Shown piece by piece: positions 1 to 64,000 of a stretch of DNA of 64,000 nt. The DNA comes from Cymbomonas tetramitiformis. Lineage: Eukaryota; Chlorophyta; Pyramimonadophyceae; Pyramimonadales; Pyramimonadaceae. Below the pieces are notes generated by a model. That model worked only from the letters and a program-made list of their open reading frames with translations. It made no database searches and was not told the DNA's origin. The stretch is taken from the NCBI GenBank assembly GCA_001247695.2, contig LGRX02033515.1, forward strand, positions 1 to 64,000. The letters are read 5' to 3'. The position numbers and the translations under genes are program-made. How positions within the stretch are numbered: position 1 is the first letter of the stretch; each line of letters opens with the position of its first letter.

Positions 1-225
1 ATGCAACCTGCCTTTAATCGACATACCTTTGCCTTGTCGACTATGCAACCTGCCTTACAATCCCGGCATACAGCCTGCCTTGTCCGACATACAACCTGCC
101 TTGTCGGCCATGCAACCTGCTGCCATCAGCAGCCACAGCCTGCCTTGTCCAGCATGCATCCAGCATGCAACCTGCCTTCCCCCAGCATGCAACCTGCCTT
201 GTCCAGCATGCAACCTTGCAGTTAA
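1..225. repeat. CATGCAACCTGCCTTGTCC-type minisatellite
   Basis: Imperfect tandem repeats built on ATGCAACCTGCCTTGTCC, with spacers such as AGC or GGC, run from the window edge to about 225. Inverted single copies (GGCAGGTTGCATGCTGG) recur near 360-380, and GCATGCTG-rich sequence lies near 625-665. Several frames are open across it only because the unit has no stop codons, so no protein is called. It lies downstream, on the minus strand, of the last recognisable exon of the neighbouring spliced gene, so it could be intronic or 3' flank. Confidence 0.8.
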
Positions 226-430
226 TAATTCACTTAGTGGAGATGACGCCGGCCCCTTCAAGAGGTCTTACGGGCCAACTAATTCCACCTGGTTACTCGG
301 GTTTCTCCGCCTTCACGGATCAGTCCCCTTTTACCGGAATATGCATATATATACAAGGCAGGTTGCATGCTGGGCAGCCCAGGTTGGTTCTTGGGGAAGC
401 CAGATTGCAGGGTGCAGGTAGGGCACCAAC

Positions 431-1450
431 CTGAAGACGGCGAGGCTCCTCAAAACCAATGTCCTTGAAGCAGTCGGGCACGGATCTTGCAGGATCTCGC
501 CGCAGGAGTTGAAGCAGCTCCTCCGCGTGGGCGATGGTGAATCCACCTGGGGAAGTGCAAGGCATTGGTAAGAAAGAGGGCTGCTGGGGTTGTGATGTGT
601 AAAGGGCGCATGTTGACAGGATGCGGGCAGCTGGCATGCTGCCAGAGCAGCATGCTGGCATGCTGCACGTTGTGAACATGACATGTGCTGAAACATGAAT
701 ACGCAGGGGGGGGAGGAATAGGCGCCAGCAGGCGAAGGCCGCTGACAGGCGTTCGGGATGCTGTGGTCGGACGCCGCACGCTTCCGTTTCCCAGTCGCCG
801 GCTGGGCGCTTTCCGCTGCCGCGCCCTCCGCTGCCGCGCCCTGTTGAACTGCGGAGGGTGGGGGTGGTTTGAGATACAGGATTGCATGGGCATTACGTGT
901 GGAAGGAATGGGCGAAAGGTAAAGATCATACCTGCAGCAGCGTGCAGCCTTGCAGGGAGGAATCGCCGAGCGCTCACGCGCTCCAGCTGTCGCAACTCCA
1001 GCTGCGTGGCGCTGCTGCCACAGTGGACGAATCCGTCCACGACTGAAGGATTGCCGCTGAAGTAAAACTCCAACGGCACCCTGCGGAACACGCGCTGGGT
1101 GTCCACCTCTTCGACGGTGTAGAGATCCGTCGCGGCATCTCTAGAACGCACCCTGCGCATAAAAACAAAGGCACATGAACAAATTTTATGCGCGGAAAAA
1201 CTACACAGCGTTGAGATAGGACAGGCGCTTACCAGGCGAACGTGTTTACGGATCCCTTCTTAACCTTTCCGTACTCCACAAGGGAGCCAGGCGGGAAGAG
1301 CACGTTGAACCAGTTGTCTTCAACCGGGTGCTTCTTCCTACAGCGTCCGATGTTGGACGCCTTGGGCTGCCCGCGCATGCCCCACTTGCACGCAAACACA
1401 TGTCTGTGTGCGGCGAGCCATGCGCGTCCAGCCCTTGTTGGATACGGCTG
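431..1450 (-). CDS. partial spliced gene, product not recognised
   Basis: Three minus-strand exons can be joined by GT-AG splice sites with agreeing phase. Exon A (about 1450 down to 1233) reads through CKWGMRGQPK and VEYGKVKKGSVNTFA and ends with two bases of a Trp codon at a GTAAGC donor. An 80-bp intron (1153-1232) follows. Exon B (932-1152, 221 nt) contains VEEVDTQRVFRRVPLEFYF and ends with one base at a GTATGA donor. Exon C (431-546, 116 nt) begins after TTCCCCAG and reads GFTIAHAEELLQLLRR, ending at a GTTGGT donor. The phases 2/1/0 fit across both junctions, which is the main evidence that this is a real gene. Neither the start nor the 3' exons can be placed, and I do not recognise the family. 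Confidence 0.55.
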
Positions 1451-1700
1451 GTTAGTTTTTGCTGGTACGCAGCGCTGAACTTATCAGGATCTACTGAGGC
1501 TCCTGTCATTAGTAGACTAGAAGAAAAAAGAAAGGGAAGTCGTGAAAGAAGTCAGTAATGCACTGCTGGCGGCTTATTCAAGTGAAAGTCGAGTGAAAGT
1601 CGCATGCAACACTGCATGCAACCTGCAGAATGTACACACAATCTTCAAAATTCGGTGTACGATGTAACAGTTTTCCCGCGAGCGACACACATGACGAAAC
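1451..1700. other. short spacer before retroelement
   Basis: No convincing ORF or RNA gene. It contains a poly-purine patch (near 1520-1550) and duplicated GTGAAAGTCGAGTGAAAGTCGC-like sequence near 1580-1605. It separates the spliced gene from the retroelement remnant. Confidence 0.4.
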
Positions 1701-1799
1701 GTGAATGTGATTTCGCCGGAAATTTCCGGCGAAATGACGATGACATCCTGTCTGACCTCGCGATCGCGCGGAAGGAGTTCCCACTTCGTGTCCAATAAC

Positions 1800-3240
1800 G
1801 TTTACCTATGGCAACAGCTGCGCGACCTTGAGGAGGAGTTCAGGGACGTCATATGTACGGAGCTGCCTGACTCCGTCCAAAGCCGCGACTACAAGAACAA
1901 CATTCGCTTGCGATCCGACTGGAGTGGACAACCGCTACATCGGCGTAACTACAAGTTGTCGCAAGAGGAGCTTCGGCAACTTCGTGCACAACTTGACGAG
2001 CTGTTGGCCAAGGGGTACATCCGTCCATCAGCATCTCCCTGGGGCTGTCCGGTACTTATGGTGCCGAAGCCGAGCAACCCTAAGGAGTTGCGCCTGGTTA
2101 TCGACTACAGGTCGATAAATGAGATCACGGTCAAGGACAAGTACCCTCTTCCTGACGTACAAACCCTCCTCGATGACCTACAAGGAGCAACCGTCTTCTC
2201 CACTGCTGACGCCTTGTGGGGATTCTGGCAAGTTCCCATGGAACAGGAGGACACCGAGAAGACAGCCATGACCACCCACTTTGGAGCTTATGAGTGGCTG
2301 GTCATGCCTATGGGACTGAGCAACTCACCGAGCACGTGGCAAAGAATAATGACGCAGTACCTCGGACACCTACCCTTCTGCAGAGTGTTCGTGGACGACA
2401 TCATGATTTTCAGTGACACACCTTCTGCTCATGTCGGCCATGTACGTGCCGTACTAGCTGCCTGTCGCCAGCACAAAGTATACCTCAAGCGAAGCAAGTT
2501 GAAGCTGTGCATGCGAGCAGTACGTTTCATTGGCCATGTGTGCAGTAAGGAAGGTTGTCGTCCCCAACGCGACAAAGTGGCCTCAGTTCGCGACTGGCCA
2601 GAGCTCGAGCGAGACTGTCACCCACGTGCGCCAATTCCTTGGAATGTGTGGCTTTTACCGGCGGTACATCCAGTCCTTCGCTCACATTGCCCACCCTCTT
2701 ACTCGCCTCACGAAGATGGGAGTGCCGTGGACTTGGGGCAAGGAGGAGAAAGAAGCCTTCCAACGATTGAAGTCAGCATTGATTTCGGCGCCAATCCTCG
2801 CCCTACCGGACCAGCGCTCAGCAGCCGATGGGTCTCGCCCATTTTGCGTGCAGACCGACGCCAGTGCGGTCGCACTAGGAGGCGTGTTGATGCAAGACCT
2901 GGGGCGAGGTCTTCAACCGCTGGCTTTCGAGAGCAGGCAATTCTCCTCGGCCGAGCAGAACTACCACGCTGGGGAGCGGGAGCTGTGCGCCATCCACCAC
3001 TGCACCACAGTGACGTGGAGGCATTACCTTATATTCACCGACTTCAAACGCATGGGTGACCACAAACTCTTGCACCGGCTTCGCACCGGCTCGGGAGCTG
3101 AGTCGACGCCAGGCACGCTGGTATGAGGACTTGGTGGAAGTGGGCGTGCACCAAATGGAGCACGTACATGGCCGATGCCTAGTAGTTCCGGACGCCCAAT
3201 CCAGACGACCAGACTACAAGCAGTCATCCGCCAGGGAGGG
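1800..3240 (+). pseudogene. Ty3/gypsy reverse transcriptase-RNase H, frameshifted
   Basis: This would copy element RNA into DNA. The RT runs from about 1850 to 2610: the fingers read KYPLPDVQTLLDDL and STADALWGFWQVPM, then MPMGLSNSP, and the catalytic motif is FVDDIMIFS (the DD pair). A one-base insertion near 2610 moves the frame to FLGMCGFYRRYI, the usual Ty3 connection sequence. RNase H follows with VQTDASAVALGG, the GERELCAI glutamate and FTDFKRMGDHK. A second shift near 3090 leads to SRRQARWYEDLVE and HVHGRCLVVPDAQSRR, the standard end of the RNase H domain. No gag or protease lies upstream and no integrase lies downstream. It is a broken copy; the FLGM and YRR motifs argue for Ty3 rather than a DIRS-type RT. 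Confidence 0.85.
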
Positions 3241-4362
3241 GCTCAAGGAGAAGGGCGTGGTCGACCGGGATACAGACGAGTCTCGTCAGAGTGTGCCAAG
3301 GGAGCCGGCTGAGAGCTCGACCCCCGCCGATCCCACCTCAGTATTCGGTGCAATCGACGAGGATAACACCGACGAAGCGCCGTCCGAGGAGCCCGCTAAA
3401 GTCAAGATCCTTGAAGACCCCATCTCGGTGCTCGACACCACGTTTGATTACTGCGACTCTGAAGACGAGTCTGTACCTCCGTTCAGCCCTCCGTTGGTCG
3501 TCGGGGAGCTCACTCATCTGAATGGGCTCACCTGGGTGGAAACCCCCGACCTGTGGGAAGACGCAGCTGAGACGTTGCACACCGCGGAGCGCGCCTTGCA
3601 TGAAGCCACCCTTGCTGGCGTCACTACTCGCTCTCGCTCGCAACCGGAGCAAGCCCCCTCTCCAACCCCCTCAACTCCCCTTAGTCCTTCCCCTCCCAGC
3701 AAACAAAGTTCCCCTTCCGCGTCAAGCTCCCACTACGATAACGTGGTAGACCGGCAGGACTGGAAACTGGTAAAGGAGAAGTTCGAAGAGATCTCAGCGC
3801 AGTACGGCCCGTTCGACGTGGACGCGTGTTGTGACTCCATGGGCGTCAACCGCCAAGTGGACACCTATTGGACGGAGTGCCTCAAGCAGCAATGGCGGGG
3901 AAAGCACGTCTGGTGCAACCCCCCCTACACCAAGGATAGCAACCTCATTGAGAGGATCCTACGCCACTTCATGGCCGAGTGGCGCGCCGACCCAGAGAAC
4001 ACGTCGGCGATGTTCCTACTGCCGGACTATGACGCGTCCTGGCGCACCCTTATCCAGCCCAAGTACGGCCTGCACGTGGTCAAGGTGTTCGACCTCAAGG
4101 ATGCCAAGGGTCACCCTACATGCTTGTTTGAGTCGCCAGATGGAGGCCGACCAGCGCTGCGGTGGCCCGTGCTGCTGGTGTGGGCGCCAGCGGCCAGCCG
4201 GACTCGGCCTCGAGCGACGAGTGCCCGTGCGCCTGCAGCTCAAGGTGCAAGCGAGCCTATGGTTACGACGGGGCCAGCGGCCAAGGCGCGCGCAGCCAAA
4301 GGACCACTGAAGGCATGCCAGTTCGTAAAAGCACTACGCGCGGAGTACGAGCGTAGCCCTTA
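3240..4362 (+). pseudogene. Dam-like DNA adenine methyltransferase domain fused after RNase H
   Basis: The same frame continues from the RNase H end through an acidic, then Pro/Ser-rich linker of about 170 residues (3230-3735) into a methyltransferase-like domain (about 3745-4200). Visible motifs are FDVDACCD at 3812, a Trp-rich YWTECLKQQW segment, WCNPPYT at 3911-3931 (NPPY being the catalytic motif IV of amino-methyltransferases) and MFLLPDYDASW. This order resembles the phage Dam family, which methylates adenine N6 in DNA. The motif residues look intact although the upstream pol frame is broken. The domain ends near 4362, where antisense gag sequence begins, so anything that once followed is lost. 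DIRS elements also place a Dam domain after RNase H, but the RT here is Ty3-like. Confidence 0.75.
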
Positions 4363-4364
4363 CC

Positions 4365-4822
4365 TCACGATGTTAAAGGAAGAGCTTTTAGCCGCCCCGC
4401 ACCAGCGCACGGACACCTTCCGTAGGGCAGAAGGGGTTGGGCGGACCGGTCCATTCCCCGTTGGAGTTAACCGACGCGGGTGGGGAGTGCGCGACCGTCT
4501 CCGACACCACCGGCACGTCGGCGGTGAAAGTGTTGACGTTGAATGTTGATGCTTCAGCCGTGCGTGCCAACTCGGAGAACTCAGTGACGGCGGACACGAG
4601 GGCCTCACCGTCCTCCTCGCAGAACGAGCACGCGGAGAGGTCGGCGAAGATGTCCGGCTTCCCACCCGCGAGCATGCAGAGGGTGTCGAACTCTTCGGCG
4701 TCGTCGTGGTCGATGGCATGTTGAAATTTCACGGCCAACACCGAGTTCTCGGCCTCCTCAGCGAAAGCGTAGGCCGAGAGTCCGGTCCTGCCCCCGTTCG
4801 GGCAGTCCCGATGCCAATACAT
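4365..4822 (-). pseudogene. gag fragment (zinc-knuckle and downstream part)
   Basis: An open minus-strand frame begins at the right edge with HRDCPNGG, the second half of a Cys/His zinc knuckle. It continues through AFAEEAENSV, FDTLCMLAGGKPDIF and ACSFCEEDGEAL. The same order of segments occurs in the gag at 8016-8780 (HWHRDCPNGG, FDAVCYIADGKPELY, FSFAVAEEQ), so the two are homologous. The fragment lacks the capsid part and the first zinc ligands. It is cut at 4822, exactly where the dispersed repeat begins, and ends near 4365 against the Dam-like domain. Confidence 0.7.
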
Positions 4823-5365
4823 CTCATCATGATAATGATGAGTTAATTGGTATAATTCACAAGTAGCTCCGATGCATATCCAATCTCTGATCAGCAGGAG
4901 AACAGTTGTCCAATCCCAAATCCTCCGTCATGGACAACTGAGCTAATTCCTGTATTAACAATCGAGATTGGCATCTTACACTATTTGGATTTTTAATATA
5001 GAACTGGACTTGCAAGATCTAGCATGTTATACTTTTTAATCCTCTGCATGTACATATATATTGCACTGTCGTTATATGCATGTATAGTTATAATGTATGC
5101 CAAGCCGTTATCGTGATCAGGCTGGTATGCATATGTATATGTATGCTAGATTTATGTGATCAGGCTGTCACTCGCATATCATCACAGCATTTGTATAACG
5201 ATGACGATATCGCACACACTATGCACAGCATGTGTGTGTAATGATGATGGCGTCGCACACACTATTTCCGCGCAGCACGTGCGTGTATGCTGATGATGAT
5301 ATCGCATACACTATTTCTGCGCAGCATGTATGTGTATTGTTGGGCATCATTTTATCATGCGTTTC

Positions 5366-5470
5366 TCTGCGCAGCATCATGCGTCCATCTGCGCAGCATT
5401 ATGCGTCCATCTGCGCAGCATCATGCGTCCATCTGCGCAGTATCATGCGTCCATCTGCGCAGTATGTGTG
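5366..5470. repeat. 22-bp tandem repeat, about five units
   Basis: Units of CGTCCATCTGCGCAGCATCATG repeat head to tail, with occasional CATTATG or GTATCATG variants. The homologous place in the second long-repeat copy (about 41395-41440) has only about two units, so the array varies between copies. Confidence 0.8.
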
Positions 5471-6042
5471 CGCCCACTTGGTACAAAATTGTACGAACAT
5501 CGAGATCGCACACTATGTATGCGCGTGATACCTATGTATGTCGCGTTGCATACTGATGCATCACACATCATGCGTCGCACAGTATGAAATATGATCTCCG
5601 CACATCTGTGTCGCACAGTACGGATGCGAATGTCGCTGATAACGAGATTATGTGTATTTCTGTCGCGCTTGATGCGAATCATGTACACTGACGCTCATTT
5701 TTCATTAGCGCGCTTGATTCTCGCTCATCGTACCATACCCTGCGATATTTGACAGCATAATGTACGATTCCTACACTCGTGCGCACACCTTGTCGCAATA
5801 TATTCACTGCTGAAATGCTGTTGAATGCGAATATGGTCGCGCTGATGATATTATTGCACAACTCTGCTGATCGCTGTCGACGTATTGCAGCGGAAGCTGT
5901 CGTATATGTGCAGATATTCGACGTATATATATATATATATATATGCGAACTCTGTCGCGCCGTATACAAATCTATATACGAATGTATGTCAAGTCTGCTG
6001 CACACACTTGTTCTCGTTCTTCGCCTGAGCGGAGGATACCAC

Positions 6043-6604
6043 TGTCAGGGCTCGCTATGCGAACGCTATGTTGACGCGGCTGCTATTGAACAGTAGCAGC
6101 CGAAAGTAATATTATGGTGGGTTATGAGTGCAGCAGTCTGGTAGACCAGAAGTGCTTGCTTGAGCTCAATGCTCCTCATATACTTCCAGCGCCCTCACGC
6201 ATCTCATGCGTTACCACCATCGGGTTGTGAACCCGAGGGCACTGGGTGAACTACCCGCATCGGCTGGTCGATATAGCCATTGATGCTCGCATGCTGTTCA
6301 TTTCATGCTTGAAGCGAAGACGCGTCTTCTCAGAACACTTCGGTTCTTCAAGACTTGTCTTACTTCGCCATCTCGATGCCAATACCTGGCCTCTCGATGA
6401 CAGATGTCACTCGCCTTAGGTGGATGACAGACATTATGACTATACATGTCATAGTCGACCGTACTGACAATACTCGACGACTGTATGTCATTATGACATA
6501 TGACATATGACATATGACATATGACATGACATGACATGCCATGTGTGACAGGTATGACCGGTATGACATGTATGACACATGTGTCATCGGTCATATCCCT
6601 GACA
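6043..6604. repeat. LTR-like terminal unit, copy 1
   Basis: It begins TGTCAGGG and ends CCCTGACA, so the ends are short inverted TGTCA/TGACA repeats. It is homologous to 14895-15441 and 42142-42681. All share GAAGACGCGTCTTCTC, CTCGATGCCAATACCTGG and a variable ATGAC/ATATGAC microsatellite before the end. The antisense frames over the microsatellite read HVI/CHM repeats and are not genes. Confidence 0.65.
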
Positions 6605-6748
6605 ACGGAACTGAAACAAATAACACCTACTCAGCTTCGGTGGAAATAAGCATCCTACAGGAGAACCTGTCCTTTCTGGCAGGGTAACTCCTGAAACTAG
6701 CAGTCAGTGAGGCATACTGCAGAATACAGATACAGTTAAAACCCTAAA

Positions 6749-7705
6749 TTAAGCCCATCTTGGGGCAACCTGAACCAACAACATCACAATCTGGAGGCAG
6801 GCTAATCCAATCCCGTCAACTCTAGCCACGTCGAGAGTGCCCGGGAGAGCCGGTGCCTCTGTTACAGCGCCCAGGAGAGCTGGTACCACTGTTTGGTAAA
6901 TCATGCGTAGAGCAAAATGAGAAAGTTGAGAATGTGCCGATGTCGCCGTAGTCAGTTGCACCGGGTGCAACCAGTCGGGTCCGGCGCTGGATTGAAGAAG
7001 AATTACATCCCCGGTCCCCCCGCCCCAGGCGGGTGGCACGTAGACCGGCGATGGCGGAGCACCACCCGGCGAGGGCGGCACGGTAACAATCGGAGCCGCT
7101 ACGGGCGGCTGCGAGGGACCCGGGTACCACGTCCAAAGGGTGCCGAGGTAACCGCCATGATCGTTGGGGTACCACCCCTCCGGGCGCCAATAGAGCGCCG
7201 GCGGGACGGCTGTGGGCGTCAGCACACCAGCACCACCGACCTCGTCGCCGGTGTGCTCTGTTGCTGACGATGCTTGCGCGGAGTGACCTCGGGAAGGCAT
7301 GGCAGTCGCACAAACAACGAACAGCAAGCAGACTGCGAGAGATGTGAGGGCGGAGAACCCAAAACCCATCGGTGGCCTGCCGCATCCCAAGGCCCGCCGT
7401 GGTGGCGGAAGACACTCGTCGTCATCCTCGGAGTCGTCTGCTGCCACTGATACCGAGTCCACGGGCGCAACGGTCCCCATGCTGTGCATCGCAAGGGTCG
7501 GCTCCGGTCCCGTGAGGTCCAAGTTGACCGCGAACTTGTCCATGAAGGACATGTGCGGCTCGTGCGCGTGCAACGCGCTGACGGGGTACATCTCCTCGTC
7601 GGACACCACCGACTGCGGAGCGGAGGGCGGTGCTGGCGGCGGCGGTACGACCAGTTCACTAAATTCACTAAATTCGGAATTTGCATTGTGTTGAACATGC
7701 GCCAT
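6749..7705 (-). pseudogene. gag C-terminal part with membrane segment
   Basis: An open frame of 318 codons on the minus strand. It starts near MAHVQHNANSEF, has an acidic DDSEDDDECLPPP stretch, then GCGRPPMGFG followed by a hydrophobic helix (ALTSLAVCLLFVVCATA). A Pro/Gly-rich tail then reads WRPEGWYPND and WTWYPGPSQPP. The CG-PP-G motif plus membrane helix recurs in the gag copies at 52.7, 58.5 and 13.1 kb, and the WRPEG and WYPGPS motifs recur at 58.7 kb. Its N-terminal partner is probably the frame at 8016-8780, from which a 310-bp non-open stretch separates it. Likely a decayed gag with a membrane-anchored C-terminus. Confidence 0.6.
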
Positions 7706-8015
7706 GCTGAAATAGAGCGGAAATGATGATGAGGGTGCGAAGTAACCGATTCAGTTATCTTATGTGGTCATAAACTCAAGATGTATAACCATGAGCATCA
7801 CCGTGAGCCCCCCATGTGACTCATAATACTCAAAATAACGGTGGTCCTTGGGGTAGGACCACCATTTTCTTCAAGCTTTTGGTGAAATTACACCCCTAAA
7901 GCGTGTCGTTCAACCACACACCTAAAGTCTCATGGGGGGCGCCGCTATAAGAAATAAAATTCATTTAACTCATAAATATCATGTGCAAATGTTGTCTGTG
8001 CCTCAAATAGTCGAT
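7706..8015. other. non-coding stretch splitting a gag copy
   Basis: No open frame. It contains a perfect hairpin at 7840-7863 (arms GGTGGTCCT and AGGACCACC). A second hairpin of the same family sits just outside, at 8044-8061. It could be an intron, an inserted small element or simple decay; I see no clear splice pair. Confidence 0.35.
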
Positions 8016-8780
8016 TTAGTGATCGAAACCGCAATTGCCCATTGGTCCTTGTGGTAGGACCATGAATTTGGGTAGTAGCCACAGAGCGTCGGCATGGACC
8101 TTGTCATGGACCTTGAAGCTGTTGGTGTTCACAGCACCACCAACCGCGCAAACCCCGAAGCGGGTGTCAGCGGGCTGGCGGCACTCCAGATACTCGTCGA
8201 TGGTGTCGGGCACCTGCTCCTCGGCGACAGCGAAGGAGAAGGCGGAGACGGTGTCGTAGAGTTCCGGTTTGCCGTCTGCAATGTAGCAGACGGCGTCGAA
8301 ACGAGCGGCGTCGTTGTTGTCCATGGCGTTCTGGAACAGCGTGGCGAAGACGTCATTCTCGTTGTCCGCAACGCTGAAGCCGTGTGCGCCAACATGTCCG
8401 CGTGGCCCGCCGTTCGGGCAGTCCCGATGCCAATGCTTCTCCGCCGTAGCGGAGCATGTCGGGTTCCCGCACAAAGGAACGAACGTACCGGTGGGTTTGT
8501 GGAAAGCCACCTTCCCCGAAGGCTTCCCACGGAAGGTCTGCGGGAAGTTGCCGTGCTCGGGAAGAGGCTTCGCTGCGAAGCGGACTCCGTCACCATGTCC
8601 ACCTCGTCCGATGGCGTTCTTCTTGTCGTTGCGGGTCGTGAAGCCCTTCGTGTCGTCGATACGGATGTGAAGGGCTTTGATCTCTTTCTTCATGTCGAAG
8701 AGCTGGTCGCGGAGCTCGCTGAAGATGGTCTTGAAGTCTTCGTTGTCGCTCTGTCCAGTCAGGGTGAGGGCGGAGAACGT
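8016..8780 (-). pseudogene. gag middle part with zinc knuckle
   Basis: Minus-strand frame. It enters from about 8780 through GQSDNEDFKTIFSELRDQLF (a coiled-coil-like stretch matching the LEKIEAAIK helix of the other copies). It then reads FAAKPLPEHGNF and a Cys/His cluster, LCGNPTCSA followed by HWHRDCPNGG, in the position of a retroviral zinc knuckle. A region with FDAVCYIADGKPELY and AFSFAVAEE follows. The frame stops at 8016, before the membrane segment, which lies in the next frame at 6749-7705. No pol genes are attached. Confidence 0.65.
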
Positions 8781-8880
8781 GCGCGCAGCAGGCGGTACGT
8801 GGGAGTCCGCCCCGTTTTGTGCGTAGAAAGCACTAGCTGAGGCTGCTGTACTGTATCGGTTTCGGGAACCGCCCTGCCTT

Positions 8881-11800
8881 TATGGACAGGCCTTCCTCTG
8901 AGCATCCCGTTTCCACCAGAGTAGGTGTTTCTTTCAGTTCAGCCTGACTAGCCGGTCACCACCCTATCTAGGTGGTGTGCTGGAAGTAGCACTGTGACAA
9001 TAAATTCCGTCACATGTCACTTTCTATAGTAGGGTGTATGACCGTCAAGACCAAAACCTGAACCCTAAACCCGTTGTCATTACTTAACGGAGAACTTATG
9101 TTTTCTACATCACATTCTGAGATACAGCCTTATTAGGTATTGCACCATATTCTGTCTGTGTGTTATATCTAGCAGGATCACTAAACTGGAAAACTCGGAT
9201 GAAAGACAATATATACCCGAGCTGAGTGATGGCAAGCTTGGCCACCGAAGATGACATACCGGAATACCACTATACCGTACGAACTAGTCGGTCGGTAGTG
9301 CCAATTCCAGCACAGCACCTCATCTGAGGTGGGCCAGCTAGTGACACGTCACCAGTCACCACCCTAGCTACTAGAGTTTACAAAGATGTTAAGAAATGTT
9401 GGAACTCTAGGTAGCTAGCAATAAGTCATAGGTGGTATGATGAGAATAACAGAATATAGGCTCAGCACATAATACTTGATAAGTCCAGGAATTGCTAGGC
9501 GGCTGTCCACACTTTGCCCCTAGGGCACTGGCACTTTGCTATTGGGGGAGGGGGGGTACTTCCTCATACCGAAATGCTTTAGAGTTGTAGGGTTTCTCAC
9601 GGAGCTAGGGTTTAGCCACTAGAACTCGAACTCGCGATCACATGACTTTGATGTATCACATCTATGCACGTCGGTATGGTGAAATGTTCGCTACGTCGCT
9701 TTACCCTTAAGCCGGTATCTGGGTCAGATCTGACCCAGAAGCGATGGCAAAGTATATGCTGCTTGGGCAATTGCGGTTGCATACCTTGCATGATTTGTGC
9801 ACTGGGTATTTGCACGTACACCGTTGTGTGCATATGTAAGCGTAGCGTACTTGTGCGCGAGGGGCACGTATGCATAATATATATCGCACGTACCCGCATA
9901 TTTCTCGCGAACCAGTTGCACATTTGTACGTTTTTTTGCGTAATTTCATCTTGCAAAACATACAAAACGCGCCTAAACTGCAACGTTATACTTACTTACG
10001 GCTCATCTGCAAGCACGCGTTGCATCATGGGCCATGTCCCGATCATTATGTAAGTGATTGGTGGCTATCATCATGGAATATGGCCCATAGTATCGCAAAA
10101 ATCACCACACGTGTCCCTTAAGTATGGAAAACATTCCTTAAGTATGGAAAATATTGTGAAATATATGTATTTTTAGTGTTTTTCTGGCATAAATCCACAG
10201 AAAACGATAGGCAGATGAACGCACATCGGTGCAAGTGAATCATCCTTGGAACGTATCATCAAGGTCGATGATTTAATACCAAAATTGTGCAAAAATATGT
10301 CGAGCAGATGTCGTCAACAATGACGATGAAATTAAATCGTGCCTGTAAAATCGAAAACATTCTAACCATGTGCGCATATAAGAGTGGATATATTCGACAT
10401 ATATCGACATGTAGTGTCGCAAATAGTTGGTAATATAGGTATGCAATAATTGGTAAAGCAAACGGGCATTTAGTGACTAAGCATACATCGCAAAAATCCA
10501 TTATCACAACACATATAGAAACCCCTCGAACTCTAACCACCGGCTTAAGGGTTAAATAGCCCCAAATGGCCTAAAATCGCTCTAACTCCGGGAGCTACGC
10601 CCATTTGGCACCATTTCGCACCAAACGAGTAGCATAGCGAGTTAGCGACCTGTAGGATCATGTTCGCACCATGCAAACAACCAAATGACGTTGGCCCAAT
10701 TTTTTTCGAAGGACTTGATAGTGTAGGGTTTCAGGGTTTCAGGGTTGTATGGTGTCGCTGGTTAATTAGGGTTTAGTCACGGCGATACCACCTAGGCGCG
10801 TCGTGATAGGGCAAAAGAATATAGGTGCAACACCGAAAATTTGTCAAAAAATGGACCCATGGACGGACCTGATGTTCAAGTCTTGCATTACGCTGACCGG
10901 GGCCAACACGCGCGGCGGGTCCCAACACGCGCGGCGGGCGGGTCCCGACACGCGTGGCGAGTCCTAACACGCGGGGTGGGTCCCAACACGTGCGGCGGGT
11001 GCCCACTGGCAAAATTAGGTGCACGAAGATTCAAGAGCGTTCCGTGGGGCGGCCCTCTACTATTTTACGAGTGATCACATCATGGGCCGCAGGCGAAAAT
11101 TTTCGAATATTGCCGGGGGCAAAACCCAAACCCCTCAGGCTGAAAAGTGGTAGCTAGGGGAACCCCCAGGCGTTCAAACGTAAAGCTAGGGGGGGCAGGC
11201 CCGTTAAAAGTTGTTGATAGGGGGCAAATCCCAGTGCAAAGCAAAGTGCCGTGCCCCTAGGGGGAAGGGGGTACTCAGCCCTAATCGCAACCGATCGCGC
11301 CACTTAGAATTGTTCAAAACACATGAGAATTTCCAAATTTTCGGCGACTGCGGCGCGATATCCCACAATTTAGTTGTTAGAGTTCAACGTGTCCGTCAAC
11401 TTCACTTCAGCCAAGCATCCTTCAAAGCGCTCCTCTAGTGATGCATGATGGCTACTGCCCGGTGGTATGGTACTGTCACAAGTGCCAACCCCTGTATGCT
11501 TTATCATGGGCACTAGAGGGGGTGTATGAGTCCCATGGCTCAGGTTTTGAAAAATCATTTATGACCCTTTTGAATTGTTATTGATGCTGAAATGTACTCT
11601 CATGAACTTTAGGTATGTATATGTGCGGCGTGCGTTTGGGGGGTGTAACGCCATAAAAATAATTAAATTTCTGGTATTGTCACAAGTACCAAGCACGCGG
11701 TGACTTAAAAGGGCACGCTAGGTAGCCATGAGGTGGTATGCATGATGTCATATTTCATTATTGGGAAGTATTATATGTGGTCGTCATGCGGTGTGCCATT

Positions 11801-12978
11801 TGAACGTCTTTAACGCTAGCATTGGGATTCAATAACACCCAAGGGTGTGATAAATTGGCCTCTTAGCCTTTTTGTAGTAATATCGCGAGCGCTTTCGTAC
11901 TTAAGTTACATGTATAGAGTCCAAGTACGGCAACTTCTCATGCATGTAAAGGTATTATACGAAATCGATATATGGGTTTACTTTTGATGTCCTAAACGCT
12001 GTTGAGGCAACCCGACGTTATAATATACTTATTTCATATTTTTAGTGCCACGACTAGGCTCCAAAATCGACGATATCCCCCATACTTAAGGAATATTGAA
12101 TTGGACCATTCGGTGGAGATTGGATGTTTAACATGTCGCAATTTCAGCGAATGGCAGTATGCCAACTGCCTTATGATGCTGACATCCATCATTGGCCATG
12201 CTATACAGCTTCAATTTGAGACATCGCTGGGTTGATTTGAATCCAAAGTCTGTTCGAGAAAAAATTCGAAAGAAGCGCCATGATTTCGAAGACAAGTGGG
12301 ACACTGCTTTGTAGCACAAAACTCCACCTTGGTGGCAATATGCATATACTGGGAGGGGTACACGTGACCTATGGACCAATCGGGGGCATATTATGCAACT
12401 CAGTTGGGGTCATAAAGGTAATGGTATATTATGGATAGCACCATCAGCGTGGAGGAGGACAACAAAGAACAATTCTAGCGTTTTGGTACTTGTGATAGTA
12501 CCATATTCGGTTGTGGTACTATGACCCAGTGCACCGGCGTAGCAATGTCGGTATCCGCAGCGTGGGGCACTCCCCGCCCCCCCCGCGTGATGGTGGTATC
12601 CGCGTGGGGCTCCCCGCGCGCGTGATGGTGGTATGCACGTTACCTGACCTACTTCGCACGATGTGGAATTCGGAGGGTCAACCCCAAGACCCAAAAATCA
12701 GGTCTAGGGAGGTGTAAAAAGGTCATGTGCCCCTCACCCCCCACCCCCCTACATAGGGGCAAAGTGTGGGCAGCCTAGGACCACTCTGGTTAGCTAAAAG
12801 TAATGCTCTGCCAGCTAGCGGTGGGTATAGATATCAGACTCGCCTGTCTGCAACTCTGCATGTGATGAAGAGATGATAAAAATAAAGCTGCCTGTCGGTT
12901 TAGTATGACTTATCTGCGAACTAAATCGGTCCTTTGCCCGAAAATGTTCGTCTTGCTCGTAATACTGCCCGCTAATGC
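8881..12978. other. gene-poor repetitive stretch
   Basis: I see no credible protein-coding gene. Open frames here are short and lack family motifs. Contents: CACC-stem hairpins near 8955-8980, poly-G and poly-C tracts (9545, 12720-12760), the minisatellite at 10898-11010, and three members of the small palindrome family. CCCTAAACCC near 9065 is isolated and not a telomeric array. Confidence 0.5.
10898..11010. repeat. GC-rich minisatellite, about five units
   Basis: Tandem variants of CGCGGCGGGTCCCAACACG, with about 20-bp spacing and substitutions such as CGTGGCGAGTCCTAACACG. No coding value. Confidence 0.7.
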
Positions 12979-13049
12979 TCAACCAGAATGAAGATCATCC
13001 ACGGTTTCCAACACTACAGCAAGATAGTGGTGGGGAAATGAAACAATAT

Positions 13050-13245
13050 GTACCGCCTGTCTCGACAACTGCCCGATACACATCACCGGGAACTCATTGG
13101 TGACGACGGAGTTGAAGTCCTCATTGTCGATCACGCCGTAACCAGCCGCTGCTCCCGCGATGCCGAAGCAAAACAAAGAGATGAAGCAAGCGAGCAAAAT
13201 AAAGTTAGGCCGAAGCCCCCATGGCGGCAGGGTAGACGCGCTTAC
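13050..13245 (-). pseudogene. gag membrane-segment remnant
   Basis: On the minus strand PPWGLRPNFILLACF leads into a hydrophobic helix ending FGIAGAAAGYG, then DNEDFNSVVTNEF. The PP-G-RPNF-LLACF match to the copy at 58.53 kb (PPHGFRPNFVLLACF) is very close, so this is the same gag family. Sequence on either side is decayed. Confidence 0.65.
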
Positions 13246-13889
13246 CGTGGCGGGCCGCCCCCCGGCCGCGGAAGCTCGCTCCGGGCCGAAAGCGGGCCGA
13301 AGGTTTTTTCGCCCCCGGCGGGCCGCACAAAAATATGCGCCGGCCAAGCTTCGGCCAAAATATTGGCATCTCATGCCATTTTTTATCAAACCCCCATACT
13401 TAATTTCAAATTGCGAGCATTTTCCTTCCTTGCCCGTTTTGACCGAAAGCCGGCCAGTGGCGATGGATTTTACGGGCCGCAAAGATCATTGGAAGACTGC
13501 TACCTTGCATGGCGGTGGCCCACAGCCGAGTGCAGTCGTAGGCGTGTCCGTACAGCCGGGAAAAGTCACACCGATCGGTCGACGTTGGTTGCCATCGCGT
13601 GTTCATAAATATTGTCCAACGTTGGAGACCCTACATTGGACGATATTGTATCGATCGACGCCTACGTTATCGGACCAATGCCGCGCGCGTTGGTAGAAAT
13701 TTGAATTCCATTTCGAAAGGGTTGGCATCGTAAACGCATCCAACATGGCAAGTATATGGATATATAGAACAAGTGGGACACACATGTACTTAGCTTAGGA
13801 CCTAATGGCAATATGTTACGAAGGATATCCCCCTTGGACCTCAAGAGGACGTCTAAAAGAATTATTGCAACAGTGGTCCTTGTCATAGG

Positions 13890-14545
13890 ACTGAACACGA
13901 TTTCAGCCCTATCACAAGGACCGCGAGGCAGTAGCCACGCATTTCCTTCCGATCGAAGCCCACCTGCGGCGTGGCATGCGACCCGGCACGAAACCCGTCC
14001 AGGCCCTTACCCCGCCGACTCTTCGGCTGAACGGTCGAGGCCCCACCCAGGGTCGTATACTTGAGCGCAGCCTCGATCTTCTCGAGGCGCACAGTAATCA
14101 TCCCCAGCACCTCGCTCGACGATCCTCTTGTCGTCGCCGGAGTAAGCAGCAGCCAGCGCCCCGGCCCCTAATACTGCTTCTCCCTGCTCCGCATGCGACT
14201 GTTCCCACGTGGTGTATACGATTGTGCGTAATCAGCTGCGTGATAGTACGCAGAGGCACACCAACCAGACCCGAGGGCATGGGGTACCTCAGACAGTCAC
14301 CCTTACCGCCGCGTAGAAGGTGGGGTCGATAAGCTCCAATATCTTCTGCTTACGCGTGGACTCAGTCATAGTCCAGTCTGCAGACCTGCTGTCCCTCACC
14401 AACCGCTGCTCCTTCGCGATAAGCGGGCGCGGGTCAACACGGGCGGGATACCGAAATTGGGAGTCCTCCTTCTGAAGGGTTTGACGAACCCCAGGGGGAA
14501 CGCAACCCGTAATAAGGTCAAGAAGAGTCCGCCGTCCATCTCGGT
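13890..14545 (-). pseudogene. gag remnant, capsid and coiled-coil parts
   Basis: Two pieces of the same gag family lie in order on the minus strand. 14545-14310 encodes a decayed version of the capsid segment AKEQRLVRD / ADWT.TE / DPTFYAAVRV, which matches AREQRLVRD / EDWTPTE / DPDFYAAVRV at 57.2 kb. 14110-13915 encodes VRLEKIEAALKY and RRGKGLDGFRAGS, then VGFDR, matching TRLEKIEAAIKF and RRGKGLDGFRTGS at 57.5 kb. Several stops and shifts are present. The inverted palindrome pair at 14570-14617 interrupts the upstream part, and another pair lies at its downstream end. Confidence 0.7.
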
Positions 14546-14894
14546 CGGACTCAGTGGCTTCTATCCCGCGGTACTTGTCATAGTACTTTCAGCGTCTAAA
14601 GTACTATGGCAAGTACTTTCGCGCCATACCGTAATTGTTTTCGATGCTTTTCTGCAGTTCATGGGTGCTATCCTTCATATGTTTTCATATTTTGCATCTA
14701 AATTGTGGTATTGTATGCCGCATTGGTCGGTAGACCAAGTGTAGCCTTCCCACGTGATGCGCATTGCCATGAAGGAATCATTTTTAGACATTCCATTGTT
14801 ATTGCCATTTTTATATGGTGGTTGCTAAGATAGTGTCCTCTCCTTTTGATTGTTCTTCAAAAGCACACATTGTTCGATGAACAAAATGGCGATC

Positions 14895-15441
14895 ACTGTC
14901 ACGGTCCTATACGGACTTGATATGTGGCGCGGCTGCTATTGAACTGTAGCAAGCACGCGCAAGTATATGGTGGGGTATGCGTGCAGCAAACTGGTAGACC
15001 AGAAGTGCTTGCTTGGGCCCAATGCTCCTCATATACTTCCAGCGCCCTCACGCATCTCATGCGTTACCACCATCGGGTTGTGAACCCGAGGGCACTGGGT
15101 GAACTACCCGCATCGGCTGGTCGATATAGCCATTGATGCTCGCATGCTGTTCATTTCATGCTTGAAGCGAAGACGCGTCTTCTCAGAACACTTCGGTTCT
15201 TCAAGACTTGTCTCGCTTCGCCATCTCGATGCCAATACCTGGCCTCTCGATGACATATGTCACTCACCTTAAGTGGATGACAGACATTATGATTGTACAT
15301 GTCATAGTCGACCGTACTGACAATACTCGACGACTGTATGTCATTATGACAAATGACATGACATGGCATAGTATGACATGTATGACATGTATGACCGGTA
15401 TGACATGTATGACACATGTGTCATCGGTCATATCCCTGACA
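14895..15441. repeat. solo LTR-like unit, copy 2
   Basis: It runs from ACTGTCACGGTCC to TATCCCTGACA and is nearly identical over its length to 42142-42681. Unlike the copies at 6.0 and 42.1 kb, it is not preceded by the long internal repeat, so it looks like a solo LTR. GATC directly flanks both ends (14891-14894 and 15442-15445) and may be a 4-bp target-site duplication. Confidence 0.6.
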
Positions 15442-15445
15442 GATC

Positions 15446-16346
15446 TCCCCTCTTAGAAGTGTTGTGACCTCACAATATAGGGTGCATACCTTTGTATATG
15501 TCTTTGATGTCTTTGTTGTTGAGCTGGCCAGTCTTCTTACACCGATGAGGCGTCCCTCAAGGTGTTTTAGGATATCGGGGGGAACTGAGTCCACTTTAAA
15601 CCCTCACCTTAGGCCTATAGCCCTACAGTTCTTAGGATGTAGCCCCCCTTGATTTGCGTTTCGTATTTCAGAGTGACGCTCAGGGTATCTTCCGAGGTTT
15701 ACGTTACGGATAGATATTGCGCTTGCCGATCGACATTTGACCCATTGGGTCCTGTTTCCACGGCCTTATATAGTGCATCCACCCCTTCCTCCCCTCCAAG
15801 AGCTACTATGGAGGTTCACAGGCAGAATGGAGAGCCTTTTTTGAATAAGGCTTGTTTTTAATGCAAACGGAGGAGGCCCTGCTTACGATATATCGGAGGG
15901 TCTTTATAAGTCCACTTTAAATCCTCACTCGACTCCGTTTTTCGGTCCGGTACGCGCGCACTGACGAACATTTCATAGGATGGATTCGACAACGTACTAA
16001 TGTGAATTCGTTTAGTTATGTATGTCAAACACAACTCAGGATCACAACTCCGTCTACCTCAGTATTCCGGCAGCTGCGGAATCTGGCCATAAGATCCGAA
16101 TGACAAACCACGGTCTGGCAAAGGCAGCATAGCAGTTTTATTTATCCACAGATATGGTACCCGCATATATGCGTATCTGTGCAAGGGTATGATTTGGTAC
16201 ATGGCTCACTACACCTTAGCAAGGAAGGATCAATTTCCTGCTCCTGATACAACATAATGATAGAACATTAAGAGCAGGGTATAAAGATGATCGACATGTA
16301 TTAGTATATATTACAAGAAGTAAGGGCAATAGGCTTTAATATATTG
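15446..16346. other. 3' flank of minus-strand Ty3 element
   Basis: No gene seen. This lies 3' of the chromodomain stop codon on the minus strand and should hold the 3' LTR, but no LTR pair with the region above 21.6 kb is obvious. Short similarities exist: CAGTTCTTAGGATGTAGCCC near 15630 against CAGTTCTTGGGATGTTGCCC near 21832. They are too short to call. Confidence 0.35.
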
Positions 16347-17076
16347 TTAGCCTTCATAGGCAGCTATAATGTCCGCTGCATTGGTCAGCTCTGTGGCTTT
16401 GACCCATGTGTCATGTTCAGGGCCGTAGCCTGCGTATCGCACTAAATAGTACTTGACACCTCTAGTAATCTTATCTGAGAGTATGTGTGATATCTCAAAT
16501 AGTGGTTGCCCTTCTTCGGTGATCATCTGTGGCAGAGGCAAAGGTGCTTGGATCGAGTCATTGTATAACTCTATTCTGGATACAGGCTGAACCGGATGGA
16601 TACGAATGTCGAGATCCCCGAAATCTAGCTCATAAGCACGTCCATGGCTGACAACTTTAGATATGGTGAACGGCCCAATAAATGGCTGCTGAAAGTGTCT
16701 GCCTGCCTCTGTCAAACCAGTCCATTGAATAAACTCAGTCCGTAGAAGAACTTTCTGCCCTACTGCAAATTGTCGGGGCATGTGAGTCTTATTGAATCTG
16801 GCTCGGTTGATTTCTGCTGCTCGGGAAATGTTGTCTACCGCATTGGCATGAACAGCCGAGTACTGGTCAAAGTGATCTCGAATCGCATTCTGTATTGGAA
16901 CAGGAGCTTCTGGCGGAATAGTGATTGCCAGATCACGAGGCGAAAGTGGTTGCGCCATCGAGTCGAGATAAAAAGGTGTATAACCAGTCGTAGCAGAAAC
17001 CGTGTTGTTAATTGCAAACTCCACCAGAGGCAACTTGTCCTCCCACGAATTGGCTGAAGTATCGTCGCAACAACAC
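16347..17076 (-). pseudogene. Ty3 integrase C-terminal part and chromodomain (exon 2)
   Basis: This completes the integrase and adds a chromatin-targeting module. The exon opens in phase after the 77-bp intron, reading CCCDDTSANSWEDKLPLVEF and AINNTVSATTGYTPFYL, the usual integrase core tail. A GKF-like segment follows (FAVGQKVLLRTEFI, GPFTISKVVSHGRAYELDF). It ends with a chromodomain: HILSDKITRGVKYYLVRYAG and HDTWVKATEL. Chromodomains of chromoviruses recognise histone marks and steer insertion; the aromatic residues YYLVRY and W are in the expected places. The stop is at 16347. Confidence 0.85.
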
Positions 17077-17153
17077 CTGAGGAAAAAAAATACTCTCTAA
17101 TCAATTATAAACCAGAGGTTGGTGAATTATGCACCAAACAAAATGAAAAATAC
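17077..17153 (-). other. spliceosomal intron in integrase gene
   Basis: On the minus strand, CCTCAG|GTATTTTTC is the donor and TTTTTTTTCCTCAG|GTG the acceptor, 77 bp apart, with a pyrimidine-rich 3' end. Removing it joins two bases of an Arg codon to G and restores one continuous integrase frame. Unspliced RNA stops soon after the donor. Splice status is inferred from sequence only. Confidence 0.8.
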
Positions 17154-19653
17154 CTGAGGATGTCCTCAATGAAGGCATGGCTTCGCTCATTGCTTGCATT
17201 CGACTGTGGATGGTGTGAAGACGTCATAGACAATCTCGTATCAGTAGATTTCCACAGTGTTTGCCAGAATGAAGAAGTAAATCTGGGGTCTCGATCTGAA
17301 ATGATGTTCCTCGGAAGACCATGGAGCTTGAAGATATGCTGCATATATATTGAAGCAGTGTGCTGAGCAGTCCAGGTCATGTTGAAAGGAATGAGATGAC
17401 AGCGATGAGTGAATTGACACATTACCACAAATATACTGTCGTGCCCGTTAGTGGTGATAGGCAGGTCAGTAATCCAGTCAAGTGATACGTCAAGCCATTT
17501 GGTCTTAGGCACACTATAGCGAATATGTGACTGACCATAAGGTTTGTGTCTCCTCGTTTTCTGGCGTTGACACACGGGGCACTCCCGAATGTACTGAATT
17601 ACTGCCTTCGTCATTCCTGGCCAGTAATATCGGCTACGCAATATATGGAGCATGCGATTTTTGCCTACATGACCATAAACAGTGGCTGAGTGGCACTCAT
17701 GAAGTAGAATGTGGCGAAGCTGTGTGATCTCACCGTCATCTGTAGGAACTTTGGCAGTAGGTGAAATGTATAGCTGTTTGCCAAAAATGGTCTTGCGATA
17801 GATCAATCCCTGAATGAGTTCGAAATTGCTGACTGTTTGTGATGATGTCGATGATGCCAGCTTGGATAATATAGATTGTGCAAATGTGGCACAATCATAC
17901 TGAGATATAATAATGTCGTGAAGCTGATGACCCGATGATGCAGATATAAGAGCAATAAATGTAGGGTCTGTAGATGTAATGTCTGTTTGAATGTCTGTTG
18001 AATGTGCCTCGCCGGCAATGTGATGTTGCAGACTATCAGTGAGTTCAAAGAGAGCAGACATACGTGTAAGTGCATCTGCAACCTTATTCTTCTCGCCTGC
18101 AATGTGCTCAATCCGAAAGTTGTACTCGGAGAGCTCATCCAACCACCTCGCCTGTTTGGGGCTTAGTGTGGATTTAGACTGGAAATAAACCAGTGGCTGA
18201 TGATCTGAGCGAACGATAGTCTCTGGAGCTCCCAGCAAGATGTGACGAAAGAACCGGAAGCCCTCCACAATGGCAAATAGCTCGATCTCAGGAATAGGCC
18301 AGCGTCTCTGTGTATCAGAAAGAGTGACGCTGTGATAGCCACACGGCCTCATACCTTTGCCTTGATCCTGTAAGACTACTTGGCCAACGTGTGTTCCGGA
18401 TCCATCGACCTCCATAATAGATGACCGTTTCTGATCTGGAAGCTGTAGTACTGGAGCATTGCAGTTGGCACTTTTTAGATTGTCAAATGCCTGCTGCTGC
18501 TCGGATTCCCAGACAAATTCTGCATTATCTTTTAGGAGACGAATGAGCGGCTCGGCAATCTTGGAGAATTTTGGTATAAATCTCCTAAACTGACCGACCA
18601 TGCCCAAGAATGACCGAAGTGAAGACTTGCCATCTTTAGCCATACGGCGTAGAGGCTGTTTTCCAACGGTTGGACCATAGGACACTGGAGGCTGTATAGC
18701 CATGACTGCACGGATTCTGTCTTCAATGATTGAAAGGCCTGCCTCTGAGATGTGGTGTCCGATAAAGTCGATGCATCTGACGAACAACTCAACCTTAGAA
18801 GGCCTGATGTAGAACTGATGATCTCTGCAGCGCGGTAAGAACTGTCGAACATGCTTCACGTGGCTGTCAAAATCTGGACTGTACACTATGGTGTCATCCA
18901 TGAAAATGACTAAGAACTGATCAACGAAGTCAAAGAATGCTCGGTTTCCAACACGTAGAGCGGTCGCAGGAGCGTTAGTTAACCCAAAGGGCATCACTGT
19001 CCACTCGTATGAACCATATCTAGTTCGTATTGCTGTCTTATGGATGTCGTCTGGATGGACGGGTATATCTGATGGAAAAACTGGTTGAAATCGAATCTAC
19101 TGAACCAGCGTGCCCCCTTAAGCTGTTCAAGAAGGGTATCATGAGGTGGCAATGGATACGTGTCCTTTATGGTGATGTTATTAAGGGCTCGATAATCACG
19201 GCACATCCTCCACTTCCCCCCTGGCTTAGGAGCGAAAATGATTGGGCACCCATATGGTGATGATGATGGACGAAGGATACCCAACTCGACATATTTGATG
19301 ATTTGTCGTTTGAGCTCCTCCATCATAGGCACTGGAATAGTACGAACTGGCTGTGATGGTGGCTTATGCCCAGGTTCAATGTTGATGCGATGATATCCAC
19401 CTTCAAACCGTTCTGGCCTATGGCCAGCTGGAAGATCCTCCTGGAAAATATCTGAAAAGTCTTCTCTGATACGATCACGTTCTGCTGTGACCTCTGGGTC
19501 TTCCATGGTAGTGTCTGAGTCAGCAGCTGCCATGACCGATTCACCATCGACCTCTGAGAGAAAAAAGAGATAAGCTACGGCTTCTTCAGCCGACCCACTG
19601 GACCGTATACGTCGCAGGTGCTTCCTCATAGTGGTGGCACTGACCAATTCCAT
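17154..19653 (-). pseudogene. Ty3/gypsy RT, RNase H and integrase (exon 1)
   Basis: RT begins with PPSQPVRTIPVPMMEELKRQ and RPSSSPYGCPIIFAPK, then KDTYPLPPHDTLLEQL. A two-base TA insertion near 19065 breaks the frame just before the PFGLTNAP segment. The catalytic motif is FMDDTIVYS near 18900. RNase H shows MEVDGSGTHVG, PEIELFAIV and RSDHQPLVY. Integrase has a zinc-binding end (HECHSATVYGHV with CPVCQRQK) and a DDE core: SLDWITDL, ISDRDPRFTS and NASNERSHAF. The exon ends at the intron donor, just after the catalytic Glu. The catalytic residues look intact, so this copy decayed fairly recently. Confidence 0.9.
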
Positions 19654-19762
19654 TTCAGGAAGGCCATCTGAATCTGGAGTCTCTTCAACTCTGGATAGAA
19701 CTGTACGAACACTGGAACCTTATGAGTGTGTCTTGGTGATCGTCATGTTCTTGGACTGAAAG

Positions 19763-20131
19763 TCAATATTCTATCCTCCTTTCCAACCAATCCTGTCCCA
19801 GGATGAATATGAAGGGTTTCATGTCAATAACATAGAGATCTACCGAATCCTTATACTTACCCAGCGTAAATGTAGCATTGGGAAGATAGGATGTACAGGG
19901 TAATTGGCTTCCTCCAGCCAACCCCACCGAGAATGATGATGAGTCTGATGGTGATATACCAAGCTGAGAAGCAAACTGTCTGTCGATAAACGACGATGTT
20001 GCTCCAGGATCTATAAAGATGTGAGTACTCTGTCCATATACTTTCCCCTTATACAACAACAGCTTCTTCTGTGATTTCAGCTGTGCTGTCTGTGATTGCA
20101 TCCGTGCGATGTGATCTGAGGGAGTATCCAT
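19763..20131 (-). pseudogene. retropepsin-type aspartic protease
   Basis: This would cut the gag-pol polyprotein. FIDPGATSSFIDRQFA holds the catalytic Asp-x-Gly-Ala and flap-side Ser. FILGQDWL is the C-terminal ILG-xDWL motif typical of Ty3 proteases. The frame ends ERRIEY at a stop. The next residues (IDFQSKNMTITKT) lie in another frame, so an indel separates protease from RT. The DPG variant instead of DTG/DSG is common in plant-type gypsy elements and need not be inactivating. Confidence 0.8.
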
Positions 20132-20199
20132 CTGCTGGAACTGAAGTGTCAGACTGGATAGGACTTCTTCTGAGATACTCTCAACCCGGCCACTTGCTT

Positions 20200-21595
20200 C
20201 AGTGGCATGTTTAGGCTGATCTATCGGGGAATCCTCATGACTGGTACTTGTGCAGTACCCGGAGAGTTTCCCCGAGGAATTGGAGCTGAAGCTGGAGCTG
20301 GGGCTGCAACTGCTGCATTGATGCTCTGCTGATTTTGAAGCTCCTTAACCAGGGTGTTGACTGTTTTTACGAGTTTGTTAGACTCATTTTTACCACCCTG
20401 ATTATTCTGCTGCTGCTGTCCTCTATTCTGATTGTAACGAGGATTAGGAGCTGGAGGATTGCCTTGTATGGCTTTTCCATCTGCTGTGCTGGTGGCGAAG
20501 CAATCCTTTTTGGTGTGACCTGGACGACCACAACGCTAACAAGACTGGGAAGGAGATGATGCTGATCCTTTTCCTTTTCCTTTTCCCTTGCCCTTTCCTT
20601 TGCCTTTCCCTTTATTCTTTTGGGAATTCTGGTTGGCCTGATTCTGATTGGCACGATTCTGATTGGCACGGTCATATGGCTTATTGCCACGACCTTTATC
20701 CTTTTCCTGTTTGGCTGGACCTCCTGACTATTCCTTCTGTCCCCTATAATGTAGGGTCTCTGCCTGCTTGGAATGAACTACATAATTCAAATCGAGCAGA
20801 ACCTGTGTGGTCTGTGCCCACGACAGGTTATTCTTTTCATCTTCCGTAAGGAATATAAGATGGAATCTGTTTTTTGAGGTCTGACTCCATATTGCCGACA
20901 AACCTATCCTTATTCAGGACATCCTCCAAATCAACTGATGCTAACGAAGCCAGTGACGTGAATGTACGTATGTAATCCGAGAATGTTTGGTTACCCTGCT
21001 GTAATGCCATCAAATGTTTTCTGGCAACTGGCTGCTTGTGGGGATTCCCGAACTGCCTGAGGAATGTGGTCCTGACATGTTCATATGTGGCATCAGGTGT
21101 TTTAGCCACGACATGAAAGAAATGTCTGTCATTATTCTGGAGGAAGGTGAGAAAGACTGTGATGAGATCCTTGTCTGCTGCTCCTGGATATGTGAACTGG
21201 AAATATCTATCCACTGTCTCAATCCATACCTTTGCATCCTGTCCGACTCTGTATTCCTTTGGTGGATTCATTTTCACCTTCGGAACGAGTCCTGCTGGAA
21301 CTGGTGCTGAGTGTATCTGACCATCATCTGGGTCTGTGAAGACAAGCGGAGCATGATCCTCCGTATATTCCTCTTCTGGCTCCTGAGGCTCTGTCTCTGG
21401 ATCTCTATATCGACTCATGTCTGGTTTCATTCTGCTGATGGCATCAAAGTACCCTATATCATCATACCGGGTCTGAGTGTCAGCATAACCAGTTAACCAT
21501 TTTGGAACTTTAAATCTGCTGAAGGAATCATATGAACCCAGGATGTCAAAGAACCAATTGGACGGATCTGCATTTATTGGTGGTATTTCTGCCAT
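20200..21595 (-). pseudogene. Ty3 gag with zinc knuckle, frameshift and nonsense codons
   Basis: The capsid region starts MAEIPPINADPSNWFFDIL and includes VWIETVDRYFQF and FLTFLQNNDRHFF, a typical retrotransposon gag. Near 20870 an extra base in an A run shifts the frame; the other frame continues NRFHLIFLTEDEKNN and AQTTQVLLDLNYVV. A Lys/Gly repeat (KGKGKGKGKG) leads to a CX2CX4HX4C zinc knuckle whose second position is a TAG stop (C-stop-RCGRPGHTKKDC). A second in-frame TAG lies near 20730. The knuckle would bind element RNA. This copy cannot make a full gag without readthrough. Confidence 0.8.
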
Positions 21596-22491
21596 CTAAA
21601 AAACAAACACCACACCAACAAAACCTTCAAAATTGGTTGTGTGTGTGTGTGTGATATATATATATATATATATATACATGTATTATGTTTGTACATTGAT
21701 ATAATGAGGTGAAGTTTATATACATGATTCTACCTTCTTCCCCCCTCAAGGAAGTGTGATAATCATAGGCAGTTGTCAAGTGCCTAATACTTCACTAAGT
21801 AGCATGCAATCCTTATAGGAGGCAGCTGCACAGTTCTTGGGATGTTGCCCTACTGTAACAAACGCCGGCTTCTCATGGTACCGCGCCGGGTTTGTCCAGC
21901 TGGTGACACGCGTGACAGAGGTGACAGTATGACAGGTTTCGCGATTATGACTGCCCGAGATATGCAGACCTGCCAGAGAAGATATGGCCATGGGTGACCA
22001 AGAAATTATAAGATGAAGATGACAGTGACTACTCTGCCACTGACGTGTCAGTTAAAATGTGGTGAACGGTAACATTGTTAGTGCTGGCATGGAATAATGA
22101 CTTTCCATTGGCCAGATGAAGATTTAGGGGCTAGAACCCGTTACAGTTTTGGGAAATGTGACAGAGCATTGAGATATAAGTAAGCTCTGACTGAAGGTCA
22201 GGCTAGTGGACTCATTATTATCTTGCCTGGCAAGAGTGCTAGGTGGCTGTTCGCGTGCCAGTGCTAGAGTGCTAAGATAGTTCTGCTCACAGCTTTGGAT
22301 AATAATTCGTACTTTGTGTTATTATACCAACTTTTTATGAAAATATTTTACTGCTGTTTTCATCCTTTTTCAAGATAATATTAATGTCCTGCGCGGAGCG
22401 GCTTTTTATTTCAGTGTTAATTCGGAAGTAAAGACCCTTTGGCGAGAAGTCGGCAGCAGTTTGTGAGAGCGGATTCGGAAGTCAGGCGACT
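21596..22491. other. spacer between two opposite retroelements
   Basis: It contains a (TG)n(TA)n microsatellite at about 21637-21676 and no convincing ORF. It should contain the 5' LTR of the minus-strand Ty3 copy and the 5' end of the plus-strand giant element, but I could not match either to a second LTR. Confidence 0.35.
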
Positions 22492-23856
22492 CCAGGGGCA
22501 CCCACGGTGCACTGGCGGACCCTTCCTCTCCTCTAAACTTGGTAGTACTTGCACGGAAGAAGGCTGCCAGCGATGGCGACAGCGGATCAGCACTGAATTC
22601 ACTGGTTGATGAGCGGCTTCCTCCTATCCTGTGATATGCTCAGCTTCACCACTTTGTTCTACAGTGAATCCAGGGGTACCCACGGTGCACTGGCCTAACT
22701 GCGAACAGGTGTTCTTCATCTAGAAGCTAATCAGCACGGCATGAGCTTGGGCGGCGACAGCGACAAAGTGAATCAGCAGTGAATGACCACCTTGATGAGC
22801 TATCTTCCAGTGGTCTCTCCAGTTGACCACCTTGTCTAAAGTGAATCCAGGGACACCCCTGGTGTACTGGCCTAACTGAAAGGCAAGTGTGCGACCTGGG
22901 AGCTAATTAGCGGCGGCATCTGCCTGGGCTTACCAACTAGGAGCGGATCAGCAGTGAGTTATTATCTTATGAGTGGACTTTCACCTTACGGTTTCTCTGG
23001 CAGTTCCACCTTGTCAGACGGTTAATCCAGGGACACCCCTGGTGTACTGGCCTAAACCTGAAGCAAGAGCGAGCTTGTCAGAGGGATAGCAGCGGCATCA
23101 GCCCTGAAGGTGACAAGTGAGTGGTTTTTATATACACTATTTACTGGTTTGGCAGAGGTGACTGGTGGATTCAGACCTAATTGAGTACTGGCCCAGCCTG
23201 GAGTACTGTTGACTGCTTGGGGATTCTCTGGTTCCTTATCATGATGTGTATGAGAATTCTTTTATCTCTTCTACAATACTTGGCAGCCGGTGAGGCCCTT
23301 ATATCACCAGCTACTTTCTGAATGAGCAGTGGTGCTGCGAATCCAGGGGTGCTCAGCACACTGGCTTAGCTCCCAACTCTGTTTGGCAACTTTCTCTCTT
23401 GCTTACTGGACTGGGGGTGGACTTCCATGCCAACTTCCGTGCCCTTAATTAGCAGTGGTGCTGTGAATCCAGGGGTGCTCAGCACACTGGCTTAGCTCAC
23501 ACCACTGCGTATTCGTGCTATTTCTGGTGCCTGGTTGGAAGAAGTGCTGTCTTTATAGGCTCTGTGCTCTTGATGGACGTTGGCTTAGCTAATCCAGGGG
23601 TGCTCAGCACACTGGCCCAGCTCTAAGCCCCTCTTGCACGAGTATTCTGCATCTGCTGTTGATCCAGAGCGTTGAGACATATCGCTGGACCTGTGGGCTT
23701 GCGCTGGCTGCACGCGTTTCGTCCCCTTGCTTTTCCAGAACGGTGTGAATCCAGGGGCACTCAGTGCACTGGCCTAAACCAGCCTGGATTAAGCCCCTAT
23801 TCTACATCTTCTGCTGATTCAGAACGGTGTGAATCCAGGGGCACTCAGTGCACTGG
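22492..23856 (+). repeat. array of nine covarying leader hairpins
   Basis: Nine copies of a conserved hairpin lie at 22492-22515, 22670-22693, 22847-22870, 23027-23050, 23343-23364, 23469-23490, 23594-23615, 23751-23772 and 23835-23856. A decayed one is near 23170. Each is preceded by (TGA)ATCCAGGG and followed by ACTGGC(C)TAA. Outer arms CCAG/CTGG are constant. Inner arms change in pairs: GCACC/GGTGC, GTACC/GGTGC, ACACC/GGTGT, GTGC/GCAC and GCAC/GTGC. Units are spaced about 85 to 180 bases apart, with more weakly repeated sequence between. The array ends just before the gag start, so it forms the 5' leader of the giant element. Confidence 0.85.
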
Positions 23857-24070
23857 CCTAAACCAGTCTGAATTAAGCCCGCATCCTGTTGGTAGACAAG
23901 CTCTGCGCCAAAGAAGGACACGCTTCCTTAGTCCCACTTGCTGAGCATTGACGTAGCACTTGATCACGGAGAGTGAGGCGGAGCTGAGCGCTGCCACTGT
24001 CCAGTCCAGACAGCGTGAGGCACGGCGACTGGCACGGGAGACAAGCAGTCAGCAGCGTGACATTGGCTAT

Positions 24071-27000
24071 ATGAGCACAGAAGGGTCGGGTCCAGAATCC
24101 AGCCCCTCCACACCAACTTCATTAGCAGCAGTAAGGGCAGCAGCATCTGCAAGAGCAGCAACAGCAGCAGCCAATCAGTTCCTCTTTGCGTTTGACGACG
24201 TAGACGAGATGGATTATCATGACAGAGACAGTCACACACTTGACAAGATTGATGACAAGCTTAGTTACACTGGTGGCAAGAATGAGGACAGGGCGCTTTT
24301 CATCAGGCGCTTTGTTGAAATGGTGGCAAAAGTACAGCGGGCTCACGAGGCTAAGATACGCAGGCACACGAGGTCGGCGGCTTTTCTCTCGCTCAACGCA
24401 CTGGCAAAGAAGGCCTTCATGGAGTCCAAACCAGATTACAGATCGCTGTGGGATCTCTTGCCTTCACTCCTAGCAGGAGATGATCATGCCACCTCAGTCG
24501 CCTATGACTGGTGGTGCGCTGCATACATGAAGAATGGCCTTATGGCCTCCCATGCATGTCACGTCTTGAAGGACCTCACTACGAGGGACTCCTACCAGGG
24601 CTCAGTGCGCTGCGCACAACCTCCTTTCCATGAGCTGGCACCAGGGGCAACATGGGTAGTCTGCAAGAAGTTCGAGGATAGTGATGCTGAGGGTGAGCTG
24701 TCTAACGAGTGGGAGGAGGAAGCAACTTCCACCAAGGGCCTCACAGGGCCGGATGGCACGGAGGACTCTCACTATTTTTGGGCCTTGAGGGCGTTCATTG
24801 CAGAGCTCGAGGCCAAGTTCCTGCTGAAGGGCACCAAGGAGAAGGAGGACCTGTTGGTCGCCAAGTCGCAGACCGCCGAGCAGGATGGCCTTGCTTACGT
24901 GAAAAGCTGTCGACGCAGGGAAGCGGCGCTCAACGCTGGCAAGTCAGTGGGGGACTCCATCGTCAGACAGGACGTTGAGGAGTGCATCAAGGGTCTGCGC
25001 ATCAAGGAGTACCGAGATCGCGTATCGGAGCAGCTGCGAGTCAGCCATCCTGCACCCAGCAGGGTCACCTGGGAGGACCTGGAGGTCATCGTGGAGGTGC
25101 AGGATAAGTTGAAGAACGATGCAGAAGCATGGGCCCTGACGCTCCAGCAGGAACTCGTACGCAGACTGACTTGCGTGTATTCCTGCTACGAAGCCAGGAT
25201 GCTGGGGCTTGACCTCTCTGAGTTGGTGTCCTCCATGAGGCGTTCTGGCTCCTCCCACAAGACTGGGGACAGACGCAGGGACCCCAAGAAGAAGGAGCCA
25301 GCTCAGTCTGGTGGTGATGGTGCAAGGAGGCCTACAAGGGAGGCGAACAATGTGGAGAGGCAGAAGCCCACTTATGGCAAGGTGCCGCCACCTGACGCCT
25401 CGAAGCAGCAGTTCGAATGCGAGTACTGCTTCACGAAGTTGCCCCATTCGCCAGAGCGCTGCTATACTGGGTGTCGGGAGGCTAAGGTGCCCCACAACTT
25501 CCACAAGGATCGCCAGAACTCGAAGTGGCCAAATGAGGTCAAGAATGCTCAGATGCGCGCATACAACATCGCCCACCGCTTCGATCACCACAAGATGGGG
25601 ATCACCACGAAGGAGTGGCTCAAGTTGCCGGAGTCCAAGCAGAAGCCGCAGCAGCCGCAGCAGGTGGCAGCCAGCGCTGAGGTGAAGGAGAAGCTCGCCG
25701 CAGAATTGACAGGTCTACAGCCAGGAGTGCCGGCCAAGGGTGGCAAGGGCGTTGAGGCACAAGCTCAGTCAGAGGATGGCGATGACGTGCTCGAGTACGA
25801 CTCCAACTTCAACCAGCAGGCGGAGTACGAGGAGGACAATCATGACTGCCTCGTGGGGGAGGAACTGGAGGACAGTGACGGTGCTGGTGCCAGCCATGCG
25901 CCAGAGTTCCAGGCTAGGGCTGCAGTTGCTCTGGGAAGTACTCAGAAGATGCAGAGCTTCAAGGTCAAGACGCCTGAAGAGTTCGACAAAGCTGCTCAGG
26001 TACCCAGGGCCATCCCGCCGAACATCCTCAGCAGGAAGTTCCACCTGCTGGCGTCCAACCTCCGCAGCTCCATGCGAGCTTGCTCACAGATTGCAGCAAT
26101 CTTGATATCCCAGCACGCCATTGACATCCCGAAGGACATCGAGAACCTCCTGGCCCTGGAGGAGCTCATGAACAATGAGCAGAAGAACGCAGCTGAGCAG
26201 CCCACCGAGGTCAACGAACACGAGCTCGAGGACGTGCACGCTACGGTGGCGCAAGGGGTTGAAGTGGAAGCCGAGAGCGCAGGACGCCAGAGGGACGAAG
26301 AGTTGCCGCTGGATGAGATGCCCGACGGCGTTGTCGACAGTGTCACCGCCCGATGTGCAGCCGCTGCTTGTGTGAGTGATCTGGGGGTGGTCGACTTCAG
26401 TGACCATGGACATATCCGTGCCGGCACCATCAAGACCCGTGCCTACGACTCACTGAGAGAAAAGATGAAGCAGCACCTGACCGACGAGCAGGCACTGCTG
26501 ATGACACAGGTTCAGCCCATCTGCGAGTTGCAGAATGCCACTCTGTATGAGGGCCTGGCGCTGGTTTCATCTGGAGGCGAGCTCATGCTTTATCGGGCGA
26601 TCCTCATGGACACCGGCGCCAACTGTAACATCATCTCCATCGCGGTCGTGAGGCGACTGGGCCTTACGGTGTATGAGGCCAGCACCGGTGCCAAGGTCAC
26701 CAGATGTGACAACAGCCCCACGAAGTTCACGCATTACTGCCATGTGGACGTCATACTGGCTGCAGGCACACCGCACATGACACTCCACCGGCTTTACGCC
26801 TTCGTGACCTTCGAGCCCGAGAACTCTTGGGACCTGCTGATAGGTACTGGGCCGCTGAAGAACTCCTTGATGATTGACATCAAGCTTGGGAGTGGTGTGG
26901 CCGTGTCACATGCGCCGACGATTCTGGCCATGGATACTCAGGTGGTGCTTCCGTTGGTAGACATGACACCACCCAGACGTCCCGACCTGCCCAGAAGGGT

Positions 27001-27604
27001 GGATCCTACGGTGTGCTTGATGTCGGAGATCTTTGGGCAAGGATTGGAATGCGAATGGTTAAGGCACTCACCTCCGAGCGTGAGGGGGGAGAGGTTCGCT
27101 GCTTCTGGCCAGCGTTCCGAGCACATTGACGACGACGTGGAATCATCATTGGCGTCACCAGCGCCTTCAGCGAGAGAGCCTGGTGAACTCCCACGGCCTT
27201 GCGTCAGCACGCACGCAGAGCTGCAGGCGCAGAATCGCCTTTGGACAGCCCCGATGAGCATTCGCCGAAGGAGTGCCCTGGCGCCACTGGCAACTGCCGT
27301 GCAGACAGCATCAGAGGGCGTGCTCGCACAGTTTTATGATGAGCCGAGCCCTTGGAAGGGTGGGCGCGCAAGATGGTTCGCTGAGGACCAGGTCACTGAG
27401 ATTCGTCCGCCTCTCGACTACAACTGGGCGGATCAGAGACTGTGTCTGGACCGGAGCCGCATCGCGCGTCTCTGCCGCATCCTCCAGCGCCCAGCCCAGG
27501 ACATGCCGGCTCAACCTTCCCGAGATCATGTCTGCGTGGAGTTCACACGGTGTCGCGACTCGCGAGCAGCAGTGGGTGACAATAGACCAGCTGATGTTCC
27601 CTAA
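24071..27604 (+). CDS. giant retroelement gag-protease polyprotein (5' part)
   Basis: The frame is open from 23960; the first ATG is at 24071 (MSTEGSGPESS). The N-terminal half is gag-like and helical (LFIRRFVEMVAKVQRAHEAK, VEECIKGLRIKEYRDRV) but I do not recognise a known capsid family. A Cys/His cluster starts at 25418 (CEYCF, then RCYTGC, then HNFH) and could bind zinc or RNA in place of a standard knuckle. The protease active site is LMDTGANCNIIS at about 26603-26638, with WDLLIGTGPLKNSLMID matching the ILG-type end. The frame ends at 27604; coding potential continues in another frame from about 27500, so a frameshift (programmed or mutational) is needed. Confidence 0.75.
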   Translation: MSTEGSGPESSPSTPTSLAAVRAAASARAATAAANQFLFAFDDVDEMDYHDRDSHTLDKIDDKLSYTGGKNEDRALFIRRFVEMVAKVQRAHEAKIRRHTRSAAFLSLNALAKKAFMESKPDYRSLWDLLPSLLAGDDHATSVAYDWWCAAYMKNGLMASHACHVLKDLTTRDSYQGSVRCAQPPFHELAPGATWVVCKKFEDSDAEGELSNEWEEEATSTKGLTGPDGTEDSHYFWALRAFIAELEAKFLLKGTKEKEDLLVAKSQTAEQDGLAYVKSCRRREAALNAGKSVGDSIVRQDVEECIKGLRIKEYRDRVSEQLRVSHPAPSRVTWEDLEVIVEVQDKLKNDAEAWALTLQQELVRRLTCVYSCYEARMLGLDLSELVSSMRRSGSSHKTGDRRRDPKKKEPAQSGGDGARRPTREANNVERQKPTYGKVPPPDASKQQFECEYCFTKLPHSPERCYTGCREAKVPHNFHKDRQNSKWPNEVKNAQMRAYNIAHRFDHHKMGITTKEWLKLPESKQKPQQPQQVAASAEVKEKLAAELTGLQPGVPAKGGKGVEAQAQSEDGDDVLEYDSNFNQQAEYEEDNHDCLVGEELEDSDGAGASHAPEFQARAAVALGSTQKMQSFKVKTPEEFDKAAQVPRAIPPNILSRKFHLLASNLRSSMRACSQIAAILISQHAIDIPKDIENLLALEELMNNEQKNAAEQPTEVNEHELEDVHATVAQGVEVEAESAGRQRDEELPLDEMPDGVVDSVTARCAAAACVSDLGVVDFSDHGHIRAGTIKTRAYDSLREKMKQHLTDEQALLMTQVQPICELQNATLYEGLALVSSGGELMLYRAILMDTGANCNIISIAVVRRLGLTVYEASTGAKVTRCDNSPTKFTHYCHVDVILAAGTPHMTLHRLYAFVTFEPENSWDLLIGTGPLKNSLMIDIKLGSGVAVSHAPTILAMDTQVVLPLVDMTPPRRPDLPRRVDPTVCLMSEIFGQGLECEWLRHSPPSVRGERFAASGQRSEHIDDDVESSLASPAPSAREPGELPRPCVSTHAELQAQNRLWTAPMSIRRRSALAPLATAVQTASEGVLAQFYDEPSPWKGGRARWFAEDQVTEIRPPLDYNWADQRLCLDRSRIARLCRILQRPAQDMPAQPSRDHVCVEFTRCRDSRAAVGDNRPADVP

Positions 27605-29065
27605 CTGGCTGCACGTGGATCAGAAGCTGCACCATGACGAGGAAACGGACCGCTGGACACTCGGTGGCAGCTACATGACGCACGTACCGTCCTCTGCCAG
27701 CAAGCACCACGTCGTCATGCCCAGGCCGAGAGACATTTCAAGGCTCGACTTCACCCCGATCCAGAAGCTGCAGGACAAGGTCCAGGCATTGCTCAAGTAC
27801 CCCAGTGGTGAGGTCACTGGGACCCTCATGTGGGATCTGAAGGAGAACGCCTTCTGTGTCCAGCCGGACACAGCCACGCAGTACCTCGACTTGATGGGCT
27901 GTACGTTGGAGCACGCGTTCGTCGAGAATGGCGAGGAGTTGCTGCAAGAGCTCCAGCTCCCTCACTGGTACGAGAGCACTGGTGTCTGGCGGTACCAGTT
28001 GCTTAGATATCTATGCCCAGTGGACGTGGAGTCCCTCTCGAGAGGCATATCAAGGTATGTCTTACGCAAGGTCGACTTTACACAAAACTTCCGAAAATAT
28101 TTTTATTCGATAAACATGTCGCTCAAAGCAATCTAAACATATTGCGTACTCTGGGTATGCAATTGACCCAGGCATTGAAAAGTTATGGTCGATACCGCTC
28201 AGTTATCTCCCATACTTAACCATACATAAGCGGAAACTTAAATCGCTTATATCTCACGATCTAGAAAATCAGAAGTTTTGTGTAAAGTCGACCTCGCGTA
28301 AGACATACCTTGATATTCCAGCAGTATGCTCGACATGGCCAAGAAGGACCACCCTTGGAGCTCGTCTCGCTGGATTCCAACGCCAAGTACTACCCGGTGG
28401 AAGATGGTCTTGGTGGGCACGGTAGAGTGTTCTCCGAGAATGCAGCCGCCCTGGAGTACATACAATTGGGAGAGATGAGGAAGATGCTCAAGTCGGTCAA
28501 CACCGAGCAGCAGGGGTACGAGGCGATTGACGCAGGTGGTGAACGCAGGCCACCGCCACCCGGCAACATGGTTAAGACCAGGCTCACGAAGCGCGCCCTG
28601 ACGCAGCCACCTGCGCCTGCTGCTGGGGCGGGGCCGTCTCAGGCCGCCGCTGGGCCATCTCGGGCCGCCGCTGGGCCGTCGCAGGCCGCCACTGGGCCGT
28701 CTCGTGCCAGGTCCGCCAGCAGGCCTGCGCCGACGCGAGCGAGGTCGCCGCCGAGCAGAGGCTACTCAACGACGCCGTCGCCACCATCCCACGACAGTGG
28801 TCTTGCGGGCGATTCCCGTGCGTTGTCGCCTTCGCTCATTTGCGCCACAGCGGCTGGACCCTTGAGTCCTGCTGGCTCTCCTCGTGGAGGGTCGTCGCCT
28901 GCTCTGAGTAACATTGGCTCATGGGCGAACTCAATCCGTGTCCCACGTGGGTCTCGGCCACGTTCCCCGCGAGACGTATCCTCTGCACCTCCGGGTCCGC
29001 CGCGGGCGCAGCGCCTGTCTCCGTCCCCCGCGAGGACACCTCCGTCTCCATCGGGATCAGATTGA
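27500..29065 (+). pseudogene. giant element polyprotein continuation, split by a MITE
   Basis: The frame reads REQQWVTIDQLMFPNWLHV through MPRPRDISRLDFTPIQKLQD up to 28049, is cut by the MITE, and resumes at 28316 as FQQYARHGQEG. Removing the MITE and one TA rejoins the same frame exactly. A low-complexity Ala/Pro/Ser region follows (AAAGPSQAATGPSRA, SPPSHDSGLAGD), ending at TGA (29063-29065). The same frame is open again directly after this TGA. The function of this segment between protease and RT is unknown; no family is recognised. Confidence 0.6.
28050..28313. mobile_element. MITE with TA target-site duplication
   Basis: A 264-bp insertion with terminal inverted repeats of about 42 bp. 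The left end begins TCAAGGTATGTCTTACGC and the right end is its reverse complement with one mismatch (AAGG against GAGG within the arm). TA flanks both sides (28048-28049 and 28314-28315). It has no coding capacity. TA duplication points to mobilisation by a Tc1/mariner-type transposase. The host frame is restored by clean removal, so it inserted into an intact retroelement frame. Confidence 0.85.
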
Positions 29066-30118
29066 GATGCCGCACGGCGAGCCACACGCTTATCCGGCAC
29101 CTCAGTGCACACGTTTCTGTCCGTGGAGGAGGTGAGGGCCTTGAGGGATCTCCGCAACCTCACCGTCTTCATGGTGAAGTTTGGCGTGACGTTCATGGAT
29201 CGCTTTCGAGGCCGCCGTGTCGTGTATGAGCTTGGCGTGTGCAACCGTGAACGAGGTCTCCGGCTTCGGACGCATCCAGGTATCCCCGGCAAGGTCGAGA
29301 GGAAGCACAACAAGACCATACATTGTGGGAACCAAGGCTGGCGCCTCCCTCTTGGGGGACAGACGACGTCTTCCAACCTGCTGGAGGCGATCACGTCGGC
29401 CTATGCCGATCTGTCAAACTTTGGTTCGGGTTCGGAGCGTCCAGGAGGCCATGCGAGGAACATCGAGAGGTCGCTATGCTCCTACGTGGGGCTGGGGTCA
29501 ATCCACGTGCTTCGCTGCATGGAGCACCCGAATGCCAAGCCGGTCCATTACATTTTCATGGAGGATAAGCGGTGTTTGTCTTGGCGCGCTTATTTCACGA
29601 ACGATTACCTCATGCGGGACGACCGGAAGTTCACGCACTTGGAGTGGGGGACCAAGGTCACGGCCGCGCCGTGGGTGCTGCCGGCGCTGGAATCCCTTGA
29701 GGCACGTTGTCTCCCACCAGATGAGCCGCCCGCCCTTCAGGCTCGAGTCGCCGAGAGGCCTGAGCACGTGGACGAGGTGCGGACGAGGAATGTGTACGAG
29801 GTCCGAGACCCCCCTGCGTCTCAGCAGCGCCATCCTTCTGGCGATGCAGCTGAACGTCGACAGGGCGCGAGCAATGTTGCACGCGCATCTGCTCCTTCCG
29901 CTGGGCGCCATGGGACTTCATCCCATGTCGTTTCCGCGCCGAGAGCGTCCCGGATTCCGGCTGGCCTCACCTTGCGGTGCCCGCCTTCTCCAACACATTC
30001 AGTGTGCACAGAGGTGACGCAGGAGTTCGAGCACCACACAAATCAGCGGCGAGAGACGCAGAGGCAGCAGCCGCATTTTCAACAGGGCTCCCCGGGCGCA
30101 GCGGGCGGGCAGCCCTGA
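29066..30118 (+). CDS. unknown conserved-looking ORF between protease and RT
   Basis: In frame with the preceding ORF after a single TGA, the reading continues SVEEVRALRDLRNLTVFMVK, then TFMDRFRGRRVVYELGVCNR, MEHPNAKPVHYIFMEDKRCL and TNDYLMRDDRKFTHLEWG. It is rich in Arg and aromatic residues and looks like a globular domain of about 200 residues followed by a disordered tail to 30118. I do not recognise it. Either a separate ORF or a readthrough extension of the upstream polyprotein. It overlaps the start of the multi-membrane ORF in another frame. Confidence 0.5.
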   Translation, partial: DAARRATRLSGTSVHTFLSVEEVRALRDLRNLTVFMVKFGVTFMDRFRGRRVVYELGVCNRERGLRLRTHPGIPGKVERKHNKTIHCGNQGWRLPLGGQTTSSNLLEAITSAYADLSNFGSGSERPGGHARNIERSLCSYVGLGSIHVLRCMEHPNAKPVHYIFMEDKRCLSWRAYFTNDYLMRDDRKFTHLEWGTKVTAAPWVLPALESLEARCLPPDEPPALQARVAERPEHVDEVRTRNVYEVRDPPASQQRHPSGDAAERRQGASNVARASAPSAGRHGTSSHVVSAPRASRIPAGLTLRCPPSPTHSVCTEVTQEFEHHTNQRRETQRQQPHFQQGSPGAAGGQP

Positions 30119-33030
30119 CGCACGACCGACGTTGTGGCCGTGGGCTGCCAGCACGGGCAGTCCGCATGAGGCCAGGTGTGCTGCAGGCGTTCATCTCGCT
30201 TGCAAGCAGTGCAGTGGTTTGGTGGTGGCTGGGACGAGGTCCCATTCCTATGGTCGCCGTTTGGGCGGCATTTGAGACAATGGCGTGGCATCTGTCATGG
30301 TGCCCTTTTCGAATCTGGTGGGAGCGCTGCGTGGCTTCGCTTTCACACCGGCTGCCGTTGTGGTGGTCGATTGCTCGACGTTATCCTCGTCGTGCGGACT
30401 ATGGCATTTGGATCCTATGGGCCCTCGCGTGTGTCTGGTACGTTGGGCTCCTTATCGTACGCGCTGCAGGCATCTATGCTGGTGTACACCGCGTTCGTGC
30501 CGAAGGCTGGATGGTGGTGCCCCTCCGAGGGGTGGTCGTTTCCTTGGCATGCTGGTCACAGTGTGCCGCGGCACTCCTCCTTGTGGTCCTCGCCTGGCTT
30601 TGGGTCTGCGTCGATGTTTACGCTGGAGACCGAGCGCGCCAGGCTTCTCGTGTCGTGGACGTCCCTCTGGACACGCGTGACGTTCGAGGTGGCCAAGGGT
30701 GGACTGTTCCGTCCTTGCAGTGGTCCCAGGTCTTCTTACTGGGCCGCGTGCGCCTGCCCGCTTTGCCGGCCAGGTTGGACAAGCCTCGCTTTGCGTCGCG
30801 TTGGGCACAGCTTCGACGTAATCTCCGACTTCATCGTTTCGCGCAAGCCGCTTACCTCGTGGTTGTCCTTGCGCTGGTGATCTCCACTGCTGCTGGTGGG
30901 AGTTCTCGCTTGGCGCTCGGGGGGTGGAGATTAGTGGCGTGTTTCTTCGCCTCGAACTCGCCGGCAGCCGCAGTGCGGTTCAACAGAATTTTGCGATTTT
31001 TTCTGCTTTTGTGCGGAATCCTGTGGGTTGTTGGCGCATTGACGGAGAACATGCCTGCGCATGGCGTCACGTCACCCACACGGAGTGCCTGGAGTGCGTC
31101 ACCCTGCACTTCTTGGGAGGCTCAGCAATCATCGAGGCAATGGGAGCCGGGTTGGCAGGCCAATGTCGCGGAGCAGGATGAGGTCTTGCCGTATACCGTG
31201 CTGGACGAGCTTCAACCTCTGGGTGACACGACTGTGACCAAAGACGAGGCAGCGTGGCTCGACACTGAGCTCAATGCCACGTTTGGAGGGCATCCTGACT
31301 TCAAGGAGGAGCACTGGGAAGAAATGCGAGCTGTCCTTCGCAGATGCAAGGGCACTTTCGCCAACAGCCCTCACGACCTGACAGGCTACAAGGGCAAGGC
31401 GGAGCACAACACGTTCTCTATCCCTTTTGTGGACGAGTCCAAGGCTGCTTACCAGAGACCTAGGAAGTACAGCCCGGGCGAACAAGAGATCATTGACATC
31501 CACTGCAAGGAATTGCTGGAGTATGGCTTCATTGAGCCTGCAGCCAAGCATTGCAGACATGCGAGCAACGTCGTCGTGGCTGGTAAGAAGGATCATGAGA
31601 CTGGCCTGTGGACCCAGACGCGCTTCTGCGTGGACCTTAGGGGCGTCAATCGACACTCCCTCAAGGATAACACTCTGCCACATCGACCAGAGGAGCTCTA
31701 CCAGAAGGTGGCGAAGGCCAAGTTCAAGACCACGCTGGATGCCACCAAAGCCTTCCATCAGATTCCCATGGCTACGGAAGAGGACAGGAGCAAAACGGCA
31801 TTCTGGTGGAAGAACCAGTTGTACCAGTACACTTCGATGCCCTTTGGGGCTGCTGGAGCAACATCTGCGTTTGTGAGAATCATGGACTACGAGTTACGTC
31901 ACCTGCAGCACTGCACTGTGGCGTACGTTGATGACGTAGTGGTCTACACAGACTCCACGCCTGAGCAGCATCTGAAGGACGTCGAGGACGTGTTGCGCAC
32001 ATTGGGGGACGCTGGCATAAGACTGCACGCAGGCAAGAGCACCTTTGGTGCAGCTACGGTGGACTTTCTGGGTTACCGCATTGGGCATAACTCCATTGGC
32101 GCGCAGGAAGCGAAGTGCAAGGCCATCCAAGAGCTTCCGAGGCCGCAGGACAAGACGGGGCTTCGTTCCATCTTGGGCATGATGAATTACTATAAGGGCT
32201 TAGTGGGTGAGCCAGGAGGACCGAACTACTCTGAGATGGCTCGCCCTCTCAACGACCTGCTCAAGAAAGAGATTACCGATATCAAGGGAGCTTGGGGGAA
32301 GGATCAAGACCAAGCGCTCCAGGAGCTGAAGGACGCGCTCTGCTCTGGGAGATGTCTGAGGCCTATCGACTACGACAGACCCCTCATATTGTACACCGAT
32401 TGGAGCACCTATGGCATTGGCGCAGTGCTGGGCCAGAAGGATGACGATGGGAAGGAGTACATTTGCACGGCAATCAGTCGATCCCTGAGCAAGACAGAGA
32501 GGCAGTACGCCAGCTTCAAGGGTGAGATGCTCGCAGTGGTGTGGGCAGTGCGCACGTTGAGACAGTACCTGCATGGCGTACACTTCACGCTGGTGACTGA
32601 CCACTCACCGCTCACCACTTTGATGGAGAAGGCTGATCTTCAGGGTCAGCACCTGCGCTGGGCAATCAGCTTGCAGGAGTTCGACTTCACGGTGCAATAT
32701 CGCCCAGGAGCCAAGAACAGCAACGCTGACGTGCCGTCTCGCTACCCGTTACCGTCCACGACGGACGAGACTGGGGCAAGGCATGAGAGAGAAAAGGTGA
32801 CTGCGCTTCACGCAGGTGTGGGGGAAGTTCGCATGAAGGATTTCTGCGACCACCTGTGCTTCATGTTGGCTGGGGAGGTTTCCCCAGGGGAAGAGGCCAC
32901 GCCAGAGGTGCAGGTTGCCAACTACTGCAAGAGGGCTGCCGTGGAGCAGCTGGGCACGGGACCAGTGCATCGTTTATTCGATTTGCATCACCAGGAGGAA
33001 TTGGAGTGCAATCATGGGGTCATGCATGTT
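29977..33030 (+). CDS. multi-membrane segment fused to RT and RNase H
   Basis: Residues about 65 to 365 (30170-31070) contain several hydrophobic helices, for example AVVWWWLGR, WILWALACVWYVGLLIV, ALLLVVLAWLWVCV, YLVVVLALVIS and FFLLLCGILWVVGAL. The frame then enters a reverse transcriptase: FCVDLRGVNRHSLKDNTLP, TTLDATKAFHQIPM, SMPFGAAGATSAFV and the catalytic AYVDDVVVYTDS at 31921. RNase H follows with LYTDWSTYGIGAVLGQ and VTDHSPLTTLM, then QYRPGAKNSNADVPSR. RT and RNase H catalytic residues are intact. The frame shifts near 33000-33030. The membrane region in the same frame as RT is unusual. It may be translated alone, cleaved off, or be an env-like or anchoring module. Confidence 0.75.
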
Positions 33031-34450
33031 CGACACGGATCTACCCGAATTGGTGGCCGACTCTGGAAGGCTAGTGAGGGCGGCTTGGAAAGCGCTGAGC
33101 CTGGTGCGACCCACACGAGGCACGCATGGCGAAGGAAGCCCCGCTGTATACAGCAATGAGCACTTCGAAGGCGAACGCATCTTGAAGCCTGAGAAGGTGG
33201 ACACCAGGGTGTTGAGCAAGCGGTTCTTCTCGCAAGCTCGAGAGGAAGGCGTGGTGTGCTATGAGCCATGTGGAGGCCTTTGTGCTGGTCTGGAGATGTT
33301 GCTCCGCAGTGGCATGAAGGTGGATCGATACCTGTATCAAGACATATCACCGAGCAGTCAGACAGTGGCCAGAGCCAGGTGTACGGCGTTGCTGCGACGA
33401 TACCCTGACCTCATTTCGCCCAGTGCAGTAGAATTTGGGGCCCTACCCCAAGATCTGCGCGACATGACGAGCGCCGACTTCATACGGGCAGGAGCTCTTC
33501 GAGGACGTCAGTGGGTCATGGTGTGTGGGTTCCCATGCCAGGATCTCTCCCCTGCTGGAACGCTTACAGGCCTGGATGGCAGGCATAGCAAATTATTTTA
33601 TGAGGTGGTTCGGCTCCTGTCCACGCTGCAGCAGCTACAGCAGCAGAGGCCCCCAGGATACATCCTGGAGAACGTGTCCCCATTGTCGCACAGACCAGGG
33701 ACCAAGATCAGGGACGAAGTATTCCCGTACATTGCCAGCGTCATTGGCCGACCAGTGTCCTTTGACGCAGCACAAGCAGGCGCTTACGCACATCGATTGC
33801 GAGCGTATTGGAGCAACTTGTTCCAGATCCACCAGTTTCGCTCCGTGATGAGCAAGGTGGCGAGGCCACAAGGACGAGTCGTATCGTCAATCCTGTCCAA
33901 GGGCTGGCAGCCCAGGCCAGTGATAAGAACAGACCGCGCGCCTCACTACGTGGTGAACGTGGTGGGAGAACCGCTAAGGGCTCTTCCCACCATCATGGCG
34001 ACGCAAGGGTCAAGAGCATTCAGAAAAGCAAGGATGGGCACCGTGGTGCGCAACCAGGACGATGAGGACATCGAGGAAGAGTCCCGAGAGGTGAACCTCG
34101 ACGAGAAGGCGCGAGCCATGGGCTACAGCGCAAGTGAGCTACGCATGGCCGATGGCCTGAACGACGTAGAATCGGCAAGCATTCTGGGCCTGGCCATGGA
34201 TCGCAAGGCTATGGAACTGTTGATGGCGGTCGCAGAAGTAAGCAGGAAGGGGCTTCCTCACAACGAGGAGTCCTCGGAGGCGGAGAATTCCCCAGGACAG
34301 CCTATCGCTGTAGACAACAACTGGGCAGACCACGCGAGGTCGGACCTTCAGCAGAGGCAAGCTTTGCTGGCGGAATGGGTTGAGAATTCGAACGCATATA
34401 CTCAGCAGGTGGCGAAGACCATGAGTCACCGTGACTGGGAAGAGAAGCTG
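33030..34450 (+). CDS. C5-cytosine DNA methyltransferase domain (DNMT3-like pattern)
   Basis: Within the 32915-35653 frame, about 33258-33990 has cytosine-5 methyltransferase motifs in order. YEPCGGLCAGLEML is the S-adenosylmethionine loop. GFPCQDLSPAG at about 33526 holds the catalytic Cys of motif IV. GRHSKLFYEVVRLL follows, then ILENVSPL (motif VI ENV) at about 33662. AYAHRLRAYWSNLF resembles the HRARYFWGN segment of DNMT3-type enzymes. It would add methyl groups to cytosine C5 in DNA. It sits between RNase H and integrase, in one frame with the integrase, so it would be made as part of pol. A Lys-rich linker (KKKKKKEW near 34520) separates it from the integrase. Confidence 0.85.
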
Positions 34451-35653
34451 CAGATAATGTGCTCACAAGGGCAAAAAGGTGCAGAAGGAATTGGGGCCCA
34501 GCGACAGAAGGCTGGAACCAAGAAGAAGAAGAAGAAGGAGTGGCAGCTCTATGTCATCGAGCAGTATCGCCAGAGGCACGAGAGCCACTTCGTGAAGGAG
34601 GGCGCAACTCCAGCAGCGCGCGTTGACGTGCCTGCTTGGAGTCCGCCTGCCAAAGATGTGGAGATGAGACTCCCCAGGTTGGCGTGCACCACCAGGTTCG
34701 CGGACTTGATGGCCAGCGTGGCCGAGCAGCAGGTGGACCGTGACAAGCATCGAGATGTGCATGATGATGCATGGTGCCTCAGATGGTTGAAGTCCAATGG
34801 CAGCGTGAGGTTGCCAGAGGATGAAGTTCGTCGTGTGAGGAGACGCGCAGCACGACATCGATGGGATGAGGCGACGGACGAGATCTACATGATCACGCTG
34901 TCAGGCAAGGAAGTGAGAATACCCAAGCCTGCGGACCGTCTTGCACTGGTTAAGGAATACCATTCCAGAACTGGCCATTGGGGCATAAGACGCACGCAGC
35001 ATCTTCTGTGGCAGCGTCATTGGTGGGCCGACCTGAAGAAGGACGTTGAGGCTGTGGTCACTCAGTGTGAGACCTGTCAGCGCGTGAAAACTCACTATGC
35101 AAGAGAGGAGGCGTGTTTGTCCCCCCTCGAGATTGTGTCATTCATGTATCGTTGGTCGCTGGACCTGGCATGGCCTTCAAGGAGACAGACCAAGGCGGGC
35201 AACAACAGGGTGCTCATCATGACCGAGCACTACACCAGATTCATAGGCTGTGTGCCCATTCCCGACAAGGAGGCAAGGACCATCGCAGCGGCATTTCGCA
35301 GCCATGTCCTGGCTGTGTTCGGGGCGCCAGCAGAGTGCTTGGTGGATGGAGGCAAAGAGTTCGAGGGCGAGTTCAAGCAGTTATGCAGAGACTGTCTGAT
35401 AGACAGGCGAGTCACCTCGCCAGACTCACCAGAAGGCAATGGGCTCACCGAGCGGGTGGTGCGCACGATGAAGTTCTGCTTCAAGAAGATCGCCTTGGAG
35501 AAGGGCCTCGACTATGAGTGGGACGAGCAGCTCTGGCCACTCGTGCTGAGCTATAATGCAGCACGCCAAGAGTCCACAGGAGTGGCGCCACAGAGAGAAG
35601 AGCACCGTGCAGAGCATCGCGCCATGTCACCTACAGGTGAAGGACCAGTATGA
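34450..35653 (+). CDS. retroelement integrase (zinc-binding and DDE core)
   Basis: Integrase inserts the cDNA into the genome. The zinc-binding end is HSRTGHWGIRRTQHLLW with CETCQR (HHCC) near 34965-35080. The core has WSLDLAWPS (first Asp), ECLVDGGKEFEGEF (second Asp) and SPEGNGLTERVVRTM (Glu) between 35155 and 35470. The frame continues LWPLVLSYNAARQESTG, the standard integrase core tail, then degrades and stops at 35653. The PHD-finger ORF overlaps in another frame from about 35600, so a small indel lies there. The catalytic triad appears intact. Confidence 0.85.
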
Positions 35654-36150
35654 CTGCAGTGCAGCCGTTCCCAGCAAGCACCTAGCATGTGAAGTGTGCA
35701 GGAAGACTGATGGGGAAGCAGAAATGTTGTTGTGCGACGCATGCAACAGGGGGTACCACTTGTGGTGTCTTACCCCAGCACTGGATGGAGTACCAGAAGG
35801 CGAGTGGCTATGTCCCAGGTGCTCAGGCACGGGGATGCAAGCTGCTAACGCTGAGGTGCAGACCCAGGAAGATAAGAGCTCTGGTGTCCTGGAGGACAGA
35901 CTGGGCATAAAGGAGCAGCAGTTGAACGAGAAGCTGTCCTCAGAAATGCGCCTGCTGCCAGCAGACGTGGGTCCCCGTCGTGTGGTGAAGGGAGACAAAT
36001 TTCAGCCATGGCATGCCATCTCATCAAGGGAGATGCTATTGGAGGAGAAGGACATGTTCTTTGGCGTGCCAGATCAGATTGATTGGGGCAGGCAGGACAA
36101 GCTCTCTGAGGCCGTGCAGATCTTCATGCCAGGGCACTGGAACGAAGGAC

Positions 36151-36399
36151 TCACGGGGAAGCTGAAATCCCCCCCCAATGTATGGGGGTCCAGCTTCTCC
36201 TAGTATCACCCCTTGCTGCGTGTGTCACTGGTCGTGTGTCACCGTATGACACTCACCTGCTAGAAAGCTCACACCCGTAATCTTTCTATTAGTTTTGTTA
36301 TCGCCGGTTTCCCCATCACTGCCTTCCGAGTTCCTGTTGCAGTGAAATAGTTATATATATATTCACACAAATATATACCTATTTTCACCTGTTCTATCA
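36151..36399. repeat. LTR of nested element, left copy
   Basis: Starts TCACGGGGAAGCTGAAATCC and ends CACCTGTTCTATCA. Near the start it can fold into a long hairpin (arms GGGGAAGCTG-AATCCCCC and GGGGG-TCCAGCTTCTCC). It contains a TATATATATA tract (36351-36361) that could serve as a TATA box. Confidence 0.8.
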
Positions 36400-37742
36400 G
36401 GTTATGGGTCCCACTTCACGTGAGTGGTGATTCCGGTTGGTTCGGCTCGCTTCGGTTCGTCCGATTCTACAAACCGTCAACACCGTTTTTTTTACCGTCA
36501 ACATCGCAGCATAATTCAACTGCGAACCGTATCAGCGGCAATTTTTCCGTCTCCGTTCCCTTTGCCGCTTCCGTTAACCGTGGTTTACCCTACCGACTGT
36601 GACTGGGAATCCGCGCACCGTTTCCGTCAGCTGTTGACATCACAGCTATCGCGGCTTGATCCGCACCGTAAAAAGCGGCGAGTCCCTTTCCGTCTCCGTT
36701 CTTTTTGCCGCTTCCGTCTTTCGTGGCTTGCCAACCGACTGTGATTGGTATCCCGCGCACCGTCTCCGTCGGCTTTCGTGCATTTTGGTGCACTCCGTCA
36801 TTTTTTATAAGAATCCTTCTACACTCTGGCCAGCAGCGCCCCTGCTGCCGGGGGACCGCTTTACCGTACGACGTTTTTGACCTCACCGACGTTTTCCTCG
36901 TGAAAATTCACCCCAAATTGACTTTTTCATCTCTTGATTTAGTTGATTTTGCAAAAAGTTATCTTTTGCCACCCAAACCCAAACCTTATACCTCACAGAT
37001 TTTACAGCCGCAGCTGCATGGCTTCTTTGCGTCAGATTGCGCGCATGGCCGCGGTCAGATCTGCGCTTGAACTACTTCGACATCGACAATTTACTGCTGG
37101 CTACAGTCTGGTGGTGCTTGGTGGTGCTTATGCACCAAGCACCAACATCGACACCAACGTGTTCAACAACATCGACCACGAGAACTTTGACTTCAACACC
37201 CTCTCCCCTCCGCATTCTTCACTCTCACCTGGCGCACCCCTTTGTCGCCATCTGGTGGTGTCTGGTGGTGCTATCACGACCGCTTCCCCCCTCTCCGTCA
37301 TCCCTTTCGAGTTCCTCCCCATGGCCTCGATCACGTTCCCTCACCGCATTTTCCACCTTCCACCTCCCTATCCCCTCTTCAGCGACGCATTCGCTCTGGT
37401 GGTGCAGGCCGCTTTTGGCTTTGGCACCGCGTGGGCATTGGCTGATTCATCGTTTTCGTGGCGCTCGAGGACTTCTGCAATCGAGAACTCCGCCGCCGCC
37501 ATTCCGCAATCACGTCGCGGCTTGTAGATACTTGCCCTGATGTACAAGGACCGTAGAGCGGGACTAGCCCGCCTAGCCTGTTTATATGTCTCTTAGATGC
37601 CTAGGCAGCGCCCATGCACGGATGTGCTTCTAGCTGGGTTGGAAAAGGCCCCCTCGGCCTGGACACTAAATTGACATTGGGTTAGGGCTTAGGGTTTTCC
37701 TTGCTCTTGCATGGCCACTCACACCTTCGGGGTGAGGTGGTG

Positions 37743-37994
37743 TCACGGGGAAGCTGAAATCCCCCCCCCACTGTATGGGGGTCCAGCTTCTCCTAGTATC
37801 ACCCCTTGCTGCGTGTGTCACTGGTCGTGTGTCACCGTATGACACTCACCTGCTAGAAAGCTCACTCCCGTAATCCTTCTATCAGTTTTGTTATCACCGG
37901 TTTCCCCATCACTGCCTTCTGAGTTCCTGTTGCAGTGAAATAGTTATATATATATATTCACACAAATATATACCTATTTTCACCTGTTCTATCA
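37743..37994. repeat. LTR of nested element, right copy
   Basis: Same as the left copy with a few substitutions (for example TATCAGTTTT against TATTAGTTTT) and one extra TA in the TATATA tract. It is followed directly by the AGGAC duplication and the resumed methyltransferase frame. Confidence 0.8.
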
Positions 37995-38805
37995 AGGACA
38001 TCGCACGGTGCTGAGCAAGAAGTACCGAGAACAGAAGACAATGGCAAGGCAGCTGAGGGATGCACCTCGTGTGCCTGCTTTGTCTGAAGAAGAAGTTGAA
38101 AAGCGAGGAGAATTGAGACATATGACCAAGGCTCAGGTGCGAGAAGCTAGCGCGCTGCAGTGGGGGCTTGAGCTGGTCATCACAGTGCCCTCCGAGGTGA
38201 GGCGCTTGGCGACAGAGGTGGACTGGAAGTCCATCGATGGCGTGTGGGACCCGTGGGCAGGCACTGGGGTCATCAGTGAGGTGATGGTGGAGCAATGGCC
38301 GCAATTGAGGTTTATGAATAATGACTGGAATTCTCAGCTGGGTTGGTCTGAGGCGCATGACGCGCTCCAGCCAGGTAACTATCGCGCATGGAAGGAGAAG
38401 TATGGTATTTGTGATGCCGTGGTGACTTCGCCTTGGTTCGCAGCACTGGACATCGCGTTCCCTTTGGCAGTTATGGCCAGTCGTGTGGTGGCATGTGTCC
38501 ATGTTCCTTCTTACTATTTGACAGACATGACCGAGAGCAGAGCCGCGTACTTCAGACGATTGAGTCAGTCTGGAGGCTTGCATGTGATTGGACATCTGGA
38601 ACATGGACCTATTGGCCGCAGATGCATGTGGGTTTTGGTGTTCAAGAATCCTCTGGTCAGAGCCAGGATGTTACAGGGTGGAGAAGGTGAAGGCATTGGT
38701 ATGTTCACTTTCAGTTTGGGCAAGTTCATGGCAGATGGTGATACGACCCAGTATGCTGAACGACAAGCCCATATTTGAGTCTGTGCTACTGCACGCAGCA
38801 GCTAC

Positions 38806-38830
38806 AGATGGGGGATGTTGGAAATCTGGG
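38806..38830 (+). other. candidate polypurine tract and 3' LTR start of giant element
   Basis: Just after the last stop codon, AGATGGGGGA is followed by TGTTGGAAATC. A purine tract abutting TG is what reverse transcription of an LTR element would need. No matching 5' LTR was found upstream of 22.5 kb, so this is only positional evidence. Confidence 0.3.
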
Positions 38831-40650
38831 CTTGCATGAAGGAGCTTAGTGTTCGATCTCAGTATATCAGAATTTTAAAAAATTTGTAGCTCTACGATCT
38901 TGTACTATGTTAAGATTGCTTGGACAGTTACCGACACTAGTGAATGTTAATGACGAACTTATGGTTATCCGCGAGTGTTAAGATTGCTCGGTTCCGACAG
39001 TATTCGTACCATCATGTGCACACGTTTGCGACACTACAGTTCTTGGGTTGTTGCCCGTAATATTAGTCATGAATGTGCTGATTTCAACATGATCATTATA
39101 CCAAATACGGTGTTGTTCACTAGTATTTCGTGGCATTTCAGGGTGTTGCGGGTTACAATAACCCTAATCGCATGCAGTGACATTAGGGTGTTACATAGTA
39201 TCAGTAACACCTATTTATATCAAAATTGAGCAGTATGCATGTTTACTGGAAGGAAAGAAGCAAAACCGCATTCAGCATGTCACTGCTTATCATGTGATCC
39301 CTGTTACACCCCTAAGTTTTTGCACACGATTTTTAGGGTGTTACACGAGATGTGAAGTGCTCAGGTATTTTTCCCATATACCTTGATAGGTGAAAAATTG
39401 GAATCCGCGAAAAAATTGGACTGAAATTTTCATTTTGAAATCTAACGTGTGAGATTGTCACCTATATTTGTCACTTTTGGCTTATATATATATATATATG
39501 TAAGCCCCATTGTATATCATAATGTATACATCTGTCACAACTCTGTAATATATCTCACTCGCACCCATGAAATTGATATTGATATTTTTTCATGGTGTTC
39601 TGTGAAGATATGTGTATGGCCATCATTTGGGGTTTTACTGATTGAAACCCATGATAAATAGACCAAACCCTAATACTTATAACATATACATTAGACTACA
39701 CTACATTAGATTTATCAATAGTGACTTGCAGTCACTTAAGTGATAACTTGTCAGTTGATTTATTACTTACTTAGGACTGTCAATTCCTTAGATGACCTTA
39801 GCTAATAGCTTCAGGCGAGATCACTCCTCGGTTCGGTCGCCTGTCCTTGGCTGTTGATCACGTTGCCTACCCACGAATGGGTCTGCGGGAGGTCTTCTTT
39901 ATCTCTTCGGATCTATGACAATACTCTGGATGGCAATGCCATCCAGATACTAAGCAACTTGAGCAATTAATGCTCATAGTAATCAGGTAATTTATCATTT
40001 AGTTAGGCATATGGCGGTGCACTGGAAGAGTATCAAAATGATATCTCCAGTTTCTAAGTAAATCAGAACAATGCTTGAACAATTAGAGCAGTGTCTGTTT
40101 AAATACCTCTATCAGCTACATCAATGTCAAGATGAGTTCTGATCTGTGAGATTTATTGAGATATGCTTTGAAGTGATCAGGTTCCGAATCAACTGTCAAA
40201 ATGCATAGTAGATGATGGTGTTGCTCCAACGATAGAGTGAACGGGGCATGGACAATGTTCAACAGTGACCAGCTGTTTTGTGAACACTGTATACTGCCTT
40301 CGGGTCTGGAGATATTCTCCATCCAGCCCTTCAGCATGTGGATTGATCTTGTTCCCTTATCTATCGCCATCACTGACATCCAACACGCACATGTGTTTGT
40401 TGGATGGTATCCTTGCATCATACATTTGATGTTGATTTATACTTGATCATATACACTTACTGACTCAGTGTAATGTCGGCATACATAGTAATGTCAGTGA
40501 TTTATGCATTGTGCAGGTACTTACTGATTTAGTACACTTAAGCAAATTGATAGTGATTAATCGTACAAGTTAGTCTGTATACCACTGGACAGCATATAGC
40601 AAGTATGATGCATATCAATATAGTTATTATACTGTTGTAATCCTGCACTT
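38831..40650. other. non-coding flank
   Basis: No coding gene supported. It may include the 3' LTR of the giant element; TTAAGATTGCT followed by a TACCGACA/TTCCGACA box is duplicated at 38907 and 38978. There is a (TA)n tract near 39482. CAGTTCTTGGGTTGTTGCCC at 39037 resembles short sequences near 21.83 and 15.63 kb. Confidence 0.35.
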
Positions 40651-42681
40651 CTCATCATGATGGATGATGAGTTGAATGGTATATTTTCACAAATGGCTCC
40701 GGTGTGTATTCCATCTTGATCAACAGGAGAACAGTTATCCCATCCCAAATCCTCCGCCAGGGATAACTGAGCTAATTCCTGTCTTAATGACCGAGACTGG
40801 CACCTTATACCATTTGGATTTCAATATAGCCTATACTTGCAAGATCTAGCATGTATATGTGATATGCATGTTGCAGTGTGATATAGGTGTATTGCTGGAT
40901 AAACCCCCGGTTCCATGGGGTACAAGCCCATGGTCGGTTAGGCGCGGACAGGTCGCCATCGAATCGATCAACAGAACTACACGATGGTTTACAGATAAGC
41001 CCTTACTTTTTAATCCTCTGCAAATACATCTATGTTGCACTGTTGGTATATGCATGTGTATGCCAACCGTTATCGTGATCAGGCTGGTATGCATATGTGC
41101 ATGTATGCTAGATTTATATGACCAGGTTAATTATTATCACAGTGTAATTGGGTGAACAAGTTACAGTTTATGTAGCAAGTTGCAGTATGTGATAGTGAGT
41201 TGCAGTATGTGATAGTGATAAGTGGGATAAGTGTGATAAGTGGGATAGTGACAAAAGTTATCACACTATCAATCACAGCATGTTGTTATAATGATGACAA
41301 CATGGTATATACTTATGCACAACATGTGTATGTGATGATGATGGTATCACACACAATATTTCTGCAGCATGTATGTGTGTTGTTCATCTGCACAGCATCA
41401 TGCGTCCCTCTGCGCAGCATCATGCGTCCACATGCGAAGTATTGTGTGTCCATCTGGTGCAAAAATTGTATGAACATCAAAATCGCACATTATGTCTGCG
41501 CGTGATAAATATGTATGTCGCGCTGCATACCGATGCACCACAAATCATGCGTCCCCTGCACAAGCTAAAATCATCGCACGTGTGCGTAGCATTGAACAAT
41601 TCGTGCGGAATATTTGCGAACATCGCTGTCGCACATCTTTTTCGCACAGTATGAATGCGTATGTCGCTGTCGCTGATATGTGTTGCATAGTACGAATGCG
41701 AATGCGCTGTCGCCGGTATTTGTCGCATAGTATGATTGCGAATGCGCTGATAACGAAATTGTGCGCATCCCTGTCGCACTTGATGCGAATCATATATACT
41801 GACGATCATTTTTCGTTTGCGCGCTTGATTCTCGCATACCGTACCAACCCTGCGACATTTGACAGCATACATGTACGATTCATTGACTCGTGCGCACACC
41901 TTGTCGCAATTTATTCACTAATGGTATGTTGTTAGCTGCGAATATGATCGCGCTGATGATATTGTTGCACACTCCGCCGTTCGCTGACGATATTGCAGCG
42001 AATGTTGTCGTATGCGTGAAGATATTCGAAATATATGTATGTGCGAGCTCTGTCGCACCGTATACAGATCTATATACGAAATATATCAAGTCTGCTGCAC
42101 ACACTCGTGTCCTCGTTCTTCGCCTGAGCGGGGAGTACCACTGTCACGGTCCTATACGGACTTGATATGTGGCGCGGCTGCTATTGAACTGTAGCAAGCA
42201 CGCGCAAGTATATGGTGGGGTATGAGTGCAGCAAACTGGTAGACCAGAAGTGCTTGCTTGAGCCCAATGCTCCTCATATACTTCCAGTGCCCTCACGCGT
42301 CGCACGCGTTACCACCATCGGGTACGTTGTGAACCCGAGGGCACTGGGTGAACTACCCGCATCGGCTGGTCGATATAGCCATTGATGCTCGCATGCTGTT
42401 CATTTCATGCTTGAAGCGAAGACGCGTCTTCTCAGAACACTTCGGTTCTTCAAGACTTGTCCTGCTTCGCCATCTCGATGCCAATACCTGGCCTCTCGAT
42501 GACAGATGTCACTCACCTTAAGTGGATGACAGACATTATGACTGTACATGTCATAGTCGACCGTACTGACAATACTCGACGACTGTATGTCATTATGACA
42601 TATGACATATGACATGATATGACATAATATGACATGTATGACATGTATGACACATGTGTCATCGGTCATATCCCGCTGACA
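40651..42681. repeat. long dispersed repeat, copy 2, with LTR-like right end
   Basis: Colinear with 4822-6604 and in the same order. It contains an extra block of about 130 bp (40872-41005) not present in copy 1 and fewer CGTCCATCTGCGCAG units. Open frames within (for example 41492-41935) translate to Cys/Met/Tyr-rich repeats from TGCGAATGCG-type sequence and show no protein family. The LTR-like part is 42142-42681. Confidence 0.7.
42142..42681. repeat. LTR-like terminal unit, copy 3
   Basis: TGTCACGGTCCTATACGG to CCGCTGACA. It is nearly identical to the solo unit at 14895-15441. Internal sequence ending GAGCGGGGAGTACCAC precedes it and could be a polypurine tract, which fits a 3' LTR role. 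Confidence 0.65.
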
Positions 42682-42835
42682 ATCACTCAAAAAATATCTA
42701 TATATCACAGCCAATTATGTATATATGTGACAGCAGGCCTGTTGGCATGATGCTATTTGTAATAATTTGCGGTTTAAATTCAACCCTCTACGCGTGTTTG
42801 ACCTAATCAATCTCATGGTAGATTAGGTTACACAA

Positions 42836-43490
42836 GTAGCATTCCATGGATCCTCCCAATGGGTACCCTTTCACCGCATATCGCTTGGAGATGATTCGTA
42901 ACGATGTTGTGGACTACGGGACCAATTTATTGGACCTCGATCGAAGTCTGAGGTGCAGATTTGAGTTTTGAAGAGATGCCAAGGCCTAGCAGACATCGTG
43001 CTAGTACGCACACACAAGTAGCATGCCATGGATCCTCTCAATTGGCATCCTTGCACGGCATATCGCTTGGAGATGATTTGTAACGATGTTGTGGACTACG
43101 AGACCCACTTTTTGGACCTCGATCGATGTCCGAGATGCAGATTTGAGTTTTGAAGAGATGTCAAGGCCTAGCAGACAACGTACTAGTACGCATACACTAG
43201 TAGCATGCCACGGATCCTCCCAACGGGCACCCTTGCACGGCATATCGCTTGGAGATGATTTGTAACGATGGTGTGGACTACGAGACCCATTTTTTGGACC
43301 TCGATCGATGTCCGAGGTGCAGATTTGAGTTTTGAAGAGATGTCAAGGCCTAGCAGACAACGTACTAGTACGCATACACTAGTAGCATGCCACGGATCCT
43401 CCCAACGGGCACCCTTGCACGGCATATCGCTTGGAGATGATTTGTAACGATGTTGTGGACTACGAGACTCATTTTTGGACCTTAATCGAA
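42836..43490. repeat. 182-bp tandem repeat, about 3.6 units
   Basis: Units starting GTAGCATKCCAYGGATCCTC begin at 42836, 43018, 43200 and 43382, exactly 182 bp apart. The last two units are almost identical to each other, while the first is more diverged. No coding function; antisense frames are repeat artefacts. Satellite-like. Confidence 0.85.
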
Positions 43491-43516
43491 ACACCATGGC
43501 TATACACACACACGTG

Positions 43517-43651
43517 CATTACATAATATATATGTAATACATGTGTAATACACATGGATGTATTATTACAAGACAATAATATGATCCATGTCTTGTGGAT
43601 CATATTATTGAAATATGGGGGGGTTTCAATGATATTGAAAACCCCCCATAT
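43517..43651. repeat. cluster of AT-rich hairpins
   Basis: Two adjacent perfect or near-perfect inverted repeats: 43574-43610 (arms CAATAATATGATCCA and TGGATCATATTATTG) and 43614-43651 (arms TATGGGGGG and CCCCCCATA around TTTCAAT-ATTGAAA). An ATTACATAATATATATGTAAT palindrome lies just before. Possibly a small foldback element. Confidence 0.6.
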
Positions 43652-44135
43652 AATCCTTCAAGACTAGAGGCCATGCTGACCACACATACAAGGTCTTGCC
43701 AGACAAATTGCCTTGCAACGTAAACACCCATCCACTCATGCTTTGGTGAAATCCCTTCGGCACTACTAAATGCGTAGACAAATACCACACGGTAGCAACG
43801 CAATTCATGGCGGAGGAACTAGCTAGGTCCCCCGTTTGCCATTTGTATGGATCTTCATCAATGCGGCGTAGTAGTGGTGTTCAACAACAGAGTGGACTCC
43901 GGTGCATGAAGAATTGCACATACAATCATTGCGCAAAAGGTCTGCTCCGTGACACATGCGCTACAAAAGGGGGAGAATAATCCTGACTGAAGTACGTACT
44001 CGCTCCAAACTGCACATCACTAAAATGTTCGCACTTCACTCGTTCTCACACAATTAAACCATCCGCATAATCATGTTGTATATTGTTGATCCCATGGTAG
44101 TTAGCACAACGATCTTCGATCATAACCTTTCTAAA
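43652..44135. other. spacer, nothing recognised
   Basis: No convincing ORF, repeat or RNA gene. It is the 3' flank of the LRR-HlyIII gene. Confidence 0.4.
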
Positions 44136-46061
44136 TCAAAAGTTCATGATATAATGGTATATGCAGAAGTAATGAAAGATTGATCCAGCTAATACAAACA
44201 CATGCCATATTGCATGGTCCATGTGCTTGTTTCTCACGAAGAAAGGAATACCTCCAGTGTAACTGAGACCGCCCAAAACAAGCAGCTTTACAGCGTCGTG
44301 CGGAAGGAGCTTTAGCATGTCTGGGATAACGATAAGGGCAGACCACCCCGTAACCAAATATAATGTCAGTGACAATCTCCCTTTCCAGCCACACAGCCTT
44401 TGGCGAAATCGTGTCGTATCTTGCTCCTCATCATTGTCTGCCTCAGTGCGTTCTAAAATTATCCTGCCTCTTTGATGCCAGGATTGGTCAGCAGCGGATG
44501 GGATGATCTCCGTGCATATGCCACAAACACCACATATCCATATCACGGTGAGAAGGTGCACAGACCATATTGGTTTATTAGCAAACACAATTCCAAGAAA
44601 TGGAGTGTATGTACCAGCGATTAGCAGGTAAATTGCGCCTTGATCAAGTATTTTAAAGAGTGCCCGGACATGTTTGGTCATGTAAAAGCTGTGGTACAAA
44701 GTCGATGAAATATACAATACACACAGGGATGTGCAGTATATCGCTATACACCAAGCACGTCGAAGCGTAGATGCGGAGGTGGTTGGGTCAGTGACATCCC
44801 AATGGTCACCCGCTGCGTCCAGCATATCTTTGATATCGTGATGACTGGCTGTTTTACTAATCATAAACACCGTCCCTATTATGCAGAGTACGAATCCAAG
44901 GCCGTGCGTTATGCTGCTCATGACCTCTGACATCACCATGTTACCTTCAGTATCGATGTCAATATGTGGGAGACCACATCGCTTGCGATACTCAAGAGCA
45001 CGTTCAATCTCTTGGACACCGGTCGACCGCATCCCATTGATCGAGAGGTCGACGCATCGTAACCGGGTGCAACGAGTTCTTACAACGAGATCAGCAAACA
45101 CGAGGGCACCTCGCTCTCCGAGCCGGCAGTTACACACATTCAGTACCTTCACCACTGGGTTTTCCCACAATGCAGTTGCCAAAGCTAAGGCGCCGTGTGG
45201 ACCAATTCGGTTGTGCGGTAGATACAGGGCATCGATCTGTCTCGCAGCCATAATGATCTCGCCAAGGACAACGGCGCCATTAGAAGTAATGCGCGCACGC
45301 GAAAAGTCCATCGACGTAAACTGAAGGGCAGGAAAATAAAAAATGCTTTCGCATAAGGGCAACATGCTCTTGTCGGAGAATTTATCGGACACGCGCAGTT
45401 TTCTTCGTCCGAAACGAATCGCGATTAGAACGCCAGAGTCTGGAGGGACATCATAATCTCGACAAGACTTGATATAGAATTGGGTGATCAATTTAGCAAT
45501 GCCCGCAGTTGTCGTCTTTATTTCCGATGACGACCCTTTTGCTGCTCCCGCAGAAGGCAGATCAAACGTCGATAGCTTCAGTATCTCATCATCGCTGCTG
45601 CCCGCAAGCCAGACATGCTTCCCGTGCTGACGGCCATCGAAGAATTCAGGCTGATGCGTTCCTGGACAATCATTGGATTTAGAATACCGATGGCTACCAT
45701 GCTGATTTGCGCCCGCGTTCATCGCCAGTATATTCGTGTCGCTGCTAACCGCACGGAGTCGCTGTATCTTCTGAGACCCCACGCATATATCGTCACCTGA
45801 TACGTAGAGGGCTGGTTTCTTTAGCGGTGATGATGGGATCGTCGATGGGTGCATACAACTCCCTTCAACACGAGCACGGTCTGAACCGATATCATCGTGG
45901 ATTTCTTGCATGATCACCGACTGCCGACCAGCCGATGGCGTAAACTTTTTTCGAAGAGCGAGATTGAAGAGAAGCTGCTGGGAAACGCAACCTCGATAAG
46001 ATGGACTGTGTGACTGCACGCACAGGCACTCGCGCGTATACGAATATGGTGGTCGAGAATC
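44136..46061 (-). CDS. LRR domain fused to hemolysin-III/PAQR membrane domain
   Basis: Open from a good acceptor (TCTCTCTTCATAG at 46062-46074) to the stop near 44136; the first in-frame ATG is at 45911 (MQEIHDDIGSD). An N-terminal region of about 200 residues leads to ribonuclease-inhibitor-type leucine-rich repeats (ALYLPHNRIGPHGALALATA, LNVCNCRLGERGALVFADL, CVDLSINGMRSTGVQEIE). A seven-helix hemolysin-III/PAQR domain follows: ITHGLGFVLCIIGTVF, STLYHSFYM, LDQGAIYLLIAGTYTPF and HAIWHVFVLAGSIFHYF. The Ser/His, Asp and His-x3-His positions match the family's metal site. PAQR proteins are membrane receptors or ceramidase-like hydrolases. An upstream exon is likely, because the frame is open past the ATG to the acceptor. 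Intact, single long exon, a host gene. Confidence 0.8.
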   Translation of the reverse strand, partial: DSRPPYSYTRECLCVQSHSPSYRGCVSQQLLFNLALRKKFTPSAGRQSVIMQEIHDDIGSDRARVEGSCMHPSTIPSSPLKKPALYVSGDDICVGSQKIQRLRAVSSDTNILAMNAGANQHGSHRYSKSNDCPGTHQPEFFDGRQHGKHVWLAGSSDDEILKLSTFDLPSAGAAKGSSSEIKTTTAGIAKLITQFYIKSCRDYDVPPDSGVLIAIRFGRRKLRVSDKFSDKSMLPLCESIFYFPALQFTSMDFSRARITSNGAVVLGEIIMAARQIDALYLPHNRIGPHGALALATALWENPVVKVLNVCNCRLGERGALVFADLVVRTRCTRLRCVDLSINGMRSTGVQEIERALEYRKRCGLPHIDIDTEGNMVMSEVMSSITHGLGFVLCIIGTVFMISKTASHHDIKDMLDAAGDHWDVTDPTTSASTLRRAWCIAIYCTSLCVLYISSTLYHSFYMTKHVRALFKILDQGAIYLLIAGTYTPFLGIVFANKPIWSVHLLTVIWICGVCGICTEIIPSAADQSWHQRGRIILERTEADNDEEQDTTRFRQRLCGWKGRLSLTLYLVTGWSALIVIPDMLKLLPHDAVKLLVLGGLSYTGGIPFFVRNKHMDHAIWHVFVLAGSIFHYFCIYHYIMNF

Positions 46062-47785
46062 CTATGAAGAGAGAGAAAACTATATGTCAGTACATGCGGT
46101 ATTCACGTGCTCCACGTCTGCAGATGCCACTCGAAGTTTTGCATAAGAATGGTTCAAATACTAATACTATAATGCACCTCTATGTAATCGATCGACTACC
46201 GTGCGGCACAACCGAGCATATGGTTCGAGCATTTCGAATATTACGGTACACGGCGCAGTCGCTACGGTCGCTATACAGCAGGCCCCGGAAAATATCGGGG
46301 CGCAATCTTTCTACGTAATTGGCATCCACCGAGTTTGCGATTGCAAATGGTTCGAATTCAAGATTCGAATCAAGATATCTAACCCTTTCATAAACGCTGC
46401 GCGTGCATGCGCTCCCAACCAACGCACAAAATGTGTCCATCATCGGCTGCCGTGGACGATATGCGGCGATTTTATGTTTTGCCAGTCGTTCTGAAATGGA
46501 TACATCGGACGGCACTGTTCACTCACTGTTCCCGATTCCCATCGAGGGGACTTCGGCATCACGCTTCGATCGCGCTCGTCGTGCTCACGGAAAATGCGAA
46601 CGATGGACGCTCGATATTGTTTTGGCCGTTGGATGACATCGATATTGCGAAGTCGGGGGATGTTAAGCGACAATGAGCATTTGACCGTCGGATCGCGATT
46701 TGACCCGATGGTCAATAAATTATATTTCGCACATCTTACGGCGAGAGCAAAAAATTAATAACCAGGTCTGACATGTTTTGCGAATAAAGCAAAAAATATG
46801 GGACGCATGAATGCCTGTCTTGCACTTGGGAGTGTGCAATGCACGTTCAATCATTACGTGCGTGCCTTATGAGAGCGAAAATTATGCCAAACCCTCACGT
46901 GCATGCCTCGCACCTGAGAAAAAAGTGCGTTGTTCCTCATCTTGTGCGCGATGCGTGCACTGATTGCACACCGTATTTTCCATGATGAAGACGTTGGATT
47001 TCTCAGCGCTGCATATACATTTGAGGCACACAAGCACATGCAACTAGTCCACACTGTGCCCACTCCGTGCCCGATATTTGAGTGCGCACATTGATAGGCA
47101 TCCGGGCATATTGCATGTACAATGAGTATAAATTTATACTTGTTGCTGACGTATGGCAAATCACTGTTATGTCTGACCAAATTCAGAGGCAGTCGCAGCA
47201 GGCAAATCGACTTGCTCGCTAACGATATGCATAATGGGACCATTATACTCCCCTTTTTTGGAAACCCCAAAAGCAGAACACTCTTTATAAGGACTATTTC
47301 TCTCCATCGACATCTTGTGACAATTTATGTGGCACACAATATATGCTGGCTCCAAGCCTCCAAGCCAACGCAGACAAACCTACATGAGTGAAATGTGTTT
47401 GGTCCCTAACAAAAACACCGGCACTGGCAATCGTATATGCCATGCACCATACATGCCATGCATCCGGTGACTGTTTCTTCAGGTGTGGAGCACCACGGAC
47501 ACTCATCAGTTTACAATGTACCACGCGTTTGAGGACTTTCGTGCAGTTTGGATGAACGCAACATGTAGGTCATTTGTTTTTGGAATTCGCGCCCCCTGCC
47601 TTGCTTTTCTTTGTTCTTGCCTTGCCAATTATTTCTTTGGGACCGACACTGTTTGACACTGCAGGAATGCACCCAACATCACTATCATCCCTGTTCAGCC
47701 CACATAGCAACTGACTCAGCGCCAAGAACGATCTGTGCAATATTCGCTACGAAGCACCTCACAATATTTTCTAACAGATACAGAG
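46062..47785. other. upstream flank of LRR-HlyIII gene
   Basis: It should contain a first exon and promoter of the minus-strand gene, but none can be fixed. Scattered frames (for example 47294-47524 minus) have faint membrane-protein character without a secure family match. Confidence 0.35.
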
Positions 47786-48025
47786 TCAAAGCCAAAGCCT
47801 GTCCGTGCACAGTCGGTACGGTGGGTGAAATGCAAAGAATTGCGCCTGAAAGAACGGCTGCAGCGCAACGCACGCTGTATAGTCCGCTGCTTCCACTTGC
47901 GGTACATCCTTAATCATCGAGAGAAACATAAAAGGTATTGAGAGCACCATTACCAACATTGGCGCCATCCGCAGCAAAGCCGTTGGATCCAACTGCAACA
48001 GTCCACGCTTCCCCAGATCAGAAAC
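47786..48025 (-). CDS. possible exon of an unrecognised minus-strand gene
   Basis: After an acceptor-like TTCAG at 48026-48030 the frame reads VSDLGKRGLLQLDPTALL, then a hydrophobic helix (MAPMLVMVLSIPFMFLSMI) and KDVPQVEAADYTACVALQ. The splice acceptor and helix are suggestive only, and the donor is not fixed. Confidence 0.25.
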   Translation of the reverse strand, partial: VSDLGKRGLLQLDPTALLRMAPMLVMVLSIPFMFLSMIKDVPQVEAADYTACVALQPFFQAQFFAFHPPYRLCTDRLWL

Positions 48026-48815
48026 CTGAATTCATAAATTCAAATTACATCACTCGATGATTCCTCCAGATTGGCAGGCTAAGACTTTGAGAAATGTTCC
48101 AACAAACAAACAGACCTCAGAAGCCGTGCACTTCAGCCAATTTTACAGCAGAACTGCTTATCGTTGCCCCCCCCTGTCCTTGTTGCGAGGACGCCCCTCA
48201 CAGGAATCGTGTGATCAGTGTGCACAAGTGCCACACTGCTCATAGAGGAGCATGCTAGATGTTAGTGAAGAGGGAGGCTTACGCGGCTAGTGGTGGAGCA
48301 CGCTTCCAGAGCCAAAAGAAATTATCTCACGAGGCAGGAAGCATTCGTGTGTAGGCTCACAAATTGAAGTGCCTTGCTAAACGCCTCATTCAAAGACCTC
48401 ACCTTGAGAGTTGTCCAAAAAACTGCCAAGTGATGCTGCCATTCGGAGGATGCTGTTGGATTGAGCGAGCATCCTGTCTTAACGCCCACACTCGCTTAGA
48501 AGGTCTTGGAGATGCCGCGCCAAATTTACCGTACAAGAATAGCACCTCTCCCTAAGAGTTATAATGGCTTCCCTTCACCTGTGTCCTTATTCACACGTAC
48601 TGCTGACACTGCGAATGCTGCAGGGATGCCAAGCAACGTTAGCATCTTTCGCTAAGAGTGCATGTGACTTTTCCCTTAACCTGGTGTAGTCTTCCGCACC
48701 GACCACTCAAACTTACTTAGCATGCTGCAGGGATGTCATGCAACGTTAGCACTCCTCTCTCTGATTTGGAACGACTTCTACTTTTAAAGTTGCGAGAAGG
48801 AAAAGTGTTCCCCCT
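48026..48815. other. spacer, nothing secure
   Basis: No secure gene. Two loosely related blocks containing CTGCAGGGATGYCA-GCAACGTTAGCA occur near 48620-48655 and 48725-48755 and suggest an old duplication. Confidence 0.35.
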
Positions 48816-49705
48816 CGCTCTATCACAGCACAAAATCAACATACTTGTATAGGGAAAGTGCGCCATCTTGCTATGTAACAGATGTTCCACACATAGGGAA
48901 AGTGCGCCGTCTTGCTCTATCATGGCGTATGTTCAACATATAGTGAAAGTGTGCCGTCTCGCTCTATCACGGCACATGCTCAACACATAGGGACAGTGCG
49001 CCGTCTTGCTCTATTACGGCACACGCTCAACATATAGGGAAAGTGCGCCGTCTTGCTCTATCACGGCACACGCTCAACATATAGGGAAAGTGTGCCATCT
49101 TGCTCTATCACGACATATGTTCCACACATAGGGAACGTCGCCCAAATCTTGCTCTATCGTGGCATATGTTCCACACATAGGAGAGAAGTGCGCCGTCTTG
49201 CTCTATCCGGCACAAATTCAACATATAGGAAAGTGCGCCGTCTTGCTCTATCACGGCATATGTTCCACTCACAAGGAAAGTGTGCCGTCTTGCTCTATCA
49301 CGGCACATATTCGACATATTGGGAAAGTGTGCCATCTTGCTCGACCACGGCATATGTTCCACACATAGGGAACGTGCACCGTCTCGCTCTATCACGGCAC
49401 ACACTCAACATATATGGAGAGTGCGCCGTCTTGCTCTATCACGGCATATGTTCCACATATAGTGAAAGTGCACCGTCTTGCTCGAACCCAACGCATTTAC
49501 ACATATAGGGAAAGTGCACCGTCTTGCTCTATCACAACGTATCTCCACATATAGGGAAAGTGTGCCATCTTGCTCTATCATGTCATGCGTTCCACACATC
49601 CGGAAAGTGCGCCATCTTGCTGTATCACAGCATAAGCTCCACACATAGTTAAAGTGCGCCGTCTTGCTCTATCACGGCAAACCTTCAACATATGGGTTGG
49701 CCACT
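48816..49705. repeat. 48-bp minisatellite, about 18 units
   Basis: Unit of roughly 47-48 bp: GGGAAAGTGCGCCGTC, then TTGCTCTATCACGGC, then AYATGYTCMACACATA. Units vary at CACG/CATG and TATA/CACATA. Because 48 is divisible by three, a frame such as 49053-49508 stays open and reads a 16-residue repeat, but there is no other sign of a gene. Confidence 0.85.
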
Positions 49706-50372
49706 CACCTTGCAGCTGCTTGCGATCGCAGAAGCTACCAAGCTTTCTGTCCGAGCAAACCCACATGTTAGAGGCGGAACTTGACGGGTGCACAACTGGT
49801 GACGGTCAACGGCCATCCCGAGTAAGCGGAGGTGCAGCCAGTTGCGGCCTACCGCCAACCACAGAAAGCGCATGCATTGAACCTCACAGCAACTTGCGAG
49901 AGTGAGTGCAGATACTGCCGCTGAAAGCTAGCAGCCGGTGCATGTTACGGGACCGCAGATGGTAAGAGCGTGCGTGGGGCCTTCTGGTGATGCGGAGCAT
50001 CTGAATGGCAAGAGGAAGGCGCAGGCATTGTTGGTGACTACGAGATCACCGCTACTTATGGATCGTTCTGAGTTGATCAAGGAAGTCAAGGGCAACCGTC
50101 AGCGTTGTGCCAACCGCGTTGCTGCATGCGAAATTTCCTTTTCTCGAATCTTCTCAAAAATGAGATGTGAGTGTATGCTGGTCGGTCTATCCTTTTCTCA
50201 AATCTTCTCAAAAAAGAGATGTGAGAGTATGCTGGTCGGTCTTTACGAATAGAGAGTCATTCCGGTGGTGATAATTTTCCACGACACATGTTTTTCACCG
50301 GCTGGCATGAGGCTTCCGAGCGACAAGTAAGTTGCGGAGGGTGTAAATCTAGAACGTAAAGTGGTCACGTAC
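49706..50372. other. spacer with a 60-bp tandem duplication
   Basis: Near 50135-50250 a segment containing CCTTTTCTCRAATCTTCTC, ending GAGTRTATGCTGGTCGGTCT, is present twice in tandem. The plus-strand frame at about 49950-50130 (KRKAQALLVTTRSPLLMDRS, KEVKGNRQRCANRVA) looks protein-like but cannot be assigned. Confidence 0.35.
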
Positions 50373-51327
50373 CTTTTGTGCAAGCTGTCTAACAACGCCC
50401 TCTTGTAGTCCGTTGTGATTCTGACGCACTGAAAGGGAAGGAGTGTCCGTGATATGTAAGTACTCTGGAGCACGGGTAGGAGGAACCCGGAAATAACTTC
50501 AAAAGAGAGCTTAGCGAGACGCTCACCAGCTCGCCGAGATAAGGATCGATGTAAGGAGCCTCATTGTAGTTGGGCCGAGCATCTTTTTCAAAGTATTTTC
50601 TCCCATGAAAGGTCTCCACCCTGTGAGCACAATGTGACAAAGCGTGAGTGCACCTCGACTTCGACAACAGGTTTGGGCTGCTATTCGTTGAGCTGCAGCT
50701 AGGGTTCTGTCTCAAGGGCTTTCCCCGTCGGCCGTTTGTCTGTCGACAGCAGTGGTTAGAATTGACTTTCTGCTTCAGCAGGTCATCTGTGCCTCACGTC
50801 GTGCGGGATACTCAGAACTGTCGCGTGAAGCACCATGCAGTGCCGTGCGGAGCACCGAGAGTTGGCGCACGGAGTGCCAGCAAGTATCACAATCACCAGG
50901 CAACCGCCAAGGTACAAGATATTTTATCAAGACGAGAAAATCCATCTTCAGGAGCGGCGCTAGACGGTAATCTTTTGAAGGCGCGCCGCAGATCAGCCTG
51001 CCTGACCTGCGATATTGCGCGAGTAATGTGCTGTTGCAAATAGTCGACATGATGTCCTCCACGTACTGCTCACTGCCCTGCTTAAGCACGTGCAAAACCT
51101 TGAAATTCAGTCGGTGACTGCAAACCGCTGAAGCTCTGACATCGGCCATTCTTGCAACGTGGTCCAAGATCCATGGTTCACGAAGGTGCAGGAAGCTCCG
51201 CAGAGGGATCATTCGCCTCTTTCCATCGTTGGCACTATCCCGAGATGTTCCAGAGCAGCAAACTCACTGTGTAAGGAACTTGCTTCTGCTCTCCGTCTTG
51301 CGTGATTGTGATGTACTTGTCTTTCAA
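50373..51327 (-). CDS. spliced gene fragment, product not recognised
   Basis: Minus-strand exons with agreeing phases. 51268-51327 reads LKDKYITITQDGEQKQVPYT, bounded by CAG and GTGAGT. 51007-51218 reads FLHLREPWILDHVARMADVR, then LKQGSEQYVEDIMSTI, ending with two bases at a GTCAGG donor. 50527-50620 starts with one base and reads VETFHGRKYFEKDARPNY, then YIDPYLGEL at GTGAGC. 50373-50428 reads CVRITTDYKRALLDSLHK, to GTACGT. Introns would be 49, 386 and 98 bp. The last three exons are well supported; the first has an alternative frame joining it to sequence at 51463. I do not recognise the protein. Confidence 0.5.
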
Positions 51328-52131
51328 CTGCGTCTCCGATTTGCACTTTGAGCCGCCAGTCTCTCAGGAAGTAAAAGGAAATTTCTAAAAGCTGAACCCA
51401 GTGAATACCTGTGGCGACGGTGCAAAGACAACATTCGCAAGCGACCGCACTATAGCGCGACATCCTGTCAACGAAAGAAAGTCAGAATACAACAAAGATC
51501 GACTGAACCGAAAGTTTTGGGGTGGACATACCCTCACAGCCTAGCTCGCCTGTGATGGGAACGGCAGAAACTGACAGACAGGAGGTAAACAAGAAGAGAA
51601 ATCCCTTCATCTCTTTCAGCAACCTTGATGTTGGTTGTTGCCCTCGCTTTCTGGACTTCGTTTTCGTTTTGCTCCTGTTTACTCGCTGTGGATGTCAGAG
51701 TTTTACCGAAATTTCTTTTGGGGGAATGATACCGAACGATTTTTTTGTCGAAGATCGCAATGGTTCCACCACCTTGCACCTATCCACCCGACTGGGTGAC
51801 ATGACAATGACATTCCCGTCCGTGTCACTGCGTGACACTCGACCTACTCGTGTGTCCGTGGTGATGGTGGTCGTGGTCCGTGTCCTTGTGGCACCTTGAG
51901 TTGGGGCTTGGGCTTCCCCTTCCTCTACAGCCTACTGTATGTGTCACCCTCTAGCTGACCACGACGAGAGCCTCCGGAAACCGGGAAAGCGATTTTCCCA
52001 CAGTTTAGACTGTTTTTTTTTTCTGTAAGGTCCGGAGGTTACGACCATGTTCGTGTGGGGTTACACGTGTTCTGGGCCGGCGTCTCCACAAATAAAGAAA
52101 TAACAATTTCGATATTGTATAGGGTTACAAA
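51328..52131. other. spacer left of the gag-only element
   Basis: No gene seen. A CCGTGTCACTGCGTGACACTCG palindromic patch lies near 51818-51840. Immediately before the element, GTATAGGG and CCCTATAC form an inverted pair (52117-52139), so the element inserted at the edge of a palindrome. Confidence 0.4.
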
Positions 52132-52139
52132 CCCTATAC

Positions 52140-52388
52140 TGGAATATCCTAGTTCACTAGATATCAGAAACTCCCGAACTGTGTGGATAAACTCATGAGA
52201 TAAATAAACCCTAAGCTAGATATACCCGGAACGGTCTCGGACGGTTTCGGAGTCTAGCCTACCTGTGACACAGCGTGTGTCACAGCACGAACCTATAGAT
52301 CAGTCAGCAGTCCAGTGTTGGTCCTAGGAGTCTGTCATAGGGGCCTGACCGGGACTCCCAGTCAGGGCTGCCTATACAGATTTCAGCA
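52140..52388. repeat. LTR, low-coordinate copy (3' LTR for the minus-strand gag)
   Basis: TG...CA ends. It carries an internal palindrome with arms CTGTGACAC and GTGTCACAG near 52263-52285. The adjacent internal sequence is purine-rich on the minus strand (GCTGGGGTGGTG), a possible polypurine tract. Confidence 0.85.
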
Positions 52389-52706
52389 CACCACCCCAGC
52401 ACTGTGGGTGGTGACTGTCTAGGAGAGTCAGATAATGTAAGATAAGTTAGGGCAGGAGCCAGGTTGACAGACCTAACTGCTAATCCAACTGTGCAATTCT
52501 GAAACACAAATTGGAAACCCTCTAGCTAGCACAGGTGCAGAAACCTACGGGCATTGTGCACCCGCTAAACAACTGAAAGGCACCGAGCTAGCAAGCCAGA
52601 ATGTAACTTGTAGATGTCAAAAGCAAAACATAAACCAGAAAAGTTGTTGAAGTCACCGGAGTTCCGCACACCACCATGTCGGTGTGCATCCAGAGTGAAC
52701 AAGAAG

Positions 52707-55274
52707 TCAATCGACAGCACCAAAGTAGCCAGCGGTGGTCTCAATCAAGTCCGACCCGAAGGGAGGGTTCCCGAAAGGACCTCTCTCATGTAGAGCCACA
52801 CCGTAGAAGAAGGCCATGTCGAAGCTCAAATCTGCCTGAGCAAGATCCTGAAAGATGTCAGGGGGCTCGGGCGGCTCAAGCGGTGGCACATTGTCAGCCA
52901 CAAAGAAACCCTGAGCCGGGATCACGGATCCAACAAATTCATTCGTGGAGAAAATTGACGGAGTCTCCCAATCGAGATCACCACCAGGCGAAGGCAATCC
53001 CGCAGCCGACTGAGCATCGGGCACAGCTGCCACCCCCATGATCGAGATGCAAAGAACGAGGGAAAGGAGGAAAGGAATTCCCCATGGCCCAACCGTGGCA
53101 GGAAAGCCCCAGGGCGGCTTCCCACAACCGTAGGTCCTCTGCTCGTCCACGGGCGGCCCGGAAACATGATTGGCCGACGGAGGCGAACCCCGCGGCTTCA
53201 GCCGGAAGCTGCCGTCGGCAAAGTCCTCGTAGTCGTCGGTGTCGTAGCCGGTGAGGTCAACCGGCGCGATGGCGGCGTGGTTGACAGTCTGAACGAACCC
53301 AGGGAACTCACCGTCCGTCGTGGCAGTCACCCGCGCCGATTGAAGCGGCACGGGCTTCACATCCTCCTCCTGCGAGACAGGTATAGCAGGGGCCGGCACG
53401 GCGGATGCCGATGCCGCCGCACCACCTGCCGGAACCTGCTCCTCCGGCATGTTCCCCGCTGCCGCGGGGCCGCACACCAGAGCCGATGCACGCGGCTCGA
53501 GAACCGCCGGTGGTGGGAAGGATGCGTGGGTGTAGTGCACCTTGCAGTTTGCCGCGGCATGGACCTCCGCGGCGAGATCGTCCAGCCGCTGATGAATGTC
53601 GTCACCCGCGGGCTCGTCAGCAGGCTGCTGCAGCTCTACCGTGAAGCCGTAGGCGGACACGTCGATCCCGCCCACCGCACCCGCACAGAGTACCGCAGGC
53701 GGCCCGTACGTAGATGCCGCAGTGGCAAAAGCCTCGGCCCCATCGTCCGCCGCCTGCTGGAACAAGGCACACATGGCCAATGCACGCACCCCCTCCGCGT
53801 CCTCCTCGTCGATGGGAATGCAGAATGCCGCGGCCGAGTGCGGGGGATGCTGACGCCCGCCCAATGGACAGTCGCGGTAGAAATGGTACTGCTCACCTTT
53901 CCCCGCCTTCTTGCATTTCCCGCAAAAAGGCTTCGCCTTCTGATCGTCACGGTCAAAACCGACCGGAGGCAACGGGTGCGTGCCGACACGGAACCCCCGC
54001 TGCGTACCGCGCTGCTGCTGCTGCCGCTGCTGACGCTGCGGCTGCTGCCGCTGCTGCTGCGCCGGCGGTGCGTCCGCCCCGCGTTGCTGCCGTAGCAAGT
54101 CCTGAAGCTCGTTGATCTTGTTGAGGAGGGCGCCGTACTCGGTGCTGGAGAGCTGCGCGGAGATGCCGCTCTTGCCCGAGACTGCCTTCCCCGCCCCCGT
54201 CTGCGCCCAAGCCTGATAAATCTCCACCACAAGGGAGCGGAGAGACGCCAAGGAGACATGCGCGAGATCGGCCGCGAGAGGATACCGCACCTTGACCGCG
54301 GTGTAAAACACCGGGTCCAGCCGGTTGTACAGGGAGAGCTTCCTGGTCTCCTCGGTGGGTGTCCAGTCCGTAGCTTTGTTATCCCGCACCAGACGCTGTT
54401 CCCGAGCCAAGATGGGCTGCGGGTCAGTGTCTGCGGGATAACGCAACGCGGCGTGCTCCTCCTGGTGCGACTCACGTAGCGCCACAGGTACGCAGCCCTT
54501 GATGATGTCCACAAGAGCTCGCCGTCCATCACGGTCAGACGAGGCGTCGGTGCCAGTCAGCCAGACGTAGGCGTTGCTGTGTTTCTCGACAACCAGAGCC
54601 AGAACGTCGTAGAGCAAGCCGTTGACCTTGGTCACCACACGAGCCAGAGGGTCGTCGAGGTCAAAGGATGCCAGCTCCAGCCCAGCCGAATGAAACTCCG
54701 TACGCAGCTGCACCACCAGCTCGGAGAGGAGGCCAGCGTCGTCCGTACCGCGAAAATGGTGCTTTTTGTCCCCAAGGACATCCTCTCGGACACCCTTGGC
54801 CCATTGGCGGTGCAGCCGCGTTTTGTAGACGTCGTCAACCAGCTTGCTCTGCTCCTGCAAGTACTTCCTGGTCGCCACGTCTGCATCCTCGTTGGAATTC
54901 GGAGCGGGGGTCGGAACAGTTGGCGTACGCACCGTCGGACTGTTCCGAACCCCGTCTAATAGCCTCAGTGAGGCGTCGATGTCACTGTCCCTGTCCAGGG
55001 ACTTCTTCGCTCGGGTCAACATGCCCATACTCTGAAAAGCCAGAGGGGAGGTGGTACGCAGTCGCGCGGTTGGGTGTGGTAGCGGAAAAATGGTAACGGT
55101 CAGCAGCGGAGAGGAGCTAAGAGAGTGGAGCGGCGAGGGGCACTCGAAGATGTCGTCTAAGTCGAAGGTGTCGCGAACACCAGCCCAGAAAACAGTAACC
55201 AGCAGGGCCAGTGCCGGTGCAAAACTGGATCCGAACATTGCTAAGACTAGTCCGTAACGAGGCGCGGTCCCCAT
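52707..55274 (-). CDS. gag protein with zinc knuckle and C-terminal membrane segment
   Basis: Start ATG at 55274 (MGTAPRYGLV), giving 855 residues; an alternative start is MGMLTRAKKSLD near 55027. The longer form has a hydrophobic N-terminus (FAPALALLVTVFWAGV). The capsid-like region includes LHRQWAKGVRED, FDLDDPLARVVTKVNGLLYD, AREQRLVRDNKATDWTPTEE and DPVFYTAVKVRYPL. A Gln-rich stretch is followed by a CX2CX9HX4C knuckle (FCGKCKKAG, then YHFYRDCPLGG). The C-terminal part has acidic DTDDYEDFADG, then GCGKPPWGF and a membrane helix (PFLLSLVLCISIMGVAAV), then an acidic/aromatic tail. Gag would assemble particles and package RNA; the membrane helix is unusual. The frame is intact. Confidence 0.8.
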   Translation of the reverse strand: MGTAPRYGLVLAMFGSSFAPALALLVTVFWAGVRDTFDLDDIFECPSPLHSLSSSPLLTVTIFPLPHPTARLRTTSPLAFQSMGMLTRAKKSLDRDSDIDASLRLLDGVRNSPTVRTPTVPTPAPNSNEDADVATRKYLQEQSKLVDDVYKTRLHRQWAKGVREDVLGDKKHHFRGTDDAGLLSELVVQLRTEFHSAGLELASFDLDDPLARVVTKVNGLLYDVLALVVEKHSNAYVWLTGTDASSDRDGRRALVDIIKGCVPVALRESHQEEHAALRYPADTDPQPILAREQRLVRDNKATDWTPTEETRKLSLYNRLDPVFYTAVKVRYPLAADLAHVSLASLRSLVVEIYQAWAQTGAGKAVSGKSGISAQLSSTEYGALLNKINELQDLLRQQRGADAPPAQQQRQQPQRQQRQQQQRGTQRGFRVGTHPLPPVGFDRDDQKAKPFCGKCKKAGKGEQYHFYRDCPLGGRQHPPHSAAAFCIPIDEEDAEGVRALAMCALFQQAADDGAEAFATAASTYGPPAVLCAGAVGGIDVSAYGFTVELQQPADEPAGDDIHQRLDDLAAEVHAAANCKVHYTHASFPPPAVLEPRASALVCGPAAAGNMPEEQVPAGGAAASASAVPAPAIPVSQEEDVKPVPLQSARVTATTDGEFPGFVQTVNHAAIAPVDLTGYDTDDYEDFADGSFRLKPRGSPPSANHVSGPPVDEQRTYGCGKPPWGFPATVGPWGIPFLLSLVLCISIMGVAAVPDAQSAAGLPSPGGDLDWETPSIFSTNEFVGSVIPAQGFFVADNVPPLEPPEPPDIFQDLAQADLSFDMAFFYGVALHERGPFGNPPFGSDLIETTAGYFGAVD

Positions 55275-55430
55275 GGCCGCCACTCCCAGTTGCTTACCGC
55301 AAACAATTCATACCATAATTCCTAGTCGCACCCAAACGCGCATGCGCGCACCACCTCTCCAAGCGGCCGTTTAGCCAATCATGGCCAAATCAGCAAGTGG
55401 AATAAAAGCGTGGATGGGGCCACGACCTAC

Positions 55431-55679
55431 TGGAATATCCTAGTTCACTAGATATCAGAAACTCCCGAACTGTGTGGATAAACTCATAAGATAAATAAAC
55501 CCTAAGCTAGATATACCCGGAACGGTCTCGGACGGTTTCGGAGTCTAGCCTACCTGTGACACAGCGTGTGTCACAGCACGAACCTATAGATCAGTCAGCA
55601 GTCCAGTGTTGGTCCTAGGAGTCTGTCATAGGGGCCTGACCGGGACTCCCAGTCAGGGCTGCCTACACAGATTTCAGCA
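55431..55679. repeat. LTR, high-coordinate copy (5' LTR for the minus-strand gag)
   Basis: Same 249 bp as the other LTR, with CATAAGATA for CATGAGATA and CCTACACAG for CCTATACAG. Confidence 0.85.
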
Positions 55680-55687
55680 CCCTATAC

Positions 55688-56399
55688 ATGTGCGGGAGAC
55701 TTTTGTGAGCTTTCAATCATTCAATGGGAGCACGACCCTCCGTAGAGGCGTGACCTGGTAGGGATGTGGTCCCTATGATAATCCACTAAAATCCTATAAC
55801 ATCCGGTAACATTCACGGAGAGATTGGTTTCACCCCCCATCATAAGGCGGGGGCTTGTCTCCTGTTTCCCCAATTCGGAGTGCAGTGCATGTGTCATTGT
55901 CTATTGGAATATCCCGCGGTTCACGGATATCAGACAGTCCTAGAACCAATATAGACAAACTCTGCCGAGTTCTGACCAGGCAGCCCTGACACGCAGGCCC
56001 CTGAGTCAAAGTTTCCAGACCGAGATCGTGATTAGGGTACGAGTACGGGTATAGTTCGTGTGACCGTTCCGGGTTTAGGTTTAGGTTATTAAGTTTTTAC
56101 TTCTCAATATTCAGTTTAGTTGATGTTATCCGAAAGTAGCACTCGACTGCGTTAACTGATATACTTGAATATACCGAACGGGTATATTCCCCTAGGTCGT
56201 GACCCCATTCACGCTAATTATTTTCTCACTGCTTTGGCCATGATTGGCTAAGCTTTGCCGCTTGCTTGGAGTAGGTGGTGCGTGGACGCGTGTTGCGTCT
56301 ACGCTTGGGACTATGGGTTGTGACCTTTGAGCTGACGTCACGGTGAGGCTCGCGGCAAAGAATTGGTTTTGAGTTTTTATTCCACCTTGGAGGAACGCC
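55688..56399. other. spacer with a diverged LTR-like fragment
   Basis: From about 55903, TGGAATATCCCGCGGTTCAC and GGATATCAGACAGTCC, then ATAGACAAACTC, follow the same order as the start of the 249-bp LTR (TGGAATATCCTAGTTCACTA, ATATCAGAAACTCC, GGATAAACTC). It is an older relative. Its direction is opposite to the plus-strand gag copy that follows, so it may not belong to it. Confidence 0.5.
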
Positions 56400-59232
56400 G
56401 GATTTCGCGCATCACGGCGCCTTGCTGGACGGCAAAGCTAGCTTGCCACGATTCGACCTCTTCACACCGCACCGCCACCTCGACGAAGCTGCATTGCGAT
56501 TTCGCTTTTCCCGACCCGCTAGCAACGCGTGTCCCGATCAACCGCACCACCGATCTCCTGAAGGTATTTAGAGAAAGGAGTGCGGCAAACACACGAGCGA
56601 GGAGGCGTCTGTTGCTGGACAACGACATTGACGCCTCCATCAGACTGCTTCCGGCAGTTAGAGACTCACCCACACCGTCCACACCACCTGTCCCTGTTCC
56701 GGCAGCTCCACACGCAAATGATTCCGACGGGATGTTACGCGCGAGGCAGCTTTTCGAGGACAACGTGGCGAAGGTGGCCGCAATTTATGCGAAAGGACGA
56801 CATCAACAATGGGCGAAAGTAGCTCGCGAGCTTTCCTTGGGCGGCAAGGACCAGTACTTTGAGGCCGCCAAGGACTCCAAAAAGCTTTCCAAGATCGTCG
56901 TCGTCCTGAAGAACGCGAGTTCAGTTCGGCTGGACTGGACTTGTCCTCGTTTGACTTCGACGACCTCACCAAGGCCGTCATTCCAAAGGTCAACGAACTC
57001 TTGTACGACACACTCGCGTACATCGTGAAGACGGATTCAGCGGCTGAGCACTTCCTCCACCTCGGGACCGACTCCGTCTCTGACTGGGATGGGCGTCGCG
57101 CCCTCCTTGACTTGATCAAGGGTTGTGTTCCCCCAGGGGTGCGCCAAACCCTCCAGGAGGAACATTCCCAGCTTCGCTACCCCGCTCGTATCGACCCGCG
57201 CCCGCTCTTGGCGAGGGAGCAGAGGCTAGTGCGTGACATCCGGTCGGAGGATTGGACTCCGACCGAAATGTCACGCAAGTACAAGCTCTTCGAGCGCCTC
57301 GACCCCGATTTTTATGCGGCGGTTCGTGTGCGCTACCCCATGCCCGCGGACCTCCGGCCCGTCCCATTGTCCACGCTCACGAACCTGGGGACTCGCATTT
57401 TTGTGGCATGACTTATATGGGCACAACAACAGGCGGAGCTGGGAGTGGCGGCAGGGCCCAGCGTTGCTGGGGCCGCCTACTCCGGCGTGGACGAGAGGGT
57501 GCTCGAGGTGCTTGGGCAATTGACGACGAGGCTCGAGAAGATTGAGGCCGCGATTAAATTCCAGAAAGCTGACGGTGCGGCATCTCTCCCACGGAGCCTG
57601 AGGCGCGGCAAAGGGCTGGACGGTTTTCGGACCGGCTCAAGCCCTACGCCCCCAGTTGGTTTCGACAGGGACAATCGGCGTGCCCTTTCCCTCTGCCATC
57701 GCTGCGGCAGGGAGGGTGAAGGGAAGAAGTACCACGGGTACAAGGAGTCCCCCCTACGGTGGGAAGAGCGCGGCCGGGGGAACGGCCGCGTACTGCATGC
57801 TCGCTGACGGTGAGGGGGCGGACGAGGCTATGCGCACGTTGCCAAATCTTCCAGGTGGCGGCAGACGATGGGTCGGAGGCATTTGCCGCGGCGGTTGCGG
57901 TGTACGGCGCGCCGGCGGTACTTGCGGGCGGTGAGTCCGACGAGATTGACGCCTCCACCTACGGCTTCACGGTGCCCGACTCAGGCAGCGGAGTGCTGTC
58001 CGAGCTGGAGGCCCTCACTGGCCAGGTGCGAGCCATGGAGGAGAGGGCAGGCGTCCATCTCTCCCAAGTCTCCCTTGCGGAAGACGAAGATGTGCTTGAG
58101 CATCGCGCACCGGTTGGCGCGCCTTCGGCAAACGCCGTAGCGAGCGATGTGCCTCGACGGGTGGTGCCGCGCGGTGGCGGTGCCTCGGCAGGCGGTGCAC
58201 TCGCTACGGGTGGCTACATGGCCCAATTTTGTGTGCCGACGGAAGAATTCCCCGGCGGGGTTGACATGGTCCCGATGCGCCCCTACGTGCCGGCCATGAC
58301 GCTCGAGCCGTTAATTTCGGCGGTGACATGCTCTTTTCAGCCGGCTGCTGATTCATTCGTGGAGCCGTCGGAGGCAATCGGACATTATTCCATCGACGAT
58401 TACCTTTCGGACTCGGAGGCCGACGAGGTTGGGAAATCAGAAATTCAGAAATCATTCGTGGGGACCCTGAGCGGTCAATCGACGGGCGCACGGGCCGCCC
58501 GCAGCAGGCAACGTTTGCGGTGCGGTGCTCCGCCCCATGGCTTTAGGCCTAACTTCGTACTGCTTGCATGCTTTCTTGCTTGGGCTCTTGGGCATTGGCT
58601 TCGCCGGTGCGGTAGGCATCGGTGGTGCTTCGGGAGGCGGCATGCCCGCTGCCGATGCGCATTCGACGGCTGTGCCCCCACCAGACTAATGGCGGCCAGA
58701 GGGCTATTGTGCCACGGACCACGACCCTCGCGGGTGGACTTGGTATCCTGGACCGTCGTACCCGCAGGTGGTGGTGCCTTATCTCGGACCGTGGGGGACA
58801 TTTCTCGGACCGTTGTGGGACGGTGCTCCGCCATCGCCGCCGTACTCACCACCGCCTTCGGATCATGAGCCGGAGGAGGTGGTGCAACCCACTCTGAACG
58901 GCGATCGGCAATCGACACGTGCGGGTATTTACATCGACGACAGCTACGGGATCGACTTAACCGGGCCCCGTTACACCGGGCTGGCGACAACAACCTCGCG
59001 GACATCTTCACACAACCCCTTCCTCCACAGGCTGTCTTTTATAACAACCCTTCCTACTACGGGCTTGGGCTTCAATCGGGGACCTCTGACACTGACTCCG
59101 GCTACGGCTCAGCTATGGACGAGGTTGATTGACGGCTTGACTCTGGTGGTGCACCGGCATGGAGCTGGTGCACAGATTTGCTTTGACGACGGCGACATCT
59201 ACAATGGGCTTCATTCACTTTATGTGCCGTAG
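56400..59232 (+). pseudogene. decayed plus-strand gag of the same family
   Basis: The order matches the intact gag at 52.7-55.3 kb: LLLDNDIDASIRLLPAVRDS, HQQWAKVARELSLG, FDFDDLTKAVIPKVNELLYD, AREQRLVRDIRSEDWTPTE, DPDFYAAVRVRYPM, TRLEKIEAAIKF. A damaged knuckle follows (LCHRCGREG, then YHGYKES, the last Cys lost), then AYSIDDYLSD-like acid sequence and RCGAPPHGFRPNFVLLACF. Frame changes lie near 56930, 57410, 57800 and 58600, and a TAA follows near 58690. The tail reads WRPEGYCATDHD and WTWYPGPSYPQ, then DGDIYNGLHSLYVP to the stop at 59232. The tail is homologous to 6749-7100 rather than to the 52.7-kb copy. Confidence 0.8.
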
Positions 59233-59429
59233 TCTCTTTTGACAGTTTCAATCTTGAGAGTTTCAATTGTGCTTTGCAATTTATTTGTGTTTGCTACGGT
59301 AGTTCAAAGAATCGAGCTTTACAACTGCGGTAGTGTATTTCATTTGGCAGTTTAACCCTGAAGGACTTATCACAATTGCACAGTAGGTGGTGCAGCTTAT
59401 GCTGCTTAAGTATTTTGCCCCTACATTCT

Positions 59430-59900
59430 GGAAAAATCAGAAGACGCGTCTTCTGAACGTCTTCTGAGACGTCTTCTGGACGTCTTCTGGGGTCCAGAAG
59501 ACATCCAGAAGACATCCAGAAGACGTCTTCGGCGCGTCTTCTAATGTCTACCATCTTCTGGGTTCCAGAAGACGTCCAGAAGATCTTCGGGGAAGACATC
59601 CAGAAGTTATCTTCTGGACGTCTTCTGCATGTCTTCTGTATATCTTCTGAATCCCGGAAGACGTCTTCTTGATATCTTTTGGGCGTCTTCTGTACATCTT
59701 CCCCGAAGATCTTCCGGACGTCTTCTGAAACTCAGAAGATGGTAGACATTAGAAGACGCGTAGAAGACGTCTTCTGGATGTCTTCTAGATATCTTCTGGA
59801 ACGCAGAAGTTATCAAGAAGACATCTTCCGGAATTCAGAAGATATACAGAAGTCATGCAGAAGACGTCGAGAAGATATCTTCTGAATGCCTTCTGCATGT
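59430..59900. repeat. foldback element of GAAGAC/GACGTCTTC units
   Basis: About 470 bp made of AGAAGACRTCC and GACGTCTTCTG units. The left arm (about 59500-59600) and right arm (about 59700-59790) are reverse complements over roughly 85 bp with few mismatches, including the non-repeat markers TAATGTCTACCATCTTCTG and AGAAGATCTTCGG. The centre, near 59650, is less regular. RNA or single-stranded DNA would fold into a long hairpin. No coding function. Confidence 0.8.
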
Positions 59901-61018
59901 CTAATAAATTTCAACATTCGTATACGCATTCGCGCGGAATATTTTTAGGCGCTGAAATAAGTTTGCAAGAAGGATGAGTGCAAACACGATGTATGGCATT
60001 ATACACTTCTCGCCATCCTTGACAACCATATTCTCAATGCAAGTTTGATACACGACAAGAGATGAATTATTTGTGTGGAAGGCTAAGATGCTTTGGAGAC
60101 TAAAATTGCATTAACAATATTACTTTTCAATCAAGAATCTAATCATAAGGAGGCCCACGCATATTATTATCCTAACTAGCTAAGTGTCTAGAACTACTTC
60201 ACATTCATGTTCTAAACAACTAGTCTACTTACCTAGAAACGATGTTCAACTAACATGCACACATGGCACAGGTCTTGGACCACGCAAAAACATGGGTTTT
60301 CCACTCGCTCGTTTTTAACCGATCTGAAAAACAACGCACACCAAAATACCAACACTTAGTAGAGTGAAAACACACAATGAATACAAGCACGAATTCCTAG
60401 GAAAGGTAAGGTAAGTACCTTTACTCTTCTAGTTGTGGGCGATGGGCTGAAAATGCGCTTTTCCCACTTGCTCATTTTCAGCCGATCTGAAAAACTGTAG
60501 GAGGCAGTACCAAACCTTCTACTTAACAGTCACTGTGAAACTACTTGTGGATAAGATATAGTGCAAGGTTCTATATTATGCGCTATATCTTATTTGATGC
60601 TAACCAAACTATGCTGGTTCTTAGGATCTATGTCCAGACTCAATGCATATACTTGCATACAAGAATTAGGTATTTATTTGACTTTTGCCATGCGGCTGTT
60701 TTTACTCTAGAAATCTCAACTGTTTCTTTGGCCTTGGCCATTACTTATTCACTCAACTCTCTGAGGTAATCCTAGTCAGCATGGCCAAGTCTCATCAACC
60801 TATCATATGCTTGTACTACATTATCATGCAGTATGATGTGCCAGTATTCTACATGTCACAATATTACACAGTACAGTGGTACTGTGTACTCCCATATAAG
60901 GGGGGTCTCTTCCTCAACAGGGATCTCGGGCGCTAATGCTGTAAGGCGTGTATAACACTTTTGGCATGTATGACATTGCTGAGTCATCCGCGCATGACAC
61001 CGTGTGTTGTCCTAGCAC
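59901..61018. other. spacer and probable 3' LTR of chromodomain-methyltransferase element
   Basis: A duplicated motif (CCACTYGCTCRTTTT, then GATCTGAAAAAC) occurs near 60300 and 60460. The part directly below 61019 should be the 3' LTR of the minus-strand element, but its far end is not defined. No gene seen. Confidence 0.4.
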
Positions 61019-61037
61019 AACTCCCCCCCCCTTCAGG
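61019..61037 (-). other. polypurine tract and 3' LTR start
   Basis: On the minus strand, about 35 bases after the methyltransferase stop codon, GAAGGGGGGGGGAG is followed by TTGTGCTAGGAC. This is a strong plus-strand primer signature of an LTR retroelement and places the LTR start at about 61019, reading to lower coordinates. Confidence 0.6.
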
Positions 61038-61074
61038 TGGGAAGCGTCCTCGCTTGTGCTTAGATGCACAGTCG

Positions 61075-62918
61075 TTAGGCTGATTCGGGGCCCATGGTGT
61101 CCCACTCGCTGTCGTCGGACATCACTGGTGGCGGCGTAGGGCTGTATTCCGGCATCAAGGTCACTGGCTCCTCGTCAGCTTCTTCCGGATTAGCGCAGAC
61201 TCTTTCATCGTTGAGGTCTGACTCATTTTCATCTCTCCAGAGCAGCTCCGCTAGGTATTCACACACCGCTGCGATTGCCCCCACGGGTTGTTCCACCGGT
61301 AGAGAGCTGAATAATTGTTTAAGCAAGGCTGCGGGGATGCCATACACGTGCCATCCAGCTCCCATGCCTGGCCTAGGGTCGCCCGACTCTCTGCTGGTGG
61401 AGCCGCTCTGCGCCATCTTCTCGTGTCGCCCATAACGGCGTTTGAAGTCGCAGGGGTTTTCGGGGTCGCAAGACTTCAGGGTGGTGATAGGCGCGTTGGT
61501 CAAGAAGTGGGTGGGTTTCTTGTAGGGCATACCATACTTACAATACGTAGCTAGATGCGGAGGTGGCAACCCTTGCATGCATCGGCGAGTGTGTAACCCA
61601 TGAGGAGCTCGGCCACGCGGGTTCTCGATGAAGTAGAAGCTCGGCTGGAGGTACTTGATGATCTCCAGCGTTCTCCGCACTTGCCTGTCAGCACCACGCA
61701 AGTTTCGTATCCCTACCGTTTTGGCTTGGCTATACTCCGTGCATGGAGGGCTCGCCCAAATGACGTCAAAGTGCTTGGGCGAGAACTGCCGATAGTCCCA
61801 GTGCAGGATGTTTTCGCAGTGAGTGGGCTTCCATCGGTTCTGGATGTCCACCGAGACTACCTCACACCCAGGAAACTGCTTGCTGAACTGTCGTTCGACG
61901 GAGCCCGTGCCACAAAACAACACCAAGATCCGTATTGGGCGTCGAGACGGTTGTAGGCGTGCTGCTCCTCGACCAGGTCCTTGGGATGGCATGAAACTAG
62001 TGGGCGACACCGTCGCGAATGTGCCCACCTCGTCGTCGGCTCGTTCTTCCGGGATCCACGCCATTCCGTCCGCCTGTAACTCTTCAGGATCCGTCAACCA
62101 TATCGCTCCTGCTGACTCCTCGCGTTTGCGAGTGACTCTGCTCTTTTCACGTTCTTGCCTCTTGGCCTCGACCTTCTCGAACTCCTGAAGAGCGCGGTTA
62201 GGTATCCCTTTTCGGCCAACTCCATCGAACTCGAGGTCCTCGCGAGTTTTCCATTCATTCTCGGAGCGCGGCATACCTACCCATTTGACCATGTACTCCG
62301 TCCATGTCCGCCCGCTACGTCTCCTCGTGCGTGACCTCTCAATGCACTCCACCGCCATCTCCTTACGACCGCTTACGTCCACAGGGGGAGGCGGAATCTC
62401 CGCACTCCTGTCCGCGAACTTGTCCTGGCCCGACTCCACCGGGGTGAGTCTATCCACGGTGAAGACGTCGTGCACCTTCCACTGTGGTGGTAGCTTCAGG
62501 CGGTAAGCCGCGGGGGCCCCTCGGTCCTCGGGGGCGAGCTTCATCTGCCGATCGCTGTGGAAGGCCTCCAGTACCTCCATCGGGCCCAGGCGCTTCTTCA
62601 GCAACTTCTTGTGTAGGCCCCGATCCCCGGGCTGGGTGAGATGCGTGGCGTCCACCCACACCATGTCACCTATTGCGTACCGGCGAGCGCGATGGCGAGC
62701 GTCATACTGGGCCACTTGCTGCTGCTGAGCTACCAGCAACCTATCGCGAGCAGTCTGCAACTGCTGAACAAACTGCCGGGCGGTCTCGTGGGCCGTGCCT
62801 TTCTTCACGACGTCCCCTCTCCCCCCCTTGGCGCGGCCCCTACGAGAGGCCAACGCAGCTTCTACGAAGAAGTCGAGCTGCGACGCTGGGGCATGCCCAT
62901 ACGCAAGGTCGCCCATTG
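61075..62918 (-). CDS. integrase tail, chromodomain and C5-cytosine methyltransferase fusion
   Basis: The open frame begins inside the integrase (LAYGHAPASQLDFF), so the element is 5'-truncated. Then come the GKF-type segment (IGDMVWVDATHL, KRLGPMEVLEAFHS, VHDVFTVDRLTPV, residues 80-160) and a chromodomain (VECIERSRTR, EYMVKWVGMPRSENEW, 188-222). The methyltransferase follows at about 328-560. Motif I is ILVLFCGTGSVERQF. DVIWASPPCTEYSQA has the motif IV Pro-Cys at 391-392. FIENPRGR is motif VI with ENP for ENV. YCKYGMPYKKPTHFLTN is typical of phage/Dcm-like enzymes. The stop is near 61075. Catalytic residues look intact. The type differs from the DNMT3-like domain at 33 kb. Confidence 0.85.
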
Positions 62919-63964
62919 TTTCGGGGTCACGTCAGGCGTGTCCGTCAGAGCTGACCACTCGTGGAGGACTTCGCGCTTCACATGTTGTTCACGCTGGACC
63001 GCAAAGGTGGTGCACTTGGAAGCGAAGTCCACGGTAGCCTTCCACGCTTTCATACACTTCCTCACGTAGAACTCGGACCGGGCGATGTTACACACCGTGA
63101 TTTCGAGAGTGATCTCTTTTACACGACGTTGTTCTTCTCGCCATGCACTCAAGAGCCGGGACGCCAATCGTGAACTTGCGTGTCCAGCAAAATCTTGCGT
63201 TTTGCGTTGGACCTGATTCTTGCGATGAGCTCGCTCGTGCCATGCTGTAAGGGAAACACGCATGAGTGCGAGACGGGCACGTAGGCGCCATGTCGTAAGC
63301 GCAGATGAAACACGCCCGCTGAGCACTCGTGCTGTCCAAGTACTCCACCAATTACGCAATGCACATACCGCCAGAATATCCACTGCTACAGCTTGGCGTG
63401 CCAGCCTGACGCTCCACTCGTTCACGCTTGACAAACCGCGCTCGCCACTTGGGGGTGCACTTTCACGCCTAAGCGTAAATATGTTGCTCTCATGGGTCAG
63501 GTTTCCAACGTGATGCTCTGGTGCCAAAGGCAAATGGTCAACTACAGCTTCGCTATGAGGAGATGATCTCAAACTATGAGCGGTGGCTATAGCGCGCGAC
63601 CGTGTTGAGCTCCTCGAGAGCTGGTTGGCTACGTTGTAGACCTGAGGCACCTGCACCCCCTGCACGCTGCTGGGGTGTAGAGTAGCACTCAAACATACGT
63701 ACGGTGGCAGATACCAGCCCAGGAGGAGAGTCACGCGAGCCGTCGGGGAAATTCGTGGGCGTGGCAGGCAGCGATGCTTGGGTGCGACTTTCCTCTTGAG
63801 GTAGAGGCGCGCTCGCCAAAAGCGCGTATTCGCCCTCCAGAGAACGTTGTACTGCTCCCCCCCCTGCTGCCCCGCCGCGCTACGGCTGGCGCCTCCCATT
63901 CCGGGACAAAGTACGGGGTGGGCCCCAAAGCCCCAAGCCCATCCAATCCCCGGTGCTCAAACAC
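62919..63964 (-). CDS. Sfi1-like centrin-binding repeat protein, partial
   Basis: The minus-strand frame has Trp-centred repeats spaced about 25-35 residues: ALRNWWSTWTARVL, ALTTWRLRARL, SLTAWHERAHRK, LLSAWREEQRRV, CMKAWKATVDF and VLHEWSAL. This pattern (Leu/Ala...Trp-Lys/Arg on a long helix) is that of Sfi1 repeats that bind centrin in basal bodies and centrosomes. Upstream coding (63574-63964) lies in other frames (TPTNFPDGSRDSPPGL), so exons or shifts are involved. It runs off the window edge. At 62918 it meets the truncated retroelement on the same strand. Confidence 0.6.
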
Positions 63965-64000
63965 CCGGGCCGAGCTGGAGAGCCCGGAGGGCCCAGAAGC

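Follow-up and report, generated by a model that had tools for sequence, protein, structure and literature searches.

A retroelement of a green alga carrying a DNMT3-type cytosine methyltransferase, a PHD finger and an amino-methyltransferase-like domain

Why would a retrotransposon, a genomic parasite, carry a DNA methyltransferase, the very enzyme that silences it? This known puzzle is raised by a locus in contig LGRX02033515.1 of Cymbomonas tetramitiformis, of which we analyzed a stretch of 64,000 nucleotides (the window). The original prediction was that one retroelement carries a C5 methyltransferase, a PHD finger and an amino-methyltransferase-like domain, and we confirm that such an element is real. 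Its domains follow in the order reverse transcriptase (RT), RNase H, DNMT3-type C5 methyltransferase, integrase, PHD finger and amino-methyltransferase-like domain, and the nearest proteins are from C. tetramitiformis itself (94% and 88% identity). The element is most likely a Ty3-like retrotransposon of a green-algal host; it has the RT, RNase H, integrase order of Ty3/gypsy (Metaviridae), with the DNMT inserted between the last two. We say "Ty3-like" because flanking LTRs were not found at this one, perhaps truncated, copy: comparison of 19000-24500 with 38600-48000 gave just a 21-nt match, and no other repeat pair of at least 40 nt was seen across the element within 22000-46000 of the one copy examined.

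The element extends well beyond the interval 33030-38778 first assigned to it, since related proteins align from position 25199 and the gag/aspartic-protease ORF (23957-27601, 1215 aa, with a DTGAN motif; forward strand, as are all domains below) begins still earlier. To this ORF the Cymbomonas protein P0067 aligns at 25199-27583 with 70.5% identity, while its Pfam matches, Asp_protease_2 (0.022) and gag-asp_proteas (0.041), do not reach the cut-offs. A palindromic MITE-like insert with 51-nt arms is nested at 28044-28319 (no strand assigned), and the alignments of P0067 and P0061 break at 28055/28067 and restart at 28313. The region preceding the RT has a conserved stretch (30271-31180) with hydrophobic, membrane-like segments; P0055 and P0060 align from 30271 onward (82%), and a hydropathy scan gave four peaks each in the window, P0055, P0060 and P0035. 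The RT (RVT_1, 31654-32082, Pfam E 1e-22) and RNase H (RT_RNaseH, 32368-32682, Pfam E 2.9e-33, in ORF 29854-33159) follow.

The predicted C5 methyltransferase between RNase H and integrase was confirmed by a Pfam DNA_methylase match (E 5.3e-10) in ORF 32837-35653. The domain occupies 33167-34255, with the catalytic Cys codon at 33536-33538; by sequence, its nearest solved structure is DNMT3A (E 1e-6), and it has motifs IV (PC), VI (EN) and VIII (HR.R) and the fold of the DNMT3 family. It is a part of the Pol polyprotein, and in P0055 and others it shares one protein with the RT. Across 138 DNMT domains the catalytic residues were conserved almost without exception (Cys in 137/137 aligned, Glu in 138/138, Arg in 138/138). 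The residue preceding the catalytic Cys was Pro in 65 of 137 domains and Glu in 61, Pro being replaced in 72 altogether; to our knowledge, the Pro to Glu change is not known from active C5 methyltransferases. CpG depletion, looked at as a sign of self-methylation, was modest and non-specific. The window also holds a second C5 methyltransferase (61078-62931), with no similarity to the focal one (blastp E 4.7).

The integrase (34673-35590) was matched by Pfam H2C2 (34928-35092, 1.8e-16) and, under the family cut-off, by the rve core (35150-35431, 3.4e-6). It is followed not by the chromodomain of a chromovirus but by the C4HC3 PHD finger that had been predicted there (35688-35822, Pfam E 4.9e-13). 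The best-scoring solved PHD fingers were those of CHD4, WSTF, MLL3, Lid/KDM5 and ATXR5. The C4HC3 pattern fits 122 of the 128 PHD fingers of the family, and none of these 122 has a Trp at the position of the H3K4me3 cage. Judged by its zinc ligands and the lack of this Trp, the family PHD is predicted to be a histone reader of the H3K4me0 type. A Tudor-like stretch after the PHD was present in 97 of 122 members and in none of the 10 Cymbomonas members.

The last domain (37999-38775, with the stop ending at 38778) has motif I, DPWAGTG, at 38248-38268 and motif IV, SPWF, at 38428-38439. This order of motifs on a class I Rossmann fold, here a predicted one, is that of the gamma type. The window copy had no Pfam or NCBIfam match, and its best PHROGs value, 0.15, was at chance level; AlphaFold, given a 15-sequence alignment, produced a methyltransferase fold. 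Profile libraries recovered the DNA_methylase and PHD parts of the original prediction, and the GTG/SPWF part was recovered by predicted fold. The fold resembles M.TaqI. While Foldseek's own top rows were mostly generic class I methyltransferases, re-ranking by VIA-align placed M.TaqI and a type I restriction methyltransferase subunit in the nine best rows, with METTL5 and KsgA close behind (the Z gap to METTL5 was below 1), and it is because of this re-ranking that an N6-adenine reading is suggested. Among family members D12 DNA methylase was the Pfam family most often matched (5/15, best 2.5e-4); the last domain of P0059 scored 17.5 bits against a curated-profile cut-off of 22. A profile search against solved structures gave nothing meaningful, and one member searched singly matched 3tma (E 0.0052). 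We saw no obvious DNA-recognition domain.

Compared with (N/D/S)PP(Y/F/W), motif IV is SPWF in the window and SPWF, SPPF, SPFF, SPMF or a decayed form in the family. By our own patterns both motifs are retained in 23 of 52 copies, including P0003, P0055 and P0056 of Cymbomonas, and 29 fail motif I and/or motif IV. With a median distance of 0.69 in 39 proteins, this is the fastest-evolving of the five domains. The starting profile left out two decayed rows, P0028 and P0025, of alignment A1 (14 fetched fragments and the window; A2 has 14 proteins, and A3 nine fragments and the window). As for a viral or phage origin of the domain, which these searches may have missed, no relative was confirmed in viral contigs, nor one of the polyprotein alignment A2, and tblastn against phages returned three records (best E 8).

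The window copy itself is broken by a frame break, a deletion and a nested LTR element. The reading frame breaks near 33025, with the alignments of P0030 and P0035 switching frame between 33024 and 33026. At 35590/35592 the window copy lacks about 126 residues from the C-terminal part of the integrase that P0055 and P0056 have. The nested element (36151-37994, 1,844 bp, no strand assigned), non-autonomous judging by its size, splits the PHD-methyltransferase ORF. Its LTRs, 36151-36399 and 37743-37994 (249/252 nt), are about 96% identical, and it is flanked by the 5-bp repeat AGGAC at 36146-36150 and 37995-37999. As the DNA stands, the PHD and GTG/SPWF domains are in different frames; they share one frame only when the nested element is ignored, and in P0055, another Cymbomonas protein, the two are continuous, with residues 1848-2033 aligning to 35592-36149 and residues 2023-2291 to 37963-38775.

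Other copies carry the same domains. All five were found in 60 of 184 fetched proteins, each time in the window order (10 of the 60 with only a weak match to the last domain), and DNMT, integrase and PHD together in 130; this is a non-random set, gathered by queries with the family's own domains. The family includes proteins of Monoraphidium, Scenedesmus and Haematococcus, with relatives also in environmental DNA. Homologue counts from one search rest on the 120 of 157 matches listed.

In a tree of RT and integrase (93 of the 184 proteins plus the window, whose last domain was set as intact by hand), the amino-methyltransferase was intact in 16, decayed in 32 and undetected, i.e., without a match above 50 bits, in 46 of 94 members; these states were intermixed, with 20 changes, and the domain therefore appears dispensable. 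Distances between PHD fingers correlate weakly with those between DNMT domains (0.14) and integrases (0.25) in 39 proteins. Loci L001-L003, representing two relatives, have the PHD and lack both methyltransferases. L001 and L003 were placed inside the family with modest support, in a tree of 30 chosen family proteins, L001, L003-L006 and outgroups (L002 was left out). Among the fetched DNA loci only L004 carries a DNMT; the close pair L001 versus L002/L003 is without it.

The anatomy of the element, its recurrence in one lineage including several green algae and the conservation of the DNMT catalytic residues are established. We predict, with a probability of about 0.45, that this Ty3-like element aims its integrase via the PHD at nucleosomes with unmodified H3K4 and that its methyltransferases mark the new copy; the originally proposed self-methylation guided by histone state is partly supported. 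The PHD, in the place of a chromovirus chromodomain and mostly with the Tudor-like stretch, would tether the preintegration complex to H3K4me0, i.e., non-promoter, chromatin. The DNMT would methylate fresh cDNA or the insertion site, with CpG as the expected target by analogy to DNMT3; carrying the host's own mark from the moment it enters the genome, the new copy might then be tolerated. Host DNMT3 pairs its methyltransferase with an ADD domain reading H3K4me0, and the element, in combining a DNMT3-like writer and a reader of the H3K4me0 type, would follow the same logic. Least surely, the amino-methyltransferase may add a second mark (6mA or N4mC) where its motifs are kept, as in the Cymbomonas family, being decayed elsewhere. 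Somewhat more tentative is the wider picture of an old, widespread green-algal lineage with a reader-writer machine of its own: a PHD(-Tudor) integrase would read unmodified H3K4, the DNMT would put 5mC on each incoming copy, and the amino-methyltransferase would add a further base mark. Copies would then arrive disguised in, or seeding, the host chromatin code. Counted against the marking model are the broken window copy, decay of the last domain's motifs and its dispensability, the Pro to Glu change, the weak PHD correlations, L001-L003, the lack of a DNA-recognition domain in the amino-methyltransferase, the non-specific CpG depletion, the yeast result for KnitGypsy-Dnmt3 (below) and the missing LTRs.

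The last domain could instead act on RNA or protein, in the manner of METTL5, KsgA or PrmC, for example on element RNA or gag and not on DNA. We consider this a possible though rather doubtful alternative, in view of the nine DNA-methyltransferase rows heading the structural ranking, for all the narrow distance to METTL5, and of the D12 matches. It is still less probable that the additional methyltransferase domains are for the most part catalytically inert scaffolds that bind SAM, nucleic acid or chromatin and are kept for folding or targeting. The 29 amino-methyltransferase domains with failed motifs and the 72 DNMT domains without the motif IV Pro agree with such a role, but near-invariant Cys, Glu and Arg in the DNMT domains are hard to explain without catalysis, and the three Cymbomonas proteins named above keep both motifs of the last domain.

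It is quite improbable that the methylases are antiviral or counter-silencing tools, with marks in trans shielding the alga from DNA viruses or blunting host silencing instead of self-marking, even though a defense role for retrotransposon methylases was proposed earlier (PMC6338049). The frame breaks and nested inserts of the window copy might suggest a chimera, in which assembly or annotation joined unrelated pieces of retroelements and genes. This is rejected, its probability being negligible: the full domain order recurs in single predicted proteins on unrelated contigs, for example P0070 (2924 aa, on a contig of 11,253 bases), P0059, P0065 and P0069.

With a writer of the DNMT3 type and a reader of the H3K4me0 type kept in one polyprotein through deep divergence, the self-marking idea becomes testable: are new insertions premarked, and do they follow H3K4me0 chromatin? 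Green-algal methylomes could have been shaped by transposon-borne enzymes, and the frequent Pro to Glu replacement beside the catalytic Cys is a natural experiment on C5-methyltransferase chemistry.

Among known systems, chromoviruses are Ty3 elements with a chromodomain after the integrase. The focal family likewise has a chromatin-reading domain on the C-terminal side of the integrase, but this is a PHD, mostly with the Tudor-like stretch, and there are added enzymes. Host DNMT3A/B have an ADD domain, whereas the focal element has a separate PHD, with the integrase between it and the DNMT. As the original prediction noted, cytosine methyltransferases in retrotransposons are already known: KnitGypsy-Dnmt3, SymbioDIRS-Dnmt3 and SymbioLINE-Dnmt (PMC5890265). 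For a retroelement with both DNMT and PHD we found no description in the accessible parts of the open-access literature, including PMC5890265, PMC6338049, PMC12344493, PMC9998398, PMC5741210 and PMC12633428. SymbioDIRS-Dnmt3, whose DNMT lies in one ORF with Pol and showed activity in yeast, and SymbioLINE-Dnmt are also retrotransposons carrying a DNMT; they differ in being tyrosine-recombinase DIRS or LINE elements, with PHD unmentioned in the text compared (PMC5890265). DIRS elements with a Dam-like N6-adenine methyltransferase (as cited in PMC5890265) also combine a retroelement with an amino-methyltransferase, but they have a tyrosine recombinase and a PF05869 Dam, while the focal element has a DDE integrase and no PF05869 match. 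An RT+Dam element is present elsewhere in the window (1695-4546). A close parallel in design is KnitGypsy-Dnmt3 of Klebsormidium nitens, an LTR retrotransposon of the Gypsy type whose Pol polyprotein includes a Dnmt3-type C5 methyltransferase with, as here, conserved catalytic residues (de Mendoza et al. 2018, PMC5890265). KnitGypsy-Dnmt3 has a DIRS-like arrangement of its repeats. In yeast it gave no methylation, in an assay that its authors call inconclusive (PMC5890265). The main text does not use the word PHD, a legend terms the domain composition typical of Gypsy, and the text portions compared ascribe no amino-methyltransferase to the element (PMC5890265). No Klebsormidium-named protein was among our homologue matches listed, including the best 120 of 157, many of the matches carrying no species name. 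The hosts differ as well, KnitGypsy-Dnmt3 being from a charophyte and the named hosts of the focal family being chlorophyte and prasinophyte green algae.

The focal Ty3-like element was found on the forward strand as a series of stop-to-stop ORFs, with reverse transcriptase (RT) and RNase H in 29854-33159, the DNMT3-type C5 methyltransferase (DNMT) and integrase (INT) in 32837-35653, the PHD finger in 35550-36203 and the GTG/SPWF amino-methyltransferase-like domain (MT) in 37939-38778. Pfam matches in these ORFs placed the DNMT between RNase H and INT and the PHD after INT, in agreement with the original prediction; the MT ORF had no Pfam match. Upstream of the RT ORF, the ORF 23957-27601 looks like gag with an aspartic protease, judging from weak Pfam matches, and alignments with related proteins assigned both this region and 28313-31821 to the focal element. 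The closest proteins (94% and 88% identity over the aligned parts) were both named Cymbomonas tetramitiformis, as were 24 of the 54 matches in the same search, and the window is assigned to that alga on these grounds. Hydrophobic, membrane-like segments ahead of RT (30271-31180) were kept between copies, with four in the window and in the related proteins P0055, P0060 and P0035, and three in P0030. The leader preceding gag (22645-23880) carried repeated motifs GTGAATCCAGGGG...CACTGGCCTAA; the CpG observed/expected ratio in 22600-23956 was very low (0.37).

A chimeric assembly, in which case other copies would lack these domains, was rejected, since the same domain order recurs in single proteins by both blastp and profile counts. 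All five domains (RT, DNMT, INT, PHD, MT) were present at E<1e-3 in 60 of the 184 fetched proteins, in identical order in all 60; MT scores exceeded 100 bits in 42 of these proteins and stayed under 50 bits in 10. Another 49 of the 184 lacked the MT alone, and 39 proteins retained all five domains at strict scores. With the DNMT of P0065 as query 157 proteins were matched; among the 120 of these matches listed, 99 had the first four domains (RT, DNMT, INT, PHD), and in 54 of those the MT was present too. For example, blastp per domain found DNMT, INT, PHD and MT in the order of the window in Cymbomonas P0003 and, at 26-54% identity per domain, in metagenome proteins P0025, P0028 and P0029. The MT of P0003 matched 16 proteins, 11 of them with a DNMT match too, some fragmentary. 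Three of the 30 Cymbomonas-named proteins (P0055, P0056, P0060) had all five domains, and many others were partial.

Relatives among the matches listed came from Monoraphidium neglectum (P0123), Scenedesmus sp. PABB004 (P0134), Haematococcus lacustris (P0152, P0154, P0179) and the EukProt entry P0099, labelled Chrzof1, which we take to be Chromochloris zofingiensis. Only P0123 among these six had an MT match, a weak one (32 bits); the PHD match of P0179 was close to the N-terminus. Transcript-style names with 'ORF type:complete', as we read them, suggest transcription of P0112 and P0120. A G-patch domain (PF01585) was observed in some relatives (P0029, P0039, P0091, P0095, P0113, P0171), including 3 of 14 in one scanned set. 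Two retroelement polyproteins (P0003, P0018) are publicly titled 'Methyl-CpG-binding domain-containing protein 9', a title that may derive from the PHD finger.

The window copy is dead as it stands: besides a nested insert and frame breaks, it has a palindromic insert near 28044-28319 and lacks ~126 residues at 35590/35592. The reading frame breaks near 33025 and again upstream, e.g., near 27570 in the alignment with P0067. The nested LTR element (36151-37994; LTRs 249/252 nt; AGGAC at both flanks) separates PHD from MT; with one copy of the 5-bp repeat it makes 1,849 nt, which leaves a remainder of 1 and thus puts the two domains in two frames. The single frame predicted for them therefore does not hold in the window, while in P0055 both parts are uninterrupted. 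Longer proteins free of these breaks exist in the databases (P0055, 2291 aa; P0070, 2924 aa).

Distances of DNMT, INT, PHD and MT each correlated with RT distances beyond 500 shuffles (39 rows), the PHD barely so (0.375 vs. 0.365); the DNMT to PHD correlation was 0.14. Six related loci (L001-L006) were found in the searched genome contigs. These loci and protein P0160 are eukaryotic-type Ty3-like retroelements in contigs filed under Mollicutes, Halanaerobiaceae, a cyanobacterium, Aquifex and others; this placement is likely contamination, the six loci presumably being eukaryotic DNA binned with bacteria. L001-L003 had the PHD without DNMT or MT, L002 and L003 being 99.4% identical. Since L001 and L003 branch inside the family, with modest support, both likely lost DNMT and MT. 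L004, basal with support of 94, had a DNMT (2238-3200) upstream of its RT part (3549-6626) in the same frame, with one stop codon between, and a PHD, and gave no MT match. Neither DNMT nor PHD matches were found in L005 and L006.

Motif IV of the DNMT read EC (or DC, SC, AC) in place of PC in 72 of 137 family domains, which nonetheless keep the catalytic Cys, Glu and Arg. The CpG observed/expected ratio was 0.76 in the focal element and 0.88 in the whole window; it gives no support for self-methylation, because another Ty3 element, with no methyltransferase found in its two scanned ORFs, had 0.59.

The C4HC3 pattern was fitted by 122 of 128 family PHDs. Where BPTF-type fingers have the H3K4me3-cage Trp, these 122 had G (110), A (9), F (1), P (1) and L (1). 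The top-scoring solved PHDs were those of CHD4, WSTF, MLL3, Lid and ATXR5, with BAZ2 and PHF21A lower. A PTM/DIR17-like Tudor match followed the PHD of P0123 (E 3.8e-5; 23.8 bits, below the cut-off of 27.2), and an iterated profile detected a Tudor-like stretch in 97 of the 122 members with >60 residues beyond the PHD and in none of 10 Cymbomonas-named members. Two other Ty3-like ORFs in the 64-kb window carry a chromodomain; the focal PHD therefore occupies the slot held elsewhere by a chromodomain.

The 64 kb hold three kinds of methylase-bearing retroelement-like sequence. Besides the focal element, a second one at 61078-62931 (reverse strand) combines integrase SH3 and chromodomain with a C5 methyltransferase (Pfam 5.7e-6, SPPC motif) that shows no blastp similarity to the focal DNMT and is likely a separate acquisition. 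In 1695-4546 (forward strand) a Dam N6-adenine methyltransferase (PF05869, 3.3e-10) lies downstream of RT, a DIRS-like order. A Haemolysin-III-related gene with a leucine-rich-repeat hint (44139-46061, reverse strand) is probably a host gene.

The domain arrangement invites one mechanism, with all steps proposed, of DNMT3-type writing and PHD-guided insertion. Once the new DNA has been reverse-transcribed, the polyprotein, whole or cleaved into its parts, would keep the DNMT near it, the PHD would tether integrase to H3 tails without K4 methylation, and the copy would enter non-promoter chromatin and be methylated at once. Such a mechanism would mirror the logic of host DNMT3 with its ADD domain.

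In the open-access text available, we found no description of one retroelement with DNMT and PHD, or with DNMT and a second methyltransferase. The accessible part of the Cymbomonas genome paper reports extremely high-coverage scaffolds homologous to chromodomain, RNase H and cytosine methyltransferase, and describes no element alongside them (PMC5741210). As excerpted, a 2025 survey places DNMT3 within Copia and DIRS elements (PMC12344493). Retrotransposon DNMTs were published in 2018, with DIRS-borne enzymes active in yeast and one DNMT in a Gypsy element of Klebsormidium (PMC5890265); that Gypsy element and the Ty3-like focal one both carry a DNMT.
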